A stretch of 64,000 nucleotides of DNA from a virus: positions 1 through 64,000 of IMG/VR virus record IMGVR_UViG_3300005613_000030; one strand, written 5' to 3'. A program made the translations under genes and the position numbers. The notes beneath the pieces were generated by a model that did not search any database, had not been told where the DNA came from, and saw nothing but the letters and a program-made list of their open reading frames with translations. This document shows positions 1 through 64,000 of this stretch, piece by piece; position 1 is the stretch's first letter; the number at the start of each line of letters is the position of its first letter.

Positions 1-258
1 TACATAACTATATATAAGCGAAGTGGAGATACATGCACTAAGCTAGCTGATCCAGCTACTTTGCCAGCTAGTACTAGTCATGATTGCGCTTTCAGTTCTG
101 ATGATACTTATTTAGCGGTTGCTCATAGTGGTGCCCCTTACATAACTATATATAAGCGAAGTGGAGACACATTCACTAAGTTAGCTAATCCAGCAACTTT
201 GCCAACATTCAATGGCAATGCTTGTGTATTCTCAAACACTGGTTTTCCACAATCTTAA
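1..258 (+). CDS. Beta-propeller tail-fibre protein, C-terminal fragment (5' end outside window)
   Basis: An open frame runs from the first base to a TAA at 256-258 and has no true start inside the window, so this is the 3' end of a larger gene. It encodes nearly two copies of the same 46-residue repeat found in the gene at 630-2444 (YITIYKR, GDTxTKLA, C-x-FSSDDTYLAVAH) and ends in almost the same tail (SNTGFPQS against SKTGFPQ). It is therefore a paralogue of that fibre. By inference it is a virion adhesin, or part of one, with a WD40-like propeller head. The DNA repeats are so similar to those at 1473-2441 that recombination between the two genes is plausible. Confidence 0.8.
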   Translation, partial: YITIYKRSGDTCTKLADPATLPASTSHDCAFSSDDTYLAVAHSGAPYITIYKRSGDTFTKLANPATLPTFNGNACVFSNTGFPQS

Positions 259-269
259 TAACTAAGCAA

Positions 270-298
270 CCTTAGGTGAGTTAATAACTCGCCTAAGG
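270..298 (+). terminator. Intergenic hairpin after propeller gene
   Basis: An 11-base inverted repeat, CCTTAGGTGAG and CTCGCCTAAGG with one G-T pair, encloses a 7-base AT-rich loop 11 bases after the stop codon. There is no T-run after it, so it may be a weak terminator or an mRNA 3' stabiliser rather than a classical intrinsic terminator. Confidence 0.45.
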
Positions 299-318
299 CA
301 CAATAACAGGATTATAAT

Positions 319-579
319 ATGAAACTACCAGATACACTGACTTTAGAGCAAGTTGAACAACTAAGGAAAATGTCAACTAAAACAAAAAGCTTTGACGATA
401 TGGTTAAAAAAGAAGATAAAGAAATTGACGTCGATAAAATTGTTAAAACACAAGTAAAGATAATTGATGGTAAAGAGGTATTTGTCCCTATAGAATCTGA
501 AGAAGAAAATCAAGAGGAAACTGAGACAGCGGAAGCAAAAGAAGACAACACTGAAGAAGCTCACAAAGAACAAGAATAA
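319..579 (+). CDS. Small acidic hypothetical protein
   Basis: An 86-residue protein with a short helical N-terminus and a C-terminal 30 residues made almost entirely of Glu, Asp, Thr and Ala. An AGGA sequence lies about 8 bases before the ATG. It sits between two propeller-fibre genes in the same orientation, so it may be expressed with them as an accessory or assembly factor. I recognise no family. Its acidic, probably disordered tail resembles those of small phage chaperone or linker proteins, but that is only an analogy. Confidence 0.6.
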   Translation: MKLPDTLTLEQVEQLRKMSTKTKSFDDMVKKEDKEIDVDKIVKTQVKIIDGKEVFVPIESEEENQEETETAEAKEDNTEEAHKEQE

Positions 580-629
580 CATTTTTAACGAAAGAAAATG
601 ATAAGATAGATATATTAATAGGAGGAGCA

Positions 630-2444
630 ATGGCAACTAGAACACATATAGCTAAGGTTACAGAAGGTGTAACTGAAAAAGCGGTACAAATGGTACCTTC
701 TGATCCTGGATCACCAGTTGATAGTCAAATTTGGATTAACACATCATCAAGAGAAATCAAGTACTTTGATGGAACAGTGGTACACAATTTAATTGAAAGT
801 GATGGATTAGAAAGGGTTGATCAACCTTTAGGTGTTTCGCCAATAGATGGAGCAACTGGAATTCAATTGTCAGCTACTCTAACTGCTTCTGATTTCATAC
901 CAGCTTATGATTTGAATACTCATGCCAGCTCAACTTGGGAAGTAAGAGATGCTGCTGACAATTTAGTGTTTTCAAGTATAGACGATGCTGCTAACTTAAC
1001 TAGCATATTAGCGACTGGCTTATTAGGTAACGTCACTTACAAATGGCGAGTTCAATATAAAGACATCAAAGGTTATACGAGTGCTTTTAGCGAGTATATT
1101 GAATTCAGTACAATACCTGTTTATATTGAAACTCCATCAATCACTTATCCAACTACTAGTCCAGATCTAACTGATGTTGACTTTGGAACTGATTTCACAA
1201 CTAGTACTTTCAATGTATTTGGTGCTAGTAATAATCACATCTCTACTCGCTGGCAAATAGCTCTAAGCTCAAATCCAACTTTCGATGTACTTGTATTTGA
1301 TAGTCTAGATGACCCTACTAACTTAGAGTCAATAACTCTAGATAGTGACGACTTTGAAGTGAGCACTGAATACATACTTAGAGTAAAACATACAGATAGT
1401 AACTATGGTGACTCAGCTTGGAGTGCAGTTAGAACTTTCACAACAGCTGCACAATTTGATATAGTACCGTTATTAGCAGTTGCTCACCAAAGTGCCCCTT
1501 ATATAACTGTCTATGATCAAGACATCGATACCTTTACTAAGCTAGCTGATCCAGCTAGTTTGCCAGCTAGTACTAGCTATAGCTGTTCTTTCAGTTCTGA
1601 TAACACTTATTTAGCAGTTGCTCATTTTACTTCCCCTTATATAACCATATATAAGCGAAATGGAGATACTTTTACTAAGTTAGCTAATCCAGCTAGTTTG
1701 CCACCTAGCCATGCATACGGTTGTAATTTCAGCTCTGACGGCACTTATTTAGCAGTTGCTCATAGTGGTGCCCCTTACATAACTATATATAAGCGAAGTG
1801 GAGATACATTCACTAAGCTAGCTGATCCAGCTACTTTGCCAGGTGGTATTGGCTTTAGTTGTGAGTTTAGCTCTGACGGCACTTATTTAGCAGTTACCCA
1901 TGATAATACCCCTAATATAACTATATATAAGCGAAGTGGAGATACCTTCACTAAGTTAGCTAATCCAGCTAGTTTGCCAAGTAACGATGGCTTTGGCTGT
2001 TCTTTCAGTTCTGATAATACTTATTTAGCAGTTGCTCACCAAAGTGCCCCTTACATAACTATATATAAGCGAAGTGGAGATACCTTCACTAAGTTAGCTA
2101 ATCCAGCTACTTTGCCAGCTAATACTAGTTATGATTGCGCTTTCAGTTCTGATGATACTTATTTAGCGGTTGCTCATAGTGGTGCCCCTTACATAACTAT
2201 ATATAAGCGAAGTGGAGACACATTCACTAAGCTAGCTGATCCAGCTGCTTTGCCAGCTGACAATAGTAATAGCTGTTCTTTCAGTTATGACGGGGTTTAT
2301 TTAGCAGTTGGACATGGAAATGCTCCTTACATAACTATATATAAGCGAAGTGGAGATACCTTCACTAAGTTAGCTAATCCAGCTACTTTGCCAGCTAATA
2401 CTAGTTATGATTGCGCTTTCTCAAAAACTGGTTTTCCACAATAA
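630..2444 (+). CDS. Tail-fibre/adhesin with FN3-like stalk and seven-repeat beta-propeller
   Basis: A 604-residue protein with an excellent SD (AGGAGG, 7 bases before ATG). Residues 1-70 form a domain shared with the gene at 2538 (THIAKVTEGVTE, AVQMV, DPGSP), probably the virion attachment part. Residues 75-280 contain two fibronectin-III-like modules (STWEVRDAADN, YKWRVQYKD, AWSAVRTFTT). Residues 282-604 are seven tandem 46-residue repeats with the core LAVAH-x3-PYITIYKR-x-GDTFTKLA-x-PA-x-LP and a variable loop before C-x-FS. Seven repeats equal one complete seven-bladed beta-propeller of WD40 type. The inferred role is host-surface recognition. The blades differ mainly in the LP-to-Cys loop. 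Confidence 0.75.
   Translation: MATRTHIAKVTEGVTEKAVQMVPSDPGSPVDSQIWINTSSREIKYFDGTVVHNLIESDGLERVDQPLGVSPIDGATGIQLSATLTASDFIPAYDLNTHASSTWEVRDAADNLVFSSIDDAANLTSILATGLLGNVTYKWRVQYKDIKGYTSAFSEYIEFSTIPVYIETPSITYPTTSPDLTDVDFGTDFTTSTFNVFGASNNHISTRWQIALSSNPTFDVLVFDSLDDPTNLESITLDSDDFEVSTEYILRVKHTDSNYGDSAWSAVRTFTTAAQFDIVPLLAVAHQSAPYITVYDQDIDTFTKLADPASLPASTSYSCSFSSDNTYLAVAHFTSPYITIYKRNGDTFTKLANPASLPPSHAYGCNFSSDGTYLAVAHSGAPYITIYKRSGDTFTKLADPATLPGGIGFSCEFSSDGTYLAVTHDNTPNITIYKRSGDTFTKLANPASLPSNDGFGCSFSSDNTYLAVAHQSAPYITIYKRSGDTFTKLANPATLPANTSYDCAFSSDDTYLAVAHSGAPYITIYKRSGDTFTKLADPAALPADNSNSCSFSYDGVYLAVGHGNAPYITIYKRSGDTFTKLANPATLPANTSYDCAFSKTGFPQ
1473..2441 (+). repeat. Seven tandem 138-bp coding repeats (propeller blades)
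   Basis: Seven units of 138 bp (46 codons) in perfect register, many nearly identical at the DNA level over 60-100 bases, with most change in a short segment after the codons for LP. Two more units lie at 1-258. The array encodes the propeller of the fibre gene. Its DNA identity makes unequal crossover or gene conversion likely. Confidence 0.9.
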
Positions 2445-2461
2445 GATACAATTAATAGTTC

Positions 2462-2488
2462 TGGTAGTCTCTATTTAAAAGACTACCA
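2462..2488 (+). terminator. Intergenic hairpin between fibre genes
   Basis: The inverted repeat TGGTAGTCT ... AGACTACCA, with an AT-rich loop of about 9 bases, lies 18 bases after the fibre stop. It has no T-tract, so it may be a weak terminator or an mRNA-protecting stem. It is similar in placement to the hairpin at 270-298. Confidence 0.45.
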
Positions 2489-2537
2489 ACTAAAGAAACA
2501 ACAAAACACGCTAATAAGCACAATATAGGAGATTAAC

Positions 2538-4007
2538 ATGGCTAAGACGCATATAGCAAAAGTTACGGAAGGTGTAACTGAAAGAGCAGTGCAAATGGTA
2601 TCAGCTGATCCAGGGTCACCAATAACTAATCAACTTTGGGTTGATACAGCTAATAATATAGTTAAATATTTTGACGGTTCTGTTGTACAAGTATTAAGCC
2701 AAAGTGGTCAATTAGATAGAATTGAAGCACCAGTTGGGGTTTTCCCAACTGAAGGGTCAACTGAAGGTGGAACATCCATTGGTTTAATTTCTAGCACTTT
2801 TAATCCTGTATATCCATCATTTACTCATGCTAGCTCAACTTGGGAAGTAAGAGATGCTGCTGACAATTTAGTGTTTTCAAGTGTAAATGACGCAGCTAAC
2901 TTAACTAGTATCTCAGCTACTGGTTTAAGCGTAGGTGTTGCCTATAAATGGCGAGTACTATATAAAGATAGTGAAGGTTTTATAAGTGATTTTAGTCCTT
3001 ACGTTAATTTCACTACTAACACTATATACACTGAAACGCCAGTTGTTACTTATCCAACTACTAGTCCAGATCTAACTGATGTTGACTTTGGAACTGACTT
3101 CACAACTAACGCTTTTAACGTATTTGGTGCTAGTAATAATCACATCTCTACTGACTGGCAAATAGCTTTAAGCTCAGATCCAACTTTCTCTTCACCTATC
3201 TTTGAGAGCTTAGACGATGCTGTAAACTTAGAGTCAATAACTTTAGATAGTGACGACTTTGTAGTTAGCACTGAATATATACTTAGAGTAAGACATACAG
3301 ATAGTAACTACGGTGACTCAGCTTGGAGTGCAGTTAGAACTTTCACAACAGCCTCTGAATTCTTACCACCAGCAGAAGCTTTTTGGGATTTTACAGACGG
3401 TAATCTTTTAAATGATAGTTCAGCAAATAATTATATATTGACTAATAATAATCTTGTAACTACTGGAGCCGTAGGAGCAGTATTTAATGGATCAGGTGCT
3501 CTTGCAAGTGGACAACCTTACTTATCTGAAAATGCTGAATCTATTTTGAACAGCATCCCAATTGGATTTGCAGTGGAAGCGTATTTTAAAATTAATAGTG
3601 CACCTTCAGTTGAATTTAACTTAGTGCGACAAGACAATGATGCCTCTAATTCGTTTACTTTTTGGATTAGAAGTGGTTTAGATATTCGAACTCGATATAA
3701 ATACAACGGAACTGTTGAATCTTCAACAGGTACTTCTCAGCTATCTACAGGCGTGTGGTATCATGTGATTTATAGTTGGTTTGCTACTACAGGTCTTCAA
3801 ATATATTTAGATAATTCTCTAGAGATCAATGAGCCCACTAAAACTATTGTGATGGGAGGTGGCGGTAGCACGACGGAACCGTTTACTATTGGAGCTGGCT
3901 ATGGTGGTGCCTATGGTATGAATGGGGAGATAAAATATGTACGTGTGTATAAAACAGAATTATCTGCAGCTGATAGAACAGCGCTATATGACAACAGAAC
4001 GTATTAA
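2538..4007 (+). CDS. Tail-fibre/adhesin with FN3-like stalk and LamG-like lectin domain
   Basis: A 489-residue protein, SD AGGAG before ATG. Residues 1-70 match the N-terminus of the propeller fibre at 630, followed by the same two fibronectin-III-like modules (nearly identical stretches such as ASSTWEVRDAADN and SDDF-x-VSTEYILRV). The propeller is replaced by a domain of about 210 residues that looks like a laminin-G/concanavalin-A jelly roll: it starts AEAFWDFTDG, has GVWYHV and LQIYLDN in the middle, and ends EIKYVRVYKTELSAADRTALY, which is typical of LamG_3. The two genes therefore share a base and swap receptor-binding tips. A carbohydrate ligand is inferred. Confidence 0.75.
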   Translation: MAKTHIAKVTEGVTERAVQMVSADPGSPITNQLWVDTANNIVKYFDGSVVQVLSQSGQLDRIEAPVGVFPTEGSTEGGTSIGLISSTFNPVYPSFTHASSTWEVRDAADNLVFSSVNDAANLTSISATGLSVGVAYKWRVLYKDSEGFISDFSPYVNFTTNTIYTETPVVTYPTTSPDLTDVDFGTDFTTNAFNVFGASNNHISTDWQIALSSDPTFSSPIFESLDDAVNLESITLDSDDFVVSTEYILRVRHTDSNYGDSAWSAVRTFTTASEFLPPAEAFWDFTDGNLLNDSSANNYILTNNNLVTTGAVGAVFNGSGALASGQPYLSENAESILNSIPIGFAVEAYFKINSAPSVEFNLVRQDNDASNSFTFWIRSGLDIRTRYKYNGTVESSTGTSQLSTGVWYHVIYSWFATTGLQIYLDNSLEINEPTKTIVMGGGGSTTEPFTIGAGYGGAYGMNGEIKYVRVYKTELSAADRTALYDNRTY

Positions 4008-4073
4008 TAAATAGAGTAAATAAATAAGATTAATAAGTAAATGGCGAAAGCCTTAAAAATAAAGGAGAAAATT

Positions 4074-4565
4074 ATGATTTATGCAATAGTAAAAGACGGT
4101 CAACCAATCAAATTAGCAAGCCTAAGAAATAAAGTAGATGGAAAAGTTGGTTTTCATAAGATGACCGATGAGCAGCGTAAAGCTTTTGGTTGGTATCCAA
4201 CTAATATAATCTACGACGACTATAACCCTATGGTTCATCGACAGGTAGTTAATATGGTTTTAGATGAAGACCTTGAAGTAGTGAATGTTCACTATAGATC
4301 ATATGGTCTATCTCAATCTCAAATTAGAGAAAATAAGCTTCAAGCCGGTTTTGCCTTTGAATTTGATTCTAAAGAGTATCAGGTAAATTGCTCAGGCTCT
4401 GCTTTGTCAACATTGACAATTCATAAGCATCGAGTTATTGATGGAACAATTAATGTTAAATTAGATGGTCAATTTATTGAATTAAGTGAATCTCAATACA
4501 ACGATCTTCTGGCGCAGATAGCAGAATATGTTCAACAATGCTTTGATGAAGAACTCGCTGGATAA
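4074..4565 (+). CDS. Putative tail-fibre assembly/accessory protein
   Basis: A 163-residue protein. I chose the ATG at 4074 because AAAGGAG lies 7 bases upstream; an earlier in-frame ATG at 4041 has no SD. Residues near 30-45 read MTDEQRKAFGWYPTN, which resembles the EQ...GW-P pattern in small proteins encoded next to phage tail fibres (DUF4376-like and other fibre-associated proteins). The rest is mixed alpha/beta with a helical C-terminus. Its position directly after two fibre genes supports a role in fibre folding or attachment, but this is inferred from context and weak similarity. Confidence 0.5.
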   Translation: MIYAIVKDGQPIKLASLRNKVDGKVGFHKMTDEQRKAFGWYPTNIIYDDYNPMVHRQVVNMVLDEDLEVVNVHYRSYGLSQSQIRENKLQAGFAFEFDSKEYQVNCSGSALSTLTIHKHRVIDGTINVKLDGQFIELSESQYNDLLAQIAEYVQQCFDEELAG

Positions 4566-4599
4566 TTACTACAGAATTAAATTAATATGATTACTAAAT

Positions 4600-4627
4600 A
4601 ATGGGAGTGCAAAAGTACTCCCATTTT
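4600..4627 (+). terminator. Rho-independent terminator
   Basis: A 9-bp stem, AATGGGAGT paired with ACTCCCATT, with an 8-base loop and a short T-run (TTTT). It ends the fibre-region transcription unit. Confidence 0.65.
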
Positions 4628-4640
4628 AGTAAGGTGCACT

Positions 4641-5435
4641 ATGACTAAATATTGGATTAACTATTCGCATGGAATGGAGTTGTCTCCAATTTCTACTGAA
4701 TATCAAGAACGCAGTGGCAATGAAAATGGTATTTTATTTTACCTTGTATACCTTGCAGTTCTCGATACACATGATATCTTAATGCCAGAAGATATTGAAG
4801 TATTTAAAAAGATCTGTATAGAATTACAAACTCACAACGATAATACACAAATAAAAGGTCTTTATGATCGTGGAGCACATGAATCTCACAATGATCATCC
4901 ATATTATAAATTACCAGAGAAACGTAGAAAGATTAGTCATGATAATATAACTGCTATATCTATTGGTAGTCGATATTTTAATTTACCATTTGCAAAACAT
5001 ATTGCACAATATGCTATAAACAATCAGTTTAAATTTGATAATAGATATCCTAACAATCAGCGCTTCATATTTAAGAATTCACAAGATAAATTAGACACGT
5101 CATTACAGCCTCATCCTAGAGATTGGTTTTTATGGCTTTTTAATGGTGGTGGATTTTATAGAGTACTAAGTTACATATTTTTCCCTGTATTCTTAATTGC
5201 TAATATTATGACATGCTATACACCTAAAGAAGAAACGTCAGGAAAACAACTCATGTTTGCTAGATTGGCTTTCGGTAGTAAAATATCATGGTTAATGAGG
5301 TTCAATTATTGGATATGTAAAAAAATATTAAGAAAAGCATATGGTAAGTATTTTATGTATGAGATTTTTAAAATTTATTATAAGAATGAAAATCATCCTA
5401 TTCGCACACTATCTAAAGGTTTGCTAATTAAATAA
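4641..5435 (+). CDS. Hypothetical protein with hydrophobic segment
   Basis: A 264-residue protein that I do not recognise. Residues 1-150 are polar and rich in His, Asn and Tyr. A hydrophobic stretch at about 176-192 (VLSYIFFPVFLIANIM) could be one membrane segment, and the C-terminal 60 residues are basic and aromatic. It follows a terminator and precedes a convergent minus-strand gene, so it is either the last gene of the adhesion block or an independently expressed one. A weak AAGGTG element lies 7 bases before the ATG. Confidence 0.55.
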   Translation: MTKYWINYSHGMELSPISTEYQERSGNENGILFYLVYLAVLDTHDILMPEDIEVFKKICIELQTHNDNTQIKGLYDRGAHESHNDHPYYKLPEKRRKISHDNITAISIGSRYFNLPFAKHIAQYAINNQFKFDNRYPNNQRFIFKNSQDKLDTSLQPHPRDWFLWLFNGGGFYRVLSYIFFPVFLIANIMTCYTPKEETSGKQLMFARLAFGSKISWLMRFNYWICKKILRKAYGKYFMYEIFKIYYKNENHPIRTLSKGLLIK

Positions 5436-5444
5436 TTTCCCTAT

Positions 5445-5462
5445 ATTAGCAAGATTGCTAAT
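5445..5462. terminator. Bidirectional hairpin between convergent genes
   Basis: The palindromic ATTAGC ... GCTAAT (extendable to ATTAGCAA/TTGCTAAT) lies in the 38-base gap between convergent stop codons. The AT-rich flanks allow it to serve either strand. Confidence 0.4.
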
Positions 5463-5473
5463 CTAAGTAAATT

Positions 5474-5842
5474 TTATATTCCAAAAATTTCATCCATTAA
5501 CAGGTCACCGACATCAAATGCTTCTTGTTTTCCATCAGGAAAAGATATGACTACACTTTGAACTCTAACTGATTTCCAATCAACGTCATCTTCTTGTGTA
5601 TTCCAGATTGCATTGCAACTAATTCCTGGTGTAATATGTCTTAAGCGAGAATATAATAATCTATATTCTTTCTTAAAGCGGTGCTTCAGATCATTGGCAT
5701 CTGTAGCTTCAGCATAATGCTTATCCATATTGCGGAAAAATTGTTTTGCTTCTTGAGAATAATCGAAATCTCGAGAAGTACGATCTTTGATCGATTTAAT
5801 CTTATTGGCTTTTTTATTTATCATGTCCCATATATCTGTCAT
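5474..5842 (-). CDS. Hypothetical protein of replication cluster, probably leaderless
   Basis: A 122-residue protein with a charged helical N-terminal half and a C-terminal half that looks like a small alpha/beta fold (SVRVQSVVISFPDG). No family recognised. I chose the ATG at 5842 (MTDIWDM) over one five codons upstream because TATAAT lies exactly six bases before it, the same geometry as seven other starts in this window, and there is no SD. It lies 16 bases after the primase stop and appears to have its own promoter. A role in replication is inferred only from the neighbours. Confidence 0.6.
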   Translation of the reverse strand: MTDIWDMINKKANKIKSIKDRTSRDFDYSQEAKQFFRNMDKHYAEATDANDLKHRFKKEYRLLYSRLRHITPGISCNAIWNTQEDDVDWKSVRVQSVVISFPDGKQEAFDVGDLLMDEIFGI

Positions 5843-5854
5843 AATATGATTATA
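5843..5854 (-). promoter_or_regulatory. TATAAT-N6-ATG promoter (leaderless type)
   Basis: On the minus strand TATAAT (5854-5849) is followed by six bases and then the ATG at 5842. Transcription would be expected to begin at or next to the A of ATG. No clear -35 box. Confidence 0.55.
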
Positions 5855-5858
5855 CAAA

Positions 5859-6737
5859 TTATTTATTTTCTATGTAGACGGGTTTGATTCTTTGAAGGAA
5901 GTATTTGGTGAATTCTTTTTGGCCAAGTCTCTGTAATTCGTCGTTCCAATCTGAGGCAGTGTCCGTGAGACAAAAATGAGTAAGACAATCAAACTCTGTA
6001 TATTTCTTTAATGCTTTTAATCCTGCTTCGTCTCTATCAGTTGCACAAATAATTTTATAACCATTGTCTTTTAATTCTTTAAGAACTTCGCGTTGATGAA
6101 GACTAGCACCAGAGCCGCTAGCAGCAATTGCCTTAAAGGGATTTTGAACTGCACTACCATATACGGCATTCAATGATTGTTGAATACTAGCTGCATTAAA
6201 AGCGCCTTCGCATACTACGATTGATTTCACATTAGGCATGATATTTTCTTGATTGTAATTCCAAAATAAAAGCCCACTGCGAGTGCCGGGAATCGTACTT
6301 ATTTTTGTAGTATCTCCATCTTTATTGACCCACGGCTTTAATAACCTAATCTGAGCACCAACGAATACACTTCCAAAATACAATGGAAACACTATGCCTT
6401 CATATTCCATATCATAATAAAAATCACCTTGACCCGTTAACCCTCTTGACTTTAGATATTGTAAAGCCTTTTTAGCGCGTGGATCACTCAGTGGAATAAA
6501 CTTATCTGGCCATTCCATTTTCTGTACTTCATTAGGTGTTGCTTCTTGAAAATCAAAATCACCGTTCAAAAATTCGCTTAGACTGATACCCGCTTGATAG
6601 CAATAATTATAAATTGAATAACCACGCTGACAACGCCCATTGCACCAAACCCAGATAGCACCACTATCTGGGTCAATATGCCAATGTAGCGTTGAATTTT
6701 TTCTTTGACATATAAGGCATTTTTTAGTATCAATCAT
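5859..6737 (-). CDS. DNA primase, zinc-finger + TOPRIM (T7 gp4 primase-like)
   Basis: A 292-residue protein. The N-terminus carries a zinc-binding set (C-L-I-C at 8-11, HWH, WCNGRC) like the template-recognition finger of DnaG and T7 primases. The central region has TOPRIM motifs: a Glu in VVCEGAFNAAS, and DRDEAG for the metal-binding D-x-D. It should make RNA primers for the lagging strand. It lies immediately downstream of the DnaB-like helicase gene with a 1-base TAATG overlap and a strong GAGGAGGAG SD, so the two are translationally coupled. It resembles the primase half of T7 gp4 carried as a separate gene. Confidence 0.8.
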   Translation of the reverse strand: MIDTKKCLICQRKNSTLHWHIDPDSGAIWVWCNGRCQRGYSIYNYCYQAGISLSEFLNGDFDFQEATPNEVQKMEWPDKFIPLSDPRAKKALQYLKSRGLTGQGDFYYDMEYEGIVFPLYFGSVFVGAQIRLLKPWVNKDGDTTKISTIPGTRSGLLFWNYNQENIMPNVKSIVVCEGAFNAASIQQSLNAVYGSAVQNPFKAIAASGSGASLHQREVLKELKDNGYKIICATDRDEAGLKALKKYTEFDCLTHFCLTDTASDWNDELQRLGQKEFTKYFLQRIKPVYIENK

Positions 6738-7756
6738 TACTCCTCCTCTTTTGAAGGTGTAACGGGCTTAACTTCTACTTGTTCTGCTAACTTATCAATT
6801 TGTCCTTGTTTGACCTTACTTTTAAATTTATCATCATATGGAACAAACTTACCTTCTTCAAATCCACATTCTAATTTATAACCCTGTAAACCAAAGCGAT
6901 CTTTTTTGATAATGAAATCAGTTTTCTTCATTTCAAAATGTGGCACAATCTCTATAACAACTGTTGCTGCTTCAATTATAGCTGGACATTCCTTTATACG
7001 GCTATCTAGTTCCACGTTATTTCGTTTACCCATAGAATGTAATTGAGCAAACAATACGATCGGAATATTAGATGCTTTTATATATCGCTGCATATAAATA
7101 CGCAACTGATTCAATGCGTCGTATCTGGCCATATCTGGTCGTTTAGTACTGTTTATTATTAATTGATAATAATCTATCAAACAACACGCATAATCTTCCT
7201 TCTGGACAGCTTTAAGCGCATTAATAACGCCCTCTAATCTTGTGGTTAATCCATCTTTATAATTAACATCAAACACATGGATATATTTAGAGATATCTGG
7301 TAAAATACGAGCACACTGCTGCTGTTTAGCTTGAACCATTCGTCCTTTTTTATATTCATTAAAACTATAACCATAGTGTAAACAAGCAATACGAAATAAT
7401 ACATCAGATCTCGATTCTTCATTCGCAATAACTAAAACTTTTTTACCTTCTTGCCATAATGGATATGAAATATTTGCTGCGATGGTTGATTTACCGTTAC
7501 CTGTATATGCACACATAAGATACAGGTTCTCTCTCGTGAACGGTATCACCTTCGACATCGCAGGATTTATAAAGGTTATCTTCTCTTTAAGCATTCGGTT
7601 ATATTGCTTAATATCATCGAATACGCCCTTAAGAGATTCTTTACTATTTAATTCATCAATATCACCTAATGACACAGATATATCAATCTCTTCTTCTAGT
7701 GGTTTACCACCTTTAGTGAGGATAGCATCTCGCAGTTCTTTATCTAGTTCAGCCAT
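6737..7756 (-). CDS. DnaB-like replicative helicase (RecA-fold core only)
   Basis: A 339-residue protein from the ATG at 7756, chosen because GGGGAGGA lies 9 bases upstream; a TTG 18 bases earlier has no SD. It has Walker A TGNGKST (85-91), an ANEES segment, Walker B CCLIDYYQ, and IPIVLFAQLHS like the DnaB motif with a terminal Gln/His. The family usually has about 450-470 residues with an N-terminal helical domain; here that domain is nearly absent, so this is essentially the motor domain, as in T7-type helicases. Together with the coupled primase it forms a split gp4-like module. The inferred role is unwinding at the replication fork. Confidence 0.8.
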   Translation of the reverse strand: MAELDKELRDAILTKGGKPLEEEIDISVSLGDIDELNSKESLKGVFDDIKQYNRMLKEKITFINPAMSKVIPFTRENLYLMCAYTGNGKSTIAANISYPLWQEGKKVLVIANEESRSDVLFRIACLHYGYSFNEYKKGRMVQAKQQQCARILPDISKYIHVFDVNYKDGLTTRLEGVINALKAVQKEDYACCLIDYYQLIINSTKRPDMARYDALNQLRIYMQRYIKASNIPIVLFAQLHSMGKRNNVELDSRIKECPAIIEAATVVIEIVPHFEMKKTDFIIKKDRFGLQGYKLECGFEEGKFVPYDDKFKSKVKQGQIDKLAEQVEVKPVTPSKEEE

Positions 7757-7757
7757 C

Positions 7758-8267
7758 TTATATATCCTCCCCAAAATCTATTACATCATCTTCATGATCA
7801 CTGTTAAATAGATCTTCATCAAACGAAATATCATGCGATATCGTATTAGGGTCAATAGTAGGAAAAGAATCTGCATAACGTCGTTGCTTTAAATATTCTT
7901 TTGTTGACATGCTACCAAACTGAGCTTCTTTATTAGTGCTAGTAACTTGTGCATCAATTGGGTAATACTCATAGAATGTCTGCATTGCAATATCTTCAAT
8001 ATTTTTATTCCATCCATCAATAAAATCTTTTTCGGTGCCTTTAGATTTAGCCTTCTTGTAAACATACTTTGCTGTTGATATTGGTGGAAGATGAGCCTTA
8101 ATGGCTTCTTTCATTAAAGTATAAGCTTCTTCAAATAATACATCTGCGGTAAACCATGCTTCAATAAGTTCATCAAAATTACCACCAACACTAGACATTT
8201 TCTTATCTTTATCACGAAGATCAGCAATCCATTTCTGTAAGATTAATTTACTTACGCTCTTAGTCAC
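7758..8267 (-). CDS. Hypothetical protein upstream of helicase
   Basis: A 169-residue, mostly helical protein with an acidic tail (SFDEDLFNSDHEDDVIDFGEDI region). Its stop codon is two bases before the helicase ATG, and it carries the helicase SD inside its last codons, so the genes are co-translated. Position and an acidic tail would fit a helicase loader or adaptor, but I see no loader motif and do not claim one. GAGG precedes the ATG at good spacing. Confidence 0.6.
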   Translation of the reverse strand: MTKSVSKLILQKWIADLRDKDKKMSSVGGNFDELIEAWFTADVLFEEAYTLMKEAIKAHLPPISTAKYVYKKAKSKGTEKDFIDGWNKNIEDIAMQTFYEYYPIDAQVTSTNKEAQFGSMSTKEYLKQRRYADSFPTIDPNTISHDISFDEDLFNSDHEDDVIDFGEDI

Positions 8268-8481
8268 AAGAGACCTCCAAGATTGCAGGTTCTTCTTTAG
8301 TTTTAAGATTGGTAATCTTAATCTTACAAGAATTATTTTCCTTGTCTATCCAGATTAAATCAATTTTATATTCATTATTAAGATTAAAACCGTACCGTTT
8401 ACCTAGCCAATAGGTGAATTCGTCAGTTATTTGAGTGACTTTCTTTGTCATTGGTCCTCCAAAAAAACGTTTATTAATCAT
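8260..8481 (-). CDS. Small hypothetical protein, first gene of minus-strand operon
   Basis: 73 residues from the ATG at 8481 or 63 residues from the ATG at 8451. The first start lies exactly six bases after TATAAT (leaderless geometry). The second has GGAGG four bases upstream within the first ten codons. Both may be used. The protein is a small beta-rich, charged domain (KIDLIWIDKENNSCKIKI). It overlaps the next gene by 8 bases. Function unknown. Confidence 0.55.
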   Translation of the reverse strand: MINKRFFGGPMTKKVTQITDEFTYWLGKRYGFNLNNEYKIDLIWIDKENNSCKIKITNLKTKEEPAILEVSCD

Positions 8482-8493
8482 ATCGAAATTATA
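8482..8493 (-). promoter_or_regulatory. TATAAT-N6-ATG promoter for primase/helicase operon
   Basis: On the minus strand TATAAT (8493-8488) lies six bases before the ATG at 8481. It is divergent from the promoter at 8562, so the 90-base interval 8482-8573 drives both replication operons. Confidence 0.6.
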
Positions 8494-8561
8494 CGATATT
8501 GTAAAAAATCTATGTGTGTTTGTATTATATCTTGGTTGTACTGAAATGCGTCGATGTTAAG

Positions 8562-8573
8562 TATAATCATACT
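8562..8573 (+). promoter_or_regulatory. TATAAT-N6-ATG promoter (leaderless type)
   Basis: TATAAT at 8562-8567, preceded by AAG, then six bases to the ATG at 8574. No SD for the gene and no clear -35. Confidence 0.6.
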
Positions 8574-11042
8574 ATGAAAGCAATAATCACCAATAAATTT
8601 ATTCTACTAAGAAATCCCACATTAGTCGTAAAGCGATCTCTCAAAGAATTATTATCTTATAAAGATAAGTCAAAAGCTTATCAATTACGACGAATGGCTA
8701 ATAATCCTTTTTTAAAGAGATCACCACAATATAAAAAATTACAACAAGAAGCAGAAGGTTGTCTACTTAAAGAACTGCCAAATGGAGATTTAGTTTTTTC
8801 TTCTGGATTTGTACATTATATACAATCTGCAAATATTGAAATCGAAGATCGACGAATTCAAACCGGGAAAACTATTCCATTGCCGTGGAAAAAACGAACT
8901 TTTGATCCATACCCGTATCAACGTGAAGCAGTTGACGCAATGAAAAATAATTATCGTGGAATTATTAATTTAGCAACTGGATTAGGTAAAAGTTTAATTG
9001 CTCTATATGCAACTCAAGAAATTAAAAAAAGAACATTGATCATAGTTCCTGGCGAATCAATTGCTAAACAGTTCTTAGAAGCTATGCAAGCTGCTTTTGG
9101 AGACAATAAAGTTGCTTTATATGGTGGCGGTAAGAAAAAAACAGCTGATATAACAATCGGTATTGGCGCATCCGTTGTTAGGAACATTAATACATTTAAA
9201 AAGCTAGATTTGGGATTAATAGTGGTGGATGAATGCTTTCCATATCGGCAGAATATAGCTACAATTGATGGACCAATGGAGATAGGTAAATTAGTAGGTA
9301 TGTGGGAACAAAATAAAACAATACCACTGGTTAAATCCTTTAATGAAAAAACCAAATCATTCGAATATAAAGCAGTTACCCATGCATGGCGAAAAACAAA
9401 TAACAATCTCATACGTATTAAAATGGGCAAACGCTCTATGTCATGCACTAGCAATCATAAAATGCTAACAGTCAATGGCTGGAAAAAAGCAAGTGAACTA
9501 GTTACAGGGGAATTGCTAGTTGCTAATCCTGATCTATCTAAAAAAGAACAACACGTTGCAAGAAGCTTGAATAATGATCAATACCAAATTTTATTGGGAT
9601 CTTTTTTGGGTGATGGAAACATAAACACTGTTAAAAGTGGACGACATAGATTGCGTGTTATCCATGGAGCACCTCAACGCGAATATTGTCAATGGAAAGC
9701 AAATATGTTTCATGTGGAATGTAAAAAAATATCTAATAATGGATACAGTAAAAAAGATGCTTATCGTTTTTCTACAAAGATAATAGATATACCAAATTCT
9801 ATACCAACTACAAAAACAACCTGTCCACAGTGGGTTATTGACGACTTAGATGCTAGAGGATTAGCAATCTGGTTTATGGATGATGGAACTATTAGTCAAT
9901 TAGGTAACGCTGCAGAAATAGCAACATGCTCTTTTGACCACAACACACAATTAAAACTAGTGAGTAAGTTGAATAAAATGGGAATTGATAGTAAACCAAA
10001 ATTTATAAAATACAATGATCATAGAGCACCTGGATACTGGGTAATTAAAATAAATAAAGTAGGATGCCATAAATTGAAACAGCTTATATTACCCTTTATT
10101 CATTCTAGTTTAACGTATAAAGTCAATAACATGCCAAATTATACACCTTACAACTGGGATAATACTTTTTTAGATTCTGGGACTATTCCAATTACAGAGA
10201 TATCCTATATAAAAAACAAACAAACTCGTACTCCATACGTTTTTGATATCGAAGTAGCTGATAATCATAATTTTGTAGTCTGCTCGTCAAGTGGAACTGC
10301 AGGACCAGTAGCTCATAATTGCCATCATATTCCAGCCGATACGTTCTATGAGATAGCTAATCAATTAGGTGATGTCGAAAAGATATTTGGATTATCAGCT
10401 ACTGGATATCGTTCAGATGGTAAAGATATTCTTATTTCTGCAGCTTGCGGTGATACCCTAATTAAGCGTGATATTAAGTGGGGTGTTAAAAATAAATTCT
10501 TAGCTAAACCAAATTTCATAATAAAAGAAGTAGATACAAATGGTGGAGATTTCAGAGATAATAAGCTGAAAAACTATAAAGCCAATGTATTACATGATGA
10601 TGCAATGAATAAACAAATCTTAGAAGATATTCAAACTAATTTAGCTAATGGTGAAGTTGTAATGTGTTTAGTATCAGAAGTAGCGCACGGTAAAGCATTA
10701 TCTACTGCATTAGGTTGTCCATTTGCACAAGGTAATGATAAGATGTCACAATCATATGTAAATGATTTAAATAGCAATAAAATCAAGTGTTTAGTAGCAA
10801 CCTCTGGAAAATTAGGCGAAGGTTCTGATACTAAACCAATTACAGTACTTATTCTGGCAAATTTTATTGCCTCAAAAGGTCCTGTTATTCAAGCTGTAGG
10901 TAGAGGTCTTAGAATTGCCAACGGGAAAACAACATGTACTATCATTGATTACATCCCAAATGGCTCTAAGATGCTAACTAGACACGCTAAACAAAGAATC
11001 AGTTATTATAAAGAAATAACTGACGATATTGAGATTGTGTAA
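8574..11042 (+). CDS. SF2 DNA helicase (UvsW-like) interrupted by an intein
   Basis: An 822-residue precursor; removing the intein (residues 221-582) leaves a 460-residue SF2 helicase. Motifs are Q-like PYQREAV, Walker A ATGLGKS (134-140), Walker B VVDE split by the intein and completed by CHH to give DECHH, motif III SATGYR, and motif VI QAVGRGLR. The order and size resemble T4 UvsW, which remodels recombination and fork intermediates. The ATG at 8574 is preferred over an upstream alternative start because it has the TATAAT-N6-ATG arrangement. Activity should depend on protein splicing, since the Walker B box is broken in the precursor. Confidence 0.85.
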   Translation: MKAIITNKFILLRNPTLVVKRSLKELLSYKDKSKAYQLRRMANNPFLKRSPQYKKLQQEAEGCLLKELPNGDLVFSSGFVHYIQSANIEIEDRRIQTGKTIPLPWKKRTFDPYPYQREAVDAMKNNYRGIINLATGLGKSLIALYATQEIKKRTLIIVPGESIAKQFLEAMQAAFGDNKVALYGGGKKKTADITIGIGASVVRNINTFKKLDLGLIVVDECFPYRQNIATIDGPMEIGKLVGMWEQNKTIPLVKSFNEKTKSFEYKAVTHAWRKTNNNLIRIKMGKRSMSCTSNHKMLTVNGWKKASELVTGELLVANPDLSKKEQHVARSLNNDQYQILLGSFLGDGNINTVKSGRHRLRVIHGAPQREYCQWKANMFHVECKKISNNGYSKKDAYRFSTKIIDIPNSIPTTKTTCPQWVIDDLDARGLAIWFMDDGTISQLGNAAEIATCSFDHNTQLKLVSKLNKMGIDSKPKFIKYNDHRAPGYWVIKINKVGCHKLKQLILPFIHSSLTYKVNNMPNYTPYNWDNTFLDSGTIPITEISYIKNKQTRTPYVFDIEVADNHNFVVCSSSGTAGPVAHNCHHIPADTFYEIANQLGDVEKIFGLSATGYRSDGKDILISAACGDTLIKRDIKWGVKNKFLAKPNFIIKEVDTNGGDFRDNKLKNYKANVLHDDAMNKQILEDIQTNLANGEVVMCLVSEVAHGKALSTALGCPFAQGNDKMSQSYVNDLNSNKIKCLVATSGKLGEGSDTKPITVLILANFIASKGPVIQAVGRGLRIANGKTTCTIIDYIPNGSKMLTRHAKQRISYYKEITDDIEIV
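9234..10319 (+). mobile_element. Intein with LAGLIDADG homing endonuclease, inserted in helicase motif II
   Basis: 362 residues in frame. It begins with Cys (CFPYRQ, block A), has block B with CTSNHKML, and ends FDIEVADNHNFVV ... AHN followed by Cys of the extein (blocks F and G), so all splicing residues (Cys1, His, His-Asn, Cys+1) are present. Two LAGLIDADG-type motifs, LLGSFLGDGN and LAIWFMDDGT, indicate a full homing endonuclease. The exteins join as VVDE-CHH. Both the splicing and the nuclease domains look intact. Confidence 0.92.
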
Positions 11043-11098
11043 TCCACCTTCTATTAAAACATCAACATTAAATAACTGTAATTTAACTTCTTTTATAG

Positions 11099-11104
11099 TA
11101 TAAT
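11099..11104 (+). promoter_or_regulatory. TATAAT promoter before M15 peptidase gene
   Basis: AGTATAAT 21 bases before the ATG at 11125, with a separate SD (AGGAG) in the leader. No obvious -35. Confidence 0.5.
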
Positions 11105-11124
11105 AAGCTATATAGGAGTATGAA

Positions 11125-11595
11125 ATGAATATCAAGAAATTCAAAAAAGGTGTAAAATCTAAATTATCTAAAAATTTTGCTTCAATAGAATTTGATTGCT
11201 CGTGTAAAAAATGTACTGAAACATTAATTGATTTAGATCACGTCATTAAATTGCAAAAACTAAGAGATGATTTAGGGTCATCAATTAAAATTAATTCTGG
11301 ATATCGTTGCCCAGAGCATAATGCTAATATTGGTGGTGCTAAACAATCTCAGCATGTATTAGGAACAGCTACCGATATAGTTGTTAAAGATATGGCACCC
11401 GATGAAGTAGCAGATTCTTGTGAATACTTCAAAGGACTAGGTCGTTATGACAGTTTTACTCATATAGATTCAAGAGATAGAATTAGTAAAGCTAGATGGG
11501 ATAATAGGAGCAAAAAGGAACATTTGCCAAAAGGACCTAGCAACGAAGAAATTGATAAAATGCTACAAGATATTGAAGATGATTTACTCAAATAA
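11125..11595 (+). CDS. Peptidase M15-family endolysin-like protein
   Basis: A 156-residue protein with the M15 D-Ala-D-Ala/L-Ala-D-Glu peptidase signature: SGYRCPEHN, then SQHVLGTATD (the S-x-H-x6-D zinc site), and FTHIDSRD (the second H-x-D). Phage M15 proteins of this size are peptidoglycan-cleaving endolysins. There is no signal peptide, so release would need a holin or similar. A CSCKKC pair near residue 26 is typical of M15_3 members. Its own promoter (11099) and SD (AGGAG) support regulated expression. Confidence 0.8.
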   Translation: MNIKKFKKGVKSKLSKNFASIEFDCSCKKCTETLIDLDHVIKLQKLRDDLGSSIKINSGYRCPEHNANIGGAKQSQHVLGTATDIVVKDMAPDEVADSCEYFKGLGRYDSFTHIDSRDRISKARWDNRSKKEHLPKGPSNEEIDKMLQDIEDDLLK

Positions 11596-11602
11596 GGACA
11601 TC

Positions 11603-11848
11603 ATGAAGATTTGGGTAAAAAAAGACGATATCATTACGACTCCATACAATATATATCCACATATTACCCCATATAAAGGATATAAAGTCTTAGAAGAATT
11701 AGAGAACAATATGATAGCATTCAGGAATGACAACAACGATATAATTAATATGGAGTCACATCTTTTTTTTGAAATAAACCTATTTCATAAAATTAATCTA
11801 TATAGAATCTTTAAAACTTTAATTAAATTCAAAACTTTTATTAAATAA
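11603..11848 (+). CDS. Small hypothetical protein
   Basis: 81 residues from the ATG at 11603, chosen because AAGGA lies upstream just after the M15 stop; longer in-frame starts overlap the M15 gene without an SD. The first 50 residues look like a small beta fold (MKIWVKKDDIITTP, YKVLEELENN) and the end is helical and basic with many Phe and Ile. I recognise no family. Its position makes it a possible lysis accessory, which is unproven. Confidence 0.5.
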   Translation: MKIWVKKDDIITTPYNIYPHITPYKGYKVLEELENNMIAFRNDNNDIINMESHLFFEINLFHKINLYRIFKTLIKFKTFIK

Positions 11849-12071
11849 GAATATTTCTTCACTTCTTTTTCCTTTGTCACGGGTACAATAGTAACAACGC
11901 TCTGCAACACAAGGCAAAGCATAGCTAAGCTATTCTTTTCTAATTATTTTTCAACATGCCTATATTCCTCATTAGTATAATTTTTCCATAAAAAGTTTTA
12001 ATATATTTGTAATTATTAAAGTGGCTTTAAATAAAAGAGAATTAAGTATTAATATTTTTATGGAGGACTTT
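11849..12071 (+). promoter_or_regulatory. Intergenic region with TATAAT promoter for dUTPase
   Basis: 223 bases without a gene. TATAAT at 11976-11981, preceded by AG, lies 90 bases before the dUTPase ATG. The leader is T-rich, then A-rich. I see no tRNA-like fold, riboswitch or strong terminator; a few short repeats (CAAGGCAAAGC, AGCTAAGCT) are too small to call. Confidence 0.4.
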
Positions 12072-12560
12072 ATGGAAAAAACAATTGCTGAAAAGCACAA
12101 AGCTCTTTTTGATGAAACTTATAAAATAGAAGTAGAAGTATTAGATAATGGAAAGTTGCCAATTAAAGCTCACAAAACTGATGCTGGTTTTGATTTATTT
12201 GCTACCGAAGATTTCACCATCCTTAATGGTTGTGTATCTAAACACCCCTTAAATATTAAGATGAAATTACCACGTGGTACTTACGCTCAGATTACTTCTA
12301 AATCAGGTTTAGGGAGTAAAGGTGTTTTAGTGTATGCCGGTGTTATAGATGAATCATATAGAGGTATTCCACATGTCGTATGCACACTTCTGCAGCAGCT
12401 TGATGGTATACCAAGTCGTCTACAAATAAAAAAAGGTCAAAAGGTTGCTCAATTAGTAATGCATCCATATTCTTCGCATTATTTCATGGAAGAAGTAGAA
12501 ACAGTGTCAAACGATACTGAAAGAGGTTCTGGTGGATTTGGAAGTACTGGGAAAGTTTAA
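12072..12560 (+). CDS. dut: dUTP diphosphatase
   Basis: 162 residues from the ATG at 12072, which has GGAGG 6 bases upstream; longer in-frame starts lack an SD. All five trimeric dUTPase motifs are present: TDAGFDL, TSKSGLG, GVIDESYRG, GQKVAQLV and the C-terminal RGSGGFGSTG arm. It hydrolyses dUTP to dUMP and pyrophosphate, keeping uracil out of phage DNA and supplying dUMP. It is monocistronic, with its own promoter at 11976 and another promoter following at 12648. It works with the dCMP deaminase at 33067 and the dNMP kinase at 42154. Confidence 0.93.
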   Translation: MEKTIAEKHKALFDETYKIEVEVLDNGKLPIKAHKTDAGFDLFATEDFTILNGCVSKHPLNIKMKLPRGTYAQITSKSGLGSKGVLVYAGVIDESYRGIPHVVCTLLQQLDGIPSRLQIKKGQKVAQLVMHPYSSHYFMEEVETVSNDTERGSGGFGSTGKV

Positions 12561-12647
12561 ACTATGATATATTATATGCAATAAGTCTATGATTTCAATA
12601 AAAAATTAAAAAATACTCCGATCTAAAAAAGCACAACATTAAGTTAG

Positions 12648-12653
12648 TATAAT
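12648..12653 (+). promoter_or_regulatory. TATAAT promoter before methyltransferase-like gene
   Basis: TTAGTATAAT, 28 bases before the ATG at 12682; an AAGGA SD lies in the leader. No -35 consensus. Confidence 0.5.
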
Positions 12654-12681
12654 TAGGTAGAATACTTATTAAGGAAACTTT

Positions 12682-13398
12682 ATGGATAATCTATCTAGTA
12701 TTTTTAACACTAATGTTCGGATTAATTCCAATGACGTTAATGATCCACTGCATAAAGATGCAGTTTGGCCTAATTCTATTGAGATATGTATAGCTCGAGT
12801 TCCTATTAGACGTAGAGATGGTTATAGTGTTGAGAATATTAGAAAAATTGCAAAGCAATTAAAAAATAATATGGTCACCAATGGAATTGTATTCTTAATA
12901 TGCTATGCACCAGTTGAATGTAAATCTCGCCCATTTGAAATTGCTAAGGTTATGACTGAAGAAAAATTTACACATATTGATAATATAGTTATAGAAAGAT
13001 CTTGGTTACCTGGTAAAAGATCTGAAGTTAATTTAGTCAATTCACACGAATATGTTTTACATTTCTGCAATGGCAATGTATGGAACTTAGATAGATTACC
13101 TATTAAAGAGTACTTAAGAGCTGCCGATAGTATTTCATGTGTCGGTAATACTTGGAAAGTTGAAACTGGTAGTTTAGATGAGTCATATCCAATTGATCTA
13201 GCCGAATTATTAATCAGAATGACAGATGCTCTTCCGGGTAGTATAATATTTGATCCGTGGATGGGAGCTCAATCAGGTTTATTAGCTGCTTTAAAATTAG
13301 GACATAGTTTCTGGGGTTTTGAAAAAAGTGCCAGAAAGCTTAAAAAATATCAAAAAATTATTAATACTTTTGAACATAATTACAAACAACGAGATTAA
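12682..13398 (+). CDS. Degenerate DNA methyltransferase (beta-class N4/N6 fold)
   Basis: A 238-residue protein arranged like beta-class adenine/cytosine-N4 methyltransferases: a catalytic half first, then SAM-binding motif I FDPWMGAQSG (D191 onward) and FWGFE near the end, with HEYVLHF in between as in RsrI-type enzymes. At the position of the catalytic (S/T/D)PPY motif the sequence reads IARVPI (residues 37-42), so the key residues are missing, and motif I lacks the usual GSGTT. It may bind DNA or SAM without methylating, or use an altered active site. The nearby HNH gene was probably inserted between it and the chaperonin gene. Confidence 0.6.
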   Translation: MDNLSSIFNTNVRINSNDVNDPLHKDAVWPNSIEICIARVPIRRRDGYSVENIRKIAKQLKNNMVTNGIVFLICYAPVECKSRPFEIAKVMTEEKFTHIDNIVIERSWLPGKRSEVNLVNSHEYVLHFCNGNVWNLDRLPIKEYLRAADSISCVGNTWKVETGSLDESYPIDLAELLIRMTDALPGSIIFDPWMGAQSGLLAALKLGHSFWGFEKSARKLKKYQKIINTFEHNYKQRD

Positions 13399-13402
13399 AT
13401 AC

Positions 13403-14161
13403 GTGATTGATAGAAAAGATTATCATGTGATTACGTTAAAAAATGGTAAGCATCGTACTACATATCGATATTATTGCGATAGTTGTAGTGCAGATAGAGG
13501 CTATCACCTTATGGATAGTAGAAAAAGTAAGCAATTATGTAAAACTTGTTCATACGCTGTTCGCAGTCAAAGAATAATACAAAGTAATAAAGAACCGCAT
13601 GATGGTTCGTGGATATGGCAGTATCGATCTAGTGGAAAAAGATATAAGAAGTTTATAGCGACCTGTAGTTCCTGTGGCAAAGATAGAGGATATCAATGCA
13701 AAAAAGATTCTTATAGATTATGTGGTGATTGCAGTTTACAAAAAAATACAGGTATGTGGAGTAAAGGTCACGTGCCATGGAATAAAGGTAAAAAATTAAG
13801 TAAAGAGTATAGTATTAAAAATAGTTGTGCACAGCGTCAAATAGAGATTAAAGATTTTGATTGCTTTACTACTCACAAGAATGATAAAGATCGCTCTATT
13901 TTAAAAAAGAGCAATCTTCATATTGAATGTTTTAAAAAAGCGGATTACACATGTCAAGTATGCAGTACTAAAGGCGTAACATTGAATGCTCACCATTTAA
14001 ATAACTTTGCACAATATGAAGATCAACGTTTTATTCTGGAGAATTTAGTATGTCTTTGCAAACAATGCCATAAAAAAATACATAAAGAATACGGGAATTC
14101 AACGACAAGATATAACTTTGAAGAGTATAGGAGAAAATATGAGTATCTACGAAAAAAGTAA
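13403..14161 (+). CDS. HNH homing endonuclease with NUMOD3-like motif
   Basis: 252 residues from a GTG at 13403, the first reasonable start after the methyltransferase stop; the SD is weak. The N-terminal part has three zinc-ribbon-like modules (CDSCSADRGY, CSSCGKDRGY, CGDC), then WNKGKKLSKEY (NUMOD3-like DNA-binding motif), and a C-terminal HNH unit (C-QVC, LNAHHLNNF, LVCLCKQCHKKIHKEYG). It should cut one or both strands at a specific site to drive its own spread. It overlaps the chaperonin start by 23 bases and carries that gene's SD, so it is tucked in without breaking its neighbour. It is related to the gene at 49533. Confidence 0.8.
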   Translation: MIDRKDYHVITLKNGKHRTTYRYYCDSCSADRGYHLMDSRKSKQLCKTCSYAVRSQRIIQSNKEPHDGSWIWQYRSSGKRYKKFIATCSSCGKDRGYQCKKDSYRLCGDCSLQKNTGMWSKGHVPWNKGKKLSKEYSIKNSCAQRQIEIKDFDCFTTHKNDKDRSILKKSNLHIECFKKADYTCQVCSTKGVTLNAHHLNNFAQYEDQRFILENLVCLCKQCHKKIHKEYGNSTTRYNFEEYRRKYEYLRKK

Positions 14162-15818
14162 AGCAAAAGATATTATTGCAGATAAAGATGAAATTGATAA
14201 AATAGTATCTGAAACAATGGATAATATGGCTGCTATTATTGGTCGAACTCTCGGTCCCGGAGGTAATCCTGTTTTAATTGAACGTGATTCTCAAGCGCCT
14301 TTGATTACAAAAGACGGAGTAACAGTTGCTAGATCTTTAGGTGTACATGACGCAGCATCACATGTGATTGTGGAATCCGCTAAAGAAATCTGCTTAAATA
14401 CAGCGAAAGATGCTGGAGATGGAACCACCACTGCTATTGTTCTTGCCAACGCTTTAGTTAAGGCTGGTAGGAAATTTTTAACAGATAATCCAAAATATAA
14501 TCCACAAAGAGTTGTTCAAGAATTACAACAGATGTACGACACAGTTATTATTCCTTTTTTAAAAGCGGAAGCAATTGATGCAGATACCGAAGCAAAATTA
14601 CTACATGTAGCTGAAATTTCCGCCAATGGGGATTCAAGCATAGCAAAAGTTGCTGTTGAAGCGGTATTGACTGCAGGGGAAGATGGTACAGTTCTATTAG
14701 AAGAAGCTCAAGGTAATGATATGAGAGTAGAGACTATTGAGGGATATGTCATTACAAACGGCTTAAAAGAGTTTGGACAAATTGGTCCTGTATTTGTGAA
14801 TGATAACGCTAATCAGCAATGCAAAATGGATCAAGGGTATGTGTTCCTATATGATGGCAGTATTACTGACTTAAAAGCATTAGGTTTAGTGCAGCAAGCA
14901 ATTGAAGGGACAGAATTATATGGTTCACCGATTATAGTTATGGCTCATGAATTTTCTGATAGTGTAATGGATAAAATTGCTCAAGCCATTAAAGGTGGAA
15001 TTACAATTTGTCCAGTTAAAACACCACGCTCTGGTGTACCGAATTCTAGATCTATGTTTCTTAAAGATATGTCTGCTTACACTGGAGCTCGTGTATTTGA
15101 TCCAGGTGATATTGCTGAAATTGAGCCAGAGCATTTTGGTGCATTTCAATCAGCTAAAAGTAACATGTATGAAACCTTCATATTGTCAATACCTGATACA
15201 GAAGCTATTGATGTGAGAGTTGAAGAGCTTAAAGGGTTAGCAGAGACATGTCATTCTGATTTTGATAAGATGTTTATAAAAGCAGCTATCGGTAAATTAA
15301 TTGGTGGAATTTCTACCATTTGGGTTGGTGGTGCTTCAGATCTTGAAGTTAGAGAGAAAAAAGCAAGAGTAGAAGATGCAGTAGAAGCTGTTAGATCAGC
15401 GATTGCTGAAGGTATTGTCCCTGGAGGTTGCTTTATACACCAGAAATTAGCGAATCAATTATGCGATAACAAAGATAGTAAGAAGTCGTGGAGTATTATG
15501 GTATCTGCATTGCAGGTTCCACTGAATCTATTGCTAACTAATTGTGGCGAGGATCCTAAAGAAATTAGAGCAGGGTTGAAGCGAAATAAGAATAAAATAT
15601 TTGATGCTAATAAACATGCTTTTGTTGATCCACATAAAGCTGGAATAATTGAACCAACTAAAGTTATTCGTGTTTCTTTAGCTAATGCGTTATCTGTGGC
15701 TAGTTTACTGATTAGTCTTGGCGGTGTTGTATGTGTTCCTCGTGATTCTGGTTTAGAAAATCAATTAGCTTTATCTAAACAGGCTTTTAAAGATATGATG
15801 AGTGATATGCCGAGATAA
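14139..15818 (+). CDS. groEL: GroEL-like chaperonin
   Basis: 559 residues from the ATG at 14139 (SD AGGAGA, 8 bases upstream). It is a full-length group I chaperonin: RTLGPGGNPVLIERD and ITKDGVTVAR, nucleotide-binding AGDGTTTA near residue 92, and the equatorial DAVEAVRSAIAEGIVPGG near residue 425. The C-terminal GGM tail of bacterial GroEL is absent. It should fold phage proteins in an ATP-driven ring, probably capsid or fibre subunits. No groES homologue is visible nearby, so it may use the host co-chaperonin or none, as reported for some large-phage chaperonins. Confidence 0.92.
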   Translation: MSIYEKSKAKDIIADKDEIDKIVSETMDNMAAIIGRTLGPGGNPVLIERDSQAPLITKDGVTVARSLGVHDAASHVIVESAKEICLNTAKDAGDGTTTAIVLANALVKAGRKFLTDNPKYNPQRVVQELQQMYDTVIIPFLKAEAIDADTEAKLLHVAEISANGDSSIAKVAVEAVLTAGEDGTVLLEEAQGNDMRVETIEGYVITNGLKEFGQIGPVFVNDNANQQCKMDQGYVFLYDGSITDLKALGLVQQAIEGTELYGSPIIVMAHEFSDSVMDKIAQAIKGGITICPVKTPRSGVPNSRSMFLKDMSAYTGARVFDPGDIAEIEPEHFGAFQSAKSNMYETFILSIPDTEAIDVRVEELKGLAETCHSDFDKMFIKAAIGKLIGGISTIWVGGASDLEVREKKARVEDAVEAVRSAIAEGIVPGGCFIHQKLANQLCDNKDSKKSWSIMVSALQVPLNLLLTNCGEDPKEIRAGLKRNKNKIFDANKHAFVDPHKAGIIEPTKVIRVSLANALSVASLLISLGGVVCVPRDSGLENQLALSKQAFKDMMSDMPR

Positions 15819-15822
15819 TAGT

Positions 15823-16380
15823 ATGATAAAAGAATGTAGTAAATGTAAAAATCACAAGGATGTGATTCTCTTTAACAAGAATAAGAAAAACACTACAACT
15901 GGTCGATCATCATGGTGTAAAGCGTGTATTAAAAAACACGATGCTAGTAAGAATTATAAACCTATTTATCGTGGCACAAAGATATGTCAAACATGCAAGA
16001 TAACTAAAAAAGCCACTGAATTCCATGTAAATAAAAAACATAAAGATGGATTAGAGCGACGATGTAAAAAATGCAATATGTTGCGAAAAGACAATAATCA
16101 TTATAGAAATAAATATGGTATAACATTAGATGACTATAACAACTTAATTAAAAGTCAGAATTATCAGTGTGCTATATGTAAAACGGTAGATCCAGGTGTT
16201 GGAATTAATCGTTTTCACGTTGATCATAATCATTCCACTGGTGTAGTTAGAGGATTATTATGTTCGAATTGTAATCGAGCATTAGGTCAATTTAAAGATG
16301 ATATATCGATTCTTGAATCAGCAGCGGAATACATAAGAAATAACTTGGAGACAAAACATGATTTCAACGATCCTAAATAA
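15823..16380 (+). CDS. Recombination endonuclease VII-like HNH nuclease
   Basis: 185 residues from the ATG at 15823. The N-terminus has two C-x2-C ... C-x2-C zinc modules (CSKCK...CKAC, CQTCK...CKKC). The C-terminal half matches Endonuclease VII-type HNH domains: YGITLDDYNNLIKSQ, CAICK, FHVDHNHSTGVVRGLLC, CNRALG, DDISILESAAEYI. T4 gp49 of this family resolves branched DNA, but stand-alone copies with extra zinc modules are often homing-type genes. It sits right after the chaperonin and overlaps the next gene by 23 bases with that gene's SD inside, as the other homing genes here do. A RuvC-like resolvase also exists at 20793. Confidence 0.8.
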   Translation: MIKECSKCKNHKDVILFNKNKKNTTTGRSSWCKACIKKHDASKNYKPIYRGTKICQTCKITKKATEFHVNKKHKDGLERRCKKCNMLRKDNNHYRNKYGITLDDYNNLIKSQNYQCAICKTVDPGVGINRFHVDHNHSTGVVRGLLCSNCNRALGQFKDDISILESAAEYIRNNLETKHDFNDPK

Positions 16381-17062
16381 TAGATATATTCAAATAGTTA
16401 TTGCGTTATTAATTGGTTGCGCTATAGGAGCCATATTTTATCCTTCTAAGACAATTAAAGAAGAGATAGAGCAGAAATATGAAAGACAATTACAGCAGAA
16501 AGAAGAGGAACATATTAAGGCTTTTTATGAGTTATCTACAAAACACACCGAAGAGATTAATATTCTAAAATCGAAGACCGAAGAGACAACTAGTAAAATC
16601 CATTCTTTAACACAAGAGAATTATGAATTACGTCAAAAATCTGAAGAATCAACTCTTCGCATAGTGAAACCCGATGGCACTATCGTAGAAAAAACATATA
16701 AAAAATCCGAAACTGAACAAATATCACAGATCACAACAGAAATAAAATCTGAATTTAGTCGTAAGGTTAAAGAGATCGAGCAGAAGTGGACAACTATACA
16801 TAAAGAGAGAGTTAGTAGAATAAAGATAGAGCATGATAAAGTGATAGCAATTAAAGAAACAGAGATAGCGCAGTTAAAAAAGAAAACAACTATAGAAATC
16901 AATAAACGTAATTTTGGTATTTATGGTGGATATATGACTAATAAGAATTATTACAGCGGTGTGCAATATGATGTCTTTGGGCCAGTATTTTTAGATGCTC
17001 ATGTTCAATCAGATTTTCAAGATAATGCAGCCGGTGGTATAGGCTTTGGTTTTAGGTTTTAA
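16358..17062 (+). CDS. Membrane-anchored coiled-coil protein with outer-membrane-like C-terminus (spanin-like)
   Basis: A 234-residue protein, SD TTGGAGA before ATG. Residues 9-28 form one membrane segment (IVIALLIGCAIGAIF). Residues 30-185 are highly charged and predicted coiled coil (Lys/Glu/Gln/Ile heptads). The last 50 residues are Gly- and Tyr-rich beta strands ending GGIGFGFRF; a C-terminal Phe with alternating aromatics is the classic outer-membrane beta-strand signal. The layout would bridge inner and outer membranes, as phage spanins do in the last step of lysis. This is an architectural inference, not a recognised family. A tail-associated coiled-coil protein is the alternative. Confidence 0.45.
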   Translation: MISTILNNRYIQIVIALLIGCAIGAIFYPSKTIKEEIEQKYERQLQQKEEEHIKAFYELSTKHTEEINILKSKTEETTSKIHSLTQENYELRQKSEESTLRIVKPDGTIVEKTYKKSETEQISQITTEIKSEFSRKVKEIEQKWTTIHKERVSRIKIEHDKVIAIKETEIAQLKKKTTIEINKRNFGIYGGYMTNKNYYSGVQYDVFGPVFLDAHVQSDFQDNAAGGIGFGFRF

Positions 17063-17065
17063 ATT

Positions 17066-17416
17066 ATGGCAAAGAACAGATATAAATGTAATCAATGTAG
17101 TAATGAAGAAATTAAATACACAGCTATTAAAGAGTATGCTTGTGAGTGTGGTGGCTGCATGAATAGGCAGATGCCGAAGTTATCCGGTGAAGCTCAAGTG
17201 AATGAAGTAGTTGATAAATATAGAAATATTAAGCATAAATCTTATCAAAAGAAAACAATTCAAGATAGGAAATTAGTACATTACTGGAAAGTTAAAGTAC
17301 CTCAAATGGTTAATTCCGGTGTATATAGCTTACAAACAATGATAGAAATGGGATGGGTTTATTATAATGAAAAAGAGGAGTTATGCACACGCACGTCTCC
17401 TCCAGCAGCTAAGTAA
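17066..17416 (+). CDS. Small zinc-ribbon hypothetical protein
   Basis: 116 residues. It starts with a zinc-ribbon pattern, CNQC ... CECGGC, like FmdB/rubredoxin-type regulatory ribbons, followed by a basic central region (KHKSYQKKTIQDRK) and a short hydrophobic/aromatic end. Phages often encode such small ribbons with no known job. It lies 4 bases after the previous stop with no strong SD, suggesting coupling. Confidence 0.6.
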   Translation: MAKNRYKCNQCSNEEIKYTAIKEYACECGGCMNRQMPKLSGEAQVNEVVDKYRNIKHKSYQKKTIQDRKLVHYWKVKVPQMVNSGVYSLQTMIEMGWVYYNEKEELCTRTSPPAAK

Positions 17417-17426
17417 AGGAGTTTTT

Positions 17427-18188
17427 ATGAAGCATTTATTATTAACTATATTATTAACTACGTTGTTAACTAGTTGTTCTAGTGTCACTGCTTCTAATCA
17501 GGGCATTATATTTAACACCACTGATAAAGTTAATGTTGTTAATAAGACAATTTCATACGAGTTTAATGATACTAATGATTTTTTTGTGGTCACAGCAAGT
17601 TATGACGAAGCGCTATTAGAACGTTTTATTAAAAAGGTAGCAACCTTTAAAAAGAAAACTATGTATATTTATTATGATAGTCCAGGTGGATCAGTTATTT
17701 CATTAAATAGGATGTTAGGTATCATGGAAAATTCCGATATAAAATTTATCTGCATGGCTCGATTTGCAGCTTCAGCTGCTTTTACAATGTTTGAAATGTG
17801 TGATGAACGATATTTACTTGCTGATGGTATACTCATGTCACATGATGCTAGTATTGGGCTGCAAGGTAATATACATACAATTAAAGGTATGCTAGATATG
17901 TATATATTAATGCTAGAAACAATTGAAAGAAAGATAGCTAAACGCATGAAGTTATCTTTTGAAGAATATGATTACTTGAAAAGTAGAGAGCTATGGATGA
18001 ATATAGATTTAGCAAGAAAATACAATGCAATTGATGGTGAAGTTAAAAAGCTTAGTTGCTCTGAGAAATTAATAAAGCAAACAGTCGCTAAAGACGTATC
18101 AGTAATGACTATATTAGGGCCAATGACCGTTACCGAAACATTTTCAGCATGTCCATTATTGACTGCACCAATTAAAAACGACAAATAA
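17427..18188 (+). CDS. ClpP/SppA-fold protease with lipoprotein signal peptide
   Basis: 253 residues from the ATG at 17427 (AAAGGAG 6 bases upstream). The first 17 residues are a lipoprotein signal (hydrophobic run then LTSC, lipid Cys17). The mature part has the ClpP/crotonase-fold signature: YYDSPGGSV, then RFAASAAF with a candidate nucleophile Ser116 (ClpP has AASM), and MSHDASIGLQG with a candidate His139 (ClpP has H-x-P-x-G). ClpP proteins are normally cytosolic; a lipid anchor would place this one in the periplasm or on a membrane. Inferred roles include lysis, prevention of superinfection or envelope-protein cleavage. There is no ATPase partner nearby. Confidence 0.7.
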   Translation: MKHLLLTILLTTLLTSCSSVTASNQGIIFNTTDKVNVVNKTISYEFNDTNDFFVVTASYDEALLERFIKKVATFKKKTMYIYYDSPGGSVISLNRMLGIMENSDIKFICMARFAASAAFTMFEMCDERYLLADGILMSHDASIGLQGNIHTIKGMLDMYILMLETIERKIAKRMKLSFEEYDYLKSRELWMNIDLARKYNAIDGEVKKLSCSEKLIKQTVAKDVSVMTILGPMTVTETFSACPLLTAPIKNDK

Positions 18189-18224
18189 TCTAATTAATCC
18201 ACACTATCATAAAATGCATGTCAG

Positions 18225-18230
18225 TATAAT
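18225..18230 (+). promoter_or_regulatory. TATAAT promoter before gp46-like gene
   Basis: CAGTATAAT, 25 bases before the ATG at 18256, with AAGGGG as SD in the leader. No -35 consensus. Confidence 0.5.
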
Positions 18231-18255
18231 CTTCTTTATATAAGGGGATTATCGT

Positions 18256-20052
18256 ATGCAAATCACGAATATTGAAATTCATAATATTTTAAGCATTGAG
18301 GATATTGAGTTATCGTTTGATGACAATGGATTAACATTGATTGAAGGTTGGGACTATGATGAAAATCGTTCTAATGGAGCTGGTAAATCAGCGATATTTA
18401 ATGCAATTTCATTTGGGTTGTATGATAAAGTTCCTCGTAAAATAACAAAAACTGAGATCTTAAGGAAAGGGACTAAAGAAGGGTATTGTATTGTTACAAT
18501 TGTGTCTGGTAAAGATACATATATTGTAAAGCGATCTCGGCCAACTGCTGTTGAATATCGCGTCAATGACGAAAAAGTAGATATGACTCAAGAAGAATTT
18601 GAGAGTAAAATAGGACTTGTATATACGCAATTTATTACTACTATGTACACCGCTCAAAATACTCAAAGTAAATTCATTTATCTTAATGACCGTGAAAAGA
18701 AAGATTTTATTTTAAATTTAATGAAATTAGGTGAATTTAACGATTTCCATAAGCAGGCTAAAATTGCTATGACTGAACTAGATAAGGATTTAGCAGTTAA
18801 GAAAGTAGAGCTATCTGGTTTACAATCGGAAGTGAATCTGTACAAAGAATCCTTAGTTGATCCTGATATTCTACAGTCTCGAATAGAATCAAATAATGCA
18901 GATATCAAAGAGCACACAAATAAAATTATTGAATTACAGAAAACATCTAAACCAGATTTTAGTGAATATCAAGATCTTGAAAATAAAGTATCGGCATCAC
19001 GACAGCAACTAGCTATTGATAGAGATAATAGATCACGAATTATGAATGATTATAATGCAGCATGCATTGAAGCTTCTACTGAATTTCAATTTTACACACC
19101 TACAGCTGATACTAAATGCCCAGATTGCGATACACCTTTAGTTATTAAAAATAACCAAGCATTTCATTTAGAAAATGTAGAGGACCAACGTAGAGAAGCT
19201 AGAGCTCAATACGACAACGTTATAAAAGATGCACAGAATAATGTAAAGCTATTAAAGCAACAATTAGACGAATATGATATAAAGTTGGCAAAAAAACCTC
19301 AAATTGAAGCATTAGCTGCGAAAATTAGACAGCAGAAAGAGATTGATTTTCGTGATTACAATACGGCACAACAGAATATCAACGAATATCAACGAGTTAT
19401 TTCAATAAAAGAATCAGATAATGCCACATTATTACACGCATTGCAAAAAAATGCTGATATTAAACAAAAGATTAATGGTGTAATACAAAAAGCTATCGTA
19501 TTAGATGCACAGAAGAAGCAGCTATCTAATGAATTAGATATTGTAAAATCATGTTCCCAGATATTTTCCCCTACTGGAGCACCAGCTTATATAATGGATT
19601 CAGTTATAGAAGCGTTTAATGAGATTGTGCATAATTACATACAAATGGTTTGGGCTAATGCCTCATATAAGATACAGACTTATAAAGTCAAAAGTGACAA
19701 AACAGTGTCAACAAAATTCTCGGAAGAATTAATAATTAACGGGAAAAATAGATCTATTGGTGGATTATCTGGTGGAGAACTTAGATTATTATCATTAGCC
19801 CTAGATTTCGCTATTTTAGAGGTGTTATCTACACAATTTAATATGAAGTTGAATCCAATTATTTTAGATGAACCTTTTGATTCACTAGATGCCGTTGGTC
19901 GTGAAGCGGTAATTGATCTGTTAAATCAACTATCTACGAGTTATAATATAATCGTAATCGATCACGCCACTGAAGTAAAAACACTTTTTAGTCAAGTGAT
20001 TAAAGTTGAAAAGAAAGCCGGTATATCGTCTATCGCTAACAATAAGGTGTGA
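18256..20052 (+). CDS. Recombination endonuclease subunit gp46/Rad50/SbcC-like ATPase
   Basis: 598 residues. ABC-type Walker A in SNGAGKSA (39-46), two long coiled-coil arms, a zinc hook CPDC at 288-291 between them, ABC signature LSGGE near 505, and Walker B with LDEPFDSLDA. This is the Rad50/SbcC/T4 gp46 layout at phage size. It partners the gp47/Mre11-like nuclease at 33528 to resect double-strand ends for recombination-dependent replication. Unusually, the two subunits are 13.5 kb apart. Its stop codon overlaps the next promoter. Confidence 0.9.
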   Translation: MQITNIEIHNILSIEDIELSFDDNGLTLIEGWDYDENRSNGAGKSAIFNAISFGLYDKVPRKITKTEILRKGTKEGYCIVTIVSGKDTYIVKRSRPTAVEYRVNDEKVDMTQEEFESKIGLVYTQFITTMYTAQNTQSKFIYLNDREKKDFILNLMKLGEFNDFHKQAKIAMTELDKDLAVKKVELSGLQSEVNLYKESLVDPDILQSRIESNNADIKEHTNKIIELQKTSKPDFSEYQDLENKVSASRQQLAIDRDNRSRIMNDYNAACIEASTEFQFYTPTADTKCPDCDTPLVIKNNQAFHLENVEDQRREARAQYDNVIKDAQNNVKLLKQQLDEYDIKLAKKPQIEALAAKIRQQKEIDFRDYNTAQQNINEYQRVISIKESDNATLLHALQKNADIKQKINGVIQKAIVLDAQKKQLSNELDIVKSCSQIFSPTGAPAYIMDSVIEAFNEIVHNYIQMVWANASYKIQTYKVKSDKTVSTKFSEELIINGKNRSIGGLSGGELRLLSLALDFAILEVLSTQFNMKLNPIILDEPFDSLDAVGREAVIDLLNQLSTSYNIIVIDHATEVKTLFSQVIKVEKKAGISSIANNKV

Positions 20053-20064
20053 TATAATCAATAT
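20053..20064 (+). promoter_or_regulatory. TATAAT-N6-ATG promoter (leaderless type)
   Basis: TATAAT at 20053-20058 starts directly after the upstream TGA, then six bases to the ATG at 20065. No SD is possible in so short a gap except within the previous gene, where GGTG is weak. Confidence 0.55.
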
Positions 20065-20769
20065 ATGGATAATTTAATTAAAAAGATCAATATACTTGAA
20101 GAACTATTAAAAGGATTACAGACTAATCTAAATAATTCATCTGTGTTACCTTCAATCAAGCAGCCTTCTTCAAAAACCAATATAGCTTCTGGTCCTAAAA
20201 TACCAAGTGTTGCTCCATCTAACAAGAAGAACCCAATCAAACAAGCAGAGCAAATAAAAAATAAAGATTTCAAAGATATTAAAATGCGAGAAGCTAGAGA
20301 GGCTTTAAATATAAATAAATCTACTGGTCAATGGTCTTTAGGTAAAGATTGTTCTGCAGATTCCGATATTGAGAAAGAAGAAAAGAAGTGGCCAAAACCT
20401 AATCGTCCAGGGACTTTTCCGAATGAATCGCATGTATTAGATACAGTAGATGGGCATAGAACAGTACGATATCCTAAGAGCTCTTCAAATGGTAAAGATG
20501 CGTACGGTCATCGAAAGGTGCCCAATAAAGTTAAAGTCACACATATATGGGATCATGATAATAAAGAATGGAAGTACAGTAAGCATTCAAGTATTCGCGA
20601 TAGTGAAAATAAAAAAAATGCATCTCAAAATACTATAGAGTCTAAAAAGGAAGAAGCTAAATACAATCCGGGTCTTCGCTCTCGCTTAGAGGCAACTGGG
20701 GTAATTAAGCCCGAAGAAAAGAAGCCACCTAAGCAAAAAACAATAAGACGACCCCATAAAAAACAATAA
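20065..20769 (+). CDS. Hypothetical basic, low-complexity protein
   Basis: A 234-residue, strongly basic protein with a short N-terminal helix, a Ser/Pro/Lys-rich middle, a small aromatic core around residues 130-175 (HVLDTVDGHRTVRY, VTHIWDHDNKEWKY) and a Lys/Pro-rich tail. No family recognised. Likely leaderless (TATAAT six bases before ATG). It sits between recombination genes, so a DNA-binding role is possible but unsupported by any motif. Confidence 0.55.
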   Translation: MDNLIKKINILEELLKGLQTNLNNSSVLPSIKQPSSKTNIASGPKIPSVAPSNKKNPIKQAEQIKNKDFKDIKMREAREALNINKSTGQWSLGKDCSADSDIEKEEKKWPKPNRPGTFPNESHVLDTVDGHRTVRYPKSSSNGKDAYGHRKVPNKVKVTHIWDHDNKEWKYSKHSSIRDSENKKNASQNTIESKKEEAKYNPGLRSRLEATGVIKPEEKKPPKQKTIRRPHKKQ

Positions 20770-20780
20770 AATAATTCAAG

Positions 20781-20792
20781 TATAATCCCCAT
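20781..20792 (+). promoter_or_regulatory. TATAAT-N6-ATG promoter (leaderless type)
   Basis: AAGTATAAT (TATAAT at 20781-20786), then CCCCAT, then the ATG at 20793. The start is fixed because the catalytic Asp is residue 7, which makes this the clearest leaderless case. Confidence 0.65.
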
Positions 20793-21428
20793 ATGAATAT
20801 TTTAATTTTAGATCCAGCTAACAGCACTGGTTATTGTGTTGTGCAAGTTAATAATAATATTGCCAATATTACTAATTGGGGCTTCATTGATATTGAACCA
20901 AATGAAATAGCCGGCAATGAATATCTATCGTATATAGATATGGTTGAAAACTTAATTAAGGCATACGATATAGAAGAAATTGCTCATGAAGATTATTTCT
21001 TTTCTAAATTTGCTTCTCAAGGTGCAAATAAGAACTGCTCTTTTAGAGCAATGATACAGATGGTTGCGTGTAAACACCATATTCCATATACAGTAATTAA
21101 CATATCTCTATGGAAGAAATTTATTAACGGTAGAACTACACCTACTAAATTACAGAAAGATCAATGGGGAAAAGAACCTGCTAAAAAGTTAATGACACAA
21201 GAATCCTTATGGAAGACATGGGGTATTAAATTCCCAAATCACTCTTTATCTCAAAAAACAAAAAAACCTATTAAATTTCGTTATGATATAGTTGACGCTG
21301 TAGCAATGGCTATTTTTTATGTCTCTATTTATCATCGTATTCATAATATAAATTATAATGTCGAAACGATCCCTGATCATAAGTGGAAAAAACAACCAAA
21401 AGGTATTTATAATTATGGTGATATATAG
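20793..21428 (+). CDS. RuvC-like Holliday junction resolvase (RNase H fold)
   Basis: 211 residues. It opens with MNILILDPANSTGY, the first acidic strand of the RuvC fold with Asp7, then a second acid in IAHEDYF (Glu66) and a third cluster RYDIVDAVAMAIF near residue 172. This is the arrangement of phage RuvC-like resolvases, which cut branched DNA before packaging. No SD; the promoter TATAAT ends six bases before ATG. Its 3' end overlaps a GIY-YIG homing gene, whose start lies 14 bases before this stop. Confidence 0.8.
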   Translation: MNILILDPANSTGYCVVQVNNNIANITNWGFIDIEPNEIAGNEYLSYIDMVENLIKAYDIEEIAHEDYFFSKFASQGANKNCSFRAMIQMVACKHHIPYTVINISLWKKFINGRTTPTKLQKDQWGKEPAKKLMTQESLWKTWGIKFPNHSLSQKTKKPIKFRYDIVDAVAMAIFYVSIYHRIHNINYNVETIPDHKWKKQPKGIYNYGDI

Positions 21429-22059
21429 AATATATAATATTAACACCAATAAGGCTTATATTGGGCAAACAATTCAAAAAGTGCAACGTCGTTGGAATGT
21501 CCATATAAGTAATTTACGTAAAAGAATACACTATAATACTTACTTACAGCGTGCATGGGATAAGTATGGCGAAAAGTATTTTAAATTTGAAGTAATTAAA
21601 GAATGTCAATCGATTAATGATTTAAATTTCTGGGAAGAATACCTAATAAAACGAGAAAAGACACATAAAAAAAATCACGGGTATAATATTGATTTCGGTG
21701 GAAAGAATTTCAAGAATAGAATTCCATGGAATAAAGGTAAAAAAGATTGTCAACGAGCATGGAATAAAGGTAAAAAGGGCGTTTCAAAAACAACTGCTGA
21801 ACGCATGTCGCGCGCACATAAAGGATCTAAACCGTGGATAGCGGGTAAACATCACACTGATCAAGCTCGATTGAAAATGAGTATTAGTAAGGGTATGAAA
21901 CCATTTAAAGTGTATGAAAAAGTCAATAAGCAGTATGTGGGTACTTGGATTAGTATGGCACAATGTGGCAGAGATTTAAACATTAAGAACTATCGCAACA
22001 TAGGAGATGTTTTAATTGGTAAAAGAAATACATGCGATGGTTTTATTTTTCAATATTAA
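21415..22059 (+). CDS. GIY-YIG homing endonuclease with NUMOD motifs
   Basis: 214 residues from ATG 21415 (a GTG at 21418 is equally possible; AAAAGG lies upstream). The N-terminal GIY-YIG domain reads VIYRIYN ... KAYIGQT, with RRW, Tyr-rich helix and the Glu in FWEEYLI. Next come NUMOD3 repeats (PWNKGKK, AWNKGKK, SRAHKG), and the C-terminus looks like a NUMOD1 helix (WISMAQCGRDLNIKN). It overlaps the RuvC-like gene by 14 bases. It should be a mobile, site-specific nuclease. Confidence 0.85.
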   Translation: MVIYRIYNINTNKAYIGQTIQKVQRRWNVHISNLRKRIHYNTYLQRAWDKYGEKYFKFEVIKECQSINDLNFWEEYLIKREKTHKKNHGYNIDFGGKNFKNRIPWNKGKKDCQRAWNKGKKGVSKTTAERMSRAHKGSKPWIAGKHHTDQARLKMSISKGMKPFKVYEKVNKQYVGTWISMAQCGRDLNIKNYRNIGDVLIGKRNTCDGFIFQY

Positions 22060-22071
22060 AGGGAGAATGCA

Positions 22072-22365
22072 ATGAGTAAAAAGAATAAAGTGTTAAGTAG
22101 TTCATTTGTTGAGAATAATAAAGGTATTAGTGAAGATGAAGCATATGAAAAAGTAATTCAATGTGAATTAACTATTAAGAGTTTAAATGAAGAGAAGAAA
22201 AATGACGATAAGTTGAATGCCGCAAAGCAAATCGCCAAAGATTTAAATGCGGGATATTCATCAGCTCTAGCTTATGAAAAAGCTAAAATTCAGTTCCTGT
22301 TAGAAGAAATCGAGAAGATTCAAGCTAATCAAGTTAACCCCACTAGTGGATTAAACGAAGATTAA
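22072..22365 (+). CDS. Small helical hypothetical protein
   Basis: 97 residues, SD GGGAG before ATG. Nearly all helical with Lys/Glu-rich coiled-coil character (residues 20-85) and a short polar tail. No family recognised. It lies between a homing gene and the gene at 22413, so before the insertion it probably followed the RuvC-like gene directly. Confidence 0.6.
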   Translation: MSKKNKVLSSSFVENNKGISEDEAYEKVIQCELTIKSLNEEKKNDDKLNAAKQIAKDLNAGYSSALAYEKAKIQFLLEEIEKIQANQVNPTSGLNED

Positions 22366-22412
22366 AATAGTAAAGTTTTTTAATATCAAATATATAAATA
22401 CTGGAGAATTGC

Positions 22413-22754
22413 ATGTCACTTAAGACAGATTATGGATTAGCCGCTGCGTTAGACACAGCATTTAATGCGGGTAAAGATTATATTGGAACCGAATTGGCAC
22501 CCGGTTCTGCTTATCCAACACTATCGGCAGGTTTAACTGATGCTGCAAGTCAAGGTAAGGAAACTTTCCTTATTTCAGTTGCAGTTCTTCACGCACCTGA
22601 AACATTAAAATTACAGAATAAATATTGGTTAGCATTTCAATCTGGTATGTATCAGGCATTAGCTGATGAAGGTATTTATAATACAGAAGTCACTTTTACT
22701 TTAAACGTAGCCGATACTCTAGAAACTAAAATCGATTTCAACTTCTCATTCTAA
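22413..22754 (+). CDS. Hypothetical protein upstream of DNA polymerase
   Basis: 113 residues, good SD (TGGAGA). Its composition is not like the surrounding basic proteins: balanced, Ala/Leu/Thr-rich, with helices in the first 70 residues and beta strands at the end (VTFTLNVADTLETKIDFNFSF). I do not recognise it. The promoter for the polymerase follows in the next gap, so it ends its own unit. Confidence 0.55.
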   Translation: MSLKTDYGLAAALDTAFNAGKDYIGTELAPGSAYPTLSAGLTDAASQGKETFLISVAVLHAPETLKLQNKYWLAFQSGMYQALADEGIYNTEVTFTLNVADTLETKIDFNFSF

Positions 22755-22790
22755 TTACACCTTATTATTCTTAGAAAATTCCCCTTATTG

Positions 22791-22796
22791 TATAAT
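22791..22796 (+). promoter_or_regulatory. TATAAT promoter before DNA polymerase
   Basis: TTGTATAAT, 37 bases before the ATG at 22833, with AAGGA as SD in the leader. Confidence 0.5.
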
Positions 22797-22832
22797 ATAA
22801 AAAAGATGTTATTACACAGATAAGGATATATT

Positions 22833-25800
22833 ATGAATCTCTGCTGGATTGACTTAGAAACAACTGGACTCGATGAAAGAAAACACGATGTTATTCAGTT
22901 AGCTTGTATTCCGGTTATTAATGGTGTTCGTCAAAAAGCATTTAATGAATTTTGTCAACCATCTAATTGGGACACAATTGAACAAGAAGCATTAAATGTC
23001 CATGGGATTTCAAGGGAACAGTTAGCGACATTTCAATCGCAAGAGCAAATGCTAAATAATTTCATAGCTTATGTTAGTTCTTTTAATACTCGTTTTGGTA
23101 TTGCTGGACATAATGTTGCTTTCTTTGACAAAAGATTTTTATCAACCTTGTTTAAAAATTATAATAAAAATAATGCGTTTTTTGCATTATTTAATTTAAC
23201 TGTGCATGATACATTAGTACGAGCTAGATCATTAAAGGGTGTCTTAAAGACTGAAAATAATAAATTAGAGACATTAGCTAATCATTTTAATATTGAAATT
23301 CAAGCGCACGATGCATTATCTGATATATCTGCAAATATTGATGTTGACCGTGAATTAGCGAAAATATTACAAGAAAGCACTGAATTATATAAACCATCTA
23401 TCGATAAAAATAATATAGAAATCAATGAGAAGTTACCAGAACCAATGCAATTACACTTGCACTCTCAATATTCAATGGCAGGTGCAATTCCTACACCTGA
23501 AGATTGGGCTAAATGGTGCGAAGAAAATGATGTTCCTGGTTTTTCTGTTGTTGATCATGGTTATGCTATATCTTTATTTCAAGTGGCTAATAATAAATCT
23601 AAAGTAGTCAGTATTCCAGGTGCTTGTTTAAATTTTAAATTTAATTTAGAAGATGAGGATTTTTATCACTTAAATATTTGGGGAGTTAATACAGCTGGAT
23701 ATTTTAATGTAATGAAGTTAACATCATTGGGATGGGATAGTTTCATTACTCATGATAAAAAAGATATACCAATTATTACATTTCAGCAGATATTAGATCA
23801 CAGAGAGGGATTGAAATTTGGAACAGCTGATATAGAAGGATATGTAGGTAAAGCAATTATTGAGGGAAAAGCTGAGATTGCGGAATTGAGATATAAGCAA
23901 TTAATTCAAAGCTTTGGAAACGATCTATATATTGAATTTAATCCAATTGACATCACGCATTACTATGATAAAAAGATAGGATTTAAACCTGTAAGTAGCA
24001 ATGCTATAATTACAGACAATAATTCACAGAAAGCATATAATAACTTTTTATTTAGCATGCTACAATATGGAGGTAAACCAATTCCTGTATCAGGTGCTTG
24101 TTTTATTGATCATGATGATAAAATTCTGCAAGATTGCATATGTAAAAACAATAATAAAGATGGTAAATTCTTCCAAGAATCATATCACGCTAAAACTGCT
24201 AATACATTATATAAAGAATTAAAAGTCCACTTACATGATAAAGACTTCGATATCTGTGTGTTTAAAGAGTGGATACAGAATACCATGGAATTTCATAAAT
24301 CTGCAACTGATATATCTGTGTCGTTTAAGTATCATTTAGCAGAGATAGAAATACCAGAGCATATAAAAACACAAACTTCTAGTTACGATGAGCAATTATA
24401 TTTGTATACATTAGAACGTATTAAAAAACATGGACGATGGAATAATAGCGATAAATACCGTGAACGATTCTTAAAAGAATTAGATGTTATTGCTAAAAAT
24501 AAAGCCATGAATTTCTTACCTTACTTTTTAATGTATGATGATTTCGGTGAATTTGCAAGAAATCAAGGCTTTTTACAAAATATAGCACGTGGTTCTGCTG
24601 GTGGTTCATTGCTATCGTATTACCTCAAGATTATCCACGTTGATCCTGTTGATAAGGATATCCCATTTGAACGTTTTTTATCTCATGCACGTATTAATGC
24701 TGGTTCATGGCCAGACATTGATATGGATATATCTAAGTCCGCTAGACCACATTTAATGAGGTATATGAAACAAAAATATGGATCAGGTTTTGCACAAGTG
24801 GCTACATTTTCTACTATGAAAACTAAAAATGCAATAAAAGACACAATGAAAGCTCTTTATGGACGAAATAGAAAAGATTTTGAAGTAGAAGCTGTATGCA
24901 AATCAATCCCAGATTCTCCACAAGGTGTATCTGAAGCTAATTTCTTGTATGGGTATGAAGATAAAGAAGGGCATTATCATGAAGGTCAACTAGATACCAA
25001 TCAACATTTACAGACATTTTTTGAGCTGTATCCCGATGTAGCGAGTGTAGTTAAGCGCTTAATCGGTGTGGTTAGAGGGCTTTCTCGGCACGCTTCAGCA
25101 TTTGTTGTATCAACACTGGATCTTCCAGCAGAAAGAGTTCCTACATTAACTATGTATGATAAAGGTATGGGAGAGAATATCCATGTAACTCAATATGATG
25201 CATCTATGTGTGAAAAATCTGAGTTAGTAAAGGCTGACGTCCTTGGATTAAAGACATTATCAGTTGTAACTGATGCCCTTAAATTAATCGAAGATGTCGA
25301 TTATAGAGAGCCTGATGAAAATGGTATGAATTTAATATATCGTTTACCTGAGGATGAACAAGTATATGCGAATTTTTACAATAAAAAGACTGATTCATCA
25401 TTCCAATTTAATACACCTGTTGTAAAAGCATCAATACAGAATTTTATTCCAACTGAAAGAAAGCACTTATCTGCATTAACAGCACTGTTGCGACCTGGAG
25501 CTATGGATGCTAAAATGACTAGTATTGACGGTTGCGATAATATGTCAGCTACTGAATACTACATGCAAGTTAGAAGTGGAACACGCCAAGTTGAATATAT
25601 TCATCCAGATCTTGAATATATTTTAAAAGACTCCAACGGCGTGTTTTGCTTTCAAGAGGAAATTATGCAATTTTTGGTTGAAATAGTTGGTTATACTTTA
25701 GAAGAATCTGACCAAATTAGAGCAGCAATTGCAAAAAAGAAACATGATGTGATGATGGCAGCATTTGATCGTATTAGGGCTGCAACAGCAGCACGAGGCT

Positions 25801-26813
25801 GGAGTAATGAACAACAAGAGGCAATATGTAATGTTATTATGGCATTTTCACGTTATTCTTTCAATAAAAGCCATTCTCACGCATATGCAGAACTTGGATA
25901 TATCACAATGTATTTAAAGCATTATCATAAATTAGAATGGTGGGCAGCTGTTTTAAATAATGAAGATAATGAGGATAAATTGCGACATTATATTTCTATT
26001 TTAGGTGATTTAATTAAGCCGCCTTCAATGAAAAGCCCTATGGAAAGATTCACTATTAATGGCGAATATATAGTTGCACCAATATCAGTGATAAAAGGCG
26101 TTGGCCCTAAGACATATAATGAATTAACTGAAAAAGGGCCATTTACTGATATTCAAGATTATTGTAATAGAGTTGATCATCGTAAAGCAGATATCGGTGC
26201 AGTAAGCATGCTGATTATGGCTCGTGCTGCAGATGATTTTATGGATAAAACTCTTGATTATGTAAGTGCTCGTTTTAAATTTATGGATGATTATAAAAAA
26301 GCTCGTGGGAATATTAAAACAAATTTTAAACCAGAATTAATAGCAAAAGATCCCTTAGATATATTGCTATTAGAGAAAAAAGCAAATACAGCTTTCAATA
26401 AAAGTGTTTTATCAGAGCCTGATTTAATGAATTTGATCCTATCAAAATGGAAGGGATTACAGCAAACAGGTAGAAAAGGCATACCATTGATGTTAAACGG
26501 TATACCAATTTTAACTAATGTTAATGTTGCAGTTGGACTATTAGAAAAGAATTATGAAAAAGATATAGGTATGATTCTATTATGTGAAAAATCAGCTGTC
26601 CGTAAAGGGATATCTAAACGTACAGGGAAACCATATTGTTTTGTTAGTACTACATTAAATGACGGCTTTATGGACGTTGAGGCAACTGACTGGAATGCTA
26701 AAATTGCCTATAAATTCCCTAAAAATAGCTTAGTATATGTGCGTGGTGAGATAAAACAAGGTTGGAAGGCACCGATTTGTATAAATATAAAAGAAATTGA
26801 ATTAATTGAATAA
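22833..26813 (+). CDS. C-family DNA polymerase (DnaE-like) fused to DnaQ-type exonuclease and PHP domain
   Basis: A 1326-residue protein. Residues 1-190 are a DEDD proofreading exonuclease (IDLETTG with Asp7/Glu9, AGHNVAFFDKRF, HDALSDISAN). A PHP domain follows from about residue 207 (LHLHSQYS, VVDHG). The polymerase palm holds ARGSAGGSLL and the catalytic WPDIDMDIS (PDIDMD at 627-632), and FNKSHSHAYAELGY matches DnaE. A helix-hairpin-helix IKGVGPKT near 1090 and a C-terminal OB-like region complete it. This bacterial-type replicase joins proofreading and synthesis in one chain, an arrangement reminiscent of PolC but with the exonuclease at the N-terminus. No clamp or loader was seen in the window. 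Confidence 0.93.
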   Translation: MNLCWIDLETTGLDERKHDVIQLACIPVINGVRQKAFNEFCQPSNWDTIEQEALNVHGISREQLATFQSQEQMLNNFIAYVSSFNTRFGIAGHNVAFFDKRFLSTLFKNYNKNNAFFALFNLTVHDTLVRARSLKGVLKTENNKLETLANHFNIEIQAHDALSDISANIDVDRELAKILQESTELYKPSIDKNNIEINEKLPEPMQLHLHSQYSMAGAIPTPEDWAKWCEENDVPGFSVVDHGYAISLFQVANNKSKVVSIPGACLNFKFNLEDEDFYHLNIWGVNTAGYFNVMKLTSLGWDSFITHDKKDIPIITFQQILDHREGLKFGTADIEGYVGKAIIEGKAEIAELRYKQLIQSFGNDLYIEFNPIDITHYYDKKIGFKPVSSNAIITDNNSQKAYNNFLFSMLQYGGKPIPVSGACFIDHDDKILQDCICKNNNKDGKFFQESYHAKTANTLYKELKVHLHDKDFDICVFKEWIQNTMEFHKSATDISVSFKYHLAEIEIPEHIKTQTSSYDEQLYLYTLERIKKHGRWNNSDKYRERFLKELDVIAKNKAMNFLPYFLMYDDFGEFARNQGFLQNIARGSAGGSLLSYYLKIIHVDPVDKDIPFERFLSHARINAGSWPDIDMDISKSARPHLMRYMKQKYGSGFAQVATFSTMKTKNAIKDTMKALYGRNRKDFEVEAVCKSIPDSPQGVSEANFLYGYEDKEGHYHEGQLDTNQHLQTFFELYPDVASVVKRLIGVVRGLSRHASAFVVSTLDLPAERVPTLTMYDKGMGENIHVTQYDASMCEKSELVKADVLGLKTLSVVTDALKLIEDVDYREPDENGMNLIYRLPEDEQVYANFYNKKTDSSFQFNTPVVKASIQNFIPTERKHLSALTALLRPGAMDAKMTSIDGCDNMSATEYYMQVRSGTRQVEYIHPDLEYILKDSNGVFCFQEEIMQFLVEIVGYTLEESDQIRAAIAKKKHDVMMAAFDRIRAATAARGWSNEQQEAICNVIMAFSRYSFNKSHSHAYAELGYITMYLKHYHKLEWWAAVLNNEDNEDKLRHYISILGDLIKPPSMKSPMERFTINGEYIVAPISVIKGVGPKTYNELTEKGPFTDIQDYCNRVDHRKADIGAVSMLIMARAADDFMDKTLDYVSARFKFMDDYKKARGNIKTNFKPELIAKDPLDILLLEKKANTAFNKSVLSEPDLMNLILSKWKGLQQTGRKGIPLMLNGIPILTNVNVAVGLLEKNYEKDIGMILLCEKSAVRKGISKRTGKPYCFVSTTLNDGFMDVEATDWNAKIAYKFPKNSLVYVRGEIKQGWKAPICINIKEIELIE

Positions 26814-26822
26814 GGAGGATTT

Positions 26823-27083
26823 ATGCCATATATTACAATTAAAAATAGAAAGCAATTCGATAAAATTCTAGATGAGGTAAAGAGTGCCTATCCTACTAAT
26901 GCTGGAGAATTAAATTACTTAATCACATCAATATGTAAGATTTGCTTAGATAATAGTAGAAGAAAATATCAAAACTACAATGATGTTCTAGGGGCATTAG
27001 AGGGTGTTAAATTAGAGCTTTATAGACGATATATCGCAGAATACGAAGACGAAAAAATCAAAGAAAATGGAGATGTACAATGA
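26823..27083 (+). CDS. Small conserved phage protein (DUF6899-like)
   Basis: 86 residues, SD AAGGAGG. MPYITIKNRKQFD, AGELNYLIT, LGALEGVKLELYRR and YEDEKIKENGDV match the pattern of a small helical protein found in many unrelated phages (I recall it as DUF6899; function unknown). It follows the polymerase by 9 bases and overlaps the next gene by 4 (ATGA), so it is expressed with replication genes. Confidence 0.65.
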   Translation: MPYITIKNRKQFDKILDEVKSAYPTNAGELNYLITSICKICLDNSRRKYQNYNDVLGALEGVKLELYRRYIAEYEDEKIKENGDVQ

Positions 27084-27406
27084 GTCGAGAATTTGGAGAT
27101 GATTGTGGTAGCTTTTTTCATGAAAAGATACGTAATGCGGTTAATAACTGCAAATATGAGGGTAACTATGAATTAACAAAAAAATGGGGTGAATTTTTAC
27201 AAGAGTTTTATAACATTGCATATTCTATATCCTCCTGTGAAGCTAGTGATACTTGTGAGAGTGATCTTATCATGGATACTATTTACAGACTACCACTGTT
27301 GCAGGGAAAACTCGATGAAATACAACAATACGTACAATTACATAAAACAATAGCAAATCACGCTGTACGAGATTATATTAACAAGGAGAAAAAAGATGGC
27401 TGTTAA
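27080..27406 (+). CDS. Hypothetical protein in polymerase operon
   Basis: 108 residues, starting in an ATGA overlap with the previous gene. Helical, with several Cys (CGSFF, SSCEASDTCESD). No family recognised. It is translationally coupled to its neighbours and overlaps the next gene's start by 11 bases. Confidence 0.6.
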   Translation: MSREFGDDCGSFFHEKIRNAVNNCKYEGNYELTKKWGEFLQEFYNIAYSISSCEASDTCESDLIMDTIYRLPLLQGKLDEIQQYVQLHKTIANHAVRDYINKEKKDGC

Positions 27407-27881
27407 ATACTGTCGAGTAAATGAAGCGCCTAGTGATATTACGTCAGAAGAATATATTATCACTATGCCGAAGTTTTTTGAAGAGATTAAAAAAGCTAGT
27501 CGTTTTCGGGGACAACAGAGTGTAATTACTACAAACTATTTAAGAGCTATTTTTGTAGAGATAGTATCAAAATACGATATTGATGTCAATCCATATACTG
27601 ACATGCATTTAGCTCGTTATAACGGACGACCGTCAACAACTGATGACAGCACATCGGCAATTATAAATGAAATAATTCAAAAAGAAAAACCCGATATAAT
27701 TGGTAAAGCCCTTGATTTTGCTATTCGTAATCGCCCTAAAAAAACTAAAATTATTTATTTTGTTGCGCCAGATTTTACTCATACTGGGGCTTTTATTACT
27801 AATGGAATGGACAGTATCCAACTAAAAGAGATTGATACATTATTAAATAAGAAAAAGAAAAAGTCAGCTAAGAAAGAATAA
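27396..27881 (+). CDS. Hypothetical protein upstream of ssDNA-binding protein
   Basis: 161 residues, SD AAGGAGA. An alpha/beta protein with a clear strand-rich core (KTKIIYFVAPDFTHTGAFIT) and a Lys-rich C-terminal tail (KKKKKSAKKE). I recognise no family. It ends 20 bases before the gp32-like gene, and the gap holds the promoter. Confidence 0.55.
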   Translation: MAVKYCRVNEAPSDITSEEYIITMPKFFEEIKKASRFRGQQSVITTNYLRAIFVEIVSKYDIDVNPYTDMHLARYNGRPSTTDDSTSAIINEIIQKEKPDIIGKALDFAIRNRPKKTKIIYFVAPDFTHTGAFITNGMDSIQLKEIDTLLNKKKKKSAKKE

Positions 27882-27889
27882 TATTATGG

Positions 27890-27901
27890 TATAATATAAT
27901 T
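27890..27901 (+). promoter_or_regulatory. TATAAT-N6-ATG promoter for gp32-like gene
   Basis: ATGGTATAAT (TATAAT 27890-27895), then six bases to the ATG at 27902. A second overlapping TATAAT is at 27895-27900. The TGG in front could act as an extended -10. Confidence 0.55.
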
Positions 27902-29032
27902 ATGCCGAAAGGTAGAAATAATAACAATGCCACTTTAGGTAGCAATAAAAAAGGATTAAGCATGGCAAAGATTTCCCTGAATATGGATTCCCTAAAACCT
28001 AAGAAAGAATGGAAACGTCACAAAGTTCAAGACGGTTCTAATACCTTTCGTTTTCTTCCACCTTTTGGACCTGAATCAAACGGTTACCATTATCGTAAAT
28101 GGGGTGTAATTTGGGGTCTTGTTGATCCTGTTTCTGGTAGAAAGCGACCTTTTGCATCTACATCTACTTTTGAAGGTAAATGTCCAGTTTACGAGTATTT
28201 AGATGTCCTTAAAGTTCAGATTAAAACACTTGAAGCTCAATTGATTCAATCTGGTATGTCGGAAGCTGATATTAAAGCTCGTTTAAAAGATACTAATACC
28301 TTTATCGGTAACCTTCGTCCTAAAACTGTATTTGCTTACAATGCATGTGATAAATCTGGTACAGTCGGTATCTTAGAATTAAAGAAAACGGCACATGATG
28401 AGTTATGTAAATTGATTAATCAATATATTAGGGATTATAATCAAGATCCGACATCGTTAAATAGTGCTATGGATGATTCAGGTGTATGGTTTAATATTAC
28501 GCGTGAAGGAACTATGTTTGAAACTAAATACGGTGTTGTTAAGAATCAAACTCGTGTAAAAGATCCCAATACTGGTGCATTATCGTATCAAGATGATAGA
28601 ACTGCATTACCGGAGCATGTAGTTACTGATTACGAGAATTTAGCATATGATTTAAATTCAGTTTATCAAAAGAAAACTTACGATGAATTAAAAGAGATCT
28701 TAATTGCTAATTTATCGTATCTAGTCGAAGACAATCCAGATTTAAAAGTTGAAGGGTTTTACGTTGATACTTCAACAATTCAGCAGCCAGCAGTACAACC
28801 AGTAAATGCCCCCGTTACACCACAGGCTACATCAAAACAAGGTGCGGGTAAGATTAACATAAACATGGGTGCTTTAAAGACTGAAGATGATACTACAATT
28901 GCTGCGCCTGCGGCACCACAACAACCGACAGCAACGCAATCAGTCACTATGACCACCCAAGCGACACAACCAACTAGCACTGAAGATACAGATGACCTTC
29001 TTAAAATGGCTGATGATATCTTCAATCAATAA
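27902..29032 (+). CDS. Single-stranded DNA-binding protein, T4 gp32-like
   Basis: 376 residues from ATG 27902, or 356 from ATG 27962, which has AAAGGA at SD distance; the first start has leaderless geometry, so both are possible. The core shows the gp32 pattern: WKRHKVQDGSNTFRFLPP, HYRKWGV, a zinc-site-like C-P-V-Y and the long OB strands. A Pro/Gln/Thr-rich linker leads to an acidic C-terminal tip (EDTDDLLKMADDIFNQ), as in phage SSBs that recruit partners. It coats single strands in replication and recombination. A UvsY-like candidate lies immediately downstream. Confidence 0.85.
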   Translation: MPKGRNNNNATLGSNKKGLSMAKISLNMDSLKPKKEWKRHKVQDGSNTFRFLPPFGPESNGYHYRKWGVIWGLVDPVSGRKRPFASTSTFEGKCPVYEYLDVLKVQIKTLEAQLIQSGMSEADIKARLKDTNTFIGNLRPKTVFAYNACDKSGTVGILELKKTAHDELCKLINQYIRDYNQDPTSLNSAMDDSGVWFNITREGTMFETKYGVVKNQTRVKDPNTGALSYQDDRTALPEHVVTDYENLAYDLNSVYQKKTYDELKEILIANLSYLVEDNPDLKVEGFYVDTSTIQQPAVQPVNAPVTPQATSKQGAGKININMGALKTEDDTTIAAPAAPQQPTATQSVTMTTQATQPTSTEDTDDLLKMADDIFNQ

Positions 29033-29042
29033 GGGATAAATA

Positions 29043-29510
29043 ATGGCAGATCAAAAAAGTGCCATTGATAAAATCCATAAAGCTGTTGATGTGACTAAGC
29101 TCGTAAAGTACACTAACAAAATTAAAGATATAGGGAGTCTTCAGAAAATGATGGCTCCCTTATATTTAAGGGATTTTATTGAGGCAATCGATGTTTCTTC
29201 GACTATGCTATCTATGGCAATTCATGCTGATCATAAAGCTGATGCTTTAGTTAAAAATGCAGAAGCTATTGCGTTTTTAGATAAAGCAGGGGATTATCTT
29301 AAAGCTAAGGGAATTAAAGATTCAGCAGAAGCACGTAAACGATATATAGATATTGACAGCGATGTGGTAGCAGCTAAAGATGAAAAAGCTAGAACTACTG
29401 CACTGGTTAGTTTCCTTAAAAATAAGGTGCGTGTTTTTCAAGATGCGCACAATGCTATTAAGAAAATAGCATATGGTGATCAAAATATGACTGATTGGGA
29501 GGGCATGTAA
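29043..29510 (+). CDS. Candidate recombination mediator, UvsY-like
   Basis: A 155-residue, almost wholly helical and charged protein, SD AAGGGA. The region from about 100 to 150 (RYIDIDSDVVAAKDEKARTT, SFLKNKVRVFQDAHNAIKKI) is laid out like the C-terminal half of T4 UvsY (137 residues), which loads UvsX onto gp32-coated DNA. The strongest argument is position: directly after the gp32-like gene and one small block before uvsX. I infer UvsY from context and shape; sequence identity is low and should not be trusted alone. Confidence 0.4.
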   Translation: MADQKSAIDKIHKAVDVTKLVKYTNKIKDIGSLQKMMAPLYLRDFIEAIDVSSTMLSMAIHADHKADALVKNAEAIAFLDKAGDYLKAKGIKDSAEARKRYIDIDSDVVAAKDEKARTTALVSFLKNKVRVFQDAHNAIKKIAYGDQNMTDWEGM

Positions 29511-29881
29511 TGAAATATTTAATTGTATTGTTGCTGTTAATTGGATGTACTGATAATGAAACTGTAATGAATAAATTTGGGACTCTTAAAGAAGAATGTC
29601 AACAACTAGCTAAAAAATTAAATACAGAATATGATATTCATGGAAATTTAGAGCAGTCTAAATGTTGGATAGTTGATACACGAGTGGACTATAGGTATTC
29701 TATTGGCAATATAGATGCTACAATTGGTGCTAGTCGTGCCCTAGAAATACAAGAAAAATTAAAAACCAATATTGAATTTCATAACTGTGTTGAGATAAAA
29801 TGCGCAAAGACATGTGATTCTGAATACACAACACATAAAACATATTCTGAGTGTGCAAAGCAGTTTAATAGGGAGTATTGA
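29510..29881 (+). CDS. Small putative lipoprotein
   Basis: 123 residues from the ATG at 29510, which overlaps the previous stop (TAATG) and has GGAGGG upstream. Residues 1-14 (MKYLIVLLLLIGC) are a lipoprotein signal with lipid Cys13. The mature protein has several Cys (ECQQL, KCWIV, NCVEIKCAKTC, ECAK) that could form disulfides in the periplasm. No family recognised. Placed among recombination genes, it may be an early envelope protein, for example for superinfection exclusion, but that is a guess. Confidence 0.6.
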   Translation: MKYLIVLLLLIGCTDNETVMNKFGTLKEECQQLAKKLNTEYDIHGNLEQSKCWIVDTRVDYRYSIGNIDATIGASRALEIQEKLKTNIEFHNCVEIKCAKTCDSEYTTHKTYSECAKQFNREY

Positions 29882-29883
29882 TA

Positions 29884-30213
29884 ATGGATAAGCAATTAAT
29901 ACAAGATGTTGTTAATACAATATCACCAGAGTTAACATGGTTATTTATTCAAGGCTTTATGGCATTGTTTATCTTCTCTTTTATGAGAAACCTTTCTACA
30001 GCAGTTGCGAACTATCTTAAACTTCGTTTCTCATTATGGGGTTTGAACACAAAATTAAATATCGAAGGTAAAATCGGATATATACGGGATATTACATTTA
30101 AAGAGGTAATTATCCATGTAAGCAATAAAGAAACTATGTATATACCGATTGATCGTTTTTTGATATTAACTAAGACAGTGTATCATAACGGCTATACAGG
30201 AGAAGATAAATGA
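29884..30213 (+). CDS. Small membrane protein with MscS-like beta domain
   Basis: 109 residues from the ATG at 29884 (SD AGGGAG). One hydrophobic segment at about 15-35 (LTWLFIQGFMALFIFSFM), then a short basic stretch and a beta domain reading IEGKIGYIRDITFKEVIIHV ... MYIPIDRFL. The last part resembles the soluble beta domain of MscS channels (GxVxxI...TxIxxxDGxxxxIPNxxL). It lacks the rest of the channel, so it would be a minimal MscS-like or Sm-fold membrane protein. It starts two bases after the previous stop. Confidence 0.5.
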   Translation: MDKQLIQDVVNTISPELTWLFIQGFMALFIFSFMRNLSTAVANYLKLRFSLWGLNTKLNIEGKIGYIRDITFKEVIIHVSNKETMYIPIDRFLILTKTVYHNGYTGEDK

Positions 30214-30530
30214 TATGCAATAGAATCTGTGGAATATTATGTATACTACTAGTGATAGCTGCTTGCACATATGTGTTTATTAAAGGGCCTTCTATATATG
30301 ATAAAGAAACTGTATTCTCTTATGGTCAGAAAGTTAAAGTGATAAAAGGATTTTATAAAGGTTATAACTGTTTCACTGTTCAGCATCAATACACTGATAT
30401 ACGCATATTTACTACTGATAGATATTATTATGCCCTATCAAGCAAAGATAAGAATCTCAATATGATAATGGTATATGGCGATGAATTAGAATTAGAGGTT
30501 GATGGAGAACAATGTGATGCAATACAATAA
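30210..30530 (+). CDS. Small membrane-anchored hypothetical protein
   Basis: 106 residues starting in an ATGA overlap. The N-terminal segment 5-25 (ICGILCILLVIAACTYVFI) is a membrane anchor or signal, possibly a lipobox (IAAC). The remainder is a small beta domain (GQKVKVIKGFYKGYN, KOW-like in pattern). With the two genes before it, it forms a three-gene envelope cluster inside the recombination operon. The following HNH gene overlaps its end by 14 bases. Confidence 0.55.
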   Translation: MICNRICGILCILLVIAACTYVFIKGPSIYDKETVFSYGQKVKVIKGFYKGYNCFTVQHQYTDIRIFTTDRYYYALSSKDKNLNMIMVYGDELELEVDGEQCDAIQ

Positions 30531-31656
30531 GCAATGCATTATTTGTAATAAAGATTTTGTATCGATGAGACGACATGCAAAAACATGCTCAAATATGTGT
30601 CGCAGTAGAGTTCATTCGAAGAAACATCGTAATAAGGTTATCATTAAATTGTGTGGTTATTGTAAAATAGAATTTTCATGCGGTGGACAGACACATGCTA
30701 AAAAATACTGTTCTAAGAAGTGTAGAGATTCTAATAGATATATAGTCGATAAAAATAATCTTCATGAGCAGTTAAAGAAAACAATTAGATGTCGAGTAAA
30801 TGACGCATTAACTGATCGAGCAACTAGTTACTCTGTGGTTAAAAATCTAGGTTGCTCTATTAAGGAATTAAGGACGTATTTAGAATCTAAATTTACAGAA
30901 GGTATGACTTGGGATAATCGGGGATATTACGGCTGGCATATAGATCACATTAAGCCACTAAGTAGTTTTGATTTAACTAACCCTGAAGAGCTTAAGAAAG
31001 CATGCCATTATACCAACTTACAACCATTATGGGCAGAAGATAATTTAAAGAAAGGAAGTCAATGTGAAAGGCAATGCACCAATTGTAAGCAATCTTTTTA
31101 TAGTAAGCAATATAATAAAAAATTTTGTTCTACAGAATGTCAAAAACGCCATTGGAATCTTAACAACAAAGAGCACAAATTAACTCTACAAAGAGAGTGG
31201 AGAAGAAACAACCCAGATAAGGTGTTAAAAGATAGTCAAAGTTTAGGGCACAGTAAAGCAGTTAATAAATGGAAAAATAAAAACATAGAAAAGGTAAGAC
31301 ATTATAATAATGAGTTTCATAAACGGCATCGACAAGAATCACCACAATATCGTATAGCTTGTAATATTAGGAGTCGTGTATCTAAGGTGCTACAAAAGAA
31401 TATAAAAACAGGCTCAGCGATAAGAGATTTAGGCTGCTCTATCTCAGACTTAAAGAAGCATCTAGAATCTCAGTTTACAGAAGGTATGTCCTGGGATAAC
31501 TACGGCTCACATGGTTGGCATATAGATCATGTCAAACCGTTAAGCAGATTCAATTTAAATAATAAAGAACAATTTAAAGAAGCTTGTCATTATAGTAACT
31601 TACAACCATTATGGGCAGAAGATAATTTAAGTAAAGGGGCAAAATATGACGAATAA
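30517..31656 (+). CDS. Double HNH homing endonuclease (two tandem zinc/HNH units)
   Basis: 379 residues from the ATG at 30517 (GGAG upstream). It contains two complete units, each with N-terminal Cys pairs (CIICNKDF...CSNMC; CTNCKQSF...CSTEC), then LGCSI, ESKFTEGM-x-WDN, GWHIDHIKPLS and ACHY-x-NLQPLWAEDNL-x-KG. The second unit begins near residue 185 and repeats the first. Single-unit paralogues occur at 35951, 38604 and 44641. The gene sits between the envelope cluster and uvsX, overlapping uvsX by 11 bases and supplying its SD (AAAGGGG). Confidence 0.85.
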   Translation: MQYNKQCIICNKDFVSMRRHAKTCSNMCRSRVHSKKHRNKVIIKLCGYCKIEFSCGGQTHAKKYCSKKCRDSNRYIVDKNNLHEQLKKTIRCRVNDALTDRATSYSVVKNLGCSIKELRTYLESKFTEGMTWDNRGYYGWHIDHIKPLSSFDLTNPEELKKACHYTNLQPLWAEDNLKKGSQCERQCTNCKQSFYSKQYNKKFCSTECQKRHWNLNNKEHKLTLQREWRRNNPDKVLKDSQSLGHSKAVNKWKNKNIEKVRHYNNEFHKRHRQESPQYRIACNIRSRVSKVLQKNIKTGSAIRDLGCSISDLKKHLESQFTEGMSWDNYGSHGWHIDHVKPLSRFNLNNKEQFKEACHYSNLQPLWAEDNLSKGAKYDE

Positions 31657-32761
31657 ATGGATGTCAAAATTGACAAAAGATTTTGGTACGCTGGCTAGTG
31701 ATTTACATGAGCAACAAAATAAGGACATGGATCCTATTACATTAGATAGTCCATCGTTAAATTGGGCTGTTGGAAATGGTGGTTTTCTACCCGGTAAAGC
31801 AGTAATCTTATATGGTGCTGAAAGTGGTGGTAAGTCGCTTATTGCAATACTTACAATTATTGCTCATCAGAAAGCTAATCCAGATAGTATTCAAATAGTA
31901 TTTGATGCAGAATATAGTTTTTCAACATCATGGTTTAAGAAGTTAGGTGGTAATTTGGATCAGTTGATTGTTAAGCAAACTAATGACCCTGTTAAGATAT
32001 TTGACTTTATGTTTGAAGGCGGAGAATTACATGAGATGCTTCAAGATGGTTGTCCAGTTAACTGCGTAATGATAGATTCAATTAAATCAATTGTATGGCC
32101 GACTGATATAAAAAGTAAATCAACTAATATAACTATGGGTGGATCTGGATCTAAGTTTTTAGGATCAACACTTAAACGAATTCTTCCGGTAATCCGTGAA
32201 TTTAATATTTCTACACTCTTAGTGCAGCAAGTATACGAGGAGCTAGACCAATATAAAGCAATGAATAATCCTTATAAGATTCCCGATGGTCGGAATTTAA
32301 AGCATTTCGCTGACTACATGCTAGAAGTATCTAAGTTAGAAACTAAAGCCGGAAGAATAGAGGTAGGTAAAACTATGACTGGTTCAGCACAGCAAGTTGG
32401 TCATAAAGTTAGAGTGAAAATTAAGAAGAATCGCTGTGGTGCACCATATCGTGTAGCTGAATTTACATTGGATTATACGCAAGGCATTGCAAATACGGGT
32501 GAAGAGTTATTTGAATTAGCAAAATCTTTAGGTGTTATTTATCATCCAATTAATGAAGCAACTGGTAAATCCAATGTTCAAATGTGGCAATTTAGTAATT
32601 ATGATGCTATTCGTGGAGAAGCGAATATAAAGAAATGGGTTGTTGAGCACCCTGAATATCATGCAGAAATAATAACTGCTTGTAACAGTGTCGGAGAAGA
32701 GATTGTAAATGCTAGAAATGAAAACATGGGGATAAATGACGATAAAATCGATCTTGGATAA
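31646..32761 (+). CDS. uvsX: UvsX/RecA-type recombinase
   Basis: 371 residues. RecA-fold ATPase with Walker A GAESGGKS (57-64), Walker B CVMIDSIKSI, a loop region with MGGSGSKFLGSTLKRILP, and TLLVQQVYE for the sensor Gln. The size matches T4 UvsX (about 390). It forms filaments on gp32-coated DNA and invades homologous duplexes to start replication. It has an SD inside the preceding homing gene and overlaps the next gene by 26 bases. Confidence 0.9.
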   Translation: MTNKWMSKLTKDFGTLASDLHEQQNKDMDPITLDSPSLNWAVGNGGFLPGKAVILYGAESGGKSLIAILTIIAHQKANPDSIQIVFDAEYSFSTSWFKKLGGNLDQLIVKQTNDPVKIFDFMFEGGELHEMLQDGCPVNCVMIDSIKSIVWPTDIKSKSTNITMGGSGSKFLGSTLKRILPVIREFNISTLLVQQVYEELDQYKAMNNPYKIPDGRNLKHFADYMLEVSKLETKAGRIEVGKTMTGSAQQVGHKVRVKIKKNRCGAPYRVAEFTLDYTQGIANTGEELFELAKSLGVIYHPINEATGKSNVQMWQFSNYDAIRGEANIKKWVVEHPEYHAEIITACNSVGEEIVNARNENMGINDDKIDLG

Positions 32762-33077
32762 TATTATTGATCAAGCCCTTGATGCATATGAAGAAGGCTT
32801 TATTGCTAAGTGTATTTTGATACATCCAGTGCGATATCGCGAGTTATCACATGAATTACAGAAACGTAGTACGCGTAATAGTGTGCAGCATTGTGCGCCA
32901 CAATATCAAGTTGTCTCACTTACACTACCGATGGGGCAAGTTGAATTAAAACTTGATAAAACAATCCCGCGTGATGGAGATGGTTTTTATATTGAGGGGC
33001 ATAAAAAACACATACTACATAAGATGCATCAGCAGGCTAATAAAATCTTATTAGGAGATATTGAAGATGAGCTTTAA
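32736..33077 (+). CDS. Hypothetical protein downstream of uvsX
   Basis: 113 residues starting inside the end of uvsX (GGGGAT upstream). Mixed alpha/beta with a helical start, a strand pair (YQVVSLTLPMGQVELKLDKT) and a His-rich helix at the end. No family recognised. It overlaps the deaminase gene by 11 bases, so the three genes are translated together. Confidence 0.55.
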   Translation: MTIKSILDNIIDQALDAYEEGFIAKCILIHPVRYRELSHELQKRSTRNSVQHCAPQYQVVSLTLPMGQVELKLDKTIPRDGDGFYIEGHKKHILHKMHQQANKILLGDIEDEL

Positions 33078-33525
33078 ATACCATAAAATAAAGAATTTCT
33101 TATCAATCGCAAAAGCAGTCGCAGAACAATCTCCTGATGCTGAAACTAAAGTTGGAGCAATATTAGTAAAAAATACTACTAATGCAGTTATAGCAACTGG
33201 GTTTAACGGTTTTGTTCGTAAGGCACCGGATAAAAAGCTACCAAAAACTCGTCCTGATAAATATGAATATATGATTCATGCAGAAGTAAATCTAATTTTT
33301 AATTGTGCAAAAGAAGGCATTTCTACGGAAGATACCACTCTAATATGCACTATGAGTCCTTGTGAAAACTGTATGCGCGCATTATGGCAATGCGGTGTAA
33401 CAAGAGTGGTCTGTGATAAACTATACACTGACCATGAAGATAATAAAGGTCTAAAAGATTTAGGATTAAAAGTACATAAACACGATTCATATTATATATT
33501 AGATTTTATTGCTAAGGAGAAATAG
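33067..33525 (+). CDS. dCMP/cytidine deaminase
   Basis: 152 residues from the ATG at 33067 (AGGAGA 8 bases upstream). Zinc-deaminase motifs HAEVNLI (His and catalytic Glu) and SPCENCMRAL (two Cys) are in the right order, with TKVGAILVKN at the front as in dCMP deaminases. It converts dCMP to dUMP, feeding thymidylate synthesis, and matches the dUTPase at 12072. Its last codons hold the SD for the gp47-like gene. Confidence 0.9.
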   Translation: MSFKYHKIKNFLSIAKAVAEQSPDAETKVGAILVKNTTNAVIATGFNGFVRKAPDKKLPKTRPDKYEYMIHAEVNLIFNCAKEGISTEDTTLICTMSPCENCMRALWQCGVTRVVCDKLYTDHEDNKGLKDLGLKVHKHDSYYILDFIAKEK

Positions 33526-33527
33526 TT

Positions 33528-34517
33528 ATTAAAATATTATTTATAGGTGATCTACATTTAAAGATGAATAGATTTGATCTATCAGTTAATTGCCTCAAAT
33601 GGATAGAAGACATCATTGATCTTCATAATCCTGATATTGTTGTCAATTTAGGTGATACATTTGACGGCCACAGTGTACTTAGATCTGAATTATTATGTGA
33701 ATTTAGAAACCATATACAACGCATAAATAAACCACATTATTATATTCTAGGTAATCATGATTTTTTTAGACCAAAAGACAGTAAGTATCACGCTTTACAA
33801 GTGTTTAAAGATTATCCAGAATTTTATGTTATTGATGAACGTTGTGATATAGATAACATGACAATGGTTCCGTATATCGCAGATCTTAATAATTTTCCCT
33901 TAGACACCAAAGAGATATGTATAGCTCATCAGACTTTTATTGGTGCAGATTATGGATATCATCGTCCAGATGCTGGAGTAAATGCGGATAATGTGTCAGC
34001 TGACATAATCATTAGTGGACACGTGCATAAAAAGCAAGAGTTTGGAAAAGTTATTTACCCAGGTACACCATATGCGTGCGGTGCAAATGATTTAGATATG
34101 ACTAAAGGGTTATTAATATTCGACACTAAGAGTTATGAACAGACTTTCATAGAATCTCCTTTTCCGAAATGGAAATCAATTGAATTCATTATTAGTAATG
34201 AACAAACAATGAGTGACTTACACAGTATATTAAAAGAGACTATAAATGAACAAGATCATTGGATAATAAAAGTTGCTGGCCCTAAAGTTGAAATGTCAGC
34301 TTACTTTAAAAGTGCTCAATATAAGAAAATATCTAAAGGTAAGCATATTACTCTTAAATTAACAGCAACTGATAAAGAGAAAAAACAAGTAAGAATTAAA
34401 GCAGTTTCTACTCCAGATATAATTAAAGAGTACATTGATAAAGTATATAAAGGTACAATTGATAAAAAACAATTAGAATCTAAGGCCTTAGAGATCATTA
34501 CAGGTCAAAACAAGTAA
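33528..34517 (+). CDS. Recombination nuclease subunit gp47/Mre11/SbcD-like, ATT start codon
   Basis: 329 residues. The first ATG (33564) would cut off the metal site, but the upstream in-frame codons from ATT 33528 read (M)KILFIGDLHLK, which supplies the D-x-H motif of Mre11/gp47. AAGGAG lies 8 bases before this ATT, and an in-frame stop at 33513 rules out anything longer. Further motifs are VVNLGDTFDGH, ILGNHDFF and IISGHVHKKQ. I therefore choose a non-standard ATT start. The protein should form the nuclease with the gp46-like ATPase at 18256 and process DNA ends. Confidence 0.85.
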   Translation: MKILFIGDLHLKMNRFDLSVNCLKWIEDIIDLHNPDIVVNLGDTFDGHSVLRSELLCEFRNHIQRINKPHYYILGNHDFFRPKDSKYHALQVFKDYPEFYVIDERCDIDNMTMVPYIADLNNFPLDTKEICIAHQTFIGADYGYHRPDAGVNADNVSADIIISGHVHKKQEFGKVIYPGTPYACGANDLDMTKGLLIFDTKSYEQTFIESPFPKWKSIEFIISNEQTMSDLHSILKETINEQDHWIIKVAGPKVEMSAYFKSAQYKKISKGKHITLKLTATDKEKKQVRIKAVSTPDIIKEYIDKVYKGTIDKKQLESKALEIITGQNK

Positions 34518-34535
34518 AATTAGCAATGATTATGG

Positions 34536-34541
34536 TATAAT
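34536..34541 (+). promoter_or_regulatory. TATAAT promoter before packaging operon
   Basis: ATGGTATAAT, 19 bases before the ATG at 34561; AAGGAG is the SD. TGG gives an extended -10 form. This is the only promoter seen before the sigma-like, terminase and portal genes. Confidence 0.55.
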
Positions 34542-34560
34542 AGCTATAAGGAGTTCAGCA

Positions 34561-35019
34561 ATGAATGAGTTAGATAGTAAAACACAACAATCAGTTGATC
34601 ATTGTAGATGGCTAATGAATAGCGGTCTTGCAAATGACACTATTAAAAATCAATTGATTACTTATGGTGCAATTACTCATCCTGATATACAAGCGGTTGA
34701 ATTAACAGTGGATTTTGAAAATAAAACAGTATTTTACAGATTGTATATAGATTCTAAACTTCTCAATAAGGTTGATAAATTCAAAGAGTTATCTAAAGCT
34801 ACAAAATTTTGGGGCTTATATAAATTTAAGAGATTACTTAAAAAGGAAGGCAATTTGAATTTTAATAGTATTTTAGATAAATTTATTAAAGACTATTGTG
34901 GATTACAATGGAAAGCTGAGGTTGATATTTTGAATCTTAGTGAATATGATGACAAAGGATACGAGGATAGTAATGAGAGCGTTAACTTCAGTGACGAAAA
35001 AGATAAACCTGTTAACTAA
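34561..35019 (+). CDS. Hypothetical protein, first gene of packaging operon
   Basis: A 152-residue protein, SD AAGGAG. Mixed fold: an N-terminal helical part, a strand pair (IQAVELTVDFENKTVFYRLYI), basic helices (FKRLLKKEGN) and an acidic tail. No family recognised. Its last 47 bases overlap the sigma-like gene. Expression from the promoter at 34536 places it with head-assembly genes. Confidence 0.55.
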   Translation: MNELDSKTQQSVDHCRWLMNSGLANDTIKNQLITYGAITHPDIQAVELTVDFENKTVFYRLYIDSKLLNKVDKFKELSKATKFWGLYKFKRLLKKEGNLNFNSILDKFIKDYCGLQWKAEVDILNLSEYDDKGYEDSNESVNFSDEKDKPVN

Positions 35020-35350
35020 TGATGAAGATCTAAGACAGGAACTGTGGCTGTATTATTTAGAGGGAAATCCTTTTGATACACTCTCAGAGCATTTCAATGT
35101 ACTAAAACGACGCATCCCAGAACAGAAATCAATTGATCGAATAGCATATGATCTAATAAAATCCCCTCTTTCAGATAATACAGCTAAAACTCTTCAGTAC
35201 CTTACAGAATTAGAAAAGTCCATAATATTAATGTTATTATTAGATAGAGATCTTAGTGATATCTCAAAAGAAAAAAATATCAGTGAAATAAAAGTACAAC
35301 AAATGGTTAATAATATAAAAAGAAATTCTAACTGGAATAGGATAGAATAA
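34973..35350 (+). CDS. Sigma-like/HTH protein (candidate transcription factor)
   Basis: 125 residues from the ATG at 34973 (GAGGAT upstream). The first half has NDEDLRQELWLYYLEG, resembling sigma region 2 (DDLxQExxLxxW). The last 50 residues, LTELEKSIILMLLLDRDLSDISKEKNISEIKVQQMVNNI, have the spacing of a sigma region 4 helix-turn-helix. A small ECF-like sigma or a late-gene regulator fits both, as does a DNA-binding terminase accessory. It ends in a 1-base overlap with the terminase small-subunit gene (TAATGG). Confidence 0.45.
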   Translation: MRALTSVTKKINLLTNDEDLRQELWLYYLEGNPFDTLSEHFNVLKRRIPEQKSIDRIAYDLIKSPLSDNTAKTLQYLTELEKSIILMLLLDRDLSDISKEKNISEIKVQQMVNNIKRNSNWNRIE

Positions 35351-35961
35351 TGGCACTAAAGAAAAAATTCACAGATGAGGAAATAGTTGGATTGACTCAA
35401 GAAGAAATTAAATTAGGGTTAAAGTACTTGAGAAAACATAAAACAGCAGGTGCGGTTCCTGATGTAGAAGCGCTTAAACTATACGAAATGTATCTTATCG
35501 GCTGTACATTTACCGAGATTAGTAAGCAATACCCACAATATGAGTTAGGACAGATTATATTAACTGCTGCAATTCGAAAATGGGGTATGGATCGTGATCG
35601 TATGCAATGTACTTTAAAAGATAGGGTACAGGCTAAAGTTGTTAAATCCGTAATTGAGCAAGTAGACTTTTTAACATCTATGTTAAGTGTCAGCTCTGCT
35701 GAACATATTGAAGCAATGCGAAATTACATAATCAACCCGGATAAGTATCCTAAACCTGATATGAGAATAGCATCAATTAAAGAGTACAAAGATGTAACTG
35801 AAACTTTATATAAAATTGTGTCAGGAGCAACTAGTAATTCTAAGTCTTCACCCATGTTTGGTGCATTAGGTTCAAAGCAACCACAACAAAAAAAGATAGA
35901 AGAAAAGAAAAAAGACTATGATATAGATTTAGATGATATAGAGATCGACAGTGATAAATAA
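35350..35961 (+). CDS. Terminase small subunit (putative)
   Basis: A 203-residue protein with an HTH-like segment near residues 53-85 (GCTFTEISKQYPQYELGQIILTA), a helical oligomerisation-type middle and an acidic C-terminus (DYDIDLDDIEIDSDK). This is the usual form of phage small terminases, which recognise DNA and stimulate the large subunit. Only an HNH gene separates it from the large subunit at 36654, which is strong positional support. The HNH GTG start overlaps its end by 11 bases. Confidence 0.6.
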   Translation: MALKKKFTDEEIVGLTQEEIKLGLKYLRKHKTAGAVPDVEALKLYEMYLIGCTFTEISKQYPQYELGQIILTAAIRKWGMDRDRMQCTLKDRVQAKVVKSVIEQVDFLTSMLSVSSAEHIEAMRNYIINPDKYPKPDMRIASIKEYKDVTETLYKIVSGATSNSKSSPMFGALGSKQPQQKKIEEKKKDYDIDLDDIEIDSDK

Positions 35962-36646
35962 GAAGTTATGTAGTAAGTGTGATAAATTAAAGCAGCTTTG
36001 TGAATTTACAGCTCGTAAAGATGCTAAAGACGGATTACGTGCAGATTGTAAGGTGTGCCGTAATCAACATAACTTAGAATATTATTATAGTGAAAAATCT
36101 AATAGGCATAATTGTTGTAAATGCAATACTGATCTTAATCTAGATACACAGCGCGTGCATAAAACATTGTGTCAGTCATGTTATAGAAAACAAGAAAGAG
36201 CTATAGTGAGTCAAAGAAGAGACAAAACTTGTATAGACTGCAAGTCGAGTTCATCTACTAAGTGGTATAATGGACCAACTTGTAGAAAATGCTATCGTGC
36301 ATCTAATTATGCTAAGCACCGTGAAAAAACAAGTGAAGTATATAGGAACAAACGAATTAAAAATAATTTACGGACAAGATTAAATATGGCAATTAAGAAT
36401 AATCAAAAAGTAGGCTCAGCAGTTAAAGATTTAGGTTGTTCAGTTGAAGAATTAAAGGCTTATTTAGAATCTAAATTTACAAAAGATATGACTTGGGATG
36501 ACTATGGTAAATGGCATATAGACCACATTAAACCGCTAAGTAGTTTTGATTTAAGTAATCCTGAAGAACTAAAGAAAGCATGTCATTATAGTAACTTACA
36601 ACCACTATGGGCTAAAGATAACTTAAAGAAAAGTAATAAATATTGA
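35951..36646 (+). CDS. HNH homing endonuclease between terminase genes
   Basis: 231 residues with a GTG start inside the terminase small-subunit end. The N-terminal half has three zinc modules (CSKCDK...CKVC, CCKC...CQSC, CIDC...CRKC). The C-terminal half has GSAVKDLGCSV, ESKFTKDMTWDDYG, WHIDHIKPLS and ACHYSNLQPLWAKDNLKKS, the HNH unit shared with the genes at 30517, 38604 and 44641. It splits the terminase pair without damaging either. A 59-base segment (36512-36570) is identical to one in the gene at 38604. Confidence 0.85.
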   Translation: MINKKLCSKCDKLKQLCEFTARKDAKDGLRADCKVCRNQHNLEYYYSEKSNRHNCCKCNTDLNLDTQRVHKTLCQSCYRKQERAIVSQRRDKTCIDCKSSSSTKWYNGPTCRKCYRASNYAKHREKTSEVYRNKRIKNNLRTRLNMAIKNNQKVGSAVKDLGCSVEELKAYLESKFTKDMTWDDYGKWHIDHIKPLSSFDLSNPEELKKACHYSNLQPLWAKDNLKKSNKY

Positions 36647-36653
36647 GACCAAT

Positions 36654-38603
36654 ATGCAAAAAAAAGTAACAAAATCTACTAAAAAGAAGAAAAAGACCTT
36701 AAAGGATCTATCGATTGCACAGCGTGAAAAGCTTTTTTTTAAGAAATGTAAAACTAAACAGGAATTAAGTCGATGGATTAAGACTTTTCTCGGTTTATAT
36801 ATGCCAGATGAAGTAGTATCTAGGTTTGCTGATTGTTCTCCATTAGATATGATATGGGAATTGTATGATATATGTGTCAATTGTAGTAATCCAGACAATA
36901 TCATGGAAATATTGTTTGTTGCTGGTAGAGGATCAGGTAAAACATTAGGGTGCGCAATAGCAGAATTTATGATATTAATGCATGACCGCAGAGATGCAGT
37001 ACACGTTGGAGCAGTTATGGCACAGGCTAAGCGTTGCTATGATTATCAGGTCAAATTCATGTTAAACGCAAATGTTAAATCGATAATAGATAATAGAGAT
37101 AAACACGAAAGCGATAGAATAATACAAAAAATGAATATGGAGAAATCTATATTTAATTTTGATGGAGAGCAAGTTTCGCTAGAAATTTTACCATGTACAT
37201 TAAAGGCATTAAATGGTCCGCACGTACCATTAGTAACTATTGACGAAATTGACACTGTTTCAGGTGAAGGACTAAAAGCTTTTCGTGAAATTTCTGGTAT
37301 GCTAGATTCTAAAGGTGGAAAAAGAGCACTTAGAGTTGGTATTTCTACGAGAAAATCTAGATATGGATTAATGAATAAACAGATTGAAAACGCAGAAGAA
37401 GAGGGAAGAACTGTTCGCCGATGGACTGCATTAGAGTTCTCACAAAGATGTCCAGATTCTAGATCGGGAACAACACCCACAGTTGCATATACTATGTTAG
37501 AAGATATGGAAATGATATCAGCTGAAGAATATAAGCGTAAAAATGCAAAGAAAAAACGAGAATATACGCAGGTAACTTTACCTGGAGAGAATTGTCTTAC
37601 TTGTCCAGCTGCAGCTATATGTTTAGGTGATGCAAAAAAGCAGAAATCAAAATCGTGGATGCTTAAACCAATTGATGAGTATATACAGAAAGTTCGCTCA
37701 GAAGGTGCAGATTGGGCATTATCTCAATTAATGAACTTAAAGCCGTCATTAGAGGGCGTTATCTATAAAGAATTCGATCCTAGAATTCACGTTAAAACTT
37801 GGAACGAGATGTGGCTTCGTTTAGTAGGTAAAGAGTTTCCAGGTGAATGTACTCATGATATCTTTGTTAAGAAATGCCATCAATTAAAAATACCTTGTTA
37901 CGGTGGAATTGACTGGGGATGGAGTAAACCATCTACTATTACTTACGCTTTTATTGATAAACGAGATAATGTTTATGTTGTTAAAACAGATGGTATGACT
38001 TTTGTTTCAGATCCAGAATGGATCCATTATATAAAGCATAAATATCATAATATATATCGTCCACAACTATACTTCCCTGATCAAGCTAGTCAAGGATCTG
38101 TTATTGAGATGAGAAAAGCTGGTCTACTGTCACACTGTGATCCACATAAACCAGATGTAAATCCTGGGATACAAGTTATAAAGAAGTTGCTCCGTGTTCC
38201 TGGTTCAGCTGATACAAAGATTGTCTTAGCGAAAGAAACATGTCAATCATTAATTAACGAATTTGGCTTATATCACTTTAAGACATCAGCTGATGGAACT
38301 ATATCTAACATGATTGATACAGAGAATGATCACTGGCTCGATGGATTACGCTATATACTACATGAATTATTAGGTAAAGCACAGTTTTTATATACTGGTG
38401 AAGCATATTCAGGCGATAATAAAGTAACAGATCAAGATGGTAATTTTTATCATGCACCAAATGCCGAAGAATATGCAAAAGTGATGGGTATTCAAGTAAA
38501 CATTAATGAAGAGGATATATCTAAATTAGGTAAAATTGGTACCTTAAACGACTTAGATGATGATGACGATGACGATGGTAGTGGTATGTTATGGAATTTT
38601 TAA
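36654..38603 (+). CDS. terL: Terminase large subunit
   Basis: 649 residues. ATPase Walker A GRGSGKT (91-97), Walker B VTIDEID, and a C-terminal RNase-H-fold nuclease with GGIDWGWSKPS and a late acidic DHWLDGLRY. A middle segment CLTCPAAAICLG holds clustered Cys, and the protein ends with an Asp run (DDDDDDDG) before MLWNF. It pumps DNA into the prohead and cuts it. The SD is weak; the start follows the HNH gene by 7 bases. Confidence 0.93.
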   Translation: MQKKVTKSTKKKKKTLKDLSIAQREKLFFKKCKTKQELSRWIKTFLGLYMPDEVVSRFADCSPLDMIWELYDICVNCSNPDNIMEILFVAGRGSGKTLGCAIAEFMILMHDRRDAVHVGAVMAQAKRCYDYQVKFMLNANVKSIIDNRDKHESDRIIQKMNMEKSIFNFDGEQVSLEILPCTLKALNGPHVPLVTIDEIDTVSGEGLKAFREISGMLDSKGGKRALRVGISTRKSRYGLMNKQIENAEEEGRTVRRWTALEFSQRCPDSRSGTTPTVAYTMLEDMEMISAEEYKRKNAKKKREYTQVTLPGENCLTCPAAAICLGDAKKQKSKSWMLKPIDEYIQKVRSEGADWALSQLMNLKPSLEGVIYKEFDPRIHVKTWNEMWLRLVGKEFPGECTHDIFVKKCHQLKIPCYGGIDWGWSKPSTITYAFIDKRDNVYVVKTDGMTFVSDPEWIHYIKHKYHNIYRPQLYFPDQASQGSVIEMRKAGLLSHCDPHKPDVNPGIQVIKKLLRVPGSADTKIVLAKETCQSLINEFGLYHFKTSADGTISNMIDTENDHWLDGLRYILHELLGKAQFLYTGEAYSGDNKVTDQDGNFYHAPNAEEYAKVMGIQVNINEEDISKLGKIGTLNDLDDDDDDDGSGMLWNF

Positions 38604-39125
38604 ATGCTTAATAAAGTATGTATAATGTGTGGTAATTTATTTAATGGATATGGTAGCAGTAATACTTGTTCATTGACCTGTAAAGACACACGTAGAAAAC
38701 ATAAACGATTGCTAGCACAGCGTGCATGGAGAAAAGCTAATCGCGATAGAGATCGCAATAATTACAGGATATGGGAGCGTAAACAGTTAATCAACAACAT
38801 ACAGTATAAAATAATCAGTAGATTACGGATTAGATTATGTAAGGCTATAGAGATACATCAAAAAGGCGGTTCAGCAGTTAAAGATTTAGGTTGTTCAGTT
38901 AATAAATTAAAAATCCATTTACAACTTAAGTTTTATAGACGACATAAGAATGGTGAAATCATGTCTTGGGATAACTATGGCTTACACGGCTGGCATATAG
39001 ACCACATTAAACCGCTAAGTAGTTTTGATTTAAGTAATCCTGAAGAACTGAAGAAAGCTTGTCATTATAGTAACTTACAACCACTATGGGCAGAAGATAA
39101 TTTAAAGAAAAGTAATAAAGTATAA
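38604..39125 (+). CDS. HNH homing endonuclease after terminase
   Basis: A 173-residue protein whose ATG abuts the terminase stop. One N-terminal Cys pair set (CIMCGNLF...CSLTC), basic linker, then GSAVKDLGCSV, MSWDNYGLHGWHIDHIKPLS and ACHYSNLQPLWAEDNLKKS. It belongs to the same paralogue group as 35951, with a 59-base identical block (38991-39049). It has a short insertion (FYRRHKNGE) not seen in the others. Confidence 0.85.
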   Translation: MLNKVCIMCGNLFNGYGSSNTCSLTCKDTRRKHKRLLAQRAWRKANRDRDRNNYRIWERKQLINNIQYKIISRLRIRLCKAIEIHQKGGSAVKDLGCSVNKLKIHLQLKFYRRHKNGEIMSWDNYGLHGWHIDHIKPLSSFDLSNPEELKKACHYSNLQPLWAEDNLKKSNKV

Positions 39126-39159
39126 TAAATAAAGAAAATATATATAAGAGGGAGTACTT

Positions 39160-41061
39160 ATGGGAATTTTCGGTAAATTTGGTGAATATTTAGCAAAGAG
39201 TCAGAAAGATCAAATAGATGAATTAATGAAAGCCGATGGTGATGATTTAGTTGAAACACCAATGACATTAGAAGATGAAGAAAATAAGATTGGTAGAAAA
39301 GCTATCATTGATGATCCGTATTTTGATCATCAACAAACGTCAACTATTTATAGATCTAAGCAATCGCGTTTAACTAATAAGACGTTAAAAGATGTTTCTT
39401 TAAGAGATTGGTTAGTAAGTGCTATTATTCAAGTACGTGTTGATACATTGATGCGCTTTAGTAGAAAACAGTATAAGAAATTTGATATGGGATATCGAAT
39501 TATAAAGCTCGATCAATCACATGAATATACTAATGAAGATAGAGAAGAAATTGCTAATTTAGAAAACTTCATATACAATTGTGGTAGAACTGAAGGAACT
39601 CCTCCAGATGATAAGTTGTTATTTGGTGATTGCTTAAAGAAGATAGTTAGAGATGCATTAACTTTTGGATACATTGCTGTTGAGAAAGTATCCACTAGAA
39701 GAGGTGCACTACATCGTTTTAGACCATTACCAGCAGAGCAAATTTATCATATTAATAAAGAAACTGCTAAAAAACAAATAATTCAAGAAGCTGCAGCTGC
39801 TAGAAAAATGTATAAACCAACATCAGATAATGACCCAAGAATGGATCATGAAATCAATGAAGTAACAATTGATAAATATAAATATTGTCAAGTGTCATTT
39901 GATAATCGCACGTTAGCAGTATTTGGTGATGAAGATATGGCATTTAAGTTATTTAATCCTCAGAATTTTGCCGATTCAATGGGGTATTGTTATAGTCCAG
40001 TAGAATTATCAATATTAAACATATCAAACCATTTAAATTCTGAAAATTATAATGCTAATTTTTTCACACACGGTTATGCAGCTAGAGGATTACTACATCT
40101 TAAGGGCACTGTAACTCAATCACAATTAATCGCCTTTAGAAGGCAATTCTACAATACTATCTCTGGCACACAGAACGCATGGAGAACACCGATTGTTGCT
40201 GGATTAGATGATGTTCAATGGTTACCAATGAGTGGTAACGCACGTGATATGGAGTATATGAACTACAATATGCATTTAATGCGAGCCATATGCACTCAAT
40301 TTCAAATTGACCCTATTGAATTAGGTATGGATTTTCTTACCTCTGGTACAGGCAGAGCATCTGGAGCTGGTCAACAAGGGAATCAGCAAAAAATTGAATA
40401 CTCAAGGGAAAGAGGTTTATATCCAATTTTAATGTTTATTGAAGATTTTATTAATTGCGATATCATACCTGCCATTGATCCTAAATTAGCAAAAAAATAT
40501 TGCTTTAGATTTGAAGGATATACTGATGAGACACCACAAACTGAAGTAGCTTTATTGCAAGCTGAAATGACTGTTCATAAAAGTATGAATGATCTTCTTG
40601 ATTTAGCTAGAAAAGACCGTATGAAGCATCCAATTGCTGATTTACCGATGAATGCAGCTTTTTGGGCTAATGTTGAAAAGCATATGACAAAAGGTGAAAT
40701 ACGAGAATTCTTCTTCAATGATAAAGGCGCAGCAGAAAGAAAAGAACTCCAATATTTTCCAGCTGATCCAGCATTCTTAAATTGGCAGCAAATGTTAATG
40801 GCTATGGATGCTCAAAAGAAACAAGAAGAAATGCAGAAAGAGCAAATGCAAATGCAAGCTCAACAAGCTAGTCATGCAGAAGAAGAGCAGAGACGAGCTG
40901 CAGAAGAGCATGAGGCTAATATGAGCGATAGATCAGCTCAACAAGCACATGCAGCTGTTTCTGCAGGGCGTGAAAATTTACGAGAAGAATCTTCAAAATT
41001 TGGCAAAAATGCAGCAACTAATATTAATGGAAAAGTGGTTAAAAATCCTTTAAATGAGTAA
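39160..41061 (+). CDS. Portal protein
   Basis: A 633-residue protein, SD AGAGGGAG. Its position right after the terminase and an HNH gene, its length, and features such as ISNHLNSENYNANFFTHG, FRRQFYNTISGTQNAWRTP, ICTQFQIDPIELG and the basic wing/stem region are typical of phage portals, which form the dodecameric DNA channel. The C-terminal 110 residues are Gln/Met/Glu/Ala-rich coiled coil. A strong terminator follows, so it ends its unit. Confidence 0.85.
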   Translation: MGIFGKFGEYLAKSQKDQIDELMKADGDDLVETPMTLEDEENKIGRKAIIDDPYFDHQQTSTIYRSKQSRLTNKTLKDVSLRDWLVSAIIQVRVDTLMRFSRKQYKKFDMGYRIIKLDQSHEYTNEDREEIANLENFIYNCGRTEGTPPDDKLLFGDCLKKIVRDALTFGYIAVEKVSTRRGALHRFRPLPAEQIYHINKETAKKQIIQEAAAARKMYKPTSDNDPRMDHEINEVTIDKYKYCQVSFDNRTLAVFGDEDMAFKLFNPQNFADSMGYCYSPVELSILNISNHLNSENYNANFFTHGYAARGLLHLKGTVTQSQLIAFRRQFYNTISGTQNAWRTPIVAGLDDVQWLPMSGNARDMEYMNYNMHLMRAICTQFQIDPIELGMDFLTSGTGRASGAGQQGNQQKIEYSRERGLYPILMFIEDFINCDIIPAIDPKLAKKYCFRFEGYTDETPQTEVALLQAEMTVHKSMNDLLDLARKDRMKHPIADLPMNAAFWANVEKHMTKGEIREFFFNDKGAAERKELQYFPADPAFLNWQQMLMAMDAQKKQEEMQKEQMQMQAQQASHAEEEQRRAAEEHEANMSDRSAQQAHAAVSAGRENLREESSKFGKNAATNINGKVVKNPLNE

Positions 41062-41091
41062 ATAAAATACTCCCACTTATTTGCTCTATTT

Positions 41092-41119
41092 AAAAGGGTC
41101 ACTTCGGTGACCCTTTTTT
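41092..41119 (+). terminator. Strong rho-independent terminator (TTCG loop)
   Basis: A perfect stem AAAAGGGTCAC/GTGACCCTTTT with a TTCG tetraloop and T6 tail, 30 bases after the portal stop. Confidence 0.92.
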
Positions 41120-41131
41120 ATTTCACAATAG

Positions 41132-41137
41132 TATAAT
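41132..41137 (+). promoter_or_regulatory. TATAAT promoter after portal terminator
   Basis: TAGTATAAT directly follows the terminator and lies 29 bases before the ATG at 41167. It probably drives the genes from 41167 to about 44573. Confidence 0.55.
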
Positions 41138-41166
41138 GTTTCCATGTATAAAAACACTAGGAGATT

Positions 41167-41364
41167 ATGATACCGCAGACACATACGAGTATAACGATTT
41201 GTAGCTTACCATTATTATTTACTATATTTTTTATTCTATTGAAATTTACTAACTACATATTGTGGCCATGGTTTTGGATATTATCACCAATGTGGATGTC
41301 CTTTATATTGATCGTATTACTTATATTGATTCATTTAAGTATTTTTATATATAAAAGCGTATAA
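41167..41364 (+). CDS. Small two-helix membrane protein
   Basis: 65 residues, SD AGGAG. Two hydrophobic segments (about 11-30 and 40-60) separated by NYILWPWFWILSPMW. The WPWxWxLSPxW pattern occurs in small phage and host membrane proteins labelled transmembrane Fragile-X-F-associated. Function unknown; a holin-like role is possible for a small two-helix protein but no lysis genes are adjacent. Confidence 0.65.
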   Translation: MIPQTHTSITICSLPLLFTIFFILLKFTNYILWPWFWILSPMWMSFILIVLLILIHLSIFIYKSV

Positions 41365-41374
41365 GAGATGCAGC

Positions 41375-42115
41375 ATGTTTGACGAATCAGATTACATTAA
41401 GAAGGGAAATCATAAATATTTTAAAGCTGTTTGCAATACTTGTGGTAAAGACAGAGGATATCAGCGATTATCTAGTGTAATTCGAAACTGTTTATCATGT
41501 GCTACAAAGAAGAGATTATCTGATCCTAAAAATAACCCTATGTATGGTAAAAAACATAAAAATACAGCGCAGTTCCGCAAAGATACATATAGCAATGTTG
41601 ATTATAGTGATACTAAAATACGTTACAGTAAAAATGGTAATAAGTGTATTACCTATAAACAAAGATGTCCAATATGCAATAAAAGCGTTGGATATAGGCG
41701 TCATATTGATGCTAAACGCACATGTCGAGCATGTCAAAGCGATAAGTTACGTAAATACTCTAAAGAACATAAACGAATACGTTACTCAATGAAAGCTAAT
41801 TTACACTCTAGGCTGAAGCAGCATTTAATTAATAAGAATAAGAAATCTACGTTCGATATATTAGGGTATACTGTAAATGACTTAAAAATACACTTAGAAT
41901 CACTATGGGAACCGTGGATGTCTTGGGATAATTATGGCGCTTATTGTTCATATAAAAGAACATGGCAAATTGATCATATTAAACCAGATAGTTTATTTAA
42001 TTATGAATCGATAACAGATCCGGAATTTAAAGAGTGCTGGAGTTTAAGTAATTTACAACCCTTAGATAGCTTTAAGAACTTAAAAAAAGGCAACAAATAT
42101 AATAAATCAGTATAA
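41375..42115 (+). CDS. HNH homing endonuclease, divergent
   Basis: 246 residues, SD AAGAGA. Zinc modules CNTCGKDRGYQ...CLSC and CPICNKSVGYR...CRAC, a NUMOD3-like NPMYGKKHKN, then ILGYTVNDLKIHLESLW, MSWDNYG, WQIDHIKPDS and SLSNLQPL-x8-KKGNK. It is a diverged relative of the shared HNH unit, with WQIDH in place of WHIDH. It is not overlapping its neighbours. Confidence 0.8.
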   Translation: MFDESDYIKKGNHKYFKAVCNTCGKDRGYQRLSSVIRNCLSCATKKRLSDPKNNPMYGKKHKNTAQFRKDTYSNVDYSDTKIRYSKNGNKCITYKQRCPICNKSVGYRRHIDAKRTCRACQSDKLRKYSKEHKRIRYSMKANLHSRLKQHLINKNKKSTFDILGYTVNDLKIHLESLWEPWMSWDNYGAYCSYKRTWQIDHIKPDSLFNYESITDPEFKECWSLSNLQPLDSFKNLKKGNKYNKSV

Positions 42116-42153
42116 TTATATTGTAAAGATAATAATCACAATAAGGAAGATAT

Positions 42154-42987
42154 ATGACTTGGATTTGTTTAGAGGGCGTCGATCGTACGGGTAAAAGCTC
42201 TGTTGCTGAATATTACAAAACTCAAGGATACGAAGTTGTACATATGAATGCGCCAGATAAAAAGTATTCAGAACCAGGATATACTGGTCCTGGTTATGTC
42301 GATGAATTATTAGAGACATATATGCAATATGATGGTAAAAAAGTAATTTTTGACCGTACTATCTATGGTGAAAAAGTATGGCCTACAGTTTTTGGTCGTA
42401 AATCAAAATTATCTGATGAAGATTTTGATGCACTAAAGGACTTTGAAGATCAAAATGATACACAGTACATTTTAATGCATGATCCAAATTTTGAAGCTCA
42501 TTGGCAACGATGTGTAGACTGTAATGAACCATTAACTCGTTCACAATTTAATACAGCAATTGCTATGTATGAAAGGTTAATTAATGACGGCTTCGAAAAA
42601 AGAACTCTCCCCGACTTCAACACAGAAATATCAAGCTTATCAACAGAGAGAGTCGTGGAGGAATCTGATGTATCTGCTGTACAAACTGGAGATAATACAA
42701 AACCTACTACAGACGTTTATAAACAATCCTCAGCAGTGGAAAAATCCACCCCAGTAGAAAAACGATTACAAAAAGCTAACGCTATTAATACAATATTAAG
42801 TAGTAGAATTGTTAAACGAAAAGGTGATATATTTGATGACCTTGAAAAAGATATTCGTAATTTTTTAAACAGCAAATTAGATAGTATATTTGGCAATGAA
42901 CAAAATAAAACGTTTACAGACGAGCAAGTGTTGATTCTAAAATCAATGGCGGATCGCATTGTAGAGAAACAAAAGGGGCAAAAATGA
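42154..42987 (+). CDS. Thymidylate/deoxynucleoside monophosphate kinase with C-terminal extension
   Basis: 277 residues, SD AAGGA. The N-terminal 155 residues are a P-loop kinase: EGVDRTGKSS (7-16), DRTIYGEKVWP (the DR motif), typical of thymidylate-kinase-like phage enzymes that make dNDPs. The C-terminal 120 residues are extra: a low-complexity linker, then a helical domain (RIVKRKGDIFDDLEKDIRNFLNS, FTDEQVLILKSMADRIVEKQK). I do not recognise that domain; it may attach the enzyme to another phage protein. It is encoded among head genes and overlaps the next gene by 4 bases (ATGA). Confidence 0.75.
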   Translation: MTWICLEGVDRTGKSSVAEYYKTQGYEVVHMNAPDKKYSEPGYTGPGYVDELLETYMQYDGKKVIFDRTIYGEKVWPTVFGRKSKLSDEDFDALKDFEDQNDTQYILMHDPNFEAHWQRCVDCNEPLTRSQFNTAIAMYERLINDGFEKRTLPDFNTEISSLSTERVVEESDVSAVQTGDNTKPTTDVYKQSSAVEKSTPVEKRLQKANAINTILSSRIVKRKGDIFDDLEKDIRNFLNSKLDSIFGNEQNKTFTDEQVLILKSMADRIVEKQKGQK

Positions 42988-43205
42988 TTTTTATTCATAG
43001 AAAAAATGGTAGTATTGTGATTGCTGAACGAGATGGTATATCCTTAGATGATCAGCATGGTAGTTATGAGCACGTTGGTGGCTTCATAATGTATAACAAG
43101 TATCCACGAACTGTGCACTTACATATAGAAGATATAAAAGGTGATATAAACTTTTACTCATTAGAAGAGTTATTAGACAAATATGACTTTATTGGATGTT
43201 TATAA
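42984..43205 (+). CDS. Small hypothetical protein
   Basis: 73 residues beginning in an ATGA overlap with the kinase gene. A compact beta-rich sequence with a final short helix (SLEELLDKYDFIG). No family recognised. Coupled to the kinase by overlap and followed 12 bases later by the next gene. Confidence 0.55.
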   Translation: MIFIHRKNGSIVIAERDGISLDDQHGSYEHVGGFIMYNKYPRTVHLHIEDIKGDINFYSLEELLDKYDFIGCL

Positions 43206-43217
43206 TAGGGAGACATT

Positions 43218-43862
43218 ATGAAAGGTTTTAAACAGCAAAGTAGTCCATCGACTAAAAGTAAAATGCACGACTTAGAAAAGAATTTACAAAATGCTCAAAT
43301 GGCTGTAAATGTTACTCAACAAATGACTAAACAATTAATGAACAGTGTAACTATGTTGAGTAAAGATTCTAATAATATTTTGAATTTAGCTAATGATTTA
43401 CAATACAGAACTCTTGCGATGATTCAATTGTTAAAAGTTGATGTAGATGAATTAGATAAGCTAGCCGATGCAATTAAATTAGAAGAATACAATAAGTTAT
43501 CTGATGAAGAAGATGCAAGAATGAATTATTCAATCGGTGATATCGTTAAAGAAGAAAGTATCATTATTATAACATCGACTACTGATACTGAGCAAGACCA
43601 CGGTATCTTTAGATCAAAGATTGGTGTGTCTCAAATTCCTTATCCAGAAATGAAAAAAGATATAATTGGTAAAAAAGCTGGTGATAAATTTGATGCAGAT
43701 ATTCAAGGAGTGCTTCATCATATCGAATTGCTAGGTATTCGCGAACTACCTAAAAAATTAGAAATAGTCGAAGAAGAAACAACACCTAAAAAATGGGCTC
43801 ATAAAGATTGCGAGTGTGATAATAAAGATTGTGGGGATAATTGCGCCTGTGAAAAAAAATAA
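43218..43862 (+). CDS. Coiled-coil protein with GreA-like C-terminal fold and Cys-rich tail
   Basis: 214 residues, SD AGGGAGA. Residues 1-90 are helical (two coiled-coil hairpin-like helices). Residues 105-175 have the strand pattern ending IIGKKAGDKFDADIQGVLHHIELLGI, which resembles the FKBP-like C-terminal domain of GreA/GreB (LLGKxxGDxVEV...Y.IL.I). The end is CECDNKDCGDNCAC, a possible metal site. A Gre-like arrangement could modulate RNA polymerase. The likeness is pattern-level only. Confidence 0.4.
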   Translation: MKGFKQQSSPSTKSKMHDLEKNLQNAQMAVNVTQQMTKQLMNSVTMLSKDSNNILNLANDLQYRTLAMIQLLKVDVDELDKLADAIKLEEYNKLSDEEDARMNYSIGDIVKEESIIIITSTTDTEQDHGIFRSKIGVSQIPYPEMKKDIIGKKAGDKFDADIQGVLHHIELLGIRELPKKLEIVEEETTPKKWAHKDCECDNKDCGDNCACEKK

Positions 43863-44292
43863 CGACGAATCACAAATTGTCAAAGCTAAAATGGACAAAA
43901 GATGCCCAAGGAAATTAGAACATCATCCTTGCTCCTTTTGTCCATTAGCTGTTTTACGTCTTAAACAGCTAAGAAACGCTGGGCATGAATTAACTGAAGA
44001 AGAAGAAAGCAACCTTCCAGGGTGTCCTTGGGCTATCAATCATCAAATGTCAGATTATTGTTTTTTCAAGTTTGCAGCAGAGTATCTTGATTCAGGAAAC
44101 CCACCAACTGATATTGAGATTGCTCATATGAATTCAGTATCAACTGACACAATTAAGAAAAGTTTTAAATTAGGTCTTGAAAAGATAAAACAATCAGATA
44201 TGATGCAGGAAATTAATGAATCATACAATGGAGATGGTGTTCTTGATTCTACTCAGGAAAGTGATCCCGAGTATGAAATAAAGTATCGTTAG
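43849..44292 (+). CDS. Cys-containing HTH protein (sigma-like region 4)
   Basis: 147 residues from a GTG at 43849 (GGGGAT upstream), overlapping the previous gene by 14 bases. Two Cys clusters (PCSFCPLAVLR and PGCPWAIN...YCFFKF) could bind a metal or cluster. The segment PTDIEIAHMNSVSTDTIKKSFKLGLEKIKQ is a clear helix-turn-helix of sigma region 4 or LuxR type. Proteins with this C-P-W, Y-C-F-F and HTH layout occur among phage head genes with unknown role. Probably a DNA-binding regulator. Confidence 0.5.
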   Translation: MKKNNDESQIVKAKMDKRCPRKLEHHPCSFCPLAVLRLKQLRNAGHELTEEEESNLPGCPWAINHQMSDYCFFKFAAEYLDSGNPPTDIEIAHMNSVSTDTIKKSFKLGLEKIKQSDMMQEINESYNGDGVLDSTQESDPEYEIKYR

Positions 44293-44304
44293 GGGTAATA
44301 AACA

Positions 44305-44573
44305 ATGGAGCCAGTGTAACTTTTTGGTCAATAATTGGATGGATAGCTGCTTTAGCTGGCTTATTTTATCCACTTCCACAAGTAAAAAAATGTATTAAAT
44401 ATCGTAGTGCTTTAGGTATTAGTCGATATTTTTTATTTTTGTGGTTAATAGACAAAGCATTAACATTAGCATTAATGATCCATATGGATAATACAGCAAT
44501 GATAGTTAAATATGGATGCGGATTGGTGTGCGTGTTGATAATCATATACTTTAAGTTTTTTGGAAATAAGTAA
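44305..44573 (+). pseudogene. PQ-loop/SemiSWEET-like membrane transporter, frameshifted at the start
   Basis: The frame ending at TAA 44571-44573 encodes about 88 residues with three membrane segments and a PQ-loop: WSIIGWIAALAGLFYPLPQV, SRYFLFLWLIDKALTLAL, and a third hydrophobic run. SemiSWEET sugar transporters are this size and shape. That frame has no ATG, GTG or TTG start. An ATG at 44305 with AGGGG nine bases upstream is one base out of frame and stops after MEPV. Adding one G (ATGGGAGCC) would give MGASVTFW and an intact gene. So it is either a recent frameshift, a sequencing error, or a gene using an unusual start such as ATA 44298. Confidence 0.6.
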
Positions 44574-44612
44574 CTTATATTACTACTTATAATTTATAGG
44601 TTGTATCTCTGA

Positions 44613-44618
44613 TATAAT
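44613..44618 (+). promoter_or_regulatory. TATAAT promoter before HNH/protease genes
   Basis: TGATATAAT, 22 bases before the ATG at 44641; AGGAG is the SD. Confidence 0.45.
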
Positions 44619-44640
44619 ATTTTATGGATAGGAGTGTTAT

Positions 44641-45183
44641 ATGGCTAAAACTTGTGAAATTTGTTCAAGAGTCATATGTGAATTATCAAAACAAAAAAAG
44701 TATTGCTCTAAGCAATGCCGTGCTGTAAAAAAAATAATTACAGCTAAACAATGGAATTTACAGAATAGTGTAAAACATGCAGCACATCAGGAAAAATGGC
44801 GTAAGAATAATAGAGAATTAGATCGCATTAGATCTTTAGAAAGTAAAAAACGAGCTACAGTTAAGCAGAAATTAAAAACAAGAATAGCAACTAACCTGCG
44901 CAGTCGTATTCGTAAGGCTCTTCAAAAAGAGCAAAAAACAGGTTCAGCAGTGAGAGATTTAGGCTGTTCTATTGTGGATTTTAAGCAGCACTTAGAATCT
45001 AAATTTACAGAAGGTATGACATGGGATAACTACGGTAGAAATGGCTGGCACATAGATCACATCAAGCCATTAGCTAGTTTCGATCTTGAAGATCTTGAAA
45101 AGTTTAAGAAAGCTTGTCATTATAGTAACTTACAACCCCTTTGGGCTAAAGATAACTTAAAAAAGAGTGATAAATATGAGTAA
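44641..45183 (+). CDS. HNH homing endonuclease before prohead protease
   Basis: 180 residues. N-terminal Cys set (CEICSRVI...CSKQC), a basic helix-rich linker, then GSAVRDLGCSI, ESKFTEGMTWDNYG, GWHIDHIKPLA and ACHYSNLQPLWAKDNLKKS. Same paralogue group as 30517, 35951 and 38604. Its end overlaps the prohead protease start by 8 bases. It has its own promoter and SD, unlike most of the others. Confidence 0.85.
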   Translation: MAKTCEICSRVICELSKQKKYCSKQCRAVKKIITAKQWNLQNSVKHAAHQEKWRKNNRELDRIRSLESKKRATVKQKLKTRIATNLRSRIRKALQKEQKTGSAVRDLGCSIVDFKQHLESKFTEGMTWDNYGRNGWHIDHIKPLASFDLEDLEKFKKACHYSNLQPLWAKDNLKKSDKYE

Positions 45184-46603
45184 AAATAAATCATTAGAAG
45201 TCGATATGTGTGCTGGATCTGAGTTATGCGACTCGCAAGGTGAAACACTTTCAATTGAGGGTGCCGACATTAGTGAGTTAGAAGCTGGACGTGGAAGATT
45301 AAATGATAATCACGGGAAATCATATATGTCTAGCATTGGCCGCGTAACTGGTGCTAAAAAAATATTTAAAGCTGAAGACTGCGAAGATGAACGTCAACTG
45401 TATTATTGGGATAAAATAAAAGCTCCATATTTATATGTTAAAGGTGTTTTATATAACGATGAAGATCACTCTAATGCAAAAGCGGCTGCAGCAATTTTAA
45501 GAAATATCCATAAATCTGATTGTCCATTAAGGATTAAAGCCTCGGTAGAAGGTGGCGTAATAAGTCGTGGTGTTAAAGATCCCAACAGATTAGAAAGAAC
45601 TAAAGTTCACTCTATAGCGCTGACGTTCACGCCTGCGAATCAAGCCACGTTAGTAGAACCACTTAACTTATCAAAATCATTAGATCCTAATCAGAATAAA
45701 ATAGATGAAAATCTAATTAAATCAGTTATACATTTAGCTAAAAAAGACGAAGAAATACCATCTTTTAGACATGTACAACGAAATGCTCAAGCAGAAAAAA
45801 TAGTAGCTAATATAGATAAAATACAAAAATTAGCAAAAGCAACAGGTATTGAAGTACAATTTAAAACAACAGATCCAGGGTTATTAATAAAAAAAGCGAT
45901 TGAATCTAAGGTATTAAGTAATGTACAAAAAATTAATGCCTTAATGAAAGCAATACGGACTAAAAACAATACAGCATATGGAATACGTCAACCTAGTGCT
46001 GCTTCTAAAACACCTGTAACCCCACAAGCTGGGAAGACATATAATGCTGATAGAACATCTAAAGTAGTTAAGCCTGCTCAACCAGCTATAGCTAAAGATA
46101 CTTTTCATAATGACAAATCTAGTGGCCCACTAACCGAAAATACTCCTGCAGGTGGAACTGAAACTTCTATCCCGTTAAAGACTGGAAAACAGTTTGTACA
46201 GAGACAGCTGATACATAGTATTGCAAAAGGTATCCATGAAGGTACACATAATATTAATGACATACAAAAGCAATTAAATGATAAAGGAATTCATCCAGAT
46301 CGAGTTAGCAAAATAATAGCACATTTACATGATTATTCATCTAAGTTTCATAAATCAATAGACGAGATTGATGATCTAGATAAAGCACTAATGGCTGGCA
46401 CTGGTGGAGCTGGAGCTCCAACTGATTTAACGGGTGGTGGTGTTTTTCAATCTGAATCATTAGAGGGTGATGGACGTTTTAAATACATTACTTGTGATAA
46501 CTGCGGTAAAGAACAGATACATAGTAAACATCAAGTGAAATGCCGTGATTGTGGTAAAAATTTCAGTCTAAATAAGTTATTCAACACTATGGTACAAAAA
46601 TAA
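45176..46603 (+). CDS. Prohead maturation protease with long C-terminal tail
   Basis: 475 residues from the ATG at 45176. Residues 1-165 are an HK97/T4-type prohead protease: RLNDNHGKS with candidate His46, a long strand region, and KASVEGG with candidate Ser123, then KVHSIALTFTPANQATLVEPL. The remaining 310 residues are helical and low-complexity, ending in a zinc ribbon (CDNCGK...CRDCGKNF). Just before the ribbon, near residues 403-431, lies a motif (AG-x-GGAG, PTDLT, GGV-x-Q, ESLE) also found at the capsid protein N-terminus. The long tail may act as an internal scaffold or tether. Confidence 0.75.
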   Translation: MSKNKSLEVDMCAGSELCDSQGETLSIEGADISELEAGRGRLNDNHGKSYMSSIGRVTGAKKIFKAEDCEDERQLYYWDKIKAPYLYVKGVLYNDEDHSNAKAAAAILRNIHKSDCPLRIKASVEGGVISRGVKDPNRLERTKVHSIALTFTPANQATLVEPLNLSKSLDPNQNKIDENLIKSVIHLAKKDEEIPSFRHVQRNAQAEKIVANIDKIQKLAKATGIEVQFKTTDPGLLIKKAIESKVLSNVQKINALMKAIRTKNNTAYGIRQPSAASKTPVTPQAGKTYNADRTSKVVKPAQPAIAKDTFHNDKSSGPLTENTPAGGTETSIPLKTGKQFVQRQLIHSIAKGIHEGTHNINDIQKQLNDKGIHPDRVSKIIAHLHDYSSKFHKSIDEIDDLDKALMAGTGGAGAPTDLTGGGVFQSESLEGDGRFKYITCDNCGKEQIHSKHQVKCRDCGKNFSLNKLFNTMVQK

Positions 46604-46810
46604 AATCAATTATTTCATATATTTATAATCTATATAAATAAAAAAAAATCACATTAATTTTAACTAATCTTTAAGTCAACTTAAGGTTGGGTATAAGTAT
46701 GCTTAAGCAGCCACTTATGGTATTATGAAATCTTAAGTTAAACTGTAAGGTATTAATATTAACAATGTTCTGTTTATTTCAAGGGTAACAGAACGATAAA
46801 GGAGATTAAA
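46604..46810 (+). promoter_or_regulatory. Head-operon control region with repeated CTTAAG/TTAAGGTT elements
   Basis: 207 bases without a gene before the capsid operon. The palindrome CTTAAG occurs three times (46680, 46702, 46732). TTAAGGTT (46681-46688) also appears twice before the virion gene at 62428. Candidate -10 boxes are TATAAG (46692) and TATTAT (about 46721). The operon starts with a strong SD (AAAGGAG). By inference this is the main late promoter region. Confidence 0.45.
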
Positions 46811-47185
46811 ATGGGTAACAAAGTAGCAATCCTAGACAAACTCAAAAGAAACCTTGACATGAGATCTATTTCTTATGTTGACAGTGGTTCTTTTATTGTT
46901 GTTGATACAGATTGGACTATCTCTTATGAAGACGCTAGCATTCAAAAGCCTATGGGTGGAATAGATGATAGTTCTTCTCCATTTCTAGGGATTGGCATTG
47001 GTAATCCTGGAAAGATTAAGATAGTTGATTCAGCTAATTTACTAAATGTTATGATAGATAGTGAAGTAAAGCAAATTGTATTTGCTTTTGTTTGTAGTTT
47101 CGCTAATGATAAACTGTTAGTTGATAGTGGCGCCAATGAACGTGTTGTTCCTGGACATTCAGATTTTAATGGTTTAGGACAATAA
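46811..47185 (+). CDS. Putative head decoration or small capsid protein
   Basis: 124 residues, strong SD AAAGGAG. Beta-rich with Gly and Ser loops (SYVDSGSFIVVDTDW, SSSPFLGIGIGNPGK, KIKIVDSANLLNV). First gene of the scaffold/capsid operon. Small beta-rich proteins in this slot are often decoration or head-stabilising proteins, but I see no diagnostic motif. Confidence 0.45.
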   Translation: MGNKVAILDKLKRNLDMRSISYVDSGSFIVVDTDWTISYEDASIQKPMGGIDDSSSPFLGIGIGNPGKIKIVDSANLLNVMIDSEVKQIVFAFVCSFANDKLLVDSGANERVVPGHSDFNGLGQ

Positions 47186-47209
47186 TTTACTCTATCTAAG
47201 GAGACTGAG

Positions 47210-47929
47210 ATGAAAAACGAAGAATTAACGAAATCTCTTGTTAGTCTCATCGATGAAACTCTAGAGGAACTAGAGGAACTGAAGAAGTCAAAATTTACTG
47301 CTGCAGAAATCAAAATTGAAGGACCAGGAGATAAAGATGTTGCTGGCAAACCTACCAATGGCGAATTAGATGCTAAAAAAGCAGAAGATGAAGATGAAGA
47401 AGACGATGAGAAAAAAGTAGAAAAAGGCGTTTTAGACGAAGCTGAAAAGTCTGAAAAAGACGAAAAAGACGAAGAAGACGAAGATAAGAAAAAAGATAAG
47501 AAAATTGCTCAAAAAGAAATTGATAAGCATAATGAAAAAAAGCATGGCGAAAAAGAAGATGAAGATTCTGCTTATAAGTCAATGCCAGAAGAAGATAGCT
47601 TAAAGAAATCTCTAGAAGAACAAGAAGAACTTATTAAATCTTATGTTGATTCTAAATTTGCTTCTTTTGAAGAAAAAATTGCGGGCTTGATTAAAAAGAT
47701 CGATGAGATCGGTGATGCTCCTGTTGAAAGAAAAGGCGTTTCTGCTGAAAACTTTAGTGCTCTTAAGAAATCTGAAGAAGAAGTAGCACCTCTTTCTAAG
47801 GCGCAAGTAGCTGATAAGCTTTTTGAACTTAAAAAATCAGGAAATATTGTAGACACAGAAGATATTATCAGGGTTGAAACTGGCTCAAATGCAGACTTGA
47901 TGTCAATCGCTGAAAAATATAAATTATAG
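47210..47929 (+). CDS. Scaffolding protein (putative)
   Basis: A 239-residue, extremely charged protein. Residues 50-115 are almost only Lys, Glu and Asp; residues 130-170 are coiled coil; the C-terminus is a helical domain with LSKAQVADKLFELKK. Composition, helicity and its place just before the capsid gene fit a scaffolding protein removed during maturation. SD AAGGAGA. The KED tract is a strong low-complexity DNA repeat of GAA/GAT/AAA codons. Confidence 0.65.
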   Translation: MKNEELTKSLVSLIDETLEELEELKKSKFTAAEIKIEGPGDKDVAGKPTNGELDAKKAEDEDEEDDEKKVEKGVLDEAEKSEKDEKDEEDEDKKKDKKIAQKEIDKHNEKKHGEKEDEDSAYKSMPEEDSLKKSLEEQEELIKSYVDSKFASFEEKIAGLIKKIDEIGDAPVERKGVSAENFSALKKSEEEVAPLSKAQVADKLFELKKSGNIVDTEDIIRVETGSNADLMSIAEKYKL

Positions 47930-47952
47930 TAAACTCTTAAGGAGAGAATAAG

Positions 47953-49407
47953 ATGAACAACGACATGGTTAATCAAATTTCAAATGGATTGAGTCAGGGT
48001 CTAGTGTCTCCAGAGGACGTTGAACGACTTAATAAGGCGATCACAGCAGGTTACGGCGGAGCCGGAAAACCTACGGATCTTACTTACGGCGGCGTACTTC
48101 AGGCAGAATCACTTGAATCAACTCTAAAATCAATTACTTTCGACATGAAAAATCTTAAGTTTTGGCCTGCTGTTGCAGTAGACAAAGCTTATAACTTGTT
48201 CGAGCAGTACAACAGACTAGTTGGATACGGATCCGATTCTAGTCCTTACATGGGCGAAGGCGGAGCTCCTCAAGAAGAGGATTCTACTTACATTCGTGAT
48301 GGACAGAGAATTGTATTCTTTGGAACACGAAGAAAAGTATCCCATCAAATGACTTTAGTTAGAACTACAGTAGGTGATGTTGTAGCTCAACAAGCTAAAG
48401 AAGGAACAATGCATCTCCTAAAGAACATCGAAAGAGAACTTTATTGGGGACATGCTCATTTCGCTAATGTTGCTACTGGTGCTCAGAATGGATCAGTTTC
48501 CGATCTTCCTGCTAATTCAATTGCTATGAATGGTCTTCTTCAACAACTGTTGAAAGGCGACGATGATGAGCAACATAAATCAGGTGATTTCGCTGGTTTC
48601 GGAGATTTCCGATCAATAGCTCAAGATCTAGGCGGAAACGTTATGGCTCAAGATGATATTGAAGATCTATCAGTTATTGCTTTGGAAAACTTTGGTAATC
48701 CAAATGAATTACATGCTGAACCTCTAGCTATATCTGCTTTTATTAAGCAATTTTATCCACAATTCAGAAGCGCTCCAGGAATGTCAGCGCAGACAGTTGG
48801 ATATGATGTGAATAAAATGACCACATCAGCTGGTACTGTAGATTTTAAACCAAATCTATTTTTACGTCCACGTTATCAAGCTCGATCAAGAGCCGTCAAT
48901 GCTAATGCTCCTGTATTAGGTGCTGCTTCTTTCACAGCTGCTGCTGCTGGAACTGGTGGAAATATTCCTGCTGGAGATTATCAATATAAAATGACTTTTG
49001 TAAATGACTTTGGTGAGTCAGCTCCTATTCAGTTATCTGGTGGAGCAGTTACAGTTGCAGCTGGTGAAGTTGTTTCTTTAACTTTAGCAAATGTTCCTTC
49101 AAATGTTAAATCTATAAAAGTTTATAGAAGTAATGCTGGTGGAGCAGTTGGTGCAGAGTATTTTATTGCTAACTATAAATTAGCTGGTAGTGTTTATGTA
49201 GATTCTGGAGCTAAAGAGCCAGGACTAGGTGAAGCTTTCTTACTAGATATGAGTGCTGAATGTTTACGCTTTAAGCAACTTTCCCCACTTAGTAAGATAA
49301 ATTTCGCGATAGTATCTACTGCACTTGAGTTTGGTATTGTACTATACGGAGCTCTATTTGTTTATGCGCCGAGATTTAATTGCGTATTTAAGAATGTCGG
49401 TCGTTAA
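47953..49407 (+). CDS. Major capsid protein (HK97 fold) with Ig-like insertion
   Basis: 484 residues, SD AAGGAGAG. N-terminal arm with GGAG-x-PTDLT-x-GGV-x-QAESLES, then capsid-typical segments (FDMKNLKFWPAVAVDKAYNLFEQYNRL, RRKVSHQMTLVRTT, ERELYWG). Residues 316-425 look like an inserted Ig/FN3-type domain (GGNIPAGDYQYKMTFVNDFGES, SIKVYRS, YVDSG), followed by the last capsid strands. Codons are richer in C and G at third positions than in neighbours (GGC, GAC, CTT), as expected for a very highly expressed gene. A strong terminator follows. Confidence 0.85.
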   Translation: MNNDMVNQISNGLSQGLVSPEDVERLNKAITAGYGGAGKPTDLTYGGVLQAESLESTLKSITFDMKNLKFWPAVAVDKAYNLFEQYNRLVGYGSDSSPYMGEGGAPQEEDSTYIRDGQRIVFFGTRRKVSHQMTLVRTTVGDVVAQQAKEGTMHLLKNIERELYWGHAHFANVATGAQNGSVSDLPANSIAMNGLLQQLLKGDDDEQHKSGDFAGFGDFRSIAQDLGGNVMAQDDIEDLSVIALENFGNPNELHAEPLAISAFIKQFYPQFRSAPGMSAQTVGYDVNKMTTSAGTVDFKPNLFLRPRYQARSRAVNANAPVLGAASFTAAAAGTGGNIPAGDYQYKMTFVNDFGESAPIQLSGGAVTVAAGEVVSLTLANVPSNVKSIKVYRSNAGGAVGAEYFIANYKLAGSVYVDSGAKEPGLGEAFLLDMSAECLRFKQLSPLSKINFAIVSTALEFGIVLYGALFVYAPRFNCVFKNVGR

Positions 49408-49430
49408 TAACTAGTTGAAATTATTACGCA

Positions 49431-49460
49431 AAATAGGGGTCACGTAAGTGACCCCTTTTT
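49431..49460 (+). terminator. Strong rho-independent terminator after capsid gene
   Basis: A perfect 9-bp stem AGGGGTCAC/GTGACCCCT with loop GTAA and T5 tail. Close in sequence to the terminator at 41092. Confidence 0.92.
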
Positions 49461-49532
49461 ATTTCCCTATATCAACATAGTTATATATCGTTATAGTACA
49501 ACATAATAAATATCAACCATTATGGAGTTATT

Positions 49533-50291
49533 ATGTTTAATCGTGAACGAACTAAAGAGCTTTTTGGATATGATTTAGATCTTTCAGTTACACGCCGTAC
49601 TAAAAAAGAAATTGAGCAATCAAATGGTGTTGTTAGAAAGCATCTAAAAGTTGTAGATAATTGTCCTATATGCAATATTGAAAGAATTATATTACTTCGG
49701 CAATCAAGAAAAAATAAACCATGTAGTAAATGTTTCCATAATCTACCAACGACAATAGCGGCAAAAAGAAATCAAACTAAATTTGTATCTGAAGAGACTA
49801 AGCAAAAAATGAGAGATAATCATTGGTCTAAAAATGGTGGAGTATCTGCATTTAAAGGTAAAAAACATACAGAAGACACTAAAAATAAATTGCGATTACA
49901 TAGACAGCGACAATGTTTAAATTACACAGACGAACAGTTAAAACAGTTTCATATTAAGGCATCTTGTACTGTTCGTAATATTTCAATAGAGGATTTTGAT
50001 GGCTTCTCTTCTCCTAAAAACACATTAATTAGACAATCAGCAGAAGGTAAGCAATGGCGAATAGATGTCATGGCTAAAGCAAATTTTACTTGCGATAACT
50101 GTAATGTACGCGGAAAGAGTTTAGTAGCTCACCATCTTGAGGCATTTCATTGTAATCCGGAATTACGTTTTGATATCAATAATGGTGTCTGCTTGTGTCG
50201 AGATTGTCATGCTGAATTTCATACACAATACGGAAAGCGAAATAATACTAAAATACAATATGAAGAGTTTCATTGTAAAAATAAAAGTTAA
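49533..50291 (+). CDS. HNH homing endonuclease with NUMOD3-like motif
   Basis: 252 residues, SD ATGGAG. A zinc pair set (CPICNIE...CSKC), NUMOD3-like AFKGKKHTEDTKNKL, then CDNC, LVAHHLEAFHCNPELRFDINN and VCLCRDCHAEFHTQYGKRNN, an HNH domain akin to the gene at 13403. It lies in its own unit between the capsid terminator and the promoter at 50341. Confidence 0.8.
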   Translation: MFNRERTKELFGYDLDLSVTRRTKKEIEQSNGVVRKHLKVVDNCPICNIERIILLRQSRKNKPCSKCFHNLPTTIAAKRNQTKFVSEETKQKMRDNHWSKNGGVSAFKGKKHTEDTKNKLRLHRQRQCLNYTDEQLKQFHIKASCTVRNISIEDFDGFSSPKNTLIRQSAEGKQWRIDVMAKANFTCDNCNVRGKSLVAHHLEAFHCNPELRFDINNGVCLCRDCHAEFHTQYGKRNNTKIQYEEFHCKNKS

Positions 50292-50340
50292 TTCACTATA
50301 ATCCTATCTATTTTCATCAGTGGTGTTAATTGCTATTTGG

Positions 50341-50346
50341 TATAAT
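50341..50346 (+). promoter_or_regulatory. TATAAT promoter before GIY-YIG/kinase fusion
   Basis: TTTGGTATAAT (extended -10 form TGG), 17 bases before the GTG at 50364; AAGGAG is the SD. Confidence 0.5.
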
Positions 50347-50363
50347 ATCATGAAGGAGATAAC

Positions 50364-51575
50364 GTGATTATATATAAAATAACTAATCTAATTAATAACA
50401 AAATATATATAGGTCAAACAACACAGCCATTAAATTGTCGATGGAATGATCACTGTCATTCAAAAAGAAAAAATAACGCTATTACAAATGCTATTCGTAA
50501 ATATGGTAAAGATAATTTCTCAATAGAGGTGTTAGCAACAGTGTACAAAACTGACGATTTAAATAGATTAGAGAAATTTTATATAGAAGAGTTTAACTCT
50601 TTGGCACCTAAAGGTTACAATCTTAAAACTGGTGGTCAAGATCACAATCGATACACAGATGAAAGTAAAAAGAAAATGAGCAGTGCTAGAATTGGTACTA
50701 CTATGCCAATTGATGTACGTAAAAAAATAAGTAAAACACACAAACAAAGATTTAAAGATAATCCGTTATTATCACAGCAGAGAAGTGAAATGGTAAAAAA
50801 AGCATGGACAGATCCACAATACCGAATAAATAAGAGTATTAAGCAAAAAGAATATTGGTCTGATGACATTAATCGTAAACGGCATAGTGCAATAGGGAAA
50901 CAACTTGTTTCTGATCCTGAATACTTAAAAAAAGTTAGCAATGGTGTTAAGAAGGCACAACAACGCCCAGAGGTAAAACAACGCATGGAACAATTTTATA
51001 AAACTAAATGTAAAAAAGTTATCAATGATTTACAAGAAATATTTGATTCAATTAAGGATGCTGCAGAGGCATATGGTATTCAATCATCTTCAATCACAAA
51101 ACAAATTCAAGGTGAATACAAAACAGCTGGTAAAAGAACTTGGAAATACTTAGATGACCGTCAAACAGTGTACATGTTAATTGGAGCTCCAGCATCAGGT
51201 AAGTCATGGGTAGCAAATCAATTATTAGATCAATACGATTACGTATCGTATGATAAAAATCGTAAAAAAGACCATTTACAATTATTAGCTAATCCTTCTG
51301 ATAAAGATAAGTTATACGATCCGACATTTAAAATTAGTACAATGATCAGACGACATTCAGATGAATTTAATTTTATTATAGTATGTATTCACGAATCGGA
51401 AGATGTATTACGAGATCGTATAGCAAGTCGAAATGGTCAATGGACCGACACAATATTAAAGCGAAATGAGCAAGTTCGTAAACGATATGAGAAATATGGA
51501 AATGGTGGGATTATTGGCACGTCTAATGAAGTATTAGAATATTTAAAATCGTTAAATAGAGTAAAAGATGAATAA
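50364..51575 (+). CDS. GIY-YIG homing endonuclease fused to P-loop kinase/ATPase
   Basis: 403 residues, GTG start with AAGGAG 5 bases upstream. Residues 1-95 are a GIY-YIG nuclease (IIYKITN, KIYIGQT, LEKFYIEEF, GYNLKTGG). Residues 95-265 hold NUMOD3-like repeats and a NUMOD1-like helix ending GKRTWKYL. From residue 268 a second protein begins: VYMLIGAPASGKS (Walker A), SYDKNRKK, IIVCIHES and RIASRNG, an AAA_33/polynucleotide-kinase-like fold of about 135 residues. An internal ATG at 51174 sits at the start of the kinase domain. It looks as though a homing gene inserted in frame upstream of a kinase gene and kept both active. Confidence 0.8.
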   Translation: MIIYKITNLINNKIYIGQTTQPLNCRWNDHCHSKRKNNAITNAIRKYGKDNFSIEVLATVYKTDDLNRLEKFYIEEFNSLAPKGYNLKTGGQDHNRYTDESKKKMSSARIGTTMPIDVRKKISKTHKQRFKDNPLLSQQRSEMVKKAWTDPQYRINKSIKQKEYWSDDINRKRHSAIGKQLVSDPEYLKKVSNGVKKAQQRPEVKQRMEQFYKTKCKKVINDLQEIFDSIKDAAEAYGIQSSSITKQIQGEYKTAGKRTWKYLDDRQTVYMLIGAPASGKSWVANQLLDQYDYVSYDKNRKKDHLQLLANPSDKDKLYDPTFKISTMIRRHSDEFNFIIVCIHESEDVLRDRIASRNGQWTDTILKRNEQVRKRYEKYGNGGIIGTSNEVLEYLKSLNRVKDE

Positions 51576-52224
51576 ATCAGAACACATAATTAAACGTTAT
51601 GAAAATGGACTAGTTCAATATGAACAGTGGCTAGTTAATGATCAGTTTCATAGAGTTGATGGCCCAGCTTATATTAGTTACCATAAAAATGGGCAAGTTA
51701 AATGTGAACAGTGGCATGTTAACAGCCAGTTACATAGAGTTGATGGCCCAGCTTATATTAATTACTACGAAAATGGACAAGTTAGTTGTGAACAGTGGCG
51801 TGTTAACGACCAGTTGCATCGAGTTGATGGCCCAGCTTATATTAGTTACTACAGTGATGGTGAGGTTGAATATAAACAGTGGTATGTTAACGACAAGCGG
51901 CATAGAGTTGATGGTCCAGCTTATATTAGTTACTATGAAAATGGACTAGTTGGATGTGAGCAGTGGCGTGTTAACGACCAGTTTCATCGAGTTGATGGCC
52001 CAGCTTGTATTAGTTACTATGAAAATGGACTAGTTAGATGTGAGCAGTGGCGTGTTAACGACCAGTTGCATCGAGTTGATGGCCCAGCTTATATTGGTTA
52101 CTACAAAAATGGGCAAGTTAAATGTGAAGAGTGGAGAGTTAACGGTAAGCAATTAACTAACGAACAAATAGAAGAAATCAAATGGAGTTTACAATTTAAC
52201 AAAGACTTAGAAGAGATACTGTAG
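51568..52224 (+). CDS. MORN-like repeat protein (YwqK-type)
   Basis: 218 residues, overlapping the fusion gene by 8 bases. Residues 26-193 are six exact-length 28-residue repeats with the core HRVDGPAYISYYENGQV, C-E-QW-x-VN; half a repeat precedes them. This is the MORN-like pattern of proteins annotated as YwqK-family antitoxins, built of beta-hairpins. The end is a helix (EQIEEIKWSLQFNKDL). No partner toxin is evident, so the function is open. Adhesion or immunity roles are speculative. Confidence 0.7.
   Translation: MNKSEHIIKRYENGLVQYEQWLVNDQFHRVDGPAYISYHKNGQVKCEQWHVNSQLHRVDGPAYINYYENGQVSCEQWRVNDQLHRVDGPAYISYYSDGEVEYKQWYVNDKRHRVDGPAYISYYENGLVGCEQWRVNDQFHRVDGPACISYYENGLVRCEQWRVNDQLHRVDGPAYIGYYKNGQVKCEEWRVNGKQLTNEQIEEIKWSLQFNKDLEEIL
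51643..52146 (+). repeat. Six tandem 84-bp coding repeats
   Basis: Six units of 84 bp (28 codons) in register, very similar at the DNA level (CATAGAGTTGATGGCCCAGC recurring with few changes). They encode the MORN-like repeats. Confidence 0.9.
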
Positions 52225-52249
52225 AAACTGAAATTTATTTTTAAAATAG

Positions 52250-52255
52250 TATAAT
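52250..52255 (+). promoter_or_regulatory. TATAAT promoter
   Basis: TAGTATAAT, 30 bases before the ATG at 52286; AAAGGAG is the SD. Confidence 0.5.
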
Positions 52256-52285
52256 CATATTAAATATTAACATCAAAGGAGTTTT

Positions 52286-52525
52286 ATGCAGGCAGCAAAT
52301 AAAGAAGCAATATTAAAGTATTTACAAGATTTAACTGAAGTAGCACTTAAACATGGTATTATAATGGGGCAAGATTTAGCAACCATAAGTCAAACCCCTG
52401 ATATGGGTTTACAAATTGGATGGGATGTAACAACACAAGAATATGTTGCAGTAGATAGCACTGGAGAATATAGAAATTCTACTTCTATTAATGTATCAGA
52501 CGATACAGATACTGAAACACCATAA
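52286..52525 (+). CDS. Small hypothetical protein
   Basis: 79 residues, strong SD. A helix (NKEAILKYLQDLTEVALKHG), a small strand region (GLQIGWDVTTQEYVAVDS) and an acidic Asp/Thr/Glu tail. Unrecognised. Has its own promoter. Confidence 0.55.
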   Translation: MQAANKEAILKYLQDLTEVALKHGIIMGQDLATISQTPDMGLQIGWDVTTQEYVAVDSTGEYRNSTSINVSDDTDTETP

Positions 52526-52620
52526 ATTGTATTGTGGTAAGTGATAACTTAATTTATTTAGATATTAAAGATATTTTTAATCTAATAGTAATAAAATTAA
52601 AATCTTAAAGGTTATTGCTG

Positions 52621-52797
52621 ATGAAAAATGACAATAATAAAAATCAATGTGAACAATGTAAAAAGAAATCGTCAGAATTATATGCAACAAATGCACATAC
52701 ACCATATTGTGTTTTTTTATGTAGAAAATGTTATATAAAGAAACATGGTCAAGATGACTTCAATGAGTTTAATAAGTATGACACACACGATGATTAG
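52621..52797 (+). CDS. Small zinc-finger protein
   Basis: 58 residues from the ATG at 52621 (AAAGG upstream); an upstream TTG is less likely. CEQCKKK ... CVFLCRKC gives a four-Cys zinc ribbon, with a polar acidic tail. Role unknown; small ribbons of this type often bind nucleic acid or host proteins. Confidence 0.5.
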   Translation: MKNDNNKNQCEQCKKKSSELYATNAHTPYCVFLCRKCYIKKHGQDDFNEFNKYDTHDD

Positions 52798-52816
52798 TTT
52801 ACACCATAAATAATGG

Positions 52817-52822
52817 TATAAT
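52817..52822 (+). promoter_or_regulatory. TATAAT promoter
   Basis: ATGGTATAAT, 16 bases before the ATG at 52839; AAGGA is the SD. Confidence 0.5.
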
Positions 52823-52838
52823 ATTTTAAGGAAACTTT

Positions 52839-53222
52839 ATGTCAAATGATCTAAAAGCAATTGCTCAACTTATTTGTAATCGACATGGGTATGAGATACA
52901 ACATGAAACAGAAAAGTCGATCTGTTTATCTCTTAAAGATAAAATTGCACGTATTGTAATAGTAGACAAAGATAATAATGCAAATGAATTAGATGTGACT
53001 TTTAGTTTAATAGTTCCACCATCTGAATCAGCTACTTTAATGCAGACATTAAATAAAATGTTATATGTTATAAATGTTAATCAAGATTTTTACTGTGCTC
53101 AAAATAAAAAAATATATCAAGGTGAAGACGCCATAACACAATATCAAGATGATATATATGCAGAGATAGAAGTAACGAAATATAAAAGCAGTTTTGATGA
53201 TGGAAAATATACTATTCAATAA
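52839..53222 (+). CDS. Hypothetical protein
   Basis: A 127-residue alpha/beta protein: N-terminal helix, strands KIARIVIVDKD and ELDVTFSLIVPP, a central helix, and C-terminal strands. No family recognised. It is the first gene of a unit leading to the diphosphohydrolase-like and A1-like genes. Confidence 0.55.
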   Translation: MSNDLKAIAQLICNRHGYEIQHETEKSICLSLKDKIARIVIVDKDNNANELDVTFSLIVPPSESATLMQTLNKMLYVINVNQDFYCAQNKKIYQGEDAITQYQDDIYAEIEVTKYKSSFDDGKYTIQ

Positions 53223-53233
53223 AAAGGGATACT

Positions 53234-53716
53234 ATGGAAGAGATTGTTATAAATTGTAAATGCTTAGATTGCGGTTTGCAATATATGAGTAAAGATATAG
53301 AATCTACCTGTGTATGCGGTAGTACAAATCATGAAGTAATTAATGATTTTGGAAAAGTTAAAAAAAATTCTAATGAAATAGATGGTAATGCTCAAAGATT
53401 TAATGATAATAAACTAATGATGAATCTTGTTCCTGTATCAGCTGTTAATTCACTAGCACGGGTATTAACGTATGGTGCTAAAAAATATGATGCTGATAAC
53501 TGGAGAAGAGGTTTTAATTATAGTGTTCCATATGCATGCTTAATGCGCCATATGATGGCATTTTGGGATGGTGAAGATATAGATCCAGAATCAGGGCTAT
53601 CTCACCTAGATCATGCTATAGCTAATTTAGCAATGCTAATTGAATTTGAACGTGAATGTCCACATCTAGATGATCGTTGGACGACACGCGTAAAACAGAA
53701 TAAGGCAGAGAAATGA
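53234..53716 (+). CDS. dATP/dGTP diphosphohydrolase-like protein (MazG-like fold) with zinc ribbon
   Basis: 160 residues, SD AAGGGA. N-terminal Cys pairs (CKCLDCGLQ...CVCGS) look like a zinc ribbon. The main domain has QRFNDNKLMMNLVPVSAVNSLARVLTYGAKKYDADNW, CLMRHMMAFWDGEDIDPESGLSHLDHAIANLAML, matching phage dATP/dGTP diphosphohydrolase-type proteins (DUF5664). Such MazG-like enzymes hydrolyse purine dNTPs to the monophosphates. It overlaps the next gene by 4 bases (ATGA). The reaction is inferred from the family. Confidence 0.7.
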   Translation: MEEIVINCKCLDCGLQYMSKDIESTCVCGSTNHEVINDFGKVKKNSNEIDGNAQRFNDNKLMMNLVPVSAVNSLARVLTYGAKKYDADNWRRGFNYSVPYACLMRHMMAFWDGEDIDPESGLSHLDHAIANLAMLIEFERECPHLDDRWTTRVKQNKAEK

Positions 53717-55392
53717 AAAAAATAGCAAAAAAATCTAAGAAGACCGTAGTTAAAATTGCTTCAAAAGCAGAAGCAAAAAAGATAATTAAGAAAAAAGCTT
53801 CTGAAAAAAAGAAAGCAATTCGTCGAGATTACGCTAAACTACGTAAAAAGATGAAATCTGATCTTAGCATGGAAGACTTTACATTGAACACACAGTATAC
53901 AATTGATATGTTAAAGTATCACTGGGGGTCATTAGCTGCATTAGATAAGGCAGCACGAATAAAATACCCTAATATGTTTTCAGATGTTAGAATTGAAAAT
54001 ATAATATCTCCCAAGAAACGAAAAGCTCTTAGATCTACTATTGCTAAAAATCAACGATTTTTTATTACTACTGCTGTAACTAGTTGTGATTTAGATGTTA
54101 CTGCTTATAAAACAGCTAAATACTACTGTAAAAAAAATAACGCAAAAATGTTGATACTTGTGTCGTCTGATCCTGCTCATAACTTAGATAAAGACTCATT
54201 AGGTCGAATTGATAAGCGATTAACAGAAGAATATATTGTTGTAGAAGATTCCACATTAAATTCAAATTTATTCTTATCTACTATTAAGTTATCTGCAAAA
54301 CAAATTGATCCAATAACTGGATTGAGTCGAATTGGTCAACGCGATGGTTCTTTTATTTTTGCATCACCGAAACAACGATTAAAAGGTACAGCAGTATCAA
54401 ATCAAAAAATGCCACATTTTTTAATGACCACTGGTGCAATTACATTACCAGATTACTCCTCTACTAATTATATGTCTAATCGTACGGCTGTTATTGCAGA
54501 TAGTGACCATGTGATGGGTGGAGTAATTGTTGAAGTTGTTGATGATACTTATTTTCATTTTAGGCAAGTTCAGTTTGATAGTAAAGGTAAATTTATTGAT
54601 TTAGGTATTGAATATTCTAGTAGAGGTACTAAAAAAGTAGCACCAGAAGCTTTTGTATTAGGTGATTGGCATGCAGGTGATACATCACCAATTGCTAAAC
54701 GGTGTTGGCAAGAAGTATGTGAACAGCTTAAGCCTAAAAGTATTATATTGCATGATTTATTCAATGGAATGTCAATAAATCATCATATTGATAACAATAT
54801 TGTAACACGTGCACAAATCGCTAAACAAGGATTATTAGATCTAGGCATGGAATTACAGCATGTACGAGATGATTTAAATGAATTATCTACGTGGGTAAAT
54901 AAATTAGTTATCGTTAAATCTAATCACGATGAATTTTTATCTAGATACTTAGAAGAAGCTAGATATGCAAAAGATCCGCATAATCATGCAGTTAGTCTTA
55001 AGTTAGCTGATGCTATGGTTAATGACGGTAAGGATCCTTTAAAATTTGCGATTGTTGAGCTTTATGGTTTAAAGCGGTCTAATAAAATTAAATGGTTAGA
55101 GCGTGATGAAGACTATAAAGTAGCTAGAATACAATGCGGTAATCATGGAGATAAGGGTGCTAATGGTGCTAGAGGATCAATCAAGAGCATGGAAGATGCA
55201 TATGGCGATTCGGTATCTGGGCACTCTCATAGTCCAGAGATATTAAGAGGTGCATGGAAAACTGGTACTTCGACTCATTTAAAATTATTATATAATAAAG
55301 GACCAAGCTCATGGATGCAAACATCATGTCTAATATATCCAAACGGCTCGAGACAATTGATCAGTGTGATCAACGGTTATTGGAAACTTTAG
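53713..55392 (+). CDS. T5 A1-like calcineurin-type phosphoesterase
   Basis: 559 residues. A Lys-rich, probably DNA-binding N-terminus (about 60 residues), then a middle domain and a metallophosphoesterase region with GDWHAGD (317-323), ILHDLFNG, VIVKSNHDE (SNHD at 403-406) and SGHSHSP (GHSH at 503-506), the Mre11-like metal motifs. Size and order resemble the pre-early A1 protein of phage T5, implicated in host DNA degradation and control of DNA entry. This is a family-level inference. A second Mre11-type protein exists at 33528. Confidence 0.6.
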   Translation: MKKIAKKSKKTVVKIASKAEAKKIIKKKASEKKKAIRRDYAKLRKKMKSDLSMEDFTLNTQYTIDMLKYHWGSLAALDKAARIKYPNMFSDVRIENIISPKKRKALRSTIAKNQRFFITTAVTSCDLDVTAYKTAKYYCKKNNAKMLILVSSDPAHNLDKDSLGRIDKRLTEEYIVVEDSTLNSNLFLSTIKLSAKQIDPITGLSRIGQRDGSFIFASPKQRLKGTAVSNQKMPHFLMTTGAITLPDYSSTNYMSNRTAVIADSDHVMGGVIVEVVDDTYFHFRQVQFDSKGKFIDLGIEYSSRGTKKVAPEAFVLGDWHAGDTSPIAKRCWQEVCEQLKPKSIILHDLFNGMSINHHIDNNIVTRAQIAKQGLLDLGMELQHVRDDLNELSTWVNKLVIVKSNHDEFLSRYLEEARYAKDPHNHAVSLKLADAMVNDGKDPLKFAIVELYGLKRSNKIKWLERDEDYKVARIQCGNHGDKGANGARGSIKSMEDAYGDSVSGHSHSPEILRGAWKTGTSTHLKLLYNKGPSSWMQTSCLIYPNGSRQLISVINGYWKL

Positions 55393-55667
55393 TGAGTAAT
55401 TTGGAGTATATGAATGCTCCTAATATTGGTAAATTTAAAGGGTATAATGTGCGATATAAGCTGTTAAAGATATTTAAAACTTTAGGCTTATCGGTACCAA
55501 TTGAACAATCATTTTCAGCTGGCACACCTGTATACATAGATGATAATGGCAATTTATCTGCAACTCCAGCTATAAAAGCTAATAATATAGTTATTCAAGT
55601 TGGTATAGCTTCTGGCTGTGAAGATCAAATTATTATTCAACCTCAAATAATATCTTTTAATTATTAA
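55311..55667 (+). CDS. Hypothetical protein overlapping the A1-like gene
   Basis: 118 residues from the ATG at 55311, with AAAGGA 8 bases upstream; the overlap of 82 bases with the previous gene is long. A later ATG at 55410 has GGAG too close. The first 65 residues are helical, the rest a small beta domain (GTPVYIDDNGNLSATP, NNIVIQVGIA). This last part resembles phage decoration/trimerisation domains with a YID-x-GN pattern. Start uncertain. Confidence 0.5.
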   Translation: MDANIMSNISKRLETIDQCDQRLLETLVSNLEYMNAPNIGKFKGYNVRYKLLKIFKTLGLSVPIEQSFSAGTPVYIDDNGNLSATPAIKANNIVIQVGIASGCEDQIIIQPQIISFNY

Positions 55668-55701
55668 CAGATATTTCTAGTCTGTTAACACTCAGATATG
55701 G

Positions 55702-55707
55702 TATAAT
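55702..55707 (+). promoter_or_regulatory. TATAAT promoter before virion gene group
   Basis: ATGGTATAAT (extended -10), 34 bases before the ATG at 55742; AGGAG is the SD. It probably drives 55742 to 60680. Confidence 0.5.
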
Positions 55708-55741
55708 AATTCTTATAGTTTTAGTAATTATAGGAGTTATT

Positions 55742-56074
55742 ATGTCTGTCCCCAAATCATCAATAAGAAAAGTTTACTCTAACAATGTCAATGATATAGC
55801 ACAAGGTCTTAACGGAATTGTATTTCCGGGAGATGTTATTACTGATGATATTAGTGCTGCAGGTGTTAGTGTTGGTAAAGGTAATATCTGTCGAATAGAA
55901 GTCGGTGGTGCTGATATTTATGTCGCTTTTGGTGATAAAGATATAGCTGCTGTAGATGTTAATACTAGTCCGGCATTAAAATTAAAAGCTAATACTATAT
56001 ATCATGTGTTATCTTCTGATTTATATATACGCGCAAGTGTTAATCCGATTAGAGTAGAAGTTATTTATACTTAA
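55742..56074 (+). CDS. Small beta-rich virion-like protein
   Basis: 110 residues, SD AGGAG. All-beta in appearance with DIYVAFGD, HVLSSDLYIRAS and IRVEVIYT. It resembles small head or neck proteins with a jelly-roll pattern, and opens the head-completion gene group. Unrecognised at family level. Confidence 0.5.
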   Translation: MSVPKSSIRKVYSNNVNDIAQGLNGIVFPGDVITDDISAAGVSVGKGNICRIEVGGADIYVAFGDKDIAAVDVNTSPALKLKANTIYHVLSSDLYIRASVNPIRVEVIYT

Positions 56075-56089
56075 TATATGGAGTAATTA

Positions 56090-57145
56090 ATGAAGATTGA
56101 TAGCTTTAGAGAATTATTAATTAAAAAAGCACATGATAAAAATCTTCAAACTCTTATTAAGCATGCTAAAGATGATTTCTTAGTAATGAGTTTGTTAGAA
56201 TCGTTAGAAAAGATGGCTCGCTGGTCGACTCATAGAAATGCTAATTCTGCAGTCCAGCACTTTGGTGCTGAAGTAGATCCCGAATTACACCCTAAGATGA
56301 TCCATGATGCTGTTAGTCATCATGCATCACAATATAAAGCAGCATTGAACGCGAAAAATGACGCAGTTGCTAATAAGCATGCACGTCAGCTTTTTAAGTA
56401 TATGCATTTTTTACATAAATTAACTGATGATGGTGGGGTTAATCATACCGATGGCGCGTTAAAAGTAGAAGCCGTTGATCCTAAGCCATGGGAAAGAAGT
56501 AAATACAGCACTGTAAATGATAAAACAGGTAAATTTAAAACAGACACTAAAGGATGGAGTAGAGACTCTACAGATTACTCTTTTCTAAAAGGTGCACCAC
56601 ACGAAGCTTACAAAACTGAAGTAAGTCGTCATGGCCATAATGAGGCATATCCATTAGAGCAGATCAAAGTTAACGGTAAACATCTTCATATTGAGGATCC
56701 ACAAGAGTTTAGTGGACAATATGAATCACATCCATTTGACAATCATCCTATTTTACAAAAACCAGCTGGCTCAAGAACTAGTCATTATGCAATGCCATCT
56801 CGTGCTCATACTGAAGATCATCATCACGCATACTTAGAAGGCGTTGATGAGTTTCATAATAGTCCACATATGGATACTTTTTTTGATAAACATGAGAAAT
56901 TAGAATCAGAAAATCCAGAAGCATATGCAGCAAGAGGTTCAAAACCTAGTGATAAAGTGCATGCACCTATAGATAATCCATTAGATTTTTCTTCTAAACC
57001 TAAAGATATCGCCCCAGCTAAATCTCCAGTTACTGAGCAAAAAGCTGCTGCTCCAGCGCAGAAACCTACAAAAGCAGCTGCTGTAGATATAGAGAGTTTA
57101 CCACCAGATATTGCTAAAATGCTGAAAGATAGAGGGCTTATATAA
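56090..57145 (+). CDS. His-rich hypothetical virion-associated protein
   Basis: 351 residues, SD TGGAG. Helical N-terminus, then a His-rich middle (HHASQYKA, EDHHHAYLEG, PHMDTFFDKHEK) with a small strand region (LEQIKVNGKHLHIED), and an Ala/Pro/Lys-rich C-terminus ending LPPDIAKMLKDRG. The TAATG junction couples it to the next gene. No family known; the region suggests an internal head protein or structural accessory. Confidence 0.5.
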   Translation: MKIDSFRELLIKKAHDKNLQTLIKHAKDDFLVMSLLESLEKMARWSTHRNANSAVQHFGAEVDPELHPKMIHDAVSHHASQYKAALNAKNDAVANKHARQLFKYMHFLHKLTDDGGVNHTDGALKVEAVDPKPWERSKYSTVNDKTGKFKTDTKGWSRDSTDYSFLKGAPHEAYKTEVSRHGHNEAYPLEQIKVNGKHLHIEDPQEFSGQYESHPFDNHPILQKPAGSRTSHYAMPSRAHTEDHHHAYLEGVDEFHNSPHMDTFFDKHEKLESENPEAYAARGSKPSDKVHAPIDNPLDFSSKPKDIAPAKSPVTEQKAAAPAQKPTKAAAVDIESLPPDIAKMLKDRGLI

Positions 57146-58428
57146 TGAAAAAAATCATAAAAACATTAAGTGATATAAGAGATATCATTGTTAAAAACAA
57201 TGACTTTTTACAAGAAAACCCTGAAATTACAGCTGGCATTTTAAGTCAATTACAAAAAGCAATTGATGACGATGCAGATAGTTGGCTTAAAGAAAATGAT
57301 CCATCATATTCGGAAGACCAATATGACGATGACGATGACGATGAGTATGCTATTCCTGTAGATGAAGAAGGATCAGAAATGTTTGATACTGATATAGATG
57401 ATGAAGATATTGATGCAGACGATGAAGATGCTGAATATATTAGTCAAGCGCCAAAGCAGTATCAGGACATTGAATCTGAAGAGCCAACTGCTGAAGTTAA
57501 CGAACCTGTAACAGTGTCGGATAAGCCACAAGAAGAAGCGTCAGTTGATTTGCAAACGACACCTAAAAAGAAAACATCTTCTGGATACAGAGATTGGGAA
57601 CCTCAAAAACAGTATTCTGCAGAACATCAAGCGAGTATAGATGAGCACATGAAAAATGGATATTCGCACCGCGAAGCTGAAAGATTAGCCGGTGCATATC
57701 AAGGACCACATAACATTAAAGATGCCCTTAGCCATCAAGTAAAACCATCAGATATGTCTCCTAAAATGTTAGCGGAATTAAAAGAGTTAACTGGAGAATG
57801 GTTGGGGAATGCAAGACGCGTTTCATATGATAAAGCGTCTGCTGAAAAAAATCCTATTAAATATGCAAAAGGTAAAACTTTAAAAGCGCATGAAGAAGCT
57901 ATGGGTGATTATAAAACTGCATTAAAAGAATATCAAAATTCCGATGAACTGAAAAGTATGAAGATGAGAGATAGACATAAAGCAATTCAAAATTGGAAGA
58001 AAGAATACAAAGAACAAAACCCTGACTTTCATGGTAAGGCAGCAAGTGTTGCAACTGCTCATAGCACATCTAGTAATGAAGCTAGTCAAGCTAGAAAGCA
58101 ACTATTAGATGATCGATTGCATAGTATTGCAACTGCTGGGTTAAGTGATGGTGATAATCAAATGAATTTTCAAGAAGCTGCTCAACATGTGGGCGGTGGT
58201 AAAGCGGATGAGGGCTATATAGCATCGTCAATTAAAGACCCTGCTGCATCATTTGCACAAGCTAATCCTGATTATATGCAGAGTAAACAATTTAGAGATC
58301 GATTAAAAGGCGCATTACCGGAGGATGCTTTAAATAGATTGAAACATGTAGATAATGCTGCAAAGCACCAAGGTATTGAAAGACAACCAAAAATAAAGAA
58401 ACCTGGAGACGATAATGGCGAGAAGTAA
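57145..58428 (+). CDS. Acidic, low-complexity virion-associated protein
   Basis: 427 residues. After a helical start, residues 50-110 are dominated by Asp and Glu (YDDDDDDEYA, DIDDEDIDADDEDAEY); then a Lys/Gln-rich helical body with HREAERLAGAYQGP. It overlaps the next gene by 14 bases. No family recognised. Such proteins near connector genes can be internal head or ejection proteins, which is only a guess. Confidence 0.5.
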   Translation: MKKIIKTLSDIRDIIVKNNDFLQENPEITAGILSQLQKAIDDDADSWLKENDPSYSEDQYDDDDDDEYAIPVDEEGSEMFDTDIDDEDIDADDEDAEYISQAPKQYQDIESEEPTAEVNEPVTVSDKPQEEASVDLQTTPKKKTSSGYRDWEPQKQYSAEHQASIDEHMKNGYSHREAERLAGAYQGPHNIKDALSHQVKPSDMSPKMLAELKELTGEWLGNARRVSYDKASAEKNPIKYAKGKTLKAHEEAMGDYKTALKEYQNSDELKSMKMRDRHKAIQNWKKEYKEQNPDFHGKAASVATAHSTSSNEASQARKQLLDDRLHSIATAGLSDGDNQMNFQEAAQHVGGGKADEGYIASSIKDPAASFAQANPDYMQSKQFRDRLKGALPEDALNRLKHVDNAAKHQGIERQPKIKKPGDDNGEK

Positions 58429-59245
58429 AACACCAGAGCAAAGTCCTTGGCCTGCTAGATACACTAACCAAGAAGGTGATGTTAATAGATATACATCACT
58501 TCCGACTCCAACTGTGCTTAAAACTACAGCTTTATTTGGAATTCCATTGCGTAGTGCATTAACAGGTGAAGAAGTTACAGATGATGCACTACAACATTAT
58601 ATTAATGTCGCTATAGGTGAAATTGAAAGTGAATTTGATTTGTACATAAACCCCGTAGAATTCTATGATAGGTACGACTATGACGCAGAAATGTTTAGAC
58701 ATTCATTTGCCTTTCTTCAATTAAAGCATCCTAATGTGTTAGATGTTGATCAAGTTGATTTAAGTTTTAGTAATGAGCCTGATACTGAAATAGTAGAATT
58801 TCCGATGGAGTTTGTATATGTTAATCATCAAGAGGGTAATCTTCAACTCGTACCTGCATACGGTACTAGTTTTAGTGGGTTTTTATTATCTGCATTTTCT
58901 GGCGCTCAATATCATGCATTGAAAGCTACACTTCAAAACGGTGGAAAGTTCCCTGGCGGTATCTGGGTAAAATATAGATGTGGATTTAAAGAAGACGAAG
59001 TTCCAGCTGCAGTAGCAGGATTAATTGAGAGCTTGGCTGCATATAAATTACTTAGCATGTTAGGCCCAGTATTATTTCCTTTAAATTCTGTCGGTATTTC
59101 CATCGACGGAGTTAGTCAAAGTACCGGATCAATGGGACCACAATTCTTAGCAACAAGAATGGGTGATTTAGAGAAAATAATTGAAGCACAAAAGAATGCA
59201 GTTAGAGCAGCATTCCAAAGAGGCATTTTAGTGGATTTTATATAG
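58415..59245 (+). CDS. Head-tail connector/adaptor-like protein
   Basis: 276 residues, SD GGAGA. It begins with LTGEEVTDDALQHYINVAIGEIESEFDLYINP, the helical pattern of head-tail connectors of the HK97 gp6/SPP1 gp15 type, followed by a beta-rich central region and a helical C-terminus (AAVAGLIESLAAYKLLSMLGP, FLATRMGDLEKIIEAQKNAVRAAF). It likely docks under the portal. The neighbours are virion-like, which supports it. Confidence 0.6.
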   Translation: MARSKTPEQSPWPARYTNQEGDVNRYTSLPTPTVLKTTALFGIPLRSALTGEEVTDDALQHYINVAIGEIESEFDLYINPVEFYDRYDYDAEMFRHSFAFLQLKHPNVLDVDQVDLSFSNEPDTEIVEFPMEFVYVNHQEGNLQLVPAYGTSFSGFLLSAFSGAQYHALKATLQNGGKFPGGIWVKYRCGFKEDEVPAAVAGLIESLAAYKLLSMLGPVLFPLNSVGISIDGVSQSTGSMGPQFLATRMGDLEKIIEAQKNAVRAAFQRGILVDFI

Positions 59246-59254
59246 GGTACAGAT

Positions 59255-60238
59255 ATGAAAAAGAAATTTATAGAAATAGCACCAGATGGCAAACGATCTA
59301 TTGAACCAGGTAATGAGCCATTAGATAAGCAACCTATAGAAGAGCAACAAGCTCAATCTGCATATTATAATGCTGAACAAGCTCGCGACGAAGAAAAACG
59401 AGCCGATAAGAAAAAGAAAAAAAAGCTAAACAATATTAAGAAATCAATTCTAGAAGAATGGAAATTATTGAAAGCTAAATTAAATCACGAAAAGGCAATT
59501 ATGTCTATAGGGGATGATGAAGATGAGCAAGATCAACTCGAAGGTCAACCACAAGAGGACGAGAGTGGCACAGAAAATATAGATCCACAAGCTGAAGAAG
59601 AAGCAGCAATGCAAGCTGAAGAAGAAGCAGCAATGCAAGGTGAAGAAGAAGCAGCAATGCAAGGTGAAGCAATGCAGGGTGAAGAAGAAGCAGCAATGCA
59701 GGGTGAAGAAGAAGTTCCTGATGATGTTGCTCAAGAAGCTGAAGCAGAAGGTAAAGATCCTGAGCAGTTATCTGAAGAAGATATTGAAGAAATTATGGAG
59801 CAATTAGGTTATTCTCCAGCAGAGATAGCACATGTTATACATGGACACGCTGCACCACAAGTTGACCCTAAACAGCAGCATGAATTAGCAAGCTTACAAC
59901 AAAAGAGTGACCATGCACAAGCTCAGCATGAACATGACTTAGAAGCTAAAAAACAACAAGTTGTAGCTAAGCAGCAAGAACAAGAATTTAAACTTAAAAA
60001 TGCTAATGAGATAAATGAATTAACAGTAGAGCATGAGCGACGAATGAGAGACATGGAATACGCTATGGCACGTCGTGAAAAAGAATTAGAATTAAAATAC
60101 AAAGAATTAGCGTTAAAGCAGAAATTAAATCATACAAAATCAGAATCAGATATTAAATTAAAGCATAAGCATGAAGCACACAAAGCGAAATCAGCACAAA
60201 ACGCAAAAAAGGAAGATAAAGATGTCGAAAACAAATAA
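59255..60238 (+). CDS. Repeat-containing acidic coiled-coil protein
   Basis: 327 residues. A Lys-rich block (DKKKKKKLNN), then about four copies of EEEAAMQGE (59598-59714), a short domain EQLSEEDIEEIMEQLGYSPAEIAHVIHGHA, and a long Lys/Glu/Gln/His coiled coil to the end. The DNA repeat is built from GAAGAAGAAGCAGCAATGCA. Function unknown; a scaffold, internal head or tail-length-type role can be imagined but not shown. Confidence 0.5.
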   Translation: MKKKFIEIAPDGKRSIEPGNEPLDKQPIEEQQAQSAYYNAEQARDEEKRADKKKKKKLNNIKKSILEEWKLLKAKLNHEKAIMSIGDDEDEQDQLEGQPQEDESGTENIDPQAEEEAAMQAEEEAAMQGEEEAAMQGEAMQGEEEAAMQGEEEVPDDVAQEAEAEGKDPEQLSEEDIEEIMEQLGYSPAEIAHVIHGHAAPQVDPKQQHELASLQQKSDHAQAQHEHDLEAKKQQVVAKQQEQEFKLKNANEINELTVEHERRMRDMEYAMARREKELELKYKELALKQKLNHTKSESDIKLKHKHEAHKAKSAQNAKKEDKDVENK

Positions 60239-60680
60239 AAACGGCCCAGGATCTTTAGATTGGTCAGATTTGTACGCTGGTAAAGTTGGTGAGCCAGAAG
60301 ATCCACGTTCTAAACCAGTGGAGAAAGATTGTCATAAAGGTGGAGAAAAAATCACAAAAGACGATCTAAAGAAAGATGCTCAACGAATTCTTGATGGTTT
60401 TAATGTGCCAGGTAAAAAGCAACCCAATAAAGCAGAATTTGAAGCAGCTCTTAAATTAATGTACCCAGAATTAAATAAAACAGATGAAGAATGGGATCAA
60501 GTTGAGAAAAGATGGAACAACATGTTTCAGGATTGGATGAATACAGCTGCAAATGTATCAATTGATAATAAATCTGTTGAATGGGGTAATGGTAAATCAT
60601 TTAAAGAAATGCTTTCTGAAGAAGATTTAGAAAAATATCAAGAAGAAGAAAAACAATTGAATAAAAAGATTACGGAGTAG
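60222..60680 (+). CDS. Hypothetical protein
   Basis: 152 residues from the ATG at 60222 (AAGGA upstream), overlapping the previous gene by 17 bases. Polar, with RILDGFNVPGKKQPNKAEFEAALKLMYPELNKTDEEWDQVE and RWNNMFQDWMN, an all-helical core. No family recognised. Its 3' end overlaps a convergent minus-strand gene by 11 bases. Confidence 0.55.
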   Translation: MSKTNKNGPGSLDWSDLYAGKVGEPEDPRSKPVEKDCHKGGEKITKDDLKKDAQRILDGFNVPGKKQPNKAEFEAALKLMYPELNKTDEEWDQVEKRWNNMFQDWMNTAANVSIDNKSVEWGNGKSFKEMLSEEDLEKYQEEEKQLNKKITE

Positions 60681-60858
60681 AAGAGTCAGATGATTGCTCA
60701 TTTTGAAGTATTTCATCTAATGCATTTATAGCACCTACAATTTGAGCTAATCGGGTCTCAATATCAGATAACTGTTGTTTGATACCTTTTCCAACTCTAG
60801 TTAAGGTTTCTGCTTCTTTTTGTAATTCTAATATCTTATTTTGTATTTGTGTTTTCAT
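60670..60858 (-). CDS. Small coiled-coil protein on the minus strand, probably leaderless
   Basis: 62 residues, fully helical with heptads (ILELQKEAETLTRVG, QLSDIETRLAQIVGAINALDEIL). It fills an otherwise empty gap, and TATAAT lies exactly six bases before its ATG on the minus strand, so I accept it as a real gene although its neighbours all read the other way. There is no SD. It could regulate the surrounding virion genes or be a small accessory protein; function unknown. Confidence 0.55.
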   Translation of the reverse strand: MKTQIQNKILELQKEAETLTRVGKGIKQQLSDIETRLAQIVGAINALDEILQNEQSSDSSTP

Positions 60859-60870
60859 ATAATGATTATA
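60859..60870 (-). promoter_or_regulatory. TATAAT-N6-ATG promoter (leaderless type)
   Basis: On the minus strand AAGTATAAT (60870-60865 for the hexamer), then six bases to the ATG at 60858. Confidence 0.55.
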
Positions 60871-60905
60871 CTTAAAAATATGATATTATAGTAGTTAAAG
60901 ATATA

Positions 60906-60924
60906 TTTACACAACGGGTGTAAA
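60906..60924 (+). promoter_or_regulatory. Leader hairpin
   Basis: TTTACAC and GTGTAAA enclose AACGG, 18 bases before the ATG at 60943. It could be a translation-control or mRNA-stability stem; the gene's SD (GGGA) is weak. Confidence 0.35.
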
Positions 60925-60942
60925 CTTAGGTTTGGGAAATTT

Positions 60943-61929
60943 ATGGCTACAAGGCAACTAATAGTAGAGAAGCGCATTCTCGCGATCCCTGCTGTACCAT
61001 TGACATTAGACGGAGATACACAATATATAGGACGCATTGACGTTGAAAAACGTTGTGAATTCCGTGTTGGCCAGATGGTTATCCTAAAATCTAGCACTCA
61101 ACCCTCAATAACACTTCAAATCAAGCGAATAATTAATCAAGATCATGTCTCTCCCTATGATCCAGTAGGTATTTACCTTGGTCCAGCAGATAAACATATT
61201 AGAGAAAGAACAGATGTATCTGCATACAGAATAGCTGATGGTGCTACATTAGAAGCAAATGAGCAAATGAGGCCAAAAGTACCTGAACAAGAAATTGAGC
61301 GGGCTACATACGAAGAAGAACCAGTAGTTGCTAGAAGATCTATATTAGTTGATAAGTGTGGTAAGCATTACACAGTCGATAATCCAGTGCCTGTTCAATT
61401 ATCAGATGGTACAATCAATATTGGGAGTGTAAATGCTGAATTAGAAGTGCAGTTATCTCACTTAGATAACTTTCCAGATGTTGGAGATATACATGATTCT
61501 GTGCGAATTGGTGATGGGGAAGATTTATTAGAGATTAACCCTGATGGCAGTATTAATGTTGTAATACAGTCATCAGCTGATATTCCAGTAATTCATAAAG
61601 AACCTAATACTTATATAGGTGGTGCTGAACAAACTGTTGCTACTTTTACTACAACTGACGACAATACTAATGTTATTAAGATCTTTGGTGAAGCTCAAAC
61701 TACGGGGACCTGGAAAATATATGCTGACACTGTTACAGCAGCGAACTTATTTGGTGTAACTAGGACATCAGCTATGCATAGAAATGCAGAAATTCACTTT
61801 GTTCAACCTGAAAGCATTCCTACTGCAGGTACAAAAGTATTAGTAACTTTTACGCCGGATTCCTATCGTGTGTGTAGAATGGGTGGATTAGCTCACTCTA
61901 CTTTTACTCGAATTGAAATGGCTAAATAG
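60943..61929 (+). CDS. Virion structural protein with jelly-roll-like C-terminus
   Basis: 328 residues. The N-terminal 110 residues are a beta domain (AIPAVPLTLDGDTQYIG, EFRVGQMVILKSS), the middle is Val/Asp-rich, and the C-terminal 110 residues (TYIGGAEQTVATFTTTDDNTNVIKI, TWKIYADTV, HRNAEIHFVQP, VTFTPDSYRVCRMGG) look like a jelly roll of phage adhesins or decoration proteins. A structural role is inferred from fold and location. Confidence 0.5.
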   Translation: MATRQLIVEKRILAIPAVPLTLDGDTQYIGRIDVEKRCEFRVGQMVILKSSTQPSITLQIKRIINQDHVSPYDPVGIYLGPADKHIRERTDVSAYRIADGATLEANEQMRPKVPEQEIERATYEEEPVVARRSILVDKCGKHYTVDNPVPVQLSDGTINIGSVNAELEVQLSHLDNFPDVGDIHDSVRIGDGEDLLEINPDGSINVVIQSSADIPVIHKEPNTYIGGAEQTVATFTTTDDNTNVIKIFGEAQTTGTWKIYADTVTAANLFGVTRTSAMHRNAEIHFVQPESIPTAGTKVLVTFTPDSYRVCRMGGLAHSTFTRIEMAK

Positions 61930-61937
61930 GAGATTAT

Positions 61938-62291
61938 ATGTTAGTTAAATATGTTAAGAGTGCTTTAAATGCGCATTTAGAATGTGGATTATTGGAAGAT
62001 ATTAACTTAACAGACGAGCAAAAAGATGAATTAGCTTTGATTAGTGATTTAGTTGAAGGCATTAAAAAAGAATATTTAATATTTTTACGTAAATATAAGG
62101 TTGAAAATATTAAAGATCTCTTAGAAAAGGCTAAAACTGATAAGAAATTAGAAGATAGTATTAAAAAATGGATGGATGGAATTTATTCGCGTAAAAATAA
62201 AACTATACAGAAAGCCGTTGATAACTTCAATATCAAACACAATGAATCATACGCCAAATATATGAAATCGCTATCTAATGAAAAGAAATAA
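61938..62291 (+). CDS. Small helical hypothetical protein
   Basis: 117 residues, SD AGGAG. Fully helical, Lys/Glu-rich (NLTDEQKDELALISDLVEGIK, LLEKAKTDKKLEDSIKKW). No family recognised. It ends the unit before the promoter region at 62339. Confidence 0.55.
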   Translation: MLVKYVKSALNAHLECGLLEDINLTDEQKDELALISDLVEGIKKEYLIFLRKYKVENIKDLLEKAKTDKKLEDSIKKWMDGIYSRKNKTIQKAVDNFNIKHNESYAKYMKSLSNEKK

Positions 62292-62338
62292 GTTAACTAT
62301 CAAGTATTATTTACATCTACATTTATATATAAAAACAA

Positions 62339-62379
62339 TTAAGGTTGCATGTGAGTTAAGGTTAAGTTAATGCTATAAT
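62339..62379 (+). promoter_or_regulatory. Promoter with doubled TTAAGGTT element
   Basis: TTAAGGTT at 62339-62346 and 62356-62363, then TATAAT at 62374-62379. The same octamer is in the capsid-operon control region (46681), so it may be an activator site for late genes. Confidence 0.45.
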
Positions 62380-62427
62380 TAATTTGATACGTATATCATA
62401 TATAGTAAAACATTTTTGGAGGAAACT

Positions 62428-63768
62428 ATGAATGACTTCGGGTTGCTAATTGCTTATTATAACTCAACTTTGCCAGATCTAACACTCTGCGACAACTCAC
62501 CTCATGAATTACAGGTTGATTCAAGTGGTAGACTAATTATATCTGGTAGATATTTTGAAGATTCTCAACACGTTAGTGGTGATGCTGGCTTGTTCATCAT
62601 GGGTGTTCGTGACGATGGCGTAGCATCGTCAGTAGTTTACGATACAGTTACTTTTACAGCAGTTACACCTGGTGCTGATAGTAATGCTATCGATCTAGTT
62701 TTCAATGGTAGTGATGATATTGATACCGTTGTTAATGCTTGGAACGCAGCTAATCCTAATAATCAAGTTTCTTTTTCTGGCCAAGCTGGTACTTATATAC
62801 CTACAAGTGGTACTGCAGATTTAGATGGTGGCGCAGATGATACTATTTTTACTGATGCCAACTATGACTACACCCCTTTTGCAACAGATAAATACGGTCG
62901 TTTAAAAGTTGTTGCTGATTTAGATGTAGATTTTGACTTTATATATGCTGAAGATTCTGTACATAATTCAGGTGATCTTGGCTCTTTTCAATTATCAATT
63001 AGATTAGACGATCTAACTGCTGATAATAGTGCACAACTTGCTGGAACAAATGGAGACTATCAAGGCTTTTTCACTAATGATAAAGGCGAGCTCTATGTAA
63101 AAGATTCTGATGTATTGGCTCAATTAGTAACAATAGATAGTGTATTAGATGCTATTAAAGTTGATACTGGTAATATCGATGTTAATATTGGTGATATCGA
63201 AACTTTAATTAGTGCCTTAAGTCACAGTGAAGATGATACTCACGTTAGTGGCGATAATGGAATCATGGGGTTAGCGGTTCGTAATGACGCTGATACCAGT
63301 TTAGTTGATGCTGATGGTGATTACTCTCCACTTCAGGTTAATAATGTTGGTCGTTTAAAAGTTACAGCAGTTATAGAGCCAAACGGTACTGAAGATTATG
63401 TAGTCACTGATGCACTAGCTGATGGTGGTGATGGTCTTGAAACTATTACAGCTGCTGGGACTCCTTGGGTAACAGTTGCAAGTTACGCTAATGTAGCCGG
63501 ACAATCCGCTGAAATTTATGGTTGGCAATGGGCTGCAGATGCTAATGCTGTCGCTAGATTAATTACAGACACTGATGGAACTATTAACGTATATAAAATT
63601 GATCTAAATAGCTCTGCTCAACCTGGAAAAAGTGAACATTTCGCAGATGGTGGTAACATTGAAATAGTTGGAGCCACAAACCAGATAGTTAAGTTACAAA
63701 TTAGAAAAAGAAATGCTGGTTGCGGTGATGCACAAGGTAGTGGTTCTGTCCATATAAGAAAAATGTAA
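62428..63768 (+). CDS. Virion/adhesin protein with repeated beta modules
   Basis: 446 residues from the ATG at 62428 (GGAGG 8 bases upstream). Three modules share DS-x-H-x-SGD-x-G, a V/I-R-x-D strand, DY-x-P and G-R/E-L-x-V (near residues 30, 170 and 270). The C-terminal 130 residues look like a jelly roll (TITAAGTPWVTVASYANVAGQSAEIYGWQW, QIVKLQIRKRNAG). Repeats of this kind are common in phage decoration, baseplate and adhesion proteins. A terminator follows. Confidence 0.6.
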   Translation: MNDFGLLIAYYNSTLPDLTLCDNSPHELQVDSSGRLIISGRYFEDSQHVSGDAGLFIMGVRDDGVASSVVYDTVTFTAVTPGADSNAIDLVFNGSDDIDTVVNAWNAANPNNQVSFSGQAGTYIPTSGTADLDGGADDTIFTDANYDYTPFATDKYGRLKVVADLDVDFDFIYAEDSVHNSGDLGSFQLSIRLDDLTADNSAQLAGTNGDYQGFFTNDKGELYVKDSDVLAQLVTIDSVLDAIKVDTGNIDVNIGDIETLISALSHSEDDTHVSGDNGIMGLAVRNDADTSLVDADGDYSPLQVNNVGRLKVTAVIEPNGTEDYVVTDALADGGDGLETITAAGTPWVTVASYANVAGQSAEIYGWQWAADANAVARLITDTDGTINVYKIDLNSSAQPGKSEHFADGGNIEIVGATNQIVKLQIRKRNAGCGDAQGSGSVHIRKM

Positions 63769-63803
63769 TTAAGATTTTTCATATCATTTCAATAATTTAG
63801 TTT

Positions 63804-63836
63804 AAAGCCCATTCTTAGGAGTGGGCTTTTATTTTT
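63804..63836 (+). terminator. Rho-independent terminator
   Basis: Stem AAAGCCCATTC/GAGTGGGCTTT with one G-T pair, loop TTAG, and T-rich tail (TTTTATTTTT). Confidence 0.88.
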
Positions 63837-63844
63837 AGGTTAAG

Positions 63845-63856
63845 TATAATTAAAAC
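63845..63856 (+). promoter_or_regulatory. TATAAT-N6-ATG promoter (leaderless type)
   Basis: TAAGTATAAT (hexamer 63845-63850), then six bases to the ATG at 63857. It sits right after the terminator at 63804. Confidence 0.6.
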
Positions 63857-64000
63857 ATGAATAACTATGTTATATATAGGATTTGCTTTCCAAATGGTAA
63901 ATATTATATTGGTCTCACTAAAGACTTCAAACGACGTAAAAAAGATCACTTAGCGAATCGCTTACATAAAAAGTGTGTAATTGAGCACGCATTAAGTAAA
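63857..64000 (+). CDS. GIY-YIG homing endonuclease, N-terminal part (cut by window end)
   Basis: The open frame runs off the right edge. The 48 residues visible are the start of a GIY-YIG domain: YVIYRICFPNGKYYIGLTKDFKRRKKDH. The GIY strand begins at residue 4, so this ATG is the true start, and with TATAAT six bases before and no SD it is another likely leaderless gene. Confidence 0.8.
   Translation, partial: MNNYVIYRICFPNGKYYIGLTKDFKRRKKDHLANRLHKKCVIEHALSK

Follow-up and report, generated by a model that had tools for sequence, protein, structure and literature searches.

Organisation of the fibre locus

The window analysed here covers positions 1-64000 of a virus record 86,607 bp long, window base 1 being record base 1, and a fibre locus lies at its left end, with the following features, all on the + strand.

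1..258 (+), last ~1.8 blades (3' end) of the upstream propeller gene, frame open from base 1, start beyond the contig
319..579 (+), charged ORF of 86 aa that separates the propeller genes; AGGA as ribosome-binding-like site
630..2444 (+), complete gene for a propeller fibre of 604 aa, with AGGAGG ahead of it; modelled with AlphaFold2 (AF2)
630..1457 (+), residues 1-276, the anchor plus stalk, in part Ig/FnIII-like, a module common to gene 2538-4007 and contig L006
1473..2441 (+), predicted seven-bladed propeller head (repeats; 28 strands at pLDDT ~96; Foldseek 1ri6, TMt 0.80)
1473-1610, 1611-1748, 1749-1886, 1887-2024, 2025-2162, 2163-2300 and 2301-2438 (+), the seven blades
2049..2144 (+), 96-bp tract that recurs exactly at 2325-2420, two blades on
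2131..2231 (+), 101-bp tract identical to 80-180 of the upstream gene, a candidate for recombination or gene conversion
2538..4007 (+), paralogous fibre with a LamG_3 (concanavalin A-like) C-terminal head (Pfam Laminin_G_3, E=5e-16)
4074..4565 (+), gene possibly of the tail-fibre assembly or chaperone type (matches phrog_10508 tail fiber protein at E=9e-5 and DUF4376 at E=1e-3, the latter under the Pfam cut-off)
4641..5435 (+), conserved neighbouring gene that served in the synteny comparison with the relative G001, 50% identical to L114:1927-2682

The locus holds at least three fibres, the upstream propeller gene being partial. A preliminary description of this DNA had spoken of paired fibres and of an upstream gene ending in like repeats; the latter is borne out by the partial gene 1-258, whose protein is 82% identical to the main array of 630-2444, and both propeller genes are present, but only one is complete, the other is cut by the contig end, and the 86-aa ORF stands between them. 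Sequence searches with this ORF (319-579) gave no relatives, and the rest of the upstream gene, sought by exact pattern and by searches with its 86-aa neighbour, was not found. The third fibre at 2538-4007, with the common stalk and a lectin-like head, had been overlooked. It is 69% identical to 630-2444 over residues 3-276, the shared anchor and stalk, and the identity of this module across copies (630-2444 against 2538-4007 and L006) is 69-71%; Ig_Rha78A_N matches the stalk of 630-2444 weakly, under the Pfam cut-off. On sequence comparison, gene 2538-4007 and the propeller fibre are a head-swap pair, in which a lectin-like and a propeller head are predicted on the same anchor and stalk.

Away from the fibre locus, the window encodes a second repeat protein at 51568-52224, built of about seven 84-bp repeats (GPAYISYYKNGQVKCEQWRVNDQLHRVD), and 24-bp tandem repeats coding EEEAAMQG lie at 59588-59714 in a gene without assigned function. 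Free-standing HNH-type endonuclease-like ORFs occur at 13319-14161, 15802-16380, 30499-31656, 35951-36646, 38604-39125, 41375-42115, 44641-45183 and 49533-50291, most of them carrying a HIDHIKPL..NLQPLWA motif and one of them two copies of it, and GIY-YIG-like ORFs are located at 21358 and 50364. A helicase-like gene (8514-11042) has an apparent in-frame intein interruption, and 14118-15818 codes for a phage-encoded chaperonin (GroEL/cpn60)-like protein.

The repeat array and its predicted fold

Seven tandem 46-aa (138-bp) repeats occupy 1473-2438 within gene 630-2444, as had been described, running from residue 282 to the end of the 604-aa protein; the reading frame is unbroken through all blades, and Tandem Repeats Finder scores above 1000 exclude a chance origin of the repeats. 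Blade-to-blade identity is 67-85% in DNA (median 77%) and 61-83% in protein (median 70%), values that do not match the near-identical DNA of the preliminary description, a wording that suits only single exact tracts (101 bp and 96 bp). The blade columns P9, P31, Y14, D19 and Y46 are close to invariant, among the turns it is those of the bottom face (KRxGD, FSPDG) that are conserved, and the conserved residues are identical in kind across all blades of the ring.

AF2 was run with 15 relatives. Residues 281-600 were modelled at pLDDT ~96; their 28 strands fall into an initial set of three, six sets of four and a single last strand. The anchor and stalk (residues 1-278) were modelled with low confidence. 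The Foldseek matches of the head are closed seven-bladed lactonase/WD40 rings (1ri6, TMt 0.80, and also 3fgb), together with a protein of Pseudomonas phage POR1 (TMt 0.87), and the family profile A2, compared with solved structures, finds WRAP 2YMU as its best PDB match (E=3.7e-40). In the closing blade of 630-2444 the C-terminus supplies the inner strand a, and the N-terminal end supplies strands b-c-d; in most relatives closure is classical, with the outer strand from the N-terminus, so that both registers exist in the family. A relative of the classical register, also modelled with AF2, likewise gave a seven-bladed ring, which matches WRAP structures. The window protein scores 18.3 bits against the Pfam WD40 repeat PF00400, below the cut-off of 27 which several relatives exceed, and lies above the cut-offs of PF10282 Lactonase (40.3 vs 21.7) and PF23389 (53.3 vs 27). 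The prediction, with seven closed four-stranded blades, agrees with a WD40-class seven-bladed beta-propeller and supports a closed WD40/lactonase-type head of 7x4 strands. The preliminary description, which had proposed structure prediction as a check, had counted exactly one WD40-type ring; the 28 modelled strands, the seven-bladed Foldseek matches and the seven blades of most complete relatives agree with it.

Relatives, blade counts and genomic slot

About 45 relatives of the propeller occur in viral and bacterial contigs (19 viral, 27 bacterial), several of them in prophage tail-fibre slots, relatives are also present in about a dozen phage records, and phrog_19311 and uncultured Caudovirales 'WD40/YVTN repeat-like' proteins are relatives in both sequence and fold. 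Most complete arrays have seven blades, including those of isolates of Sporomusa, Merdimmobilis, Pseudomonas and Chloroploca. The podovirus L143 has fourteen, the array of a Paenibacillus chromosome (L140) is split across two frames, and the clear counts of 2, 3, 5 and 6, all in metagenome contigs, may be collapsed assemblies; propeller arrays of this type assemble poorly from short reads (PMC12222747). Among 43 close relatives picked by capsid the propeller was found in none; nine match the N-terminal module only, eight of these over just its first ~46 residues.

In L013, L015, L014, L020, L008 and L022 the ring lies between short N- and C-terminal beta elements, as if inserted in a small barrel, the C-terminus being GYAKESGVAGE..KKIV-like. 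Two Chloroploca contigs (L132/L133, ~5800-7060) carry a chromosomal seven-blade copy with a signal peptide in a housekeeping gene context, which is a non-phage use of the same propeller and not a fibre.

The 166.6-kb relative G001, with a capsid protein 84% identical and four neighbouring genes collinear with the window, has in its fibre slot an unrelated 1913-aa fibre flanked by weak PHROGs baseplate and tail matches; Pfam annotation of its fibre-slot genes returned nothing, and a propeller of the 630-2444 family is absent from it. The gene order in the Sporomusa prophage L117 is gp25, gpJ, tail fibre, propeller, endolysin, with genes of the baseplate wedge and the tail fibre ahead of the propeller; the propeller follows baseplate J-type and I-type genes in L013 and L016, and the N-terminus of L023 resembles, by eye, tail protein I. 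The propeller is therefore found in the tail-fibre slot, after baseplate genes, in L117, L013 and L016, and the synteny with G001 places it there in the window too, where the baseplate genes themselves are off the contig and the fibre assignment combines synteny with the shared stalk. In a third virus, L006:8001-9095 joins the N-terminal module (71%) to a different, possibly propeller-like repeat head that reaches the contig edge. The best reading is that the propeller is an exchangeable putative receptor-binding head.

Variation on one face

Columns 6-7 (b-c loop) and columns 32-37 and 39 (d-a loop, the LP...C-x-F stretch) vary between the blades of one protein. In the propeller topology the b-c and d-a loops share one face. 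This arrangement has been described (PMC1805685), and we assigned the face of the variable loops by strand topology. The preliminary description had located the variation between LP and C-x-FS, towards one side of the ring; that loop is variable, but not alone, the b-c loop varying too, and the one-sidedness is recovered throughout. In every one of the proteins compared (23/23, p=2e-7) the loop columns are more variable than the other columns, loop diversity thus being present in relatives, and the column variability profiles of viral and bacterial arrays are correlated (r=0.88).

Over all arrays pN/pS is 0.88 (CI 0.75-1.06) in the top loops, 0.31 in the bottom loops and 0.28 in the rest, with pS equal across regions, which argues against targeted mutation. 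Six columns picked in 21 arrays gave, in 7 less-diverged held-out arrays, a dN/dS of 2.47, above 1 in 7/7, and the same six columns gave 2.01 in the window array. Computed over all arrays, on blade pairs which are not independent, dN/dS is 0.90 (0.69-1.13) for the top loops and 1.56 (1.11-2.14) for columns 6-7, so that values clearly above 1 are confined to the less-diverged arrays or to columns 6-7. The top-face loops look as if they were under diversifying selection rather than targeted mutation, for which this is good, not final, evidence.

Apparent exchange of blades between arrays

Recombination between the arrays had been suggested beforehand and agrees with the exact tracts and with a loss of blade correspondence among relatives. 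The 101-bp tract shared by the upstream gene (80-180) and 630-2444 (2131-2231) is longer than the overall identity of the two window genes would predict (run test, 0/20000 site shuffles and 0.00015 for codon shuffles). Between proteins, blades of the same index are no more alike in DNA than blades of different index (0.606 vs 0.608). In L013 and L015 the flanks are 97% and 92% identical and the arrays 83%, without a blade-by-blade diagonal; a comparison of repeat number and order, also proposed earlier, yields mostly seven blades in relatives and an order that is not conserved between these two. The secreted-type chromosomal copy of two Chloroploca species retains the blade diagonal at 0.98-1.00, and the stability of this array indicates that blade turnover is not universal.

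A diversity-generating retroelement was considered as the origin of the variation and rejected: a reverse transcriptase (RVT_1) was not found in the 86.6-kb record, a genome which is probably incomplete, and synonymous divergence is equal in loops and framework.

Discussion

We consider it likely that 630-2444 encodes a tail fibre and putative receptor-binding protein, in which an attachment module and an Ig/FnIII-like stalk are followed by a closed WD40-class head of seven blades, diversified on one face. The N-terminal module would attach the protein to the virion, the stalk would carry the propeller head, and the variable face formed by the b-c and d-a loops would contact the host receptor. 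The conserved framework and the DNA similarity of the blades may permit their exchange or conversion within and between arrays, with selection holding the blade count at seven, we propose because a single chain with any other count would fail to close.

The loops could instead drift under relaxed constraint alone, in a ring that binds via its central channel or bottom face or is structural. A top-loop pN/pS whose interval over all arrays (0.88, 0.75-1.06) is compatible with neutrality would fit such drift, as would the near-invariant P9, P31, Y14, D19 and Y46 and the conserved bottom-face turns; we nevertheless find it unlikely, given the dN/dS of 2.47 at held-out columns in the less-diverged arrays (above 1 in 7/7), the value above 1 for columns 6-7 over all arrays (1.56, 1.11-2.14), and a like pattern that marks the predicted binding face of fungal HNWD propellers (PMC1805685). 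That the head is an enzyme, a lactonase or a glycan-degrading propeller and not a pure adhesin, is suggested by its top full-ring structural matches, which are 6-phosphogluconolactonase-type proteins, and by the Pfam Lactonase score over its cut-off. This is very improbable in our opinion: the same conserved residues recur in all blades, which leaves no symmetry-breaking active site, variability is highest at the residues of the predicted ligand face, and propellers of the same family are found as heads, inserts and fusions.

The clear tail-fibre slots of L117, L013 and L016, the tail protein I-like N-terminus of L023 (by eye) and the synteny of the window with a fibre slot beside baseplate-like genes make it improbable that the propeller is a head decoration or another virion protein, an assignment to which one might be led by the rings inserted between small beta elements in L013, L015, L014 and L020, and by a jumbo-phage copy (L009) that adjoins a 'virion structural protein' gene. 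We see a similarly small chance that the array length and the upstream 'pair' are artefacts of assembly, arising from short-read collapse or chimerism at the repeats. The contig end does fall inside repeats, assembling such arrays from short reads is unreliable (PMC12222747), and it is in metagenome contigs that the clear odd counts (2, 3, 5, 6) occur; yet the isolates (Sporomusa, Merdimmobilis, Cohnella, Pseudomonas, Paenibacillus, Chloroploca) have mostly seven blades or are consistent with seven, the exact tracts are at most 101 bp, below common read length, and the frame is intact across all blades.

Beyond the assignment of 630-2444 as a tail fibre, phages, prophages and some bacteria might share a blade-swapping adhesin repertoire of paralogous seven-blade rings, a tentative extension to which we give a little less than even chances. 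Blades would be exchanged or converted, their number fixed at seven, and a few top-face codons of each blade diversified. If true, this repertoire would represent host-recognition variation free of reverse transcriptase and convergent with fungal allorecognition receptors, and phages would vary receptor binding by shuffling propeller blades, in place of retroelement mutagenesis or the swapping of whole domains. One face of each ring would then present seven semi-independent contact sites, and the sequencing of arrays would give a direct readout of recognition evolution.

Comparison with known systems

Propeller domains at the host-facing end of the virion are found in other phage receptor-binding proteins or candidates, namely phi11 Gp45 (five blades), PRD1 P2 and PhiKZ gp131C (seven blades, 4GBF), the role of the last being that of a candidate (PMC4901313). 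They differ from 630-2444 in that tandem similar blades are not part of their description (PMC4901313), and none of them is among the structural or sequence matches listed for the propeller head. WD40 propellers have also been predicted in tail-fibre or receptor-binding protein genes, as putative fibres of the C. difficile phages PhiMMP03 and CDKM15 and in the diffocin RBP, with no report of repeat similarity or diversification in the part of that source available to us (PMC13324602); they were not detected as relatives of the propeller by tblastn. The earlier judgement that such a ring is unusual for a phage adhesin is in consequence only partly right, phage propeller receptor-binding proteins or candidates being known (PMC4901313) and WD40 folds predicted for C. 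difficile phages (PMC13324602). In the open-licence literature we found no report of the combination of blade similarity, exchange and selected loop pairs in a phage adhesin, which is not proof of novelty.

Both the propeller fold and the mode of diversification are already known, from WRAP and from the fungal HNWD receptors. The fold and its habit of amplifying similar blades have been described (PMC9218822, PMC6805158), and the array shares with the highly repetitive propellers of Pereira & Lupas a homology at the level of blades only, a median blade number of seven and an internal identity of ~70%, above their threshold of 60%. The fungal HNWD proteins HET-D and HET-E likewise have WD40 repeats of high internal identity, exchange between paralogues and positively selected codon pairs in the d-a loop and b-c turn of the top face (PMC1805685, PMC2873952). 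This pattern of selected b-c/d-a pairs and array exchange is found here as well, read with the non-independence of the blade pairs and the all-array loop dN/dS of 0.90. HET-D and HET-E differ in being cellular NLR allorecognition receptors with 10-12 repeats (PMC1805685, PMC2873952, PMC12222747), and the propeller fibre, from which a NACHT/NLR domain is absent, is not an HNWD member; the resemblance is one of evolutionary mode, and we claim no homology past the fold. WRAP belongs to the same fold class and is the closest solved structure by profile (2YMU, E=3.7e-40). It forms the C-terminal portion of a cellular STAND ATPase and has 14 blades that are almost identical, whereas in 630-2444 a phage fibre would carry just one ring, with the variation concentrated on one face.
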